Origin: Bacteroides sp.
Lineage (GTDB): Bacteria; Bacteroidota; Bacteroidia; Bacteroidales; Muribaculaceae
DNA: 36,504 nt
Direction of reading: 5' to 3'
Assembly (NCBI GenBank): GCA_014801735.1
Contig: JAAVDO010000001.1
Coordinates: 20,260-56,763 of the forward strand
Part shown: one piece after another, positions 1-36,504 of the stretch
Layout of the letters: each line of letters opens with the position of its first letter
How positions within the stretch are numbered: position 1 is the stretch's first letter
Position numbers and translations under genes: made by a program
Notes under the pieces: generated by a model
What the model was told of the DNA's origin: nothing
Databases searched by the model: none
The model's input: only the letters and a program-made list of their open reading frames with translations

Positions 1-1265
1 GTGAGCGGGCGGCGGTAAACGCGGATAGTTCGGGCTTTGTTGGTCATCTCGTTGCCTGATGACGGAAGGAAAGTGCCGTCCCACGAATACTTTCGGTAGG
101 CGGTGTCGACAGTCTCGCTGCGGTCGTGTGTGTGCGACAGCGAGAGGCGGGTGTCGAAAGCGCCGAAGCGTTTGTTGTAGCGGGCCGATAGATTGAGCGA
201 GTTGGAATGGCGTGCGGCCTCGCCGTAGACCTTATTCTGCATAGCGCCGGTCTGTATGTCTTTGTTGAGCTTGTTGTAAGATATTCCGACGAAAAAGCGG
301 TCGGCCCAGCTCACATCGTTCACACCAGCCTCAAGCTGAGTGAAGATCGAGAAATAATCGTCGTGGAAACGGCGTTTGTCGGTGAAGATATAACGGTCGT
401 CTTCTTCGCTCCACACTTCAACCCCTTTCATTATGTAGTCGTTTTTCGAATGACTGATGCTGAAGGTGGGTCTGATTGCCAGTGCCGTGCCGGGGATTAT
501 GTATTGTCCGGTCAGGTCGCCCGACTGGGTATGGAATGAGGCCACACCATAGGATGCATCGAGATAATTCCGCTGTTTGCGGCGGGTGACGATATTGACA
601 GCTCCGCCCAGAGCGTCGGAGCTGAATGATGCGGGAACCACACCTTTGTAGAGTTCCACTCGCTCCACGGTGTTGAGGGGCAGATTGTCGAGAGTAAGAC
701 CTGAACCTTTGGTCTCAAGCGGAATGCCGTCGATGAAATAACGGATCGAGTTGCCCGACATGCCGTTGATCGTGAGGTCGAAATCGGATCCTACGCCTCC
801 CTCACGTCTCACTCTGACTCCGGCGGTGCGGTCGACAAGGTCGGTCAGCGTGACCATCTTGTTGAGACTCTTGGAAATGTCGATGGCATTGACGGCGAAC
901 TCCCCGTCGCGCACTTTTCCGGCACCTGTCTTCGCATAGACGCTGACATCGCCGAGCTTCACGGCCTCGGGCTTCAGGGTCAGGGTTATGGTTGTGTCGC
1001 GGCGTAGATCGACGGTGAAGTCCGAGCTTCTGTAGCCCGTGGCCGTGACCTTGCCGCGGTGGGTTCCGGCGGGTAGATTCAGGACGAAGCAGCCGGACAC
1101 GTCGCCAGACGCACGGAAACGGCCCTTGTCGAGACTTATTGTCGCGTAGGGTATGGGAGTGCCGGAAAGGTCGGTGATTGCGCCAGAGAGGCTGTAAATA
1201 GGCTCTGCCGCCTTCGGCAGAAGGTGGCATATAAGAATCATTAGAAAGAGCATGCTTGACCTCAT
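1..1265 (-). CDS. btuB: TonB-dependent outer-membrane receptor, BtuB-like (partial)
   Basis: Probable vitamin B12 (cobalamin/corrinoid) receptor of the outer membrane, energised by TonB. About 421 residues are visible; the C-terminal barrel strands run off the left edge. The start chosen is the ATG at 1265, which gives a short hydrophobic signal peptide (MRSSMLFLMILICHLLP), then a carboxypeptidase-regulatory-like fold (residues about 27-85, with ITDLSGTPIPYATISL), then a plug domain (SLNKMVTLTDLVDRTAGVRVRR; later FIDGIPL and VERVELYKGVVPASF) and the first barrel strands. The B12 assignment rests on the cobalamin riboswitch directly upstream on the same strand; the receptor alone could carry another substrate. 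An antisense open frame over its N-terminal half is a shadow. Confidence 0.85.
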   Translation of the reverse strand, partial: MRSSMLFLMILICHLLPKAAEPIYSLSGAITDLSGTPIPYATISLDKGRFRASGDVSGCFVLNLPAGTHRGKVTATGYRSSDFTVDLRRDTTITLTLKPEAVKLGDVSVYAKTGAGKVRDGEFAVNAIDISKSLNKMVTLTDLVDRTAGVRVRREGGVGSDFDLTINGMSGNSIRYFIDGIPLETKGSGLTLDNLPLNTVERVELYKGVVPASFSSDALGGAVNIVTRRKQRNYLDASYGVASFHTQSGDLTGQYIIPGTALAIRPTFSISHSKNDYIMKGVEVWSEEDDRYIFTDKRRFHDDYFSIFTQLEAGVNDVSWADRFFVGISYNKLNKDIQTGAMQNKVYGEAARHSNSLNLSARYNKRFGAFDTRLSLSHTHDRSETVDTAYRKYSWDGTFLPSSGNEMTNKARTIRVYRRPL

Positions 1266-1394
1266 CGCGGTTTGCTGTTACTGGTGGATAGCACAGGATA
1301 TATTCTACACAGCAAACCCATACGGAAAGCGCCTGGGGCACAGGCCGATGAGCCGTTTTGTGGTAATATAACCCGAAAACTACAAAACAATATG

Positions 1395-1555
1395 TTGTCG
1401 GGGCAGGTCTCCTGACTTATCCTTTCACCGGCGCCTTCCCATCGGTCAGGCCGACAGTGGCGCAATGCCGGTGAATTTAGTAGGAATTACAGTAGCGGGT
1501 CTGTTCCGGATTCACACCGGATTCCCTTTTGATCGCGTTGACGCGAACCCTAACG
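1395..1555 (-). ncRNA. Cobalamin riboswitch
   Basis: Read on the minus strand, the segment holds the hallmark blocks of the adenosylcobalamin riboswitch in order: GGGAATCCGGTGTGAATCCGG, then an ACCCGCTACTGTAA block, a GCCACTG block, GGGAAGGCGCCGG, and AGTCAGGAGACCTGCC (the B12 box). It lies between a good promoter and the TonB receptor gene, so it should lower receptor expression when corrinoid is plentiful. This is established behaviour of the family; the ends are approximate. Confidence 0.95.
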
Positions 1556-1560
1556 TGCCG

Positions 1561-1591
1561 CAAAGGTACGACAAATTTTCAAACGGCCAAA
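1561..1591 (-). promoter_or_regulatory. Bacteroidetes-type promoter for the riboswitch/btuB transcript
   Basis: On the minus strand TTTG (1588-1591) is followed after 19 bases by TACCTTTG (1561-1568). This is an exact fit to the Bacteroidetes primary sigma consensus TTTG-N19/21-TAnnTTTG. Transcription would start a few bases downstream, just before the riboswitch. Confidence 0.85.
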
Positions 1592-1665
1592 GGTTGCGGC
1601 CTTATTCGTAATAGATCCCGATAAAATTGGGGCGGATTGCCGTTATGACAAGGGAAGCCCGACGG

Positions 1666-2388
1666 TTAGGAGAGGGCATAGGTGACCACAGATACGACAA
1701 GGGCTATGACAGAGGTCCCGAGCCCGACCGTTGCCAGAATCAAGGTGCTCTCGATGCGGATTTCGGGAAGCGACGAGAAGTTGAATCGGAACTTGACCAT
1801 GTCGCGGCGCATGCGGGTACGCACCATGCGGTTGACCAGAATGATGAACATGCGGTAGGTGGCATAGCCCGAAGCGGAGCCTATGATGGCACCTACGATC
1901 AGGTCGCCGGGATAGTGCACTCCGAGATACATGCGCGACCAGCAGTTGATCAGAGCCCAGCCGAAGAGTGTGACAAACACGATGCCACGCATGCGGAAAA
2001 GTCGCGACATGAATGTGGCGAAGGCGAAGGTGTTGGCGGCGTGACACGACGGGAAGCCGTATCGGCCTCCGTGGTAATCGTTGACTATATGGACTAAGGC
2101 TGACAGAGGATTGTCGGTGTTGGAAGGACGCATGCGCTCCACAACGGGACGGATGAGCGACGCGCAGGTCTGATCGGCGATGGTAACGGCTACTATCGCT
2201 CCGGCGGTGACCATCAGTCCGGCCCGCCAGCCGTAGCGGTGGATCAGCAAAGCGAGGGTCACGGCATATAGCGGCACCCAGATGAGCTTGTTTGAGATGA
2301 GCCACATGAACTGGTCGATGGCGGCGGTGTGGAATCCGTTGATGGCCAAAAATATTTGTGTGTCGAGGTCAGAGAGAAACTGTAGCAT
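1666..2388 (-). CDS. PAP2-family membrane phosphatase
   Basis: Integral-membrane lipid phosphatase of the PAP2 superfamily, acting on phosphatidic acid, phosphatidylglycerol-phosphate or undecaprenyl pyrophosphate; the substrate cannot be told from sequence. The three signature motifs are present: R-X6-RP at residues 80-88 (RPVVERMRP, with Arg in place of the usual leading Lys), PSCH at 113-116, and SRMYLGVHYPGD at 151-162 with the catalytic His158 and its Asp162 partner. Hydrophobic segments flank the motifs, as expected for about six helices, and 240 residues is normal for the family. It lies 25 bases downstream of the LtaS-like gene on the same strand, so the two are probably co-transcribed and could act on related phospholipid head groups. 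Confidence 0.9.
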   Translation of the reverse strand: MLQFLSDLDTQIFLAINGFHTAAIDQFMWLISNKLIWVPLYAVTLALLIHRYGWRAGLMVTAGAIVAVTIADQTCASLIRPVVERMRPSNTDNPLSALVHIVNDYHGGRYGFPSCHAANTFAFATFMSRLFRMRGIVFVTLFGWALINCWSRMYLGVHYPGDLIVGAIIGSASGYATYRMFIILVNRMVRTRMRRDMVKFRFNFSSLPEIRIESTLILATVGLGTSVIALVVSVVTYALS

Positions 2389-2413
2389 GGCTGGATTGAG
2401 TCGAGAGATTGAT

Positions 2414-4276
2414 TTATCGGTTGTCTAAGTCGGAGTATAGGGTCTGAAGATAGGCGCGCACCTGCGAGGCGAGTTCTTCAGGGCCTGAAAGGGTCTCGCC
2501 GGTGGCTATGCTGATCACCGAGGTTGCCTGTGGAGTGACAATACCGGCAACATCGGGCTCGCTGAACCAGGCGTGGCGTGGAACGGTCGGATCGAATATG
2601 TCGTGGCTGAAAGTCATGTTGCCGGAATTTATTCCGAGCATGGCGAGCAACGTTGCGGCAATATCGGTCTGCGAGGCTATGAGCGGAATACGTGCAGGGA
2701 GCGGTGACGATATGGCGCCGCCGGTCATGACGAGCGGTATTCTGTGGCGGTCCGGCCCCGGCTCCGTTCCATCAGGCCACACGGCCCAGTGGTCGGGTAC
2801 CATCAGCACAAGCGAGCGGGCCCACCGGGCCGAATCGGCGCGCAGCGTGTCGGTGAAGCGGCCGAGCCAATGGTCAGTGTAGGCAAACGCGTTGAGGCGC
2901 GGATCGTCGAACCCTGAATTATAGGGTACTTCGAAAGGCTCGTGAGAGCTTGAGGTCTGTATCACGGCGAAAAGCGGCGCGAGGGAGTCGGGGCGCGAGG
3001 TGAAGCGGTCGGCAGCAAAGGTGAAAAGGCGGTCGTCGTGAACACCCCATTTGCTCAGACGCTCGGACACGGGAAAGTCGACATCGGAGATTATCGTGCC
3101 GAAGCCTGCCGACACCAGAAATGCCTTCATATTGGTGAAGTTGGCATCGCCGCCATAGTAGTACTCCAGCTCATAGCCGTTGTCGCGGAGAGTGCGGGGC
3201 AGCGAGGGAAGATGGTCGGTCTTGTCGGCATACTTCATGATCGACGTTGTGGGCTGGGCCGGATAACCGCTCAGAATGGCCGGAAGCGAGCGGTCGGTGC
3301 GGAAGCTCGAGGCATAGAAATCGGTGAAGAGTATGCCGGTACCGGCTATCGAGTCGAGCGAGGTTGCCACGCTGTCGCCTCCGAGCGAGGGCATCAGGTA
3401 GCTCGAGAAGCTTTCGAGGATGATGAGGTAGATATCGGGACGCTGTGTGGCGAGCTGCGGGCGCATGGCGGTCGCAGTGGTGTCGGTCATGGCAGCATCG
3501 GGCGTGAGCAGCGACAGGTAGCGACCGGTCGCCCCGTTTTCATCGAAGAAACGGAACTGATCGGAGAAACGGCTCTGATGGGTAGCCGAATACATGAATG
3601 AGAAGAGTGGATTGACTGCGGCGTGGTTGAGCTCGGCATGATGGCTGAAATAGGCCGAGCTGAGGTTCATGGTGCTGACGGTCAGTCCGCCACGGATTGC
3701 TATAACCATAGCGGCGATAGCGATGACCATCAGGGTGGTTGCGGCGCCGCGCCGCCTGCAGATAGTGGCGTCAGCCGATCTGGGTCGCCACATACGCCAG
3801 AGCAGCGAGAAAATCCCCCAAGCAAGGAGTCCCACAGCTACTAAACCGGCCAGAGGCATCCACCAGTCGACCGAGGCCATGGCCGCCGAGGGAGAAGTTG
3901 AGAGATAGAACAGAGCGGTAGTGTCGAGCTTGAAGTGCCAGTAGCCGTAAAGAGCCACGTCGGCGATCAGTGCAGCCGAGATTATGATGGAAATTATTAC
4001 GGTATAGACGCGCAGAATAAGGGCGAATTTCTGCCATCTCACCCATATCCCGACAAGAAACAGCAGTGCGGGCAGCCCACAGAGATAGGCCGACATAGAG
4101 CAATCCATTGCCAGACCGTGGGCTATCACAGCCGGGAGCGCATCAATGCCGCCGAGAGGACCGTAGACCGCCGGATAGCAGGCCACAAAAAGGCATTTGG
4201 CCACGATAAACACCAGGACCAGGGCTAAAAATCCGCGCACAAGACGCAACAAGCTATTGAAATTGTCGGTAAACAT
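2414..4276 (-). CDS. LTA synthase/MdoB-family sulfatase-fold membrane transferase
   Basis: A 620-residue protein with about five N-terminal membrane helices (residues about 12-200) and a periplasmic alkaline-phosphatase/sulfatase domain. Seen in sequence: a metal-binding IILESFSS stretch, then FRTDRSLPAILSGYP holding the Thr expected as catalytic nucleophile, SSSHEPFEVP with a conserved His, and VPDHWAVWP near the C-terminal metal site. In Gram-positives the family builds lipoteichoic acid from phosphatidylglycerol; in proteobacteria (OpgB/MdoB, EptA-like relatives) it moves phosphoglycerol or phosphoethanolamine to envelope glycans. The role in Bacteroidales is not known, so phosphoglycerol or phosphoethanolamine transfer is inference. 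First gene of a two-gene operon with the PAP2 phosphatase, which could process its lipid by-product. Confidence 0.88.
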   Translation of the reverse strand: MFTDNFNSLLRLVRGFLALVLVFIVAKCLFVACYPAVYGPLGGIDALPAVIAHGLAMDCSMSAYLCGLPALLFLVGIWVRWQKFALILRVYTVIISIIISAALIADVALYGYWHFKLDTTALFYLSTSPSAAMASVDWWMPLAGLVAVGLLAWGIFSLLWRMWRPRSADATICRRRGAATTLMVIAIAAMVIAIRGGLTVSTMNLSSAYFSHHAELNHAAVNPLFSFMYSATHQSRFSDQFRFFDENGATGRYLSLLTPDAAMTDTTATAMRPQLATQRPDIYLIILESFSSYLMPSLGGDSVATSLDSIAGTGILFTDFYASSFRTDRSLPAILSGYPAQPTTSIMKYADKTDHLPSLPRTLRDNGYELEYYYGGDANFTNMKAFLVSAGFGTIISDVDFPVSERLSKWGVHDDRLFTFAADRFTSRPDSLAPLFAVIQTSSSHEPFEVPYNSGFDDPRLNAFAYTDHWLGRFTDTLRADSARWARSLVLMVPDHWAVWPDGTEPGPDRHRIPLVMTGGAISSPLPARIPLIASQTDIAATLLAMLGINSGNMTFSHDIFDPTVPRHAWFSEPDVAGIVTPQATSVISIATGETLSGPEELASQVRAYLQTLYSDLDNR

Positions 4277-4289
4277 AACAGTTCAGATA

Positions 4290-4297
4290 CAAAGTTA
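4290..4297 (-). promoter_or_regulatory. Putative -7 element for the LtaS/PAP2 operon
   Basis: TAACTTTG on the minus strand fits TAnnTTTG and lies 13 bases before the ATG at 4276. No exact TTTG sits at the proper -33 distance, so support is partial. Confidence 0.45.
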
Positions 4298-4661
4298 CGC
4301 AAATTGCCAGATTTTTCGCTAAATCAACCAATCATTAACATTTTTCCTAATATTTTCTCATCTCTCACTGCCAAAAATTTAACAGAAAGGAAATTTGCTA
4401 AACAAATATCAACCATTCCTGAAAAAACTATTGTTGCAATCGGTGGGAAAAATATAACTTATGGGCGATTTAACCGTCCTGCGTCGCTCACGATAATTAA
4501 TACATCACTTAGAGATGATAATCAAATATGCACCAAGTTGCAGGGTATAAAGCTATGAGTGTAATCTCTGGTAGAATGTGAGCACTTTCGGGCGCCCGGA
4601 GGCTAAGCTCCATATTAACAAGAGTGGAATTTAAGAAATTTTAGAAAGAATGTTTAAAAAT
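4298..4661. other. AT-rich intergenic region without a convincing gene
   Basis: About 365 bases between two divergent operons, far more AT-rich than its neighbours. A frame on the plus strand (4304-4558) has no recognisable domain, no ribosome-binding or promoter signal and atypical composition, so it is not called. The region probably holds upstream regulatory DNA for the SusC/SusD operon; no clear repeats are seen. Confidence 0.5.
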
Positions 4662-4692
4662 TTTGAAAAAAGGAATTAAGGTTGTATCTTTG
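4662..4692 (+). promoter_or_regulatory. Promoter of the susC/susD operon
   Basis: TTTG (4662-4665), 19 bases, then TATCTTTG (4685-4692): an exact Bacteroidetes promoter. It predicts an untranslated leader of about 105 bases before the ATG at 4806. Confidence 0.85.
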
Positions 4693-4694
4693 TA

Positions 4695-4723
4695 AGCCGT
4701 CGGACTGATAATCCGGCTTTTTT
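4695..4723 (+). promoter_or_regulatory. Hairpin plus T-run at the 5' end of the susC leader
   Basis: AGCCG (4695-4699) can pair with CGGCT (4714-4718), with an alternative inner CGGA/TCCG pairing, and is followed by six T bases. It begins essentially at the predicted transcription start. It may be a stabilising 5' stem or an early attenuator; termination so close to the start would be unusual. Confidence 0.4.
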
Positions 4724-4805
4724 CCCTAAGGGGCGAGGCCCTCCGATGGCGAATCTACCAATCATTACCGAATTAATCTATCAATCTATCTAACCATAAT
4801 CTACC

Positions 4806-7800
4806 ATGAAAAGAACGTATATTTCAGTCGCAACGGCGGCTGCCGTTCTGGCCGCCTCGGGTGTGGTTGCTGCGCAACCAACCGAGGTGAGGGGTAGTTA
4901 CGCAAGCGTAGCGCCCCAAGCCCAGCAGGCAATTATGTGCACCGGCACGATCGTCGACAATGACGGCGAACCAATGCTCGGCGCTACCGTGAGAGTGGAG
5001 GGCACCTCGCTTGCCACATCGACTGACCTTGACGGTAAATTCAGCCTTGCAGGGGTGAAGAAAGGAGCGACTCTAATTGTCACCTATATAGGTTATAATC
5101 CTATGAATGTGGTGTGGAACGGGAAACCGCTCCAGATCGTGATGGCCGACCAGACAAACGCTCTGGATGAGGTCGTAGTAGTGGGCTACGGTGTTCAGAA
5201 GAAGGTGAACCTGACGGGCGCCGTGTCGCAGGTGAAGGGCGAGGAGCTCGCGAAGCGACCTGTAGGCGACGCCGCCCAGATGCTTCAGGGCATGATACCG
5301 GGCCTGACGGTGACGAACGGAAATTCGGGCCGTCCCGGCGGCAGCGCGACGCTGCAGCTTCGCGGTCAGGGCAACCTGTCGGGCACAGGCACACCTTACG
5401 TGCTGGTTGACGGTGTGGAGATGGATCTCTCTGAGGTCAATCCCACGGATATCGAGAGCATCTCGGTGCTGAAGGATGCCGGCGCCAGCGCTATCTACGG
5501 TGCGCGTGCGGCCTACGGCGTAGTGCTGGTGACCACGAAGCGCGGCCAGGAGGGCAAGATGCGCGTGAGCTATCAGGGTACGGTAGGCTGGAACGCCCCC
5601 ACCCGTCTGCCCGACATGCTCGACGGCTATGAGTTTGCGAAGATGTGGAACCATGCTGTAGGCAACGCGGGAGTGTCGCGTTTCTACTCTGACGAGAAGC
5701 TGGAGCTGCTGCGCCAGTTCCGCGACAATCCTTCGAGTGTGGATCCGTGGCAGGAGCTCTCGCCCAATGCCAACATGAACCCTGCTTTCGAGAACTCGGA
5801 ATCGGGTATAGGCAACACGGACTATTTCGATCTGCACTATAAGGACTGGGCATTCAAACAGAACCACAACATAAGCGCCAGCGGCGGCGGCAAGCGTGCA
5901 CAGTATTACGTGTCGCTGGGTTACTATGGCGAAGACGGCATTCTGCGTTATGCCGATATGGGCTACAAGCGCTATAACTTCGCCTCGACGATCTCGTCGC
6001 AGATCACCGACTGGCTCCGCATACATGCCAACACGAAGTTCATGCACTCGGACACGGACACACCTTTCGGTGACGGCGGTCTGAGCGAGGGCTTCTATCA
6101 CTCGCTGGCACGTTTCCGCCCGACGGTTCACTATCTGGATCCAAACGGACACTTCACGGAGCTGACGATGATACCCTATCTGCAGAGCGGGACATATACG
6201 AACACGAAGCTCGACAGAATGAATGTGACATTCGGAGTAGAGGTCGAGCCGGTCAAGAACTGGAAGGTTTTCGGCGACTATACTTACCGGTATCTCGGCC
6301 GTCAGTATGAGGCACTCAACGTGGCCCCCGATATCTATGCGGCAGACGGCGTGACAACCTCGAAGGGCGTAAGATCGGAGCTGGGCATACAGAGCGACGG
6401 CAAATATACCCGCTATAACGCCAACACCCGCTATCAGAACTTCAGCGCCTATACCAACTATACAATCACCATAGACGACGTGAACAACTTCACGGTGATG
6501 GCCGGCTATCAGTCGGAAGAGAGCCGCTACAGCTATCTGTCGAACTACGTGACGGGTCTGTATTCGACCACCAATCCGGGTCTGAATCTGGGCACAAGCG
6601 ACATAACCGCCGTGGATACCCGCAACAGCTGGAGCACCCGCGGCTTCTACGGCCGTATCAATTACGACTATGACGGCAGGTATCTGCTTGAGGTTGACAT
6701 GCGCTACGACGGCACATCGCGCTTCTCGAAAGACAACCGCTGGGGCTTCTTCCCCTCGGTATCGGCAGGCTGGAACATCGCCCGCGAGAAATTCATGGAG
6801 TCGATCCAACCGACACTGAATCTGCTGAAACTGCGTCTGTCGTACGGTAAGCTCGGTAACCAGGCCGGTGCCGGACTCTATACCTTCGCATCGACAATGG
6901 GCGTGACCGCCAAGGGCAACTATATCTTCTCGGACGGGCGCCACGGCTATATCAACGCGCCGGGCGTGATCGACCCGACCGTGACATGGGAAAAGGTTGA
7001 GAGCAAGAACCTGGGTCTGGACTTCGCACTGCTCAACAACGCTATCACAGGTACATTCGAGATTTTCCAGCGCGACACGAAGGATATGCTCGGCCCGGGC
7101 TATGACTTCCCGGACTTCTTCGGCGCATCGGCACCCCAGGCCAACAACGCCAACATGCGCAACCGCGGCTGGGAGCTGACCCTGAACTGGAACGGACGCA
7201 TAGGCCGTGACATCAACTACAGCATAGGCGGTCAGATAGCCGACGCAACAGCCAAGGTCACCAAATATGAGAATCCGACTTTCACCAATCCGGCCGGCAA
7301 CTGGTATGAGGGCCGCATGGTAGGCGAGATCTGGGGTCTGAAATCGTCGGGCCTTATCCAGACCCAGGCTCAGGCCGACGAGTATAACAAGCTCGACCTG
7401 AAATACCTGAACGGCGGCGTATGGACCCCGGGCGACGTGATGTATGAGGACCTGAACGGCGACGGCAAGATCGACAGGGGCAGCAACGTGCTTGGTGATA
7501 CCGGCGACTATACCATCATCGGTAACACTACTCCGCGCTATCAGTATACCATCAACGGCTCGATCGGCTGGAAAGGACTGAACCTGAGCGTGATGATGCA
7601 GGGCGTAGGCAAGCGCGACTGGAATCCGGGCACACAGCCATACTTCTGGGGCTGGGGCTCGTATGCACAGGCAACCTTCTTCAAGGAGCATCTGGACTAC
7701 TGGACCGAGGATAATCCCGGCGCTTACTATCCGAAACCCTATCTGCACACCGCAGGCGGCATAGGTGTATATCAGAACCGCAATATGCAGACCAGCTCGA

Positions 7801-8057
7801 GATATATCCAGAACGCAGCTTATATCCGTCTGAAAAACATCACCCTGAGCTATGATCTTCCGAAGCAGGTGCTTGGTCAGATCGGACTGCAGAAGATACA
7901 GGTGTTCTTCACCGGCGAAAACCTCTGGACCTCAACCAAACTTGCCAAGATGTATGATCCGGAAGGCGTGTTCACCGGAGCATCGTATGGCGGCGAAGCC
8001 GGCAAGAACTACCCGATGAACAAGGTAGTGTCGTTCGGTCTCAACATAACTCTCTAA
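4806..8057 (+). CDS. susC: SusC/RagA-family TonB-dependent outer-membrane transporter
   Basis: A 1083-residue outer-membrane transporter that imports glycans or peptides with a SusD-type lid. It has a signal peptide (about 1-23, ending VVAAQ), a carboxypeptidase-D regulatory-like domain (about 45-113, GTIVDNDGEPMLGATVRVEG), the SusC hallmark DEVVVVGYG at 121-129, a plug domain (about 135-245, with LRGQGN and YVLVDGVEM) and a long barrel ending in an aromatic/hydrophobic strand (FGLNITL). Length is typical for SusC. The SusD partner follows after 19 bases. No glycoside hydrolase, sulfatase or dedicated sensor adjoins the pair, so the substrate cannot be guessed. A very long antisense open frame covers much of it and is a codon-bias shadow. 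'susC' is a family name, not proof of starch use. Confidence 0.95.
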   Translation: MKRTYISVATAAAVLAASGVVAAQPTEVRGSYASVAPQAQQAIMCTGTIVDNDGEPMLGATVRVEGTSLATSTDLDGKFSLAGVKKGATLIVTYIGYNPMNVVWNGKPLQIVMADQTNALDEVVVVGYGVQKKVNLTGAVSQVKGEELAKRPVGDAAQMLQGMIPGLTVTNGNSGRPGGSATLQLRGQGNLSGTGTPYVLVDGVEMDLSEVNPTDIESISVLKDAGASAIYGARAAYGVVLVTTKRGQEGKMRVSYQGTVGWNAPTRLPDMLDGYEFAKMWNHAVGNAGVSRFYSDEKLELLRQFRDNPSSVDPWQELSPNANMNPAFENSESGIGNTDYFDLHYKDWAFKQNHNISASGGGKRAQYYVSLGYYGEDGILRYADMGYKRYNFASTISSQITDWLRIHANTKFMHSDTDTPFGDGGLSEGFYHSLARFRPTVHYLDPNGHFTELTMIPYLQSGTYTNTKLDRMNVTFGVEVEPVKNWKVFGDYTYRYLGRQYEALNVAPDIYAADGVTTSKGVRSELGIQSDGKYTRYNANTRYQNFSAYTNYTITIDDVNNFTVMAGYQSEESRYSYLSNYVTGLYSTTNPGLNLGTSDITAVDTRNSWSTRGFYGRINYDYDGRYLLEVDMRYDGTSRFSKDNRWGFFPSVSAGWNIAREKFMESIQPTLNLLKLRLSYGKLGNQAGAGLYTFASTMGVTAKGNYIFSDGRHGYINAPGVIDPTVTWEKVESKNLGLDFALLNNAITGTFEIFQRDTKDMLGPGYDFPDFFGASAPQANNANMRNRGWELTLNWNGRIGRDINYSIGGQIADATAKVTKYENPTFTNPAGNWYEGRMVGEIWGLKSSGLIQTQAQADEYNKLDLKYLNGGVWTPGDVMYEDLNGDGKIDRGSNVLGDTGDYTIIGNTTPRYQYTINGSIGWKGLNLSVMMQGVGKRDWNPGTQPYFWGWGSYAQATFFKEHLDYWTEDNPGAYYPKPYLHTAGGIGVYQNRNMQTSSRYIQNAAYIRLKNITLSYDLPKQVLGQIGLQKIQVFFTGENLWTSTKLAKMYDPEGVFTGASYGGEAGKNYPMNKVVSFGLNITL

Positions 8058-8076
8058 TCTTAACATCCCTGAAACA

Positions 8077-9882
8077 ATGAATAAATATATCATAGCAGCG
8101 GCGATCGGCCTGGGGCTCACGATGACCTCGTGCTACGACCTTGACCGCGATCCGGAGGGCGTGCTGTCCTCTTCAAATCCTTTCACCACCACGGGTGAGA
8201 TGAGCAGTTATCTCGACCAGTTTTACCAGACCGCCGTGCGTACACAGGATCTGCAGGCCGGCGGCGGCTCGGGTATAGCCGGTGGTGACTGCAACAGCGA
8301 CAACATGGCCTCGCCTTCGGTGAACCAGCGAATAGCCGGCCGCTCATCGGTGTCGGGAGCGAGTTCGCTGAGCGCGTATACCTACATACGCCGCATCAAC
8401 TTTTTCCTGAACAACCTGGACAACTGTGACCAGCAGACCACAGCCGCCTATCAGCAGGCAGTGGGCGAGGGTTATTATTTCCGAGCCTGGTACTACTACA
8501 GCCTGTTGCTGAATTACGGTCCGGTAGCGTGGGTAGAGACACCGCTCGATCCGGATATGGAGCAGATGAAGCTTCCGAGAGAGAACCGCACCGTGATAGC
8601 CGATCACATACTGGCGGATCTCGATATGGCGATCCAGAACCTGAACGAGCGTTCGAACAGTTCGACGATGAGAGTGCACCGCGACGTTGCCCGCGCACTG
8701 AAGAGCGAAGTAGCACTGTTTGAAGGCACATGGGAGAAATATCACAAGGCAAAGAACGATCCATTCTTTGATCCGACCGTGACCGACGCCAAGATCACCG
8801 ACTATCTGAATCAGGCCGCAGCCGCCGCCAAGCAGGTGATGGACCGGAATGTGTGGAAGATCTATTCGACCGGCAATCCCACCAACGACTACCGTGTCAT
8901 CTTCCAGACGACTGATCTGGGCAGCAATCCCGAGATACTGTGGTATAAGAAGTATGACGGTGACGAGATAGGCAACAACGTAGACCGCTATCTGAATCAG
9001 GGCGGCGGCAGCCTGGGCGTGACCGCCTCGCTGGTAGACGACTATCTGACGATAGACGGCCGTCCGTTTGTAGGAGAAGAGAAGCTCCAGGCAAAGAAGG
9101 TGTGGGGCAACGAGCTGCTTCCGACCGTTCGCGACCCGCGTCTGTCCCAGACCGTAGCGACCCCCGGCCAGATAATGCGTCCGGATATGGATCCTTACAC
9201 CATACCGCCGCTGATCGGTACGTCGGCGTATAACAACAATATCAGCGGTTATTCGCTGCTGAAGCATGTGCAGATCGACTATACAGGCAGCCTTGACGCC
9301 GAGTATAAGGGCGCTACACCGGCAATCCAGTTCCGCTATGCTGACGTGCTCCTGAACTATGCCGAAGCACTTGCCGAGCTCAACGGATCGGCCAACGCCA
9401 ACGCCATCAAGGAGGCGCTGCATCCGCTGCGTGCCCGTGTCGGTATGCCCGACGTGGATTTCGACCGCGAGTTCAACAATGATCCGGAATATCCCTTCAG
9501 AGGTCTCAACAAGTATATTCAGGCCGTTCGCCGCGAACGCCGCATAGAAAAAGCGTGCGAGGGCCGTCGCTTCGAAGACATACTGCGCTGGGCCGCCGCC
9601 GAGGAGATATTCGTAGGCAAATGGCACAGAGGCGCCCTCTTCACCGGCAGCTCGCTTGAAACAGAGCCTGCTTACGCCACACTCAAATATGATCAGCCGA
9701 GCAACAACACGATATTCCTGACAGGAAATCCGGGCGATGCCCTGCGCTATATCATCCCGACCAATCCAGCAGGCTATGAGAGCGGCTGGCAGTTTAATCC
9801 GAACCGCGACTATCTGCTGCCGCTGCAGGAACGCATGATCTCGCTGACCGAGGGTCTGTGGGCGCAGAATCCGGGTTGGTAA
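8077..9882 (+). CDS. susD: SusD/RagB-family substrate-binding lipoprotein
   Basis: Cell-surface lipoprotein of 601 residues that caps the SusC barrel and captures the nutrient. The N-terminus is a lipoprotein signal ending LTMTSC with Cys19 as lipidation site, followed by YDLDRDPEG, typical of the family start. Further typical features are the N-terminal helical repeats (YFRAWYYYSLLLNYG, the TPR-like core), RYADVLLNYAEALAEL in the C-terminal half, and a final RRERRIEKACEGRRFEDILRW-type block. It is the last gene of a two-gene operon that ends at a strong hairpin about 50 bases downstream. Substrate unknown. Confidence 0.95.
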   Translation: MNKYIIAAAIGLGLTMTSCYDLDRDPEGVLSSSNPFTTTGEMSSYLDQFYQTAVRTQDLQAGGGSGIAGGDCNSDNMASPSVNQRIAGRSSVSGASSLSAYTYIRRINFFLNNLDNCDQQTTAAYQQAVGEGYYFRAWYYYSLLLNYGPVAWVETPLDPDMEQMKLPRENRTVIADHILADLDMAIQNLNERSNSSTMRVHRDVARALKSEVALFEGTWEKYHKAKNDPFFDPTVTDAKITDYLNQAAAAAKQVMDRNVWKIYSTGNPTNDYRVIFQTTDLGSNPEILWYKKYDGDEIGNNVDRYLNQGGGSLGVTASLVDDYLTIDGRPFVGEEKLQAKKVWGNELLPTVRDPRLSQTVATPGQIMRPDMDPYTIPPLIGTSAYNNNISGYSLLKHVQIDYTGSLDAEYKGATPAIQFRYADVLLNYAEALAELNGSANANAIKEALHPLRARVGMPDVDFDREFNNDPEYPFRGLNKYIQAVRRERRIEKACEGRRFEDILRWAAAEEIFVGKWHRGALFTGSSLETEPAYATLKYDQPSNNTIFLTGNPGDALRYIIPTNPAGYESGWQFNPNRDYLLPLQERMISLTEGLWAQNPGW

Positions 9883-9931
9883 TAAGAGATCTCAGGAGCA
9901 ATCAGACAGAACTATAGAAACTTACGACGCT

Positions 9932-9968
9932 GAAGAGGCGGATGCACATGGCATCCGCCTCTTTCAAT
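9932..9968 (+). terminator. Terminator of the susC/susD operon
   Basis: A perfect 13-bp stem AAGAGGCGGATGC (9933-9945) / GCATCCGCCTCTT (9951-9963) with loop ACATG, followed by TTCAATTT. It lies between convergent genes and, because of the As before the stem, may also act for the opposite strand. Confidence 0.85.
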
Positions 9969-10138
9969 TTCGGGAGGGTGAGTGTTACGTTAGGGGCAGG
10001 TTCGCAGGGGGGAGGGGAAACGGTGTGGTAATTTTGCACTGCAGTGTGAGAGCGGGCATGCTGCAGGCGATCTTTGACATGATGGAGAAATCGGGTTCAC
10101 TGTAGATTTGGCGGTGGACCGGCGTTGAAGGGTGGTGG

Positions 10139-10774
10139 TTACTGAGGGGCGATGTCGGGCTGACAGCCGGTTGCGATGTCGAGAAACATCTTGACGCGGG
10201 CCAGAAATTCGCGCAAGATGTTTTTGACGCGGTTTCTCAGAATGGGAGAATGAGGGGCGTTGTAGCCGACGGTATGGATGCCGTAGCGATCGGCGAGCCA
10301 TATAGCGCGCTCATTGTGATATTTCTGTGAGATCAGGGTTATGCTGTCGACGCCATAGACCTGAGCGACCTTGGCTATGGAATTGAGGGTGCGAGTGCCT
10401 TCGTAGTCGAGGATAATTTTTTTTGCTGGAACACCGCGGGCAACAAGAGAATCGCGAATAGCAGCCGGCTCGTCGCAACCGTAGCGGTGAGAGCGGGTGT
10501 AGTCGCCTCCGCTGGAGATGATGCAGTCGATCTTTCCGGCTTTATAGAGACTGTCGGCGGCGATGATGCGGTTGTCAAAATAGAAATTGTGAGCACCCCG
10601 GGGAGTGACGGGAGATGTTGCCAACAGCAGAGCCACACGGTTGCGTGGAATATCGGTAACGCTATAGAAGGTGCGTCCGGAGGCGTTTGCGACAACAAGG
10701 AGGTAGCAGGTCAGAATGAGGACAACGGTGAAGCCAGCGAGACAGGTGAGGATGACAAGAAATTTTCTTTTCAT
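10139..10774 (-). CDS. sanA: SanA-like DUF218 (YdcF/ElyC superfamily) envelope protein
   Basis: A 211-residue protein with one N-terminal membrane anchor (about residues 5-28) and a DUF218 domain. It follows the E. coli SanA pattern closely in word order: a VALLLATSP start, FDNRIIAADSLYKAGKID, IISSGG, GCDEPAAIRDSLVARGVPA, IILDYEGTRTLNSI, ISQKYHNERAIWLA and a C-terminal REFLARVKMFLD. SanA in enterobacteria contributes to envelope barrier function (vancomycin exclusion at high temperature); the biochemical activity is not established. It is monocistronic here, convergent with the SusC/SusD operon. A -7-like element lies 52 bases upstream. Confidence 0.88.
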   Translation of the reverse strand: MKRKFLVILTCLAGFTVVLILTCYLLVVANASGRTFYSVTDIPRNRVALLLATSPVTPRGAHNFYFDNRIIAADSLYKAGKIDCIISSGGDYTRSHRYGCDEPAAIRDSLVARGVPAKKIILDYEGTRTLNSIAKVAQVYGVDSITLISQKYHNERAIWLADRYGIHTVGYNAPHSPILRNRVKNILREFLARVKMFLDIATGCQPDIAPQ

Positions 10775-10826
10775 GTTTCTATTGAAGATTGTTATGCGGG
10801 TAATGAGCGGAAATCGTATCGCGGTG

Positions 10827-10834
10827 CAAAATTA
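10827..10834 (-). promoter_or_regulatory. Putative -7 element upstream of sanA
   Basis: TAATTTTG on the minus strand fits TAnnTTTG. No exact TTTG is found 19-21 bases upstream, so this is a partial match. Confidence 0.4.
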
Positions 10835-10935
10835 CATAACGCGAGGCGAAAAAAATGCGGGCAGAGAGGATAAGGTATGAAACACAACAGGGGTAAACAT
10901 AACGGTCGGAGTACTAATCAAAAAAACGCAGCGGA

Positions 10936-11061
10936 ATGTTTGAAATGTCAGGATAATCAGACCAAACGGAGACCGACCAGCCCGACGGCCGGACACTGAA
11001 CAAGCAGGAACAGGATGCCTATGTGGCCGCTTACGGGATGTTAATGCGGTCGGAAGCATAA
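10936..11061 (+). pseudogene. Possible interrupted small ORF
   Basis: A 41-codon plus-strand frame starts at ATG 10936 and reads protein-like to the TAA at 11059-11061, apart from one in-frame TAA at 10954-10956 (codon 7). The part after the stop (DGRTLNKQEQDAYVAAYGML, then MRSEA) has normal codon use and an amphipathic look. It could be a small gene broken by a point mutation, or chance. No promoter or family is recognised. The rest of the 10775-11111 gap holds nothing else clear. Confidence 0.25.
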
Positions 11062-11111
11062 TATCTGAACGCCACCGGCCAGTTCGGAACAAAGTCCCTG
11101 CAATTATGGCT

Positions 11112-11151
11112 CAATCCCGCCAATCAGTGTTGAAACGGAGCGGCGGGATTG
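11112..11151 (-). terminator. Inverted repeat just after the outer-membrane protein gene
   Basis: CAATCCCGCC (11112-11121) pairs with GGCGGGATTG (11142-11151) across a 20-base loop, starting 3 bases after the stop of the 11155-11940 gene. There is no T-run on the minus strand, so it may stabilise the 3' end of the transcript rather than terminate it. Confidence 0.5.
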
Positions 11152-11154
11152 CCG

Positions 11155-11940
11155 TTATCGGTGACGGCGGCGGATGATACCATAAAGGATCTGACCGACA
11201 GGAAGACCGATCTGCACACGGTTTTTGCCACGGCCGGTGGTGAAGTAGGGTGTGATGACCGGTTCGGGTTCATAGCGGACAGAACCGACATGCTGAACGG
11301 CCTGAACGCCTAACTCAACACCAAATCTGTCGGCAGGCTGATAGTTGACAACGGCGCCGATTGTAGGAACAGCATAATAGCCGAGCATAGCGGGAGGCAT
11401 AGGGAGCCCACCCGAGACGAGAGGTGGAGCGCCGAAATAATGGGACGCGAAGGCGGATATCGAGACAAAGGGTGACAAACGGTAGGTGATGTCACCGTGG
11501 ATGCCATATTGGGTATGGACTCCCATAAAGTAGCCGTATTTGTTGGCGGATGCGCCCGCAGAAATCATGAAACTGCCAATTTGCTGATGTAGAGAGAGAT
11601 CGCCGGAATTCATGAGCATAAGGCCGGGAAAAACGGAGACAGTGCCGGTTGCGGCCATATATCCGCCTGACCATGCCACGGGGAGAGCCATCGCCGGAGT
11701 GAACGACGGATCGGAAAGGGAGAGAACAGGGACGGACGCTGCTGACGAAAGGGGGCTAAAGGGTGGGGGCGACAGGAGCGCGGACCGGGAGCCAACGGGA
11801 ATGTGGACGGAGCGGGGTGCATTGACGGTCAGCGAGCTATCGGGATGCAGCCACAGAGAATCGGCGGCTTCTGTCTGGGCCCGGACAGCCAAAGATGAAA
11901 ACAGGGAGATGAGGATAAAAGAGATGAAACGATTAGGCAT
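11155..11940 (-). CDS. Secreted, probably outer-membrane beta-structure protein of unknown function
   Basis: 261 residues. A clear signal peptide (1-21, FISFILISLFSSLAVRAQ) is followed by a low-complexity Ser/Pro-rich stretch (about 30-85) and then alternating hydrophobic/aromatic strands (GYFMGVHTQYGIHGDITYRL, FVSISAFASHYFGAP, FGVELGVQAVQHVG) ending in a basic tail (IIRRRHR). This suggests a small outer-membrane barrel or periplasmic beta protein. I do not recognise a named family. It starts 4 bases after the response regulator's stop codon, so it is the third gene of the kinase-regulator operon and may be an envelope component monitored or controlled by that system (inference). Confidence 0.7.
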   Translation of the reverse strand: MPNRFISFILISLFSSLAVRAQTEAADSLWLHPDSSLTVNAPRSVHIPVGSRSALLSPPPFSPLSSAASVPVLSLSDPSFTPAMALPVAWSGGYMAATGTVSVFPGLMLMNSGDLSLHQQIGSFMISAGASANKYGYFMGVHTQYGIHGDITYRLSPFVSISAFASHYFGAPPLVSGGLPMPPAMLGYYAVPTIGAVVNYQPADRFGVELGVQAVQHVGSVRYEPEPVITPYFTTGRGKNRVQIGLPVGQILYGIIRRRHR

Positions 11941-11944
11941 GGAT

Positions 11945-12625
11945 TCAGTGTGTAAGGGTCAGCATATAGCCAAAGCCACGCTGATTGATTATAGCGATGG
12001 ATGGGTCGTGGCGGAGCGCGCGGCGCAGTTTGTGGATGTAGCCGTGGAGAGAGTTGCGGTTGGAAGGATCGTCACGCTGCCAGACAGCGATCATGAGTCG
12101 GGAGGCATCGACGGTGTGGCCGACAGCCTCGGCAAGAGCACGGAGGATACGGGCTTCGAAATAGGAGAGGACAGTCTGCCTGTCGCGGAAGACAAGAGTC
12201 TGGGTAGTGACATTGAAAGTGTATTCACCTATCGGTAAGATAATATCGTCGGTGGGTACGGGACAGTTACGGCGGAGGAGGGCCCGGATGCGCACAAGCA
12301 GCTCGCGCAGTTCGAAGGGCTTGCGGAGATAGTCGTTGGCGCCGATGTCAAATCCGCGCTCAACATCGTCGACGGTGCTCCGAGCGGTGAGAAAAAGAAT
12401 CGGAACAGCAGGAGAGAGCCGGCGAATATGCGAGACCATGGAAAAACCATCTAACAGTGGCATCATGACGTCGGCCACGACCAAGTCGGCTCCGCCGGTG
12501 CGGAACTTCTCCAGACCTTCGAGACCATTGGAAGCGGTGATCACTTCATAGCCCTGGGAGCGGAGGGTGTCGGACACGATCAGAGTGAGATCGGCCTCGT
12601 CTTCAACAAAGAGGATTCTGCTCAT
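11945..12625 (-). CDS. OmpR/PhoB-family response regulator
   Basis: 226 residues: receiver domain (about 1-120) plus winged-helix DNA-binding domain (about 130-225). Receiver residues are all present: acidic pair E8/D9, phospho-acceptor D52 in VVADVMMP, T80 in LFLTARS, and K102 in YLRKPF. The output domain shows EARILRALAEAVGHTVDASR and RNSLHGYIHKLRRALRHDP followed by INQRGFGYML, the usual OmpR wing. The frame is open far upstream, but the ATG at 12625 begins the receiver exactly (MSRILFVEDE) and overlaps the kinase gene by 23 bases, a normal arrangement. It probably controls the divergent receptor gene through the paired direct repeats at 14089-14129 (inference). Confidence 0.93.
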   Translation of the reverse strand: MSRILFVEDEADLTLIVSDTLRSQGYEVITASNGLEGLEKFRTGGADLVVADVMMPLLDGFSMVSHIRRLSPAVPILFLTARSTVDDVERGFDIGANDYLRKPFELRELLVRIRALLRRNCPVPTDDIILPIGEYTFNVTTQTLVFRDRQTVLSYFEARILRALAEAVGHTVDASRLMIAVWQRDDPSNRNSLHGYIHKLRRALRHDPSIAIINQRGFGYMLTLTH

Positions 12626-14039
12626 CGCTGGCGAAATTGATGGTGAATACAGAGCCGACGCCCTCGCGGCTGCTGACGCTGACGGTCCATCCCATACGGG
12701 CGAGGATGCTGCGGACGTAGTAGAGGCCGATGCCGTAGCCGCGGACGTCGTGACGCGACCCGTGGGGCACGCGGTAGAACCGGTTGAAGATATAGGGAAG
12801 GGATGAGGAGGGTATGCCGATGCCGTTGTCGGCCACCGAGAGAGTGCGTGAGTCGAAGTTGACGGCAATGCGGACGCTTTCGCCGGAATATTTGATGGCG
12901 TTGTCGATAAGATTGCCGACGACGTTGGCGAGGTGGGTGCGGTCGGCCATGACAGTCACATCGCCGCCGGAAGGAGTGACCGAGATGATGACGGGCTTCT
13001 CGCCGCGCATGCGCTGTGAGGCGGCAATCTCCTCGAGGAAGGTCAGGAGCTGTATCGGCTCAGGGTGAAGCTGCATGGCCTTACGGCGCTCCATGCTCAT
13101 GGCGAGGATGTTTTCGACGAGCTCGCCCAGGCGGCGCAGCTGCTTGTTGGCTATGCGGAGGTAGGATTCGGTCTTAGCGTGGTCGACAGCGGCGCCGTAG
13201 TTGAGCAGGGCATCATTGGCGGAATAGGCGATGGCGATGGGGGTTTTCAGCTCGTGGGTCATGTTGCTGACGAAATCGTCTTTCATCTCCTCGATGGTGC
13301 GCAGGCGCGAAACCGAGCGGAAGAGATAGACGAAAGCCAGCGAGAAAGAGAGTATCAGCAGGAAGATGGTGACGATCACTCCGGCCATCTCTGAAAGAAT
13401 ATGGCGCGTGAGCGGCGTCATAAATACCCGATATTGCATCCCGGTGTCGGAATTGAAGCATAATGAGAACATGTCGTAGCCGGAAGGATCGCGCGGAGTG
13501 TGGCTGTTGCCCCTACGGATCTCACCGTCGGGACCGACGACATCGACCGCAACGAAACCGGGATAGATATGACGGTCGGCGAGTCGCTCGATCAGAATGC
13601 TATCCATAATGGCAACATTGAAATCGACGTAGGTATCCATGGCCGCGTGCATCTGCCGGCTCATTTCGTTGACCATCTGGTTGGTGTATGACCTGTCGCG
13701 ACGCAGCGGCTTTTTGTTGACTTCTTTCTTGCCATCCTGATCGGTGGTTGTGACGAAGTTGCCCTCATTGTCAGTGACGCCTGACACATAAAATGAATCA
13801 TTGACAACAGAATCACCGTTTTCATCGTAAGCCTGCCGGCGGGCAGTTGCGAGGCGATTGGCGATGTCGGCCCGCTCCCACATGTCGTCGATGTCGGCAT
13901 CGGCAAGAGCGGTCATCACATCGCGCTCCACACCGGCCCTGATCGACCTATACAGACTGACAAGATAGAAGATATTGCAGCCGAAAATCAGGACGGTGAC
14001 GAGAATGAAGATGATTGATATGGTCTTAAAGCGAGTCAT
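12603..14039 (-). CDS. Membrane sensor histidine kinase
   Basis: 478 residues. Two membrane helices (about 7-30 and 218-240) enclose a periplasmic sensor region of about 185 residues with no recognised fold. The HisKA box is FVSNMTHELKTPIAIA with phospho-acceptor His262. The HATPase domain has the N-box NLIDNAIKY, G1 VADNGIGIP, F-box FNRFYR and G2 GYGIGLYYV. It autophosphorylates and passes phosphate to D52 of the overlapping response regulator. First gene of the three-gene operon. Its layout is like RprX/BaeS-type Bacteroidetes kinases, but the stimulus is unknown. Confidence 0.93.
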   Translation of the reverse strand: MTRFKTISIIFILVTVLIFGCNIFYLVSLYRSIRAGVERDVMTALADADIDDMWERADIANRLATARRQAYDENGDSVVNDSFYVSGVTDNEGNFVTTTDQDGKKEVNKKPLRRDRSYTNQMVNEMSRQMHAAMDTYVDFNVAIMDSILIERLADRHIYPGFVAVDVVGPDGEIRRGNSHTPRDPSGYDMFSLCFNSDTGMQYRVFMTPLTRHILSEMAGVIVTIFLLILSFSLAFVYLFRSVSRLRTIEEMKDDFVSNMTHELKTPIAIAYSANDALLNYGAAVDHAKTESYLRIANKQLRRLGELVENILAMSMERRKAMQLHPEPIQLLTFLEEIAASQRMRGEKPVIISVTPSGGDVTVMADRTHLANVVGNLIDNAIKYSGESVRIAVNFDSRTLSVADNGIGIPSSSLPYIFNRFYRVPHGSRHDVRGYGIGLYYVRSILARMGWTVSVSSREGVGSVFTINFASDEQNPLC

Positions 14040-14042
14040 GAT

Positions 14043-14050
14043 ACAAAATT
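14043..14050 (-). promoter_or_regulatory. Putative -7 element of the kinase operon, 3 bases from the start codon
   Basis: TAATTTTG on the minus strand ends three bases before the ATG at 14039. If real, the transcript would be almost leaderless. No exact -33 TTTG is seen, so the call is tentative. Confidence 0.4.
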
Positions 14051-14088
14051 ACGGATAAAATGAATCACCGAGGCAGGGGAATAGAAGA

Positions 14089-14129
14089 TTTAAGACTAAA
14101 TAAGGGAGCATTCAAGACTAAATAAGGGA
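14089..14129. repeat. Two 19-bp direct repeats, probable response-regulator sites
   Basis: TTyAAGACTAAATAAGGGA occurs at 14089-14107 and 14111-14129, identical except for one T/C, with a start-to-start spacing of 22 bases (about two helical turns). The pair lies between the kinase operon and the divergent receptor gene. Its downstream edge is 30 bases before that gene's -7 element, the position expected of an OmpR-type activator bound as a tandem dimer. Binding by the neighbouring regulator is inference. Confidence 0.7.
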
Positions 14130-14159
14130 AGGCAGGGGGCGCAGACCACCGTGTGACGG

Positions 14160-14167
14160 TAATTTTG
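14160..14167 (+). promoter_or_regulatory. -7 element of the beta-barrel receptor gene
   Basis: TAATTTTG fits TAnnTTTG and lies 21 bases before the ATG at 14189. There is no TTTG at -33, consistent with dependence on an activator bound at the direct repeats just upstream. Confidence 0.55.
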
Positions 14168-14188
14168 CGGAAGAAATCTGTAAAAGCA

Positions 14189-16228
14189 ATGAAACGGATA
14201 GTACTGATAATCGCATTAATGCACAGCGTAGGCGTCTATGCCCAGACTGAAACGGCCGATACCATCAAAGAGCGGCAACTGGAGGAAGTCGTAGTCAAAG
14301 GAACAAAACCGGCGGTGAGAGCGGAAGATGGCGTGATGATTGTTGATCTTCCCGAGATTGTGAAGGATAAACCGGTGAGCAACATACTTGAGGCTCTGGG
14401 GTATCTGTCGGGGGTGAAGAACGCCGACGGATCGATCGGGCTGGCAGGGGCATCGGACGTAACCATAATAATCAACGGCGAGGTGACGAATATACCGACA
14501 GAGAATCTGTATCAGCTGCTCAACAACACACCGGTCGACAGGCTCAGGAAAGTCGAGATTATGTATTCGGCTCCGGCGAAGTATCACGCGAACGGTGCGG
14601 TGATAAACGTGGTGCTGAAAACGCCCAGACCTATCGACGGCCTGCAGGGTCAGGTAAGAGCTGGTTTCAATCAGGCACACTACGGGTCGGCGGGGGGCGC
14701 CTTTGCGGACACATACGCCATAAGGGAGTGGAGTTTTGACCTGAACTACGGACTCTCGCGGAGCAAATCGCGGAGCCAGGAGCAGACATGGTCGAATCAT
14801 CTATACGACGGGCGGCGCATCATGATCGAGGACCGGATGCGCCACATAAGCCGGGACTGGAATAATATCATATATGCCTCTGCCGCATGGAAAACACTGA
14901 AGCTGACATATAACGGGCAGATAACCTCGGATTCAAAGAGCTGGGGGATGTCGACGGGGACGCTCGGAAACTATGTGAATGCACATAATATGCTGTCGCC
15001 TGTCGGGTATCATAATATAGCCATACGTTACACAGCTCCGTACGGTATGACTATAGGCGGTGACTATACACGTTATTCCGAGAATCGTTCACAGTCGTTG
15101 TTCAAGGAGGATGAGTATCTGCTTGGTTCTGAAAACAAGCAGGACATTAACCGCGGGCATATATATATCGACCGACAACATCAGACGGGCAAGTGGCAAA
15201 TGAACTATGGCGCGGAATATCAACACTCAAAAGACCACAGTTCACAACACTATGGAGTTTTCTCTGACAAACCGGATTTCGATGATATTCTGAGCGAGGA
15301 GGTGGTGAGCGTTTATGCCGGAACGCAACGGTCGTCAGAGGGGGGATTATCGTTAAATGTTTCGGTAAAGGGTGAGTATTTCCATAACAGGTATCAGCAC
15401 AACTGGAATTGCATACCGCAGATAGGAGCCACATACTACACGACTCCCAAGAGCATCTTTCAGCTAAACCTGAGCAGCCGGCGAGTTTATCCGCAATACT
15501 GGCAACTACACGGAGGCGCGAACTATATAAACGATTATTCGACAGTGATCGGCAATCCTGAGCTACAGCCTTATATGAAGTATGATGCGCAGCTTAATTA
15601 CATTCTGGGGCAGAAATATGTGGTGACGCTCTATTTCAACTATGCGGATAAAGCGACAGTGCAGTTGCCGTATCAGTCGGCCGACGCGCTCAGGCTGGTG
15701 TTTCAGACGATAAACATGGACTACAAACGGACCGCGGGCCTGAATCTGTATGCGCCTTTCAGCGCGGGAGATGTTTGGGAGGCGGATGTGACGGCCAACG
15801 TGTTTAACCAGCGGGAGAAAGCCGACAGATTTCACGACATAAGCTTTGACAACCGGAAATGGATTTTCTATGGCGGAGTGAGCAACACTTTCAGGCCAGG
15901 GCGAGGGAGCGCCGTGTCGCTGACAATAGATGTGAGCTATATCTCGCCGTCGCTGCAGGGTGCGGGCGATCTGTCGGGACTGTGGTGGGTAGACGCCGGG
16001 GCCAAATGGCAGTTCGGAAAGGAACGTTGCCTGGAACTGAATCTGAAAGCCGACGACATATTCAACAGCAGCTCGCCTACACTGACAATCAATAATGCAG
16101 GTCAGCACTACAGGATGAAGGTGAGGGATATGAGCAGAAATGTGAAGCTGACGATGGTATGGAGGTTCAACGGGTTTAAGCCTAAGGAACGGGAGATAGA
16201 CACCTCGCGCTTCGGCACGGTGCAGTGA
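14189..16228 (+). CDS. TonB-dependent receptor-like outer-membrane beta-barrel protein
   Basis: 679 residues from the ATG at 14189. A GTG 36 bases upstream is in frame but lies before the -7 element, so it is rejected. Signal peptide MKRIVLIIALMHSVGVYAQ (1-19), then a TonB-box-like QLEEVVVKG, a plug domain with VIIINGEV and VEIMYSAPAKYHANGAVINV, and a barrel that fits the 'outer membrane beta-barrel family' (OMP_b-brl_3). The N-terminal carboxypeptidase-like domain common in Bacteroidetes receptors is absent. Substrate unknown. It is transcribed divergently from a kinase/regulator operon, which suggests two-component control. Confidence 0.85.
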   Translation: MKRIVLIIALMHSVGVYAQTETADTIKERQLEEVVVKGTKPAVRAEDGVMIVDLPEIVKDKPVSNILEALGYLSGVKNADGSIGLAGASDVTIIINGEVTNIPTENLYQLLNNTPVDRLRKVEIMYSAPAKYHANGAVINVVLKTPRPIDGLQGQVRAGFNQAHYGSAGGAFADTYAIREWSFDLNYGLSRSKSRSQEQTWSNHLYDGRRIMIEDRMRHISRDWNNIIYASAAWKTLKLTYNGQITSDSKSWGMSTGTLGNYVNAHNMLSPVGYHNIAIRYTAPYGMTIGGDYTRYSENRSQSLFKEDEYLLGSENKQDINRGHIYIDRQHQTGKWQMNYGAEYQHSKDHSSQHYGVFSDKPDFDDILSEEVVSVYAGTQRSSEGGLSLNVSVKGEYFHNRYQHNWNCIPQIGATYYTTPKSIFQLNLSSRRVYPQYWQLHGGANYINDYSTVIGNPELQPYMKYDAQLNYILGQKYVVTLYFNYADKATVQLPYQSADALRLVFQTINMDYKRTAGLNLYAPFSAGDVWEADVTANVFNQREKADRFHDISFDNRKWIFYGGVSNTFRPGRGSAVSLTIDVSYISPSLQGAGDLSGLWWVDAGAKWQFGKERCLELNLKADDIFNSSSPTLTINNAGQHYRMKVRDMSRNVKLTMVWRFNGFKPKEREIDTSRFGTVQ

Positions 16229-16237
16229 GGAAGGCCG

Positions 16238-16276
16238 GATACCCGCACCTTGCTTTTCAGACGAGGTGCGGGTATC
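16238..16276. terminator. Perfect inverted repeat between convergent genes
   Basis: A 13-bp perfect stem GATACCCGCACCT (16238-16250) / AGGTGCGGGTATC (16264-16276), loop 13 bases, sits between the receptor stop and the end of the winged-helix gene. No long T-run follows on either strand. It probably ends or insulates both transcripts. Confidence 0.65.
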
Positions 16277-16281
16277 AGGGT

Positions 16282-16563
16282 TCAGAGGTTGAGGTAGGTG
16301 CGGAGAGCCTCGACATATTCGATGAAGGCGTCGCGGCCTACGGGAGTGACGGAGCAGGTAGTGCGGGGACGTTTGCCCGACATGCCTTTGATGACCGAGA
16401 TGTATCCGGCTGAAGAGAGTTTGTCGAGCTGCACGCTGAGGTTTCCGGCAGTGGATTCGGTTTTCTCCTTGAGATAAACGAAATCAGCTTCCTCTACATT
16501 CATCAGAATGGACATTATTGCAAGCCGGAGTTGCGAATGCAGAAGCGGATTAAGTTCTTTCAT
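16282..16563 (-). CDS. Winged-helix transcriptional regulator (HTH_34-like)
   Basis: 93 residues forming one winged-helix domain: NPLLHSQLRLAIMSIL at the start, a recognition helix in the TAGNLSVQLDKLSSAGYI segment, a basic wing (KGMSGKRPRTTCSVTPVG) and a closing helix REAL-type dimer segment (FIEYVEALRTYL). This matches the small PadR/MarR-like 'winged helix DNA-binding' family that is often paired with a membrane protein. It overlaps the upstream gene by 4 bases. Two palindromic operator-like sites precede the operon, so autorepression is likely. Ligand unknown. Confidence 0.85.
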   Translation of the reverse strand: MKELNPLLHSQLRLAIMSILMNVEEADFVYLKEKTESTAGNLSVQLDKLSSAGYISVIKGMSGKRPRTTCSVTPVGRDAFIEYVEALRTYLNL

Positions 16564-17201
16564 TCCAGCGAGGCTTTACGGTTAAGAATGTGTCCGGGTA
16601 TGATCATCATCACAATGAACGAGATGATGAACAGCAGACCATTGAATCCGCCCAGCCAATGGGTGCCGGTGATCATCCCAACGACTATGAAGCCACCGCA
16701 GAGAACGCTGAAAGCACCGCCCCATATCATTGACTTCTCCTTGATTATCATGCCTTGGACGGAAACCGCCATGCCTACGACGAAATAGGTGAATATGAGC
16801 ATCACATACCATACGCTCAGGCCTGATATGAAGAAGATTGCACCGAGAAGGATAGTAGCCATGGCGAGCCAGAGCACATAGTTCCACAAGGAAACAGTCA
16901 GCTTGTCGGTGTAGGTCAACACTTTGCGTCGACCCATATTTTTTTTGTTCCGTACAAGAGTGCAGGGAATTCCTATGAGCGGGATCAGCCACCAGACCAG
17001 GTTTGCGGACACCGGTATGCGTAGCCCCGCGACGCCATTGAGATAGGACAGTATGCTGGCGACGACAGCCACGGATACACTGAGGTAGCCCCAAAACAGA
17101 AGCATATTTCCTGCGCCGAGGGTGAGGTGTCGCTTCGTGTTAGAGATCATGGCCGCTATCAGCTCCATGCTCTCTTTTTCAGTTAGTTTTTTATCTTCCA
17201 T
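16560..17201 (-). CDS. Polytopic membrane protein of unknown function
   Basis: 213 residues with a soluble N-terminal segment (KLTEKESMELIAAMISNTKR) and about six membrane helices, including LLFWGYLSVSVAVVASIL, ANLVWWLIPLIGIPC, VLWLAMATILLGAIFF and IMMIIPGH-type segments near the C-terminus. No catalytic motif is seen. It is the first gene of an operon with a winged-helix regulator (4-base overlap), a recurring pairing in Bacteroidetes whose function is not established. A role as a sensor or effector for the regulator is inference. Confidence 0.8.
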   Translation of the reverse strand: MEDKKLTEKESMELIAAMISNTKRHLTLGAGNMLLFWGYLSVSVAVVASILSYLNGVAGLRIPVSANLVWWLIPLIGIPCTLVRNKKNMGRRKVLTYTDKLTVSLWNYVLWLAMATILLGAIFFISGLSVWYVMLIFTYFVVGMAVSVQGMIIKEKSMIWGGAFSVLCGGFIVVGMITGTHWLGGFNGLLFIISFIVMMIIPGHILNRKASLE

Positions 17202-17229
17202 TTCACAGGTTTTTGAGGGTTTTACGCTT

Positions 17230-17246
17230 GGTTTATTTTATAAACC
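17230..17246. promoter_or_regulatory. Palindromic operator, gene-proximal copy
   Basis: GGTTTATTTTATAAACC has 7-bp arms GGTTTAT/ATAAACC around TTT; with the flanking T/A the arms reach 8 bp. It lies 29 bases upstream of the membrane-protein start codon, 80 bases centre-to-centre from a near-identical copy in the promoter. Confidence 0.75.
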
Positions 17247-17257
17247 ATTTAGCTTTG

Positions 17258-17287
17258 AAAAAAGAGCGGTCGCGCGATTCCGCTCTT
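17258..17287 (-). terminator. Terminator-like hairpin in the leader of the membrane protein/regulator operon
   Basis: On the minus strand AAGAGCGG and CCGCTCTT (17280-17287 and 17262-17269) form an 8-bp stem with a 10-base loop, followed by six T bases. It sits between the promoter and the first gene, in the transcribed leader, so it could attenuate the operon. Confidence 0.55.
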
Positions 17288-17297
17288 ATTCCGGCAG

Positions 17298-17329
17298 CAA
17301 AGGTAATAAGGTTTATAATATAAACCAAA
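17298..17329 (-). promoter_or_regulatory. Promoter of the membrane protein/regulator operon
   Basis: TTTG (17326-17329), 20 bases, TACCTTTG (17298-17305) on the minus strand: an exact Bacteroidetes consensus. The spacer is almost entirely taken up by a palindromic operator. Confidence 0.85.
17310..17326. promoter_or_regulatory. Palindromic operator inside the promoter spacer
   Basis: GGTTTATAATATAAACC has perfect 8-bp arms around one base and lies exactly between the -33 and -7 elements. Protein bound here would block RNA polymerase. The probable ligand is the winged-helix regulator of the same operon (inference). Confidence 0.8.
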
Positions 17330-17423
17330 TTTTCCGGCAAAAAAATCAAGAACATGATATGAAAAAACGGGCTACCACCAGACCGGTGATAGGCCGAAGA
17401 TTGTCGCAAAGCAGTGTGAAGAG

Positions 17424-18566
17424 TTAACGGTTGAGACGAGCAACGATCATGATGTCGTTGTCGTTTTCATGGAGAGTGGCCATAAAACTACGTACGGCAT
17501 CAAGGTGTTGGGCTGAAATCTTACCTTCATCAATGGCCTTTTCAAGCCCTGCTTGCAGCTCGGAGGGCTCAAAACATCCGTAGACATGTCCATCATGTAC
17601 ACTCCAACCACATCCGTCGAGGTCGAAGAAATAGTCGTTGATCTTTTTGCCGACGCGCCAGGCTTCAAGGGTGTTTTTATCGAGCATGATTGTACCATTG
17701 AGGTCACCACCCACAATGTTGGCCATGATATGATGAGGAAGATCATAGTAAACGAAGAACGCTCCATCCTTGCGCTCGCTCTCCATGTCGAGGGTGAATA
17801 TGGCGTGCAGACGGTTGATTTCGGTATCGTAGTGATACAAAGTGTCGTTGTAAGTAGTGTGGAATGTCGGCCGATCGTTGCATCGGAAGGAGAATATCTC
17901 GTTGTTAAACCCTACGGTTTTACCCTCACCATCCACCATAGCGGACAACAGCTGGGGTGCGAAGGCGTATCTGACGGTGTCGCTGTCGGTCATCGAGACC
18001 GGGAATGTCGCCGCTACAAATTGATTGTCGTCCTCCTCCCTGAAGCAGAGCTGAACAGCCGAGAGAGTTTCATCGGCATTTCTGAAGAGCTTGGCTTTGT
18101 TGAGCCTACGGCCAATCTTTATTTCGCCGGTGAAGTTGCCCTGAAGGTCGTAACTGTTGATCTTGTTGTTGAAACCGGCGACGTAGATCTTTCCTGCAGG
18201 TTCGTCGATCAGGACATCGTAGGCTCCGACACTGTATTCGCCGGGGCCGTTACCGACCGCACCAACGTCGCACAGGTACTTTCCGTTGCGGTCGAACAAC
18301 TTCACGGGTTTCTTGCCCGCCGCGATATAGTTGTCGGAAAAGGAGATCATGCCGGGTTTGAAGAGAGCCTCGTCGCGGTTGTCAAACCTGACAATGCGGA
18401 AATCGGAGGCAATATCGCTGAGCTTTATGTCGCGGGTTTCGTTGACCTTGCTTTCGTCGACTATCATGAGTTCAGATGCGTCGGAATCTACCACCCTAAC
18501 GTTTAGCGGCTTGCCGGAACAGGAGTAAAGCAGCGGCAGAAGAAGCGGGATAAAAGTAAGTCTCAT
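17424..18566 (-). CDS. 6-bladed beta-propeller lipoprotein
   Basis: 380 residues. A lipoprotein signal (FIPLLLPLLYSC, Cys16) precedes a propeller of the Bacteroidetes '6-bladed beta-propeller' family (DUF5128-like). Signature words are FSDNYIAAGKKPVKLFDRNG and GAVGNGPGEYSVGAYDVLID, with a C-terminal helical tail. It is clearly related to the two propellers at the right end of the window, which share GAIGQGPGEY and the same kind of C-terminus. It is the last gene of an ECF sigma/anti-sigma operon (4-base overlap), so it is probably a surface or periplasmic protein under, or feeding into, that sigma system. Ligand unknown. Confidence 0.85.
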   Translation of the reverse strand: MRLTFIPLLLPLLYSCSGKPLNVRVVDSDASELMIVDESKVNETRDIKLSDIASDFRIVRFDNRDEALFKPGMISFSDNYIAAGKKPVKLFDRNGKYLCDVGAVGNGPGEYSVGAYDVLIDEPAGKIYVAGFNNKINSYDLQGNFTGEIKIGRRLNKAKLFRNADETLSAVQLCFREEDDNQFVAATFPVSMTDSDTVRYAFAPQLLSAMVDGEGKTVGFNNEIFSFRCNDRPTFHTTYNDTLYHYDTEINRLHAIFTLDMESERKDGAFFVYYDLPHHIMANIVGGDLNGTIMLDKNTLEAWRVGKKINDYFFDLDGCGWSVHDGHVYGCFEPSELQAGLEKAIDEGKISAQHLDAVRSFMATLHENDNDIMIVARLNR

Positions 18567-19318
18567 AAATAAGAAATGGAATTGGTTTCAAACATTAGTA
18601 ACGGGCCTTTGGATTCGTCGTAGGCCTTAAGCGACAGGATCCGGCCTGAGTCGTCGGAAAGATTAAGAATGAAGCGCGCATTTTTGCCTTTAAGAATCAC
18701 GGTAATATCATCGCCCTTTCTATTCATGGCTATGTCATAGCTACTGTCGTTTAGACCGGTGAAAGCCTTCGCGCCCTTGTAGAGGATGTCTTTCAGGATG
18801 GACAGGTCCTCGGTAGAGAATTCGCGACCGCGGAGAAAGCCATCGAAAGTCACATTGCCATCGGAGTCGGAGATAAGAGTGTGATTTCCTGCTGCATCGC
18901 TCCAGACGAGAGAGATCATCTGCCGCGGATCGTCAGAGCGGTAGACCAAAGTAGCGGCATGCATCTCGCCTGAAGGGGATATGCGGAAAGGACGCCGGGG
19001 CGTAGGCGGAAGAATGCGTGCCGAGAAGTCGATACGGCACTCCTGAGAAGCCATCATTCGGGAAATACCTAACTCAACCACTTTTGAGGCAGCCAGAGTG
19101 TTGTCGGGATGTATCAGGAGCAGGCCTATACCTATTCCTATTCCCACTATGAGCAAGGCCGCGACCCGGAGAACCCGTTTCGCAAGATTACGGAAGGGAT
19201 TTTGGTGAGTCGGAAAAGCATCGGGCGGCACGAAGCGCATCGAGGTGCGGGGAGCATGGCGGGGTTTCAGGAGCCGGAGAATGTCTCCGTAATCGGGATC
19301 GTTATAGGATGGCTTCAT
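18563..19318 (-). CDS. Putative membrane-bound anti-sigma factor
   Basis: 251 residues: a cytoplasmic N-terminus of about 48 residues, one membrane helix (about 50-69, RVAALLIVGIGIGIGLLLIH) and a periplasmic domain of about 180 residues rich in beta strands (LVWSDAAGNHTLISDSDGNV, ISLVW). I do not recognise the outer domain; it resembles LolA/outer-membrane-lipoprotein-sorting folds only in general strand pattern. The call rests on topology and on exact 4-base overlaps with the sigma gene before it and the propeller gene after it. No zinc-binding anti-sigma motif is visible. Confidence 0.65.
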   Translation of the reverse strand: MKPSYNDPDYGDILRLLKPRHAPRTSMRFVPPDAFPTHQNPFRNLAKRVLRVAALLIVGIGIGIGLLLIHPDNTLAASKVVELGISRMMASQECRIDFSARILPPTPRRPFRISPSGEMHAATLVYRSDDPRQMISLVWSDAAGNHTLISDSDGNVTFDGFLRGREFSTEDLSILKDILYKGAKAFTGLNDSSYDIAMNRKGDDITVILKGKNARFILNLSDDSGRILSLKAYDESKGPLLMFETNSISYL

Positions 19319-19815
19319 GGCTGATCGTTGTTATTGTGGTATTTGGAACGTAAAGTGTCGAGCGCAGCATAATAACGCCGTTTAGCCGTTGACTTCGATA
19401 ACATCATGACTGCAGCAATGTCGTCGAATGTCATAGAGGCATAGATGCGGAGGCGCACAATCTCACGGGCATCCGGAGGTAACTCCCTCAGTAACGAATT
19501 AATGAGTTGGTATTCCTCCTGAAAATCGGCCGGCTCGCAATGTGCTATGGATGGCGCCATCTCATCAAGACCAATCATTTCCGGCATACGGCAACGTGAG
19601 GCGCACTCGTTTATAACTGAGCGCACAATATATGCCTCCAAATTCCTGATGCCCTCACTTTCGGACCTTTTCTCTAAAGTCTTCAGATAAACGTCCTGCA
19701 GAACATCTTCAGCCTCGGTGATTGAACCGGTGCGATAGCATGCATAGCGGAAAAGCCTCTGTTTGTGCTTCTCCATCAATCGCGTCAGCCGTTGGGTGAA
19801 ATTATTAGTTTCCAT
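19315..19815 (-). CDS. ECF RNA polymerase sigma factor
   Basis: 166 residues. Region 2 is seen in LFRYACYRTGSITEAEDVLQ and DVYLKTLEK, and region 4 in LPPDAREIVRLRIYASMTFD and IAAVMMLSKSTAKRRYYAAL, with its helix-turn-helix. It redirects RNA polymerase to a small regulon when released from its anti-sigma. It heads a three-gene operon with a putative membrane anti-sigma and a propeller lipoprotein, all translationally coupled by 4-base overlaps. Upstream DNA (19816-20063) shows no clear housekeeping promoter, consistent with autoregulation (inference). Confidence 0.92.
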   Translation of the reverse strand: METNNFTQRLTRLMEKHKQRLFRYACYRTGSITEAEDVLQDVYLKTLEKRSESEGIRNLEAYIVRSVINECASRCRMPEMIGLDEMAPSIAHCEPADFQEEYQLINSLLRELPPDAREIVRLRIYASMTFDDIAAVMMLSKSTAKRRYYAALDTLRSKYHNNNDQP

Positions 19816-20063
19816 TCACAGACAAAGACGAAGCTAAAGGCAAAAAAGTCCACAATACCCTCTTTTTAACAAATTTTATGTGCTCGATGCTATGGTAGGG
19901 AGATGAGATACCGGATAGATTAGGCAGTCGGGGGAAAGAATAACAATGCACATGTGTTTCAAGCGATGCAAGGCAGAAACATCAATCACCCGTAATTAGT
20001 CAGGATGCAGTAATATAATACAGCGAAAAATTCCTGAGTATTTCTCGCCGTTTATGAGGTGTA

Positions 20064-20090
20064 GGAAAAAGACTTATCCGGAGGGATAAG
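20064..20090 (-). terminator. Terminator of the 34-residue peptide gene
   Basis: On the minus strand CTTATCC/GGATAAG (7 bp, 20084-20090 with 20073-20079, loop of 4) is followed by TCTTTTTCC. It begins 9 bases after the stop codon of the small gene at 20099-20203. Confidence 0.75.
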
Positions 20091-20098
20091 CAGTAGGA

Positions 20099-20203
20099 CT
20101 ATTTTCTGTGGCTGCTGTTGTATTTTTTGTGAAGGCGTGCACCGACAATGGTTCCGATGATGGTACCTACGAGGGGGAGAAAGATGGTGAGGGGAACATT
20201 CAT
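20099..20203 (-). CDS. 34-residue single-pass membrane peptide
   Basis: A small gene starting at ATG 20203 and ending in TAG. The peptide begins MNVPLTIFLPLVGTIIGTIV, has a GxxxG-like helix (GTIIGTIVG) and a short basic tail (RLHKKYNSSHRK), so one membrane helix with the C-terminus probably in the cytoplasm. It is called because it is a complete transcription unit: promoter TTTC-N19-TATCTTTG at 20228-20258, start codon about 25 bases downstream, and a hairpin/T-run 9 bases past the stop. Function unknown; possibilities include a small regulator of a membrane protein or a toxin-like peptide. No homologue is recognised. Confidence 0.65.
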   Translation of the reverse strand: MNVPLTIFLPLVGTIIGTIVGARLHKKYNSSHRK

Positions 20204-20227
20204 GGCTGTATAGATTAATTGTCAGTG

Positions 20228-20258
20228 CAAAGATAACGAATAATCGGAAACAGGGAAA
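20228..20258 (-). promoter_or_regulatory. Promoter of the small membrane peptide gene
   Basis: On the minus strand TTTC (20255-20258, one mismatch to TTTG), 19 bases, then TATCTTTG (20228-20235), an exact -7 element. Confidence 0.7.
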
Positions 20259-20301
20259 GGATTGAGGTCCGGGAGAGGAGATACAATTGAATATTAGGCG
20301 A

Positions 20302-20433
20302 TCAGGAGAGAAGCAATATTACATCCTCGGGGTAGAGGATGCGGACGTCGTCATCCGATAGCGCTGTGGCGTCGGGAGGCGACTCGTGGAGAAAAAGTAC
20401 CGCCAGGGTGGTGGCGAACCCACGGGTTCTCAT
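20302..20433 (-). CDS. Possible 43-residue ORF, uncertain
   Basis: From ATG 20433 the frame reads a hydrophobic start (GFATTLAVLFLHESP) and an acidic tail (TALSDDDVRILYPEDVILLL) with chromosomal, high-GC codon use. It could be a small secreted peptide or the surviving end of a larger gene cut by island insertion. The overlapping DNA also forms hairpins on the other strand, so a non-coding RNA is the alternative. No family is recognised. Confidence 0.3.
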   Translation of the reverse strand: MRTRGFATTLAVLFLHESPPDATALSDDDVRILYPEDVILLLS

Positions 20434-20485
20434 CCCTGCCTTTCTACGAAAAACGCTGCAAGTCGTTGACTTGCAGCGTTTTATC
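20401..20485 (+). other. Run of three hairpins ending in a 15-bp terminator-like stem
   Basis: In order on the plus strand: CGCCA/TGGCG (20401-20405 / 20412-20416), GAACCC/GGGTTC (20416-20421 / 20424-20429), then a perfect 15-bp stem AAAACGCTGCAAGTC / GACTTGCAGCGTTTT (20450-20464 / 20468-20482) with loop GTT. The last is a strong bidirectional terminator. It stands exactly where GC-rich chromosome gives way to AT-rich DNA, so it may mark the island boundary; a small structured RNA is possible. Confidence 0.55.
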
Positions 20486-20983
20486 AGCGGAAAGACAGGG
20501 AACGCGTCGCTCCACTGTAAAACCGCGTATATCAATTAGTTAACAATCTCGTTAATTATATGTGTGCCATTTTAGTGCCAAAGTATCAATGTCTGCTTCG
20601 ACTCTAAAGTGAGGGCTGTCTCTACAACCCTATGACCAATCATAATGCGAAGTTAATGAATTTTGGACACACTTACAAGTCCGAGGGTTCATTTTAACAC
20701 ATTTAATAATTATTTTTTATTTGCGATCTTCCTCAGAAGGTCGCGGATAAATTCATCAGATACACGTAACGTAGTGAATATCGGTGCAACTCCAAAGTAA
20801 GATATGCCTTTGGAACAGTCGAAAGATGCGACAAGGGCTTAGTCTTCGGTAGAGATTCCTTAGCCTCGGAGCACCTTCTTGACTGAGAACTAAATTATCT
20901 AGAGACTGGAGCCTTGAATTTCAGCGCTTAGGATATCTTGTCATTTATTATAACAGCTACAGAATCAAAAGGCCATAAATGCC
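20486..20983. other. Gene-free junction region
   Basis: About 500 bases with falling GC and no supported gene. It contains the short direct repeat GTGCCA-N6-GTGCCA (in TGTGCCATTTTAGTGCCAAA, near 20560-20582) close to the composition change, a possible remnant of an integration site. No integrase or tRNA gene is seen. Confidence 0.4.
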
Positions 20984-21247
20984 TTACTCTTCATTTGAAT
21001 TTTTGTAAGACCAAGAATATTCATCACGGAATTTTTTGAAAGCCGAATTGAATTCAGGGAGGTTATCCGGTATGTCAAATCTATTCTTATTTGCAGTGTC
21101 GTCAAGCATGAAAAATAGATCTTTATATTTCTTATAAGATCTATCTCGATACTGACTCTCAAGTTTGATAAAATTCTTTATGCCTTTACGCCATTCGGCA
21201 CGATTCTTTCCAACACGAGAGATGCTTTCTTTTGCACGTTGCTCCAC
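20984..21247 (-). pseudogene. Orphan ORF, probable gene fragment
   Basis: An 87-codon frame from a GTG, rich in charged residues (ESISRVGKNRAEWRKGIKNF, RFDIPDNLPEFNSAFKKF). The protein-like reading continues upstream (INEEDVFYIVSRGYLTINCT) to a stop near 21330 without any ATG, which suggests a gene that has lost its 5' end. It lies at the left edge of the AT-rich region. No family recognised and no promoter seen. Confidence 0.4.
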
Positions 21248-21407
21248 TGCCGCAGGCGTACAATTGATAGTGAGATAACCTCTAGATACTATGTAGAAGA
21301 CATCTTCCTCATTGATTGGCCAAAATAATTAGTGGAATCACACATACTGTTATATGTAAGACGAAATAATAAGAAAATGAGATACCTTAAATATGAGGAA
21401 TTTTTTG

Positions 21408-21415
21408 TAATTTTG
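21408..21415 (+). promoter_or_regulatory. Putative -7 element of the peptide-export operon
   Basis: TAATTTTG lies 23 bases before the ATG at 21439. No TTTG at -33. Just upstream (21386-21399) is CTTAAATATGAGGA, a word also found in the hairpins behind both precursor genes. Confidence 0.5.
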
Positions 21416-21438
21416 TAATGTAATCAGTAGCAACTATT

Positions 21439-22209
21439 ATGAATGAAAGAGAAATTGCTAATGGGGTATATGAGCCGCCTCGCCGGACTAAAGATTTAGT
21501 AGCTGCTCAGATAGAGCAGTTGATATCCAGTGACAAGAAATGCAATCAGATATCTTCGTATGACAATTCTTATCACAATGAATTCTATCAAAAGATTAAG
21601 ATGTCTATCGTTAACTATGTTATAGCTTTTAAGAATTTGATGTGGTTTGGAGGCAAAGATCTGAGTGATCCCATCACTGCATTTTTGTTTTATCATATGA
21701 TAGGTGAACAGGATCATTATTGTCAAAGCAGGAGTAAGGGTGAAAGTATTGAGCAATCCTATAAGCGCTTAGATCAGTGCTTGGATCTTTTTATGTCAGA
21801 AAGCAGAAAAATACCGAGTGATTGGTGCAAATTTTCTCAAAAACATCCCTGGGATTCTGTTCTCTATGATTATCAAGGAGCGTCTTTGATTTATTTACAA
21901 ACAACTAGTGATATTGAATGGATGAAGAGCCTTCAACTGCAAGAAACTTCTTTTGTAATATTACTTACTGAGTTTGATGTACCTGAAAGTATAGAATTCC
22001 CAGACAACTATATTGCCATCCAAAGAGAGTGGACGGATATTGCTTTTGATTCAAATTTATTTATTCAGAAAAATTTTCCCTTAATATATTTGTATGCAAA
22101 TACATTTGCGTGGCTTCTACACATTATTAAGCCAGTTCGAGTACTTTCTATAGGTAACGATACTATAGCTGAAAAGATCTTAGAATTGTTAGCAGAATCA
22201 CTCATATGA
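21439..22209 (+). CDS. Unknown protein opening the RiPP export operon
   Basis: 256 residues, soluble, no signal peptide or clear membrane helix. Cys and Trp are scattered (DWCKFSQKHPWDSVLYDYQG, WLLHIIKPVRVLSIGND), without a motif I can assign. It overlaps the next gene (GT2) by 4 bases and shares its AT-rich codon use, so it belongs to the export operon. It could be a scaffold, a modification enzyme of new type or a regulator of peptide processing; all are guesses. Translation starts at the ATG at 21439, well placed behind a -7 element. Confidence 0.75.
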   Translation: MNEREIANGVYEPPRRTKDLVAAQIEQLISSDKKCNQISSYDNSYHNEFYQKIKMSIVNYVIAFKNLMWFGGKDLSDPITAFLFYHMIGEQDHYCQSRSKGESIEQSYKRLDQCLDLFMSESRKIPSDWCKFSQKHPWDSVLYDYQGASLIYLQTTSDIEWMKSLQLQETSFVILLTEFDVPESIEFPDNYIAIQREWTDIAFDSNLFIQKNFPLIYLYANTFAWLLHIIKPVRVLSIGNDTIAEKILELLAESLI

Positions 22210-23144
22210 CGAATCTCCCTCCCCCTTTTATTTCATTTATAGTCCCAGTTTATAATACTGGCAGGTACGTCCTGGAATGTCTGAATTCTATTGTTATGGA
22301 TGAACACTCTTTTGAAATTATCATCATTAACGATGGCTCAACGGACAATTCCTCATCGATTATTGCTGAGTTCTGTATGAGACATTCTCATTCTCGTTAT
22401 ATTTCTCAAACTAATCAAGGACTATCAACAGCTAGAAATAATGGCATGTCATTGGCCAGGGGCCAATACATTTTGTTTGTAGACAGTGATGATAAGCTTC
22501 TAAAAGATGGATTGAGGGAGATGGTAGATTTAGCTAAGATTTATCGACCAGACATTGTTGTCGGGCGCGTTATTTCTGTTTATCCAAATGGGGATGAAAA
22601 ACTTTGGCGTTTTCCTGATTTAGGTATTCATAATATGTCGGGAAATGGTTTACTTGGGAGAATGGTCACAGAGGGATATGTTCCTATGGTTTTTAATTAT
22701 CTTTATAATAGAAAGTTTCTTAAACATAGCAATATTGAGTTCTTGCCAAACATTATTCATGAGGACGAATTATGGACTCCTCAGGTATTGTCTGTTGCAA
22801 ACAATATAAAGATGATATCAAAAAGTCATTATGAATACAGAATTAATAGCGCATCAATTATGTCCACTTCTAAAGACGAAGTGAGATTCTTCTCCTTAAT
22901 TCAAATCATACATCATCTTGTATCTCTTTTAATAAAAGAAAAATCTAGTGATAAAAGGGAGGAGGTTATTCTCTTTATAAGGTGGCGTATTCATGTCTTA
23001 TTACAAATATTGTTGTCATTAGATTTTTCATGCACAATATTAATAGAACAACTTATTGGTAGACTTAGAATTTTAGATATAATTGGTTCTTCAGAATTTA
23101 TTAATTACTTTAATAATTCTCAGTTCAATAAATTACACTCATGA
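22206..23144 (+). CDS. Family 2 glycosyltransferase
   Basis: 312 residues with the GT-A fold of GT2: FIVPVYNTGRYVLECLNSIV, NDGSTDNSSSII (Asp of NDGS at 43), GLSTARNNGMSLARGQYILF and the metal-binding DSD at 93-95 (FVDSDDK), followed by an HEDELWTPQ motif as general base. It transfers a sugar from a nucleotide donor. Its place inside an export operon of a modified-peptide locus suggests glycosylation of the peptide or of an envelope receptor (inference). It overlaps neighbours by 4 bases on both sides. Confidence 0.9.
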   Translation: MTNLPPPFISFIVPVYNTGRYVLECLNSIVMDEHSFEIIIINDGSTDNSSSIIAEFCMRHSHSRYISQTNQGLSTARNNGMSLARGQYILFVDSDDKLLKDGLREMVDLAKIYRPDIVVGRVISVYPNGDEKLWRFPDLGIHNMSGNGLLGRMVTEGYVPMVFNYLYNRKFLKHSNIEFLPNIIHEDELWTPQVLSVANNIKMISKSHYEYRINSASIMSTSKDEVRFFSLIQIIHHLVSLLIKEKSSDKREEVILFIRWRIHVLLQILLSLDFSCTILIEQLIGRLRILDIIGSSEFINYFNNSQFNKLHS

Positions 23145-25345
23145 AGACTTTTCCGCATTTCAGACAACTTGATGCAATGGACTGTGGGCCAACATGTCTA
23201 CGTATGATCGCAAAGTATTATGGTAAGGACTTTTCTATAGAAACTTTGCGCAAACGCTCGTTTATTACTAGGGCAGGTGTATCTATGCTTGGGATCAGTG
23301 ATGCCGCGGAATCTATCGGATTCAAGACCATGGGGGTTCGGATATCCATGAATCAACTCATTAATGATATGCCCTTGCCATGCATTCTCCATTGGAATCA
23401 GCGTCATTTTGTTGTCTGTTATAAAATTAAAAAAACAAGGGATGGTCATAGATTTTTTATAGCTGATCCGGCATCAAAAAAATTGTCATACTCTGAATCT
23501 GAGATGAAGAAGTGCTGGATTTCTACACGGACAGATGGGAAAGATTGCGGCGCGGCTCTTGCATTGGAGCCAACGCCTGGTTTTTATTCCGGGAGAGATG
23601 AGAGTGGAGTTTCGCAACGGTCTCTATCATTTTTCTTAAAATACCTTCGTCCTTATAGGCTAGAAATCATCCAATTATTTGTTGGAATGATTGTCGCAAG
23701 TATTCTTCAATTGATATTCCCGTTCCTTACGCAAGGATTAGTAGATATTGGCATTAAGGGGCATAGTATAAATTTTATAGTGCTGATTTTAGCTGCTCAG
23801 TTATTCATATCAGTTTCACAAGTTGGTGTTGAGTTTATTCGGAGCTGGCTATTATTACATATAAATGCACGGGTTAATATTTCACTCATCTCAGATTTTC
23901 TAATAAAGCTGATGAAATTACCGTTAAGCTATTTTGATTCCAAGAATGTCGGAGATATCATGCAACGTATAGGAGATCATGGGCGTATCGAGTCTTTCTT
24001 GATGGGATCTTCGATCTCTACATTGTTTTCTTTTGTCAATTTCTTTATATTTGCTTTCGTGTTAGCAATCTACAATCCTGTAATTCTGCTAATTTTCCTT
24101 ATTGGGAATGGCTTATATATTGGCTGGGTGTCAGCTTTTATGAAATACCGAAGAGAACTAGATATTCGAAGGTTTGAGCAGTCTGCAGGTGAGCAGAGTA
24201 GTATCATCCAGATGATCACCGGAATGCAAGAAATTAAACTTAATAACTGCGAACGACAAAAAAGATGGCAATGGGAACGTATTCAGGTTAAGTTGTTCAA
24301 ATTAAGTGTGAAAGGACAGGCTTTAGGTCAGTTTCAACAAGTAGGTTCGGTCTTTTTTAATCAAATGACCAATATCATAATTTCTTTTATCGCTGCTAAA
24401 TGCGTGGTTGAAGGAACGATGACCTTGGGTATGATGGTTTCACTCACATATATAGTTGGGGCACTTAATGGCCCAGTTAATTCCTTTATTGGTTTCATTC
24501 GTCAGTTTCAAGATGCGAAGATCAGTCTTGAACGCCTTAACGAAATTCATAATAAGGATGACGAAGAACTGAATATCACTGATAAAAGTAATTCTTTGCC
24601 GGAGAATAAAGATATCTTCATAGAGAATCTCTCATTTAGTTATGATGGAGCGGAGCGTGATTATGTTCTGAATAATATTTACCTACGAATTCCGGCGGGA
24701 AAAGTAACGGCTATTGTTGGGCCGAGCGGAGGAGGTAAGACAACGCTTGTAAAACTTCTCCTGGGTTTCTATCAACCCGTCAAGGGATCCATCTTGATAG
24801 GTAATATATCACTCAATAGTATTAATCCCCATTTGTGGCGAAACAATACTGGCGCAGTAATGCAGGATGGATTCATTTTTTCTGATACGATTGCAAATAA
24901 TATAGCAATAGCTACCGATAATATCGACCATGAACGCCTGATAGAAGCTGTGGAAACTGCTAATATTCGTGATTTTATAGACTCGTTGCCATTGGGATAT
25001 AATACAAAGATCGGTATGGAGGGTAATGGTATTAGCCAAGGACAGAGACAACGGATTCTAATAGCACGTACCGTTTATAAGAACCCACACTACATTTTCT
25101 TTGACGAGGCTACTAACGCTCTTGATGCAAATAATGAACGTAAGATTATGGCTAATCTTCATCAGTTTTATAAAGGTAAGACAGTAGTTGTTGTCGCTCA
25201 TAGATTAAGTACTGTCCGCGACGCTGATAATATTATTGTCATTGACAATGGTAAGATTGCAGAACAAGGATCTCATCAAGAACTTGTTGAGCGCAAAGGC
25301 AAATATTATACACTTATTAAAAACCAGCTTGAACTTGGCAAATGA
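23141..25345 (+). CDS. C39-peptidase ABC exporter (PCAT type)
   Basis: 734 residues. The N-terminal C39 peptidase has Cys15 (DAMDCGPTCL), His89 (NQRHFVV) and Asp109 (IADP), which cleave double-glycine leaders. A six-helix membrane domain follows (about 165-470), then an ATPase domain with Walker A GPSGGGKTT (527-535), signature ISQGQRQR (about 631), Walker B FFDEATNALD (D655/E656) and an H-loop AHRLST. It should remove the leader after the LGKILGG of the two precursors in this window and export the core to the periplasm. Third gene of the export operon; an adaptor-like protein follows by 4-base overlap. Confidence 0.95.
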   Translation: MKTFPHFRQLDAMDCGPTCLRMIAKYYGKDFSIETLRKRSFITRAGVSMLGISDAAESIGFKTMGVRISMNQLINDMPLPCILHWNQRHFVVCYKIKKTRDGHRFFIADPASKKLSYSESEMKKCWISTRTDGKDCGAALALEPTPGFYSGRDESGVSQRSLSFFLKYLRPYRLEIIQLFVGMIVASILQLIFPFLTQGLVDIGIKGHSINFIVLILAAQLFISVSQVGVEFIRSWLLLHINARVNISLISDFLIKLMKLPLSYFDSKNVGDIMQRIGDHGRIESFLMGSSISTLFSFVNFFIFAFVLAIYNPVILLIFLIGNGLYIGWVSAFMKYRRELDIRRFEQSAGEQSSIIQMITGMQEIKLNNCERQKRWQWERIQVKLFKLSVKGQALGQFQQVGSVFFNQMTNIIISFIAAKCVVEGTMTLGMMVSLTYIVGALNGPVNSFIGFIRQFQDAKISLERLNEIHNKDDEELNITDKSNSLPENKDIFIENLSFSYDGAERDYVLNNIYLRIPAGKVTAIVGPSGGGKTTLVKLLLGFYQPVKGSILIGNISLNSINPHLWRNNTGAVMQDGFIFSDTIANNIAIATDNIDHERLIEAVETANIRDFIDSLPLGYNTKIGMEGNGISQGQRQRILIARTVYKNPHYIFFDEATNALDANNERKIMANLHQFYKGKTVVVVAHRLSTVRDADNIIVIDNGKIAEQGSHQELVERKGKYYTLIKNQLELGK

Positions 25346-25857
25346 TGGAGGAATTGAAAAATATGGCATCAAATAAAGATGTAGAGCTTCTAAGTGAAGA
25401 AGTTCAGGATGTCATGAACCGTATTCCCTCAGCGATTATTCGTTGGGGAATGACTGTGATGGCAGTAATTTTGGGTGGAATACTTATAGCATCTGCATAT
25501 ATTAGGTGGCCCCAAATTATAGAATGTTCTTTTGAAGGTCATCAAGTTGGGAATATTGTAGTTTTGAAAACTGCATTGTCTCCAAAAGCAATGAATTATC
25601 TGTTGCATGGGGACGAAAAAAGTATCCGTGTATATTCCCCTATGTTTCAACAAAAGTATTCAGAAGATGGAATAAATGCAAAAATAAAAAATATATCAAT
25701 TTTAAGTTATTCAAACGATCAATATAATACTACTCTGACAGTCGTTCTGGATCACAATAAGGTAACTGTTGATTCAATTTTCTATGGAAATATTCAGTTT
25801 ATTGTCTCGGAGAACACTTTGCTTCAATCAATAGTAGGGAGTGTAAAACGTTGGTAA
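25342..25857 (+). CDS. Minimal HlyD-like export adaptor
   Basis: 171 residues. The N-terminus matches the inner-membrane start of Bacteroidetes HlyD-type adaptors (SEEVQDVMNRIPSAIIRWGM, then a membrane helix to about residue 55), and the end (FIVSENTLLQSIVGSVKR) resembles the final beta domain of such adaptors. The lipoyl and long coiled-coil parts that normally span the periplasm are missing. Either it is a naturally short family that works with the C39 exporter, or an internally deleted adaptor. There is no frameshift and it is the last gene of the operon, followed by hairpins. Confidence 0.7.
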   Translation: MMEELKNMASNKDVELLSEEVQDVMNRIPSAIIRWGMTVMAVILGGILIASAYIRWPQIIECSFEGHQVGNIVVLKTALSPKAMNYLLHGDEKSIRVYSPMFQQKYSEDGINAKIKNISILSYSNDQYNTTLTVVLDHNKVTVDSIFYGNIQFIVSENTLLQSIVGSVKRW

Positions 25858-25918
25858 TTGCCTTTACTGTTTAAATAAATCATATGGATTTATTTGAAAA
25901 CACACTTGATAGGCAATT
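25856..25918 (+). terminator. Nested inverted repeat after the export operon
   Basis: Outer arms AATTGCC/GGCAATT (25856-25862 / 25912-25918) enclose a perfect 9-bp hairpin AAATAAATC / GATTTATTT (25873-25881 / 25887-25895). It begins within the stop codon of the last export gene. There is no long T-run; probably a 3'-end structure. Confidence 0.5.
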
Positions 25919-25936
25919 GAGTCTTACTGGGTTGAC

Positions 25937-26041
25937 TTAATATAATAATACTTTTTGTTGGTGTTTTGTAATGACGAGAAGATTATCCCAGTGGAGTTCT
26001 TCGGCTGCTTCGACGAGGGTCTCAAGGTAACGTTTTCGTGA
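25937..26041 (-). pseudogene. Remnant, possibly the C-terminus of a DUF4143-type AAA ATPase
   Basis: A minus-strand frame reads RKRYLETLVEAAEELHWDNL then LVITKHQQKVLLY and stops. The pattern E(x)LVEAAEEL-x-x-DNLLVIT resembles the end of DUF4143/AAA ATPases found in genome islands, with neighbouring codons of higher GC than the flanks. A stop lies directly upstream (26042-26044), so only a fragment remains. Family assignment is tentative. Confidence 0.4.
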
Positions 26042-26131
26042 TTACACAGATGACATATAGTAGCATACTTGAATTAGCTGTTCTACTTTAGTTCCTTTTC
26101 GATGAAACAAATTCAATTATCTACAATGCTG

Positions 26132-26776
26132 TCAAAATGAAGATGGGTCTTTGAGAAAGATATCCAACTCCATACAATTTAAGTACCTACTTTTACTGCA
26201 TGAAACCGTTGATAGATGTTTTTTCATCCCATCAACAATGGGTTGCTGGATAGCATAATCCACTGTTGATGAGGTTTTAGCTAAAGCCCACATCATCGTT
26301 GCAAATCCAGAAGTAGGGTCAGTATCTCTGAATTCTGTTAAGAATACAAACATATGAGGCAGACTTAAAAATAAATCTTTTTCATGAGTGATATGTTCAC
26401 ATATTTTACGAGTTGATTCGTATTTACCTTTCAAATTATATTCCTTAATCTTTGCTAACGCAGCTCCTGCTGGGTCGGCTTTATCCCCATCTTTCAGATG
26501 AATTAGAAAATTCTCCCAGGTTTTCTTCTCAATTAATATCAGTTGGCTTCCACTACTATCAACTGCAATAGCATCAACAGACTGAGGAGTTCCTATTCCT
26601 GTGCCCATATCTTGTTGATATGTTCGTGCTGCTCCGTCAAAATCTAGAATCTCAGACGTAGATTTATTAGAACAGCTATTATATTGCAAACAACATGCTT
26701 TGATATCACATATTGTTGAAACATTAACTCCTGCATAGGACGCGATTGCCATATATGTATCTTGTGCATTGATCAT
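26132..26776 (-). CDS. Putative PD-(D/E)xK nuclease partner of the ATPase
   Basis: 214 residues. The central SVDAIAVDSS ... LILIEKKTW gives Asp68-X14-Glu83-x-Lys85, the spacing of a PD-(D/E)xK nuclease core (beta strand, Asp, strand, ExK). The usual Pro before the Asp is absent, so the fold needs proof. It overlaps the ATPase gene by 4 bases and follows it, an arrangement found in phage-defence pairs where an ABC-type ATPase senses and a nuclease acts. Several Cys in the N-terminal part (CDIKACCLQYNSC) could bind metal. I cannot match it to a named system. Confidence 0.6.
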   Translation of the reverse strand: MINAQDTYMAIASYAGVNVSTICDIKACCLQYNSCSNKSTSEILDFDGAARTYQQDMGTGIGTPQSVDAIAVDSSGSQLILIEKKTWENFLIHLKDGDKADPAGAALAKIKEYNLKGKYESTRKICEHITHEKDLFLSLPHMFVFLTEFRDTDPTSGFATMMWALAKTSSTVDYAIQQPIVDGMKKHLSTVSCSKSRYLNCMELDIFLKDPSSF

Positions 26777-28089
26777 TCTGCAGATTTCGGATTAGGAATG
26801 TTCATGATATGACGTAAGGGCTCTGCTAATTTTGAAAAAACGAGATTTAGATTATCTGTAACTTCAAAAATCCTTGAAAGACCGTGCTTAATAGTATCGG
26901 CAAAATAATAGTTAACATCTTTCTCTGCATTATATTTTGCAGAATAAAATCTTATAGCTTGAATGAAATATGGGCTATGAGTACTAATGACAATAGGGAT
27001 GCCAGCTTGAACCAACTGAAGTATAACATTTGCAAAATGAACTTGCCACTCAGGATGTAAATGATTTTCAGGTTCGTCCCAAATCAATACTTTATTTGGA
27101 CCTATTATTTCGCTTTGAAGTAAAAGCTGGAGAACTCCAAAAGTTTTTGTTCCAGAGGCAGTATTAATAGGAGAGAAAGAGTTACCGTCACTAACAAAAT
27201 TTAGACGGTTGGTATCTTTATTGAATCGGAATGAGCCTTTCATTATATCTTCTACGTGAGTAATGAGCTCTTTATTTTCATTGAACATACCAACCGAGAT
27301 ATCTTTTGCATAGGCCATCTTATTTATAAAGTCCTTAATGTGAGTTGGAATCATACCAATACGAAAGAAAGCTCGCGGTCCTTCTACCTCGACATATTGC
27401 ATAGAATAACTCAAAGTATCAATCATATGCAGATAGAGAGGTGATTCAACATACGTTGCATCTTCAAGATATTCCTGTCCTTTGCATTTAACTTCTTTAA
27501 CTATATTATTCTCAATAGAAAAAGAGATGTTGGATTCCTCAGCATCTGAGATATCAAAAAAGACCTTAGATATATCTGTTCCTACAGAACATACTGAATT
27601 CATAAACTCAGATTCAATAAGGCTCTGTATTGAAGACGCTTGAACTGCAGCGGGATTGCTTCTCTTCTCAATTATTAACTCAAGATTTTTCAGGTCATTC
27701 TCAATATTCGCTTTGGTCCGCGGAGTAACATTTTCAATCTGACTAATAATTGAAACAACGTATTCACGTAATTGAGGAATTGTGATCTCACTCTCTATTA
27801 GCATCTTTTTTAGTTGATATTCACGAGGAATAGCATTATAAAGATTTTGAGAACGGAGAGCTCGTATACTCCTGATTCTTGTATACAATGCCCGAATATG
27901 TTTGTCAAGTAAATTATCGGATCTGCTAAAAGATTTATCTTGAGTCGATTTCAGTACCTGGACAACAGAGAAAAGCATTTTGCCCACTGTGCTTTTCCCA
28001 GATCCATTTTCACCAGCGATTACTGTAAGTCCATTTAGCTTGATTAGAGCTTCTTGAACCTTATTGATGTTGTTTATGGAGAGGATCAT
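26773..28089 (-). CDS. ABC/RecF-type AAA ATPase (AAA_15/AAA_21-like)
   Basis: 438 residues from the ATG at 28089 (MILSINNINKVQEALIKLNG). Upstream in-frame ATGs are rejected because a -7 element lies at 28118-28125. Walker A is GENGSGKST at 26-34; a long helical insertion follows; the signature-like NTASGTKTFGVLQLL and Walker B VLIWDEPENHLHPEW with the D-loop/H-loop STHSP complete the domain. Such ATPases (OLD, PtuA, AriA relatives) often sense phage or DNA ends and license a nuclease. It is paired with a putative nuclease by 4-base overlap and has its own promoter element, so the pair looks like an independent cassette inside the RiPP locus. Confidence 0.85.
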   Translation of the reverse strand: MILSINNINKVQEALIKLNGLTVIAGENGSGKSTVGKMLFSVVQVLKSTQDKSFSRSDNLLDKHIRALYTRIRSIRALRSQNLYNAIPREYQLKKMLIESEITIPQLREYVVSIISQIENVTPRTKANIENDLKNLELIIEKRSNPAAVQASSIQSLIESEFMNSVCSVGTDISKVFFDISDAEESNISFSIENNIVKEVKCKGQEYLEDATYVESPLYLHMIDTLSYSMQYVEVEGPRAFFRIGMIPTHIKDFINKMAYAKDISVGMFNENKELITHVEDIMKGSFRFNKDTNRLNFVSDGNSFSPINTASGTKTFGVLQLLLQSEIIGPNKVLIWDEPENHLHPEWQVHFANVILQLVQAGIPIVISTHSPYFIQAIRFYSAKYNAEKDVNYYFADTIKHGLSRIFEVTDNLNLVFSKLAEPLRHIMNIPNPKSAE

Positions 28090-28117
28090 ACGAAATTGAT
28101 TGTTCAAATTTTGGGTA

Positions 28118-28125
28118 CAAAGATA
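28118..28125 (-). promoter_or_regulatory. -7 element of the ATPase/nuclease pair
   Basis: TATCTTTG on the minus strand, 28 bases before ATG 28089. No exact TTTG at 19-21 bases upstream. Confidence 0.5.
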
Positions 28126-28189
28126 CGAATTATTCTTGAAAATCTGTAATGTCAAACCACCGATAGCAGTATAGCAGGAGAACCACATC

Positions 28190-28665
28190 AAATTTTCATA
28201 ACCTAAAGCGTCTTGCCAACGAATATGTACACATATCCATTGGCAGGATCAGACTGACCATCCTCACATGTCCGCTCAGTCAGTTGAATCCCATTTACAT
28301 GTCCGTCGGATGTTGAGCCATAACTATACGGTTGCTTTCATTGAAATTTACACAGTGTTGTTTGACTGAAAAGTTAACTGTCTAAAAGACCATGTAATGG
28401 TCAGCCTTTTTTCGGACGGATACATTCTATCGGGATACGGGTGAGCATCACACATAACATAATAGACAAAAGTGAAACTTGTTCGGACCGGTCATTTGGA
28501 TGGTCTGCTTTCCCTGTGTCAGGAAGGACGGGACTTGTGCAGGGGAATCAACTCGCTTTAATTGATACTTAAGCGTGGATACTTGAAGCTCAGCTTGCTT
28601 AAGTTGCAAGGATCACGTGTCTTCACACTCGTTGAATCCATATACTAAGGATAACATAAACCCTA
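28190..28665. other. Gene-free region between the ATPase cassette and the biosynthetic operon
   Basis: About 475 bases of mixed composition. Seen: a short plus-strand hairpin GACCAT/ATGGTC (28388-28402) followed by CAGCC and six T, and a 27-codon minus-strand frame from ATG 28640 (MDSTSVKTRDPCNLSKLSFK...) with no family or signal. It looks like decayed DNA from past rearrangement; nothing is called. Confidence 0.4.
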
Positions 28666-29823
28666 TCAAAATACAATTGATTCACATCGGGATATTTCAT
28701 TATAAAGAGCAATCATTTTATAAGAATAATCCTCAAAAGGTTTATTTCCTGGAGACAGCTCTCGTGATTCCTTAGCCGTAATAGCTCCTCCAATAAGTTT
28801 TTCGACATTCTTGAGAAGTGCCTCTGCTAGTATCTCAACCTTTCCTTCTTTCGAATGTGTACTATTTAGGCTTACAAACTCAGTCTTATCATATCCAGCT
28901 AATGATGAAGAGAGTCCCCAGTTACAATTTGCAATTATTGGTAGACCAGCATCTTTCATTTCGGTAGCCACCAACCCGTATTCTTCATATCTAGAAGGTA
29001 TAACTCCCAATAATGCATCTTTATACAAACTCTGAACATCATTATTATCCAAGTATCCTGTAAAGATTACCCTTTGAGATACACTGATGCTACTCCTCAA
29101 TAGAGAGGACAATAACGGTCCATCACCAACAATAACTAGTGATAGTTTCTCAAAATTAGATATTACTCTTTTAAAAGCGTCTAAAAGGATACTTATTCCT
29201 TTATTATCATCAAGTCTCCCTACAAAAAGAATAAAGGGTTTAGATATTGCTGCTTTATTAGTATTTCTCATTTTGTTTGACTGTGGTGGAAGTTGATGTT
29301 TTAAAAGGACTACTCTCTCATGAGGAATAGAGTAGTTATTCTCGATATAATACCTGCGATACGATGACATAACGATAATTTTATCGCAAATAGAAACTAG
29401 ATTCGATTCCGCAAGTCTTAATTCCTTAGATTCTATGTTATATATATCGCAATCGGAATAATGTAAGGTTAGGAGTGAAGCTGATCTAATAAACAAGATA
29501 CGGAGGTATTTTGCCAATTGATAACATCCCATAAAGTTATAATGAAATATGATATCCTCATTTGTATCAATGTATCGAACCAAAAGATAGGCTACATTTC
29601 TGTAATATGTACTTTTCCCTTTCTTAACAGCCGGAATATTAATATATCTAACATTATTAGACTGATAAATTATTACATCGGGACGGTTTTGCAAAAGATT
29701 TACAATCGTTATGCTATATGACGTATATTTCTGAATTATATCTAAAATAGTTTGAATGTATCTACCTACTCCAAATTTTGCGGCCAAACTATCCTCTGTA
29801 AAAATATAAACATGTTTGCTCAT
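28666..29823 (-). CDS. GT4-type glycosyltransferase of the RiPP locus
   Basis: 385 residues with the GT-B fold: N-terminal acceptor domain starting HVYIFTEDSLAAKFGVGRYI, C-terminal donor domain with FILFVGRLDDNKGISILLDA, LVIVGDGPLLSSLL, VIFTGYLDNNDVQSLYKDA and the sugar-nucleotide motif PSRYEEYGLVATEMKDAGLP. It resembles the glycosyltransferase subgroup (TIGR04157-like) that goes with GG-leader radical SAM loci in Bacteroidetes. It is the last gene of the biosynthetic operon, overlapping the LanC-like gene by 4 bases. It probably glycosylates the peptide or a carrier (inference). Confidence 0.88.
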   Translation of the reverse strand: MSKHVYIFTEDSLAAKFGVGRYIQTILDIIQKYTSYSITIVNLLQNRPDVIIYQSNNVRYINIPAVKKGKSTYYRNVAYLLVRYIDTNEDIIFHYNFMGCYQLAKYLRILFIRSASLLTLHYSDCDIYNIESKELRLAESNLVSICDKIIVMSSYRRYYIENNYSIPHERVVLLKHQLPPQSNKMRNTNKAAISKPFILFVGRLDDNKGISILLDAFKRVISNFEKLSLVIVGDGPLLSSLLRSSISVSQRVIFTGYLDNNDVQSLYKDALLGVIPSRYEEYGLVATEMKDAGLPIIANCNWGLSSSLAGYDKTEFVSLNSTHSKEGKVEILAEALLKNVEKLIGGAITAKESRELSPGNKPFEDYSYKMIALYNEISRCESIVF

Positions 29824-30521
29824 AAATAATTCATTAATTTAAGTCCTAAGCCGGCTATCCCTGATTTAATCCCTATTGGATATCTCATAATTTGATTCTT
29901 TAAAATAGTATCAGCGGGAAAATATAAGCTTGACGGAACTAATTCTTGATTCTTCCCAAATACTAAACTCTCTCCAAGCAAAGGTCTCCATAACGAGAAA
30001 TCAGTTATATCAATATTTCTATCGTAGCTCCCACCGAATTCGTAAAGGAATTGTTTCCATCTATTCAAGTATCTAATATCAAAAAAGATATTTGTTGAGG
30101 AGCTAATCCGGCACCAAACATAGAAAGAAACTCCCCGTAAACCACTATCAAAACTAAAGTCTTGCATTCGATGTATATCAGAATCCATAATCTTAGTATC
30201 TAGTTCAACGAGAATATCGTCTGGGTTAATATTCAAAATGCCTCTGTTATGAAGGTGCCAAATAATCCAGCCAATCCCTGACACTCCAGTGTCGAAGCTA
30301 TTCTCTGTTTTTAATGAAATGCTATCAAGGCATTCCTGGAGAATTTCACAAGCCAAATCTTGATATACGGAGGTAGATGTATATTGAGAATAGGCATATA
30401 AAGCTAAGGCAATTCCCGATTTCCCATAATATAGTCCTATGTCATCTATTGATTCGCAATATAGGATTAGATGCTCTATTACATCCTCTAAAGAAAGTTT
30501 TCCAGTCAAATTATGACTCAT
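29820..30521 (-). CDS. Short LanC-like protein lacking zinc ligands
   Basis: 233 residues, about half the length of a full LanC cyclase (about 400). It keeps the repeated Gly-rich turns of the LanC alpha/alpha barrel: LYYGKSGIALALYAYS, DTGVSGIGWIIWHLH, DSGLRGVSFYVWCR and IKSGIAGLGLKLM. The catalytic Cys...Cys-His zinc site of real cyclases (WCxG and CHG) is absent, so lanthionine cyclisation is unlikely. It may act as a binding scaffold for the precursor. The frame overlaps the pseudo-radical SAM gene by 11 bases and the GT4 gene by 4. Confidence 0.75.
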   Translation of the reverse strand: MSHNLTGKLSLEDVIEHLILYCESIDDIGLYYGKSGIALALYAYSQYTSTSVYQDLACEILQECLDSISLKTENSFDTGVSGIGWIIWHLHNRGILNINPDDILVELDTKIMDSDIHRMQDFSFDSGLRGVSFYVWCRISSSTNIFFDIRYLNRWKQFLYEFGGSYDRNIDITDFSLWRPLLGESLVFGKNQELVPSSLYFPADTILKNQIMRYPIGIKSGIAGLGLKLMNYL

Positions 30522-31728
30522 ACTTATAGCACATATTGGGAATACAAGTAATCAGTTCGTAATTGGAAATTGATGGACAAATAGTTTTATTAACGCATTG
30601 TCTACATGCCATAACTTTATCTCTTGTCAGGAACCAACAAGAGGAATGATCCATCTGCGTATACACCAATTCGGTCATAGAATTAGTCATGATATTACCA
30701 ATTAAAGAATAATTCAGGTTGGAATATGTGTCTCCATTAGGTAATATATATAATTTCCCAAAGAAATGCTCATTAATATTCTGACGTCGATGTATATCCA
30801 GCTTCGTACTTTTCTGCCTCAAAATATCATCCAGTGAATTAAACACATATTCTTTGAAGAAGTCTAAATTCGAACCTGTATATAGTGGGACAAGTTCTAT
30901 GTGACCGGATAACGTCTCTAATAATGATTCTGCAATTTCAAAATCATCAATAGATGAAATCATCTTTCGAAAGGTGATTCTTTCTCCATTATTTGACTGA
31001 ATTGCATTTTTATAATCCATAGATGTGTGTTTGTCGGTGATATTAATGATAAAACTTGTATCAGAAATATCATATCCGTCAAACAATACTAATTCATCTA
31101 TATCAGATAAATAAAATGTCTTCTTGAAGGAATACTTATTCAACAAATTTAGAACATCTGGAAGAAAAGTACATGTTGCTGAATTAAGGAAATTAACTTT
31201 AGGAATTCTAAATATGGAAAGGTGCATTAAGAGTCTCAAATAAGTTTCCGCCGTCATATACGAATATGTGTCAAATGAATGATTTGACAAGAATTGCTTA
31301 TATGAAGAATACTCGCAACCGTATTTATTGTCTTTGGGCGACAAATAGATTTCTACCTCGTTCAAATTTCTTATTACTTTTCTTCCATTATAGACCCCAT
31401 TTTCTTTGCGCAACCGGTCTATGGAATCATATATCTTACAAGCTGGAGCTATAATAAACGGTTTCGTTTCAGCAAAACAAATTCCGCCTGAATTCGAGTC
31501 TATAATTCTGTCTATAAAGGCTAATAGTGAGGGGTCTGAAGAATAATTTGAATCAAGTTCAATGCAATAACCATTCTCAGGCTTTTCAAGATACTCAAAG
31601 GCCTGTTTGATTATGTAAGACGGTTTTATAATGGCGTTATATAACCCATTTAAGGAATTATAAACCACGACTTCTGCATCATCTCTAAATATGAAAGTAT
31701 GTGGTTCCAGATATAAAAATTTTTCCAT
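30511..31728 (-). CDS. Pseudo-radical SAM protein (GG-Bacteroidales system)
   Basis: 405 residues with the layout of the radical SAM partner protein (TIGR04150-like) but no CX3CX2C cluster site; where it would be, only one Cys remains (NKYGCEYSSYKQF). The C-terminal part has SPASM-like cysteines (SSCWFLTRDKVMACRQCVNK, TICPS, CIPNMC). Such proteins are thought to bind or position the precursor for the active radical SAM enzyme; direct function is unproven. It starts 3 bases after the radical SAM stop codon. Confidence 0.85.
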   Translation of the reverse strand: MEKFLYLEPHTFIFRDDAEVVVYNSLNGLYNAIIKPSYIIKQAFEYLEKPENGYCIELDSNYSSDPSLLAFIDRIIDSNSGGICFAETKPFIIAPACKIYDSIDRLRKENGVYNGRKVIRNLNEVEIYLSPKDNKYGCEYSSYKQFLSNHSFDTYSYMTAETYLRLLMHLSIFRIPKVNFLNSATCTFLPDVLNLLNKYSFKKTFYLSDIDELVLFDGYDISDTSFIINITDKHTSMDYKNAIQSNNGERITFRKMISSIDDFEIAESLLETLSGHIELVPLYTGSNLDFFKEYVFNSLDDILRQKSTKLDIHRRQNINEHFFGKLYILPNGDTYSNLNYSLIGNIMTNSMTELVYTQMDHSSCWFLTRDKVMACRQCVNKTICPSISNYELITCIPNMCYKYES

Positions 31729-31731
31729 ATT

Positions 31732-33141
31732 TTAATCCTTATAAATATCAATGAATGCGCTAATAAAACTCTTGGGGTTGTTCTCTAGAAGTGAAAGATA
31801 TTGAGAATGGTAGGATGACCGATACCGATCTTTGTTTAGATATCTATCGCAACTCTTTTTACCATTTATTCTCGGTATGTAATGCATGCAGAGACTACAA
31901 TTCTTCCATTGAAAGCAAGACGGGCATCTTTCTACGACTTGATTATAGCTTTCCTCATATAGTGAGGACACCTCTTCGAAGTCAATCTCAACTTTCCCAT
32001 CTTTTACTGATCCCAATGAGATTTCCTGTCCGATTTTTTCACATGGTAATATTTTCCCGTTTACAGTAAGAAATATCTTTCGATCAAACGGTACACATGT
32101 ACCGGTAGGTATATATGAAATGTCATTTGAGAAGAAAAGATCGCGATATGATTGATATGTATTTGAGACTGACGCGTCTAAAAAAGAGCTCATGTTTCGA
32201 TCATCCGGCTTTAGTTTTCCTCCTCTCTCTAGAACTTCACAATTTTTTGCCTCATCATAACTTTGATAAAAATTCTTAAACATTGCATAAAACTCATCTT
32301 TTTTAGCCGGAGCGACACCATTAGTATTTAAATCACTAATTCTAGGAACTTTTCCAAACGTATCCCAAATATATGTAGCGATAGACTCTACAGAGTTTCT
32401 GTTATGAAGGACTGCATTAAATTCAACACTAGAATCGAAATAGTCGGGATAGCGATTTTTTAACGCTAAAACATTCCTTTCAACAGTCGAAAAAGAAGGT
32501 CTACCATCTGAAGTTACTCTATAACTGTCATTATACTCATTTCCATCTAGACTAATGAGCATTTGAAAATCTTTTTCTACAATATAGTCCATGTAACGGT
32601 CTAATAACATAGCATTTGTTGTCATTGTATAAATAAAAGACACATTAGTTATGTTTAACGACTCAATGTATGAGATTACATTGTGAATCAAATTAAAGTT
32701 TAACAGAGGCTCACCACCATAGAATCCGATAGCAATTGTATTTTCGTGAGATGCATTGAGAGGAGAATCCCAAAGTTGTTTCAAATATTCAAATATGGCT
32801 TTGAAATCATCAAAAGACATCTTCTGGTTTTGACGAGCATCATAATTAGAATACAGTTCTCCGTATCCGCAATATTTACATCTAAGATTGCAACCATCGG
32901 TTACTTCTATGACTAAATGACGCAAATTTGCAAGATTCTCTTTAAGTAATTCAGGTGAATAATGCGTAATAAAGCTGGGATCCTGGTCTTTAATTAAACC
33001 GAGTTCCTCATAATATCTTATCTTTATATCTGAGAGATCTTTATCGTTTGGGAGATAGACAAACTCTCGTAATTCACCAAGATACAGATATGTATTACCG
33101 TTATGTGATCTTACTAAAAATGTGGCTGTTTTATTGTCCAT
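31732..33141 (-). CDS. Radical SAM/SPASM peptide maturase
   Basis: 469 residues. An N-terminal region of about 75 residues probably recognises the leader. The radical SAM domain has the 4Fe-4S motif CNLRCKYC (Cys84, 88, 91), then GFYGGEPLLNF and LISLDGNEYNDSYR. The C-terminal SPASM domain has many Cys (GTCVPFDRK, LPCEKIGQ, CPSCFQWKNCSLCMHY, KSCDRY) for extra clusters. It matches the GG-Bacteroidales maturase type (TIGR04148-like). The product could be thioether (sactipeptide or ranthipeptide) links from the CCxCxC core, or another radical modification; the chemistry is not shown by sequence. First gene of the 4-gene biosynthetic operon. Confidence 0.92.
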   Translation of the reverse strand: MDNKTATFLVRSHNGNTYLYLGELREFVYLPNDKDLSDIKIRYYEELGLIKDQDPSFITHYSPELLKENLANLRHLVIEVTDGCNLRCKYCGYGELYSNYDARQNQKMSFDDFKAIFEYLKQLWDSPLNASHENTIAIGFYGGEPLLNFNLIHNVISYIESLNITNVSFIYTMTTNAMLLDRYMDYIVEKDFQMLISLDGNEYNDSYRVTSDGRPSFSTVERNVLALKNRYPDYFDSSVEFNAVLHNRNSVESIATYIWDTFGKVPRISDLNTNGVAPAKKDEFYAMFKNFYQSYDEAKNCEVLERGGKLKPDDRNMSSFLDASVSNTYQSYRDLFFSNDISYIPTGTCVPFDRKIFLTVNGKILPCEKIGQEISLGSVKDGKVEIDFEEVSSLYEESYNQVVERCPSCFQWKNCSLCMHYIPRINGKKSCDRYLNKDRYRSSYHSQYLSLLENNPKSFISAFIDIYKD

Positions 33142-33145
33142 GACA

Positions 33146-33153
33146 CAAATATA
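33146..33153 (-). promoter_or_regulatory. Possible -7 element 4 bases from the radical SAM start
   Basis: TATATTTG on the minus strand ends 4 bases before the ATG at 33141. If used, it would give a leaderless mRNA. No -33 TTTG; it may be chance. Confidence 0.3.
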
Positions 33154-33387
33154 AGCATTAAAATTTTATTCACACGCGCATTATAATAATTTAACACGAA
33201 TTTACTCTCTCCGGCTTGCCTACTGATATGATTTGAGTTGTTAACTTCAGTTTTTCACGGTATTGTGGTGGTGCTGTACCAACAGGGCTGCCTGTCGTCC
33301 CTGAACATTGGGGCGTCTCATTTGTGAGAGCACTCTCATGTAAATTTTCAAGGAAAATACATCACCCCTCATGGCTTGGCTATAGAA

Positions 33388-33445
33388 AATCTTAAATATG
33401 AGGATGAGCAGAACTGAGGTCTGAGGCATCCACATATTTAAGATT
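33388..33445 (-). terminator. Long hairpin downstream of precursor A
   Basis: Arms 33388-33406 and 33427-33445 pair at 18 of 19 positions, with a 20-base loop. Read on the minus strand, the stem is followed by TTTTC. A second small hairpin TGAGAG-CA-CTCTCA lies at 33325-33338. It could terminate partly, giving more precursor than enzyme mRNA. Confidence 0.65.
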
Positions 33446-33467
33446 AAGGACCGGGTAATGCTATTAT

Positions 33468-33692
33468 TTAGCGGGTCTTGGGTGCGCCCAGCTCTCCGGA
33501 ACCGTAGCCGGCACCGTTTTCATCATTGTTATCGTAATTTCTTTGGCCCATGCCTTTTACATTGTCCCATGACGTGTCTGGATCGCAACTGCAAATGCAG
33601 CAATTCTCACCGCCGAGAATCTTACCAAGCTCCCGGCTCTGGAGTTCCTTGCCGGCGAAGGAACTCAGTTTAATTTTGTTTAGACTTTTCAT
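33468..33692 (-). CDS. GG-leader RiPP precursor peptide A
   Basis: 74 residues from the ATG at 33692 (a GTG three codons upstream is less likely because family leaders begin MKxLNK). The leader MKSLNKIKLSSFAGKELQSR then ELGKILGG ends in Gly27-Gly28, the C39 cleavage site, and matches the GG-Bacteroidales natural-product leader (TIGR04149-like). The core begins ENCCICSC (four Cys) and ends in a Gly/Asn-rich tail (DENGAGYGSGELGAPKTR). It lies 27 bases downstream of the propeller gene on the same strand and about 330 bases upstream of the radical SAM gene. The substrate role is inferred from leader and neighbours. Confidence 0.92.
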   Translation of the reverse strand: MKSLNKIKLSSFAGKELQSRELGKILGGENCCICSCDPDTSWDNVKGMGQRNYDNNDENGAGYGSGELGAPKTR

Positions 33693-33719
33693 ATCTGTCA
33701 CTTCTATTTTAGTTGATAG

Positions 33720-34967
33720 TTATCTCTCTTTATAATTTCCATGCAGGATATAGCTGTTGTCATCCTCTGAAATGCTTTCCCTGAGATGTGTCAGGATTTC
33801 AATATCTGATGCCGATACGTCATCCATTGCGAGACGTGCGTCGATTCGCTCCAGAAGGTCGCCTGGGTCCATGAGCATATTGAATCTTTCCATAGACCTC
33901 ATCAGATAGGGCTTTACATCCAGTTCCATGCCTCCGAGCAGGTCATTGTAGATCTTACAATATCCTCCTCTCAAGGTCTTCGTATCAACAATAACCATCC
34001 GGGTAGGATCATCCTCCCATGGGTTAGGCCTGCCGTCCGAGTAAACCATCGGACCAATCAAATAGTAATCTCCAGCCTTGTAATAAACGTGTCTGGGTGT
34101 CTCCCCGTCGAATGTGGCGGTGAAACGCGGCGCTACCCTCATGTTCCGCATGTCGAAATAGAATATGGAATCAGGAATAGGTTCATAACGGGCAAACGAA
34201 AGTTCCATACCGCCCTGACGGCGGTTGTGAAGGAGTGGTTTATTGGAGAAACCTGCAATCATCTTTTTGATAGGATCATATGTGTGCCATATTGCATTAC
34301 CCTCAAAGTCCTGAATCCAGACGGGAGGACCGCTCACAAAGCTTTTGTTGGAGAAGCAGATCTGCACAACAAGTATTTTCCCATTATCATAATCCGCCAG
34401 TATGTGGCCACCGGATCTGGTAAATGCCAACGGAATACTACGGATATAATTCCCCAGCAGGTCATATTCCAAAATATATGAATTATTTGCAGGAAAAAAA
34501 ATAATCCGATTATGTGCTTCCTCTATCTGTACACCGTCTGGATCCGCATGGTATTCCCCAGGACCTTGGCCTATAGCGCCCAATTGCTTGACATATTTGC
34601 CGTCACGCCGGAATAGCTTCGATGCTTCACCAAATTGCGAGACAACGATATAATTGTCTGAAAAATCGCATATACCGTAACCTCCCACCAGTGCATCGTC
34701 AGTTGAGTCTAGTCTGACGATTTCGAGTGAATCGATCAGCATGCTGAGTGGAATCATCATGGTCCTGTCGCGATCGGCTTTCCCTATATGGCAGTTTATC
34801 ACCGTGTCGCCGTGGATTATCTCCCGTGTAGCTATAACTTCACACTGAGACAGAGGATTCTCCTCCGAATTGTCGCCGGACTCGGAATGGCATGAGGACA
34901 ACAGACAAAGACCGACAGCAGTCAGAGTCAGGAATTTATTTATGTTTTGAGGCAAAAGATTAATCAT
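33720..34967 (-). CDS. 6-bladed beta-propeller lipoprotein A
   Basis: 415 residues from ATG 34967 (a TTG two codons earlier is not needed). Lipoprotein signal with lipobox LLSSC, Cys26. The propeller body shows ICDFSDNYIVVSQFGEASKL, GAIGQGPGEYHADPDGVQIE, EYDLLGNYIRSIPLAF and FYFDMRNMRVAPRFTATFDG, with a helical C-terminal tail. Same family as the propeller in the ECF sigma operon of this window. It directly precedes the precursor, probably in one transcript, suggesting a surface protein tied to this peptide: immunity, capture or signalling (inference). Confidence 0.85.
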   Translation of the reverse strand: MINLLPQNINKFLTLTAVGLCLLSSCHSESGDNSEENPLSQCEVIATREIIHGDTVINCHIGKADRDRTMMIPLSMLIDSLEIVRLDSTDDALVGGYGICDFSDNYIVVSQFGEASKLFRRDGKYVKQLGAIGQGPGEYHADPDGVQIEEAHNRIIFFPANNSYILEYDLLGNYIRSIPLAFTRSGGHILADYDNGKILVVQICFSNKSFVSGPPVWIQDFEGNAIWHTYDPIKKMIAGFSNKPLLHNRRQGGMELSFARYEPIPDSIFYFDMRNMRVAPRFTATFDGETPRHVYYKAGDYYLIGPMVYSDGRPNPWEDDPTRMVIVDTKTLRGGYCKIYNDLLGGMELDVKPYLMRSMERFNMLMDPGDLLERIDARLAMDDVSASDIEILTHLRESISEDDNSYILHGNYKER

Positions 34968-35212
34968 ATGCAAATATATGACACAAATACTTCATTTGCA
35001 CCTATTTTATGATTATTTAACGGAGATTCCCCATCCCTCCAGTATATCTGATATGATTTGAGTTGTTAACTTCAGTTTTTCACGGTATTGTGGTGGTGCT
35101 GTAATTACAGGGCTGCCTGTCGTCCCTGAATATTGGGACGTCTCATTTGTGAGAGCACTCTCATGTAAATTTTCAAGGAAGATACATCGCCCCTCATGGC
35201 TTGGCTATAGAA

Positions 35213-35270
35213 AATCTTAAATATGAGGATGAGCAGAACTGAGGTCTGAGGCATCCTCATACTTAAGATT
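35213..35270 (-). terminator. Long hairpin downstream of precursor B
   Basis: Counterpart of the hairpin at 33388-33445: the 19-base left arm is identical and the right arm differs at two positions, so the single mismatch sits at a different place. The structure is kept though the sequence drifts. Confidence 0.65.
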
Positions 35271-35292
35271 AAGAACCGGGTAATGCTATTAT

Positions 35293-35517
35293 TTAGCGGG
35301 TTTTGGGTGCCCCCAGTTCTCCGGAGCCGTAGCCGGCTCCGTTTTCATCATTGTTATTATAGCTATCTTGACCTGTACCCCTTACATTGTCCCATAGTTT
35401 ATCTGGTGAGCAACTGCAAATGCAGCAATTCTCGCCGCCGAGAATCTTACCAAGCTCCCGGCTCTGGAGTTCCTTGCCGGCGAAGGAACTCAGTTTGATT
35501 TTGTTTAGACTTTTCAT
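35293..35517 (-). CDS. GG-leader RiPP precursor peptide B
   Basis: 74 residues, same start choice as copy A. Leader and first core residues (1-36, including the CCICSC cysteines) and tail (55-74) are identical to A. Eight differences lie at 37, 40, 41, 46, 48, 51, 52 and 54, for example Asp37 to Ser and Arg51 to Asp. It would be processed by the same maturase and exporter, giving a second product variant. It follows the propeller B gene by 27 bases. Confidence 0.92.
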   Translation of the reverse strand: MKSLNKIKLSSFAGKELQSRELGKILGGENCCICSCSPDKLWDNVRGTGQDSYNNNDENGAGYGSGELGAPKTR

Positions 35518-35544
35518 ATCTGTCACTTCTATTTTGGTTGGTAG

Positions 35545-36504
35545 TTATCTCTCTTTATAATTTCCATGCAGGATATAGCTGTTGTCATCCTCTGAAATGC
35601 TTTCCCTGAGATGCGTCAGAATTTCAATATCCGATGCCGGTACGTCGTCCATTGCGAGACGTGCGTCGATTCTCTCCAGAAGGTCGCCCGGGTCCATGAG
35701 CATATTGAAGCTTTCCATCGACGCTATCGGAGCGGGTTTTATATCCAGTTCCATCCCTCCGAGCAGGTCATTGTAGATCTTACAGTATCCTCCTCTCAAT
35801 GTCTTTGTGTCAACAATAACCATTCTGGCCGGGTCATTCTCCCAGGGGTTAGGCTTGCCGTCCGTGTAATGCATCGGACCGATCAGATAGTAATCTCCGG
35901 CCTTGTAATAAAGGTGTCTGGGTGTCTCCCCGTCGAATGTGGCGGTGAAACGCGGCGTTACCCTCATGTTCCGCATGTCGAAATAGAATATGGAATCAGG
36001 GATAGGTTCATAGCGGGTAAACGAAAGTTCCATACCGTCCTGACTGCGGTTATGAAGGTGCGGTATATTGGAGAAAGCCGCAATCATTTCTTTGATAGGT
36101 TCATATGTGTGCCATATGGCATTCCCCTCAAAGTCCTGAATCCATACGGGAGGACCGCTCACAAAGCTTTTGTTGGAGAAGCATCTTTGCACAACAAGTA
36201 TTCTTCCATTATCAAGATCCGCCAGAATATGGCCGCCGGTTCTTGTAAATGCCAACGGAATACTACGTACATAGTTTCCCAGCAAATCATATTCCATAAT
36301 ACTCGAATTATTATGAGGAAAGAACCACACCCTTTCATGAATCTCATCTATCTGGACTCCGTCCGGATAAGAAATGTATTCTCCGGGGCCTTGGCCTATG
36401 GCGCCCAATTGCTTGACATATTTGCCGTCACGCCGGAATAGCTTCGATGCTTCACCAAATTGCGAGACAACGATATAATTGTCTGAAAAATCGCATATAC
36501 CGTA
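35545..36504 (-). CDS. 6-bladed beta-propeller lipoprotein B (partial)
   Basis: The last 319 residues of a propeller closely similar to copy A, with no length difference; the N-terminus, including the lipoprotein signal, is past the right edge. The frame stays open to 36504, so an apparent internal start near 36408 is not the true start. Long blocks are identical (SGPPVWIQDFEGNAIWHTY; FYFDMRNMRV; the last 40 residues almost so), while blade segments such as YHADPDGVQIEEAHNRIIFF against YISYPDGVQIDEIHERVWFF differ. Paired with precursor B. Confidence 0.85.
   Translation of the reverse strand, partial: YGICDFSDNYIVVSQFGEASKLFRRDGKYVKQLGAIGQGPGEYISYPDGVQIDEIHERVWFFPHNNSSIMEYDLLGNYVRSIPLAFTRTGGHILADLDNGRILVVQRCFSNKSFVSGPPVWIQDFEGNAIWHTYEPIKEMIAAFSNIPHLHNRSQDGMELSFTRYEPIPDSIFYFDMRNMRVTPRFTATFDGETPRHLYYKAGDYYLIGPMHYTDGKPNPWENDPARMVIVDTKTLRGGYCKIYNDLLGGMELDIKPAPIASMESFNMLMDPGDLLERIDARLAMDDVPASDIEILTHLRESISEDDNSYILHGNYKER

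What the first reader, a model, noticed from the sequence alone, without database searches (positions are those of the whole stretch)
33224..36504. Tandem propeller + RiPP precursor modules with a diversified core
Two 1825-bp modules (lipoprotein propeller, GG-leader precursor, structured 3' segment) sit head to tail without indels. The precursors share identical leader, Cys block and tail; all eight differences are in residues 37-54. Leader and Cys conservation fits one maturase and exporter making two variants. The clustering suggests diversifying selection on the peptide centre, as in toxin/immunity or signal/receptor families.
Basis: partly seen in the sequence, partly recalled or inferred. 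Interest (0 to 1): 0.88.

Follow-up and report, generated by a model that had tools for sequence, protein, structure and literature searches.

The report
Paired peptide-and-propeller gene modules
A gut bacterium carries side-by-side copies of a unit that pairs a small modified peptide with an exported propeller-shaped protein; the peptides share both ends and differ in the middle, and related bacteria build similar paired units with other partner proteins.

Summary
Both precursors are TIGR04149 peptides beside a TIGR04148 maturase, a TIGR04150 pseudo-rSAM, a LanC-like protein and a glycosyltransferase, so the chemistry class is known. All eight residue differences lie in residues 37-54; leader, Cys block and tail are identical. 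Diversifying selection is not supported: silent sites change in the same places and replacement rates stay below silent rates. The repeat is a mosaic of conserved and divergent tracts.

The wider finding is architectural. In related clusters 73 of 98 precursors sit beside an exported-type partner gene (DUF5128 propeller, GLPGLI protein or aspartyl-protease/PDZ protein), often in arrays, and partner type changed at least seven times on the maturase tree. A precursor-selected check agreed weakly (7 of 23 against 2 of 34; propellers alone not significant). Propeller-partner loci mostly carry the glycosyltransferase. Against strict cognate pairing, core and partner divergence are uncorrelated within arrays. 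Best reading: one maturase and C39 exporter serve two peptides, each with a dedicated envelope partner that probably binds it. Binding is inferred.

The parts
35545..36504 (-). DUF5128 six-bladed propeller lipoprotein, copy B (cut by window end; 319 C-terminal residues seen)
   Evidence: PF17170 6.2e-12; 282 of 320 codons (stop included) give the same residue as copy A
35293..35517 (-). RiPP precursor B, 74 aa from ATG (GTG alternative at 35526)
   Evidence: TIGR04149 33.9 bits, cut-off 25; P0001
35048..35292 (-). 3' structured segment, copy B
   Evidence: fold z -3.9; 96% identical to copy A
34971..34978 (-). TATATTTG, Bacteroides -7-like box just before the propeller A start (motif recalled)
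   Evidence: TANNTTTG scan, 37 matches in window against 22 expected; suggestive only
33720..34973 (-). DUF5128 six-bladed propeller lipoprotein, copy A (TTG start listed; ATG at 34967 more likely)
33468..33692 (-). RiPP precursor A, 74 aa from ATG (GTG alternative at 33701)
   Evidence: TIGR04149 35.3 bits, cut-off 25
33531..33584 (-). variable core block of precursor A (residues 37-54 from ATG)
   Evidence: all 8 residue differences and 21 nt differences against copy B
33223..33467 (-). 3' structured segment, copy A, with a long near-palindromic hairpin
   Evidence: fold z -4.6; self-complementary match at 33388-33445, 81%
33146..33153 (-). TATATTTG -7-like box before the maturase start (motif recalled)
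   Evidence: suggestive only
31732..33141 (-). radical SAM/SPASM peptide maturase TIGR04148
   Evidence: 500 bits, cut-off 300; Cys84, 88, 91 and seven later Cys invariant in 12 aligned rows
30511..31728 (-). pseudo-rSAM TIGR04150
   Evidence: 274.7 bits, cut-off 250
29820..30521 (-). LanC-like protein, 233 aa
   Evidence: PF05147 35.1 bits, only profile 2-137 of 350
28666..29823 (-). GT4-type glycosyltransferase, related to TIGR04157 but under its cut-off
   Evidence: TIGR04157 208.9 of 400 bits; PF00534
23141..25345 (+). C39-peptidase ABC exporter (PCAT), likely leader cleavage and export
   Evidence: PF03412 1.5e-32, PF00664, PF00005

Best explanation
This is a GG-Bacteroidales (TIGR04149/TIGR04148/TIGR04150) RiPP cluster in a Barnesiella-like bacterium that holds at least two tandem units of one exported-type propeller lipoprotein plus one precursor. 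Shown: the anatomy, the families, the tandem repeat, the mosaic pattern of differences, and the recurrence of precursor-partner neighbours in related clusters. Inferred: both precursors are modified by the one maturase set (leader and Cys block identical), cut after GG and exported by the C39 ABC transporter, giving two peptides that share an N-terminal Cys block and a Gly-rich tail but differ in an 18-residue centre. Inferred: the propeller is an envelope partner that binds or handles the exported, possibly glycosylated, peptide as carrier, receptor or protector. The units evolve by duplication followed by patchy exchange or uneven constraint (leader and 3' segment kept alike, core centre and part of the propeller divergent), not by detectable positive selection.
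For: Family scores over cut-off for precursors, maturase and pseudo-rSAM; C39 exporter. Repeat in ungapped register with clustered differences: third positions P = 0.0008, same-residue codons P = 0.023, longest identical run 104 nt (ending at the window edge) P = 0.0016; pn < ps in every stretch with replacement changes. A precursor was found in 66 of 79 loci plus the window; 73 of 98 precursors (loci L036, L044 and L045 dropped as near-duplicates) have a partner gene next to them. Propeller alone: 27 of 85 downstream neighbours against 37 of 619 other genes, P = 8e-11. 15 of 73 loci that hold a precursor or propeller have two or more precursors linked to different partners. Partner type needs 7 changes on the maturase tree, least possible 2. 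Crude test for a hydrophobic N-terminus: 28 of 28 propeller, 28 of 30 GLPGLI and 8 of 10 protease partners. Propeller-partner loci carry the glycosyltransferase in 19 of 21 cases, GLPGLI-partner loci in 2 of 20.
Against: Binding of peptide by propeller is not shown by any search. Core and partner identity do not correlate within arrays (28 pairs, rho 0.03, P 0.87). L072 units 1 and 3 share a near-identical core while their partners are far apart, and in L056 two identical precursors lie next to propellers only 41% identical. 25 of 98 precursors have no such neighbour; L073 has five precursors without one before its contig ends. The GLPGLI and protease families were chosen because they filled the slot, so their enrichment in the first set is circular. 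In the precursor-selected check the slot was filled in 7 of 23 cases against 2 of 34 (P 0.023), and for propellers alone in 1 of 23 against 0 of 34 (P 0.40). The propeller-glycosyltransferase link rests on only 3 independent tree pairs, not significant. Leader ps is below core ps in only 31 of all 46 pairs (12 of 14 with leader identity of 0.9 or more), and leader silent-site conservation could be RNA-level constraint and not exchange.
Confidence: 0.55

Rival explanations
1. Bacteriocin with immunity: the two peptides kill relatives and each propeller lipoprotein protects the producer from its own peptide.
For: One partner per precursor in arrays and replacement of the partner by unrelated folds, as immunity proteins often are (recalled); such clusters were listed as sactipeptide-like bacteriocin clusters in PMC4573289 (section 8).
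Against: No correlation of core and partner identity within arrays; near-identical cores with diverged partners in L072. No immunity family hit in the two propellers. PMC10352776 reports no homologues of described immunity proteins in its clusters (section 13).
Confidence: 0.2
2. Secreted signal with envelope receptor: the propeller senses the returning peptide.
For: Related propeller folds bind peptides and RNA (LRP6-peptide and Brat-RNA entries among the fold matches); another DUF5128 propeller in this window lies beside an ECF sigma-factor gene; [quoted passage not shown]
Against: No signalling domain was hit in the two propellers and no regulator among the cluster genes scanned from 28666 to 36504; the sigma-factor propeller is a separate locus.
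Confidence: 0.2
3. Scavenger or metal carrier recaptured by a surface propeller, as BtuG or XusB lipoproteins do for B12 and siderophores.
For: Surface lipoproteins that catch small ligands are known in Bacteroides (PMC6143338, PMC13142918: seen in search listings only); XusB is a weak fold match; Cys-rich core; three of 63 listed propeller homologues carry a TonB C-terminal domain.
Against: Only 2 of 66 loci have an ORF similar to the window's three outer-membrane barrel proteins within 6 kb of a precursor (three queries only, so others may be missed).
Confidence: 0.1
4. Ordinary tandem duplication: the units diverged neutrally with purifying selection on leader and tail, and the propeller is a bystander.
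For: pn < ps in the window and in 44 of 46 core pairs, one pair equal and one reversed; leader-conserved, core-variable is usual for RiPPs (general knowledge).
Against: Silent differences are unevenly spread (P 0.0008 and 0.023), which simple neutral drift does not give; propellers are enriched next to precursors in the first set.
Confidence: 0.15

Closest known systems
TIGR04149 / TIGR04148 / TIGR04150 GG-Bacteroidales rSAM RiPP clusters (PMC4573289, section 8 and passages read; B. fragilis 3_1_12 and B. uniformis ATCC 8492)
   Same: Same precursor family and pseudo-rSAM, TIGR04148 maturase in B. uniformis; B. fragilis 3_1_12 has a lipoprotein gene directly after the precursor
   Different: The word 'lipoprotein' occurs once in the paper's main text and no repeated precursor-partner unit is described in the section read; here there are two propeller-precursor units with mosaic divergence
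BGC5 of PMC10352776 (section 13 and passages read)
   Different: No transporter in BGC5; the main text does not contain the word propeller; gene order differs
Graspetide branch 5 loci of Bacteroides (PMC8939145, passages and section 7 read)
   Same: Several diverse precursors per locus predicted to be modified by one enzyme; lipoproteins of unknown function in graspetide loci
   Different: ATP-grasp chemistry and uncharacterised lipoprotein clusters not named as propellers
DUF5128 / DUF4934 six-bladed propellers, structure 4raa (BF0058)
   Different: 4raa is titled only 'putative exported protein'; a shared fold shows no function

Membership tests
TIGR04149 rSAM-modified RiPP precursor | Profile score over the curated cut-off | tested here: met
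   35.3 and 33.9 bits, cut-off 25
TIGR04149 rSAM-modified RiPP precursor | GG leader end followed by a Cys-rich core | tested here: met
   KILGG-ENCCICSC in both copies and in P0002-P0004
TIGR04149 rSAM-modified RiPP precursor | Peptide is actually modified | not testable with these tools
   Needs mass spectrometry
TIGR04148 peptide maturase | Profile score over cut-off, CX3CX2C and later (SPASM-region) cysteines | tested here: met
   500 bits, cut-off 300; Cys84/88/91 and Cys349, 367, 406, 409, 415, 418, 431 invariant in 12 rows
TIGR04150 pseudo-rSAM | Profile score over cut-off | tested here: met
   274.7 bits, cut-off 250
TIGR04157 glycosyltransferase | Profile score over cut-off | tested here: not met
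   208.9 bits, cut-off 400; it is a GT4-type enzyme (PF00534)
Lanthipeptide cyclase LanC | Full-length LANC_like domain | tested here: not met
   PF05147 matched only over profile 2-137 of 350; zinc ligands were not tested by a call
DUF5128 propeller | PF17170 over gathering score and propeller fold | tested here: met
   57.2 and 45.8 bits, cut-off 22.9; copy A model mean pLDDT 85, best fold matches are propellers
Diversity-generating retroelement target | Differences at template adenines, template repeat and reverse transcriptase | tested here: inconclusive
   Of 21 variable-block differences 6 have A only in copy A, 6 only in copy B, 9 in neither; 16 are transitions. No template or reverse transcriptase was specifically searched for
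Toxin/immunity module | Peptide kills and partner protects | not testable with these tools
   No assay; correlation of core and partner identity absent

The most novel reading that the evidence does not exclude
GG-Bacteroidales rSAM clusters are built from interchangeable precursor-plus-partner units: each exported peptide travels with its own envelope protein that physically handles it. The partner slot has been refilled several times by unrelated folds (DUF5128 propeller, GLPGLI protein, aspartyl protease with PDZ), in step with the modification set (propeller with glycosyltransferase), while patchy exchange keeps leaders alike and reshuffles core centres within an array.
Probability: 0.3. 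Interest if true: 0.75.

Novelty: new variant of a known kind. Interest (0 to 1): 0.52.

Why it matters
Gut Bacteroidales carry many rSAM RiPP clusters whose products have no assigned role in the papers read here. If each peptide has a dedicated exported partner, the partner is the handle to find the function: it can be purified, used as bait and deleted. Arrays that share one maturase and differ only in the core centre and partner are natural experiments on which part of the peptide the partner reads.

Tried and rejected
Own-genome search: none held for this window. Closest relatives in species genomes by precursor: none by tblastn in genome contigs or viral contigs; the maturase alignment gave 130 relatives, the best 80 kept as 79 loci. 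Only 9 of 393 sampled genomes of the order have a maturase match at E <= 1e-100, best 49% identity, so the window's own genus was apparently not reached. Rfam on 30000-36504: no match up to E = 1. 3' segment as a dispersed repeat: no copy in the 79 loci at blastn E <= 0.01. 62-aa ORF inside the 3' segment: 51 aa in copy B, not conserved. DGR mutagenesis: not supported by the base changes, not strictly excluded. Positive selection by pairwise pn/ps: not supported, but silent sites in many other pairs are near saturation, so the test is weak there. Variable propeller residues enriched in loops: no (0.447 against 0.448, P 1.0); densest 40-residue stretch 138-177 only P 0.034. Core-partner co-divergence: absent. 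TonB re-uptake: 2 of 66 loci, with three queries only. Unlabelled genes after precursors in the second set: three were scanned and gave a thioredoxin-like (L106), an alcohol-dehydrogenase-like (L109) and another aspartyl-protease (L091) hit, so the slot may hold more families, or those genes are bystanders. No paper linking GLPGLI or DUF5128 proteins to rSAM RiPPs was seen among the rows listed; the lists are capped, and the library lacks most subscription journals.
Full report
What is there. On the minus strand at the window's end lie, in transcription order, propeller B (cut by the window end), precursor B, a 245-nt segment, propeller A, precursor A, a 245-nt segment, then a radical SAM maturase, a pseudo-rSAM, a LanC-like protein and a glycosyltransferase. 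Both precursors pass the TIGR04149 cut-off, the maturase TIGR04148 and the pseudo-rSAM TIGR04150. The glycosyltransferase is related to TIGR04157 but below its cut-off, and the LanC-like protein matches less than half of the LanC profile. A C39-peptidase ABC exporter lies at 23141-25345 on the plus strand. The only named relative of the precursors is a Barnesiella MAG peptide (P0003).

The repeat. The two units are spaced by 1,825 nt. Over the 1,457 nt present in both there are 146 differences in ungapped register. The second unit is not fully visible. The precursors differ at 8 of 74 residues, all between residues 37 and 54 (P = 7e-5 for such a span). Three other relatives (P0002-P0004) keep the leader (P0004 from LNKIKL on), the Cys block and most of the tail, and vary mainly in the same centre.

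Selection or mosaic. In the variable block silent changes are as striking as amino-acid changes: ps 0.86 and pn 0.28, against ps 0.11 and pn 0 in the leader; whole core ps 0.49, pn 0.11. Third-position differences are unevenly spread along precursor and propeller (P 0.0008; same-residue codons only, P 0.023), with an identical run of 104 nt. The propellers also have a divergent stretch (residues 138-177, 12 of 38 differences, P 0.034), but their differences are not loop-biased. So the evidence speaks for patches of different age or constraint, and not for an excess of replacement changes. DGR-type mutagenesis is not supported by the base changes: 9 of 21 have no A in either copy and 16 are transitions.

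Same pattern elsewhere. Of 46 within-locus precursor pairs in 20 loci (window included), 43 have lower core than leader identity (medians 0.40 and 0.795; one pair per locus: 19 of 20). In 44 of 46 cores ps exceeds pn; one pair is identical and one (L026) is reversed. Leader ps is below core ps in 31 of 46 pairs, and in 12 of the 14 with leader identity of 0.9 or more. In L004, L017, L043 and L056 leader silent divergence is well below that of the partner gene; in L020 and L052 it is not much lower. In L072 units 1 and 3 share a near-identical core while their partners are far apart. Leaders are thus often either exchanged between units or constrained at RNA level. Many cores are aligned at low identity, so those ps values are rough.

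Partner slot. The maturase alignment gave 79 loci; a precursor was found in 66 of them plus the window, with my own rough gene calls. After dropping three near-duplicate loci (L036, L044, L045), 73 of 98 precursors (65 downstream, 8 upstream) have as direct neighbour a DUF5128 propeller, a GLPGLI/Porph_ging protein or an aspartyl-protease/PDZ protein; 25 have none. The downstream neighbour is such a gene in 65 of 85 cases against 45 of 619 other genes. For propellers alone the numbers are 27 of 85 against 37 of 619, P = 8e-11. The GLPGLI and protease families were defined from these same neighbours, so their part of the count is circular; loci are also related by descent. By this rule the window's precursor B is linked to propeller A as its downstream neighbour. 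In a second set of 30 loci found by the precursor profile in 393 sampled genomes (36 with a match), two were dropped as lying in genomes already used and two had no precursor called. There 7 of 26 precursors had a partner; as downstream neighbours 7 of 23 against 2 of 34, P 0.023, and for propellers alone 1 of 23 against 0 of 34, P 0.40. Those loci are at most about 3.2 kb long.

Arrays and switching. In 15 of the 73 loci that hold a precursor or propeller, two or more precursors are linked to different partner genes, and 14 of these 15 use one partner family. On a quick maturase tree of 71 rows the partner type of 47 rows needs 7 changes, least possible 2, shuffled mean 20.3. Propeller-partner loci (window included) carry the glycosyltransferase in 19 of 21 cases, GLPGLI loci in 2 of 20 (P 1.7e-7), but only 3 independent tree pairs bear on this, not significant, and the glycosyltransferase was sought with the window's own sequence.

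3' segment. It is 96% identical between units, more alike than the silent sites of the genes, and folds strongly in both copies. It has no Rfam match and no copy in the other loci. The simple terminator scan gave no hit on the coding strand within it, so a terminator or mRNA-stabilising role is an inference. TATATTTG boxes sit 3-4 nt before the likely starts of propeller A and the maturase, so units and maturase may be separate transcripts; this is suggestive only.

Literature. PMC4573289 (section 8 and passages) describes TIGR04149 clusters, one with a lipoprotein after the precursor. PMC10352776 (section 13 and passages) describes BGC5 with two precursors each followed by a putative signalling protein. 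PMC8939145 (passages and section 7) describes one-enzyme, many-precursor graspetide loci and associated lipoproteins. None of the text seen there treats a propeller, GLPGLI protein or protease as a repeated precursor partner, and no such paper was among the rows listed, several of which are capped lists.

Verdict. A real, mostly known kind of RiPP cluster with an under-described architecture. The positive-selection claim is not supported. The paired-unit architecture and partner replacement are the part worth following.

Noticed in passing
window 16282-19815: Minus-strand genes: ECF sigma factor, a 251-aa protein with one membrane-like segment, another DUF5128 propeller, a membrane-like protein and a small 93-aa protein; a propeller beside a sigma factor with no precursor.
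   Followed up: partly
P0163, P0168, P0170: DUF5128 propellers carrying a TonB C-terminal domain.
   Followed up: no
L072:4885-9959: Four precursor-GLPGLI units in a row before the maturase; units 1 and 3 share a near-identical core but have diverged partners.
   Followed up: partly
L073:3498-4910: Five TIGR04149-like precursors in tandem after the pseudo-rSAM, with no partner gene seen before the contig ends.
   Followed up: no
L043:5266-8698: Two precursors with cores 79% identical but aspartyl-protease/PDZ-type partners only 46% identical; the B. fragilis loci L044 and L045 show one such unit at the same place.
   Followed up: partly
window 26132-28191: AAA_15/AAA_21 ATPase with a small overlapping downstream gene, between exporter and maturase operon; looks like an OLD-type ATPase pair (name recalled).
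   Followed up: no
window 25342-25857: 171-aa gene after the exporter without a Pfam or NCBIfam hit, similar by phmmer to longer proteins next to exporters in other loci, one of which (L003) is HlyD-type.
   Followed up: partly
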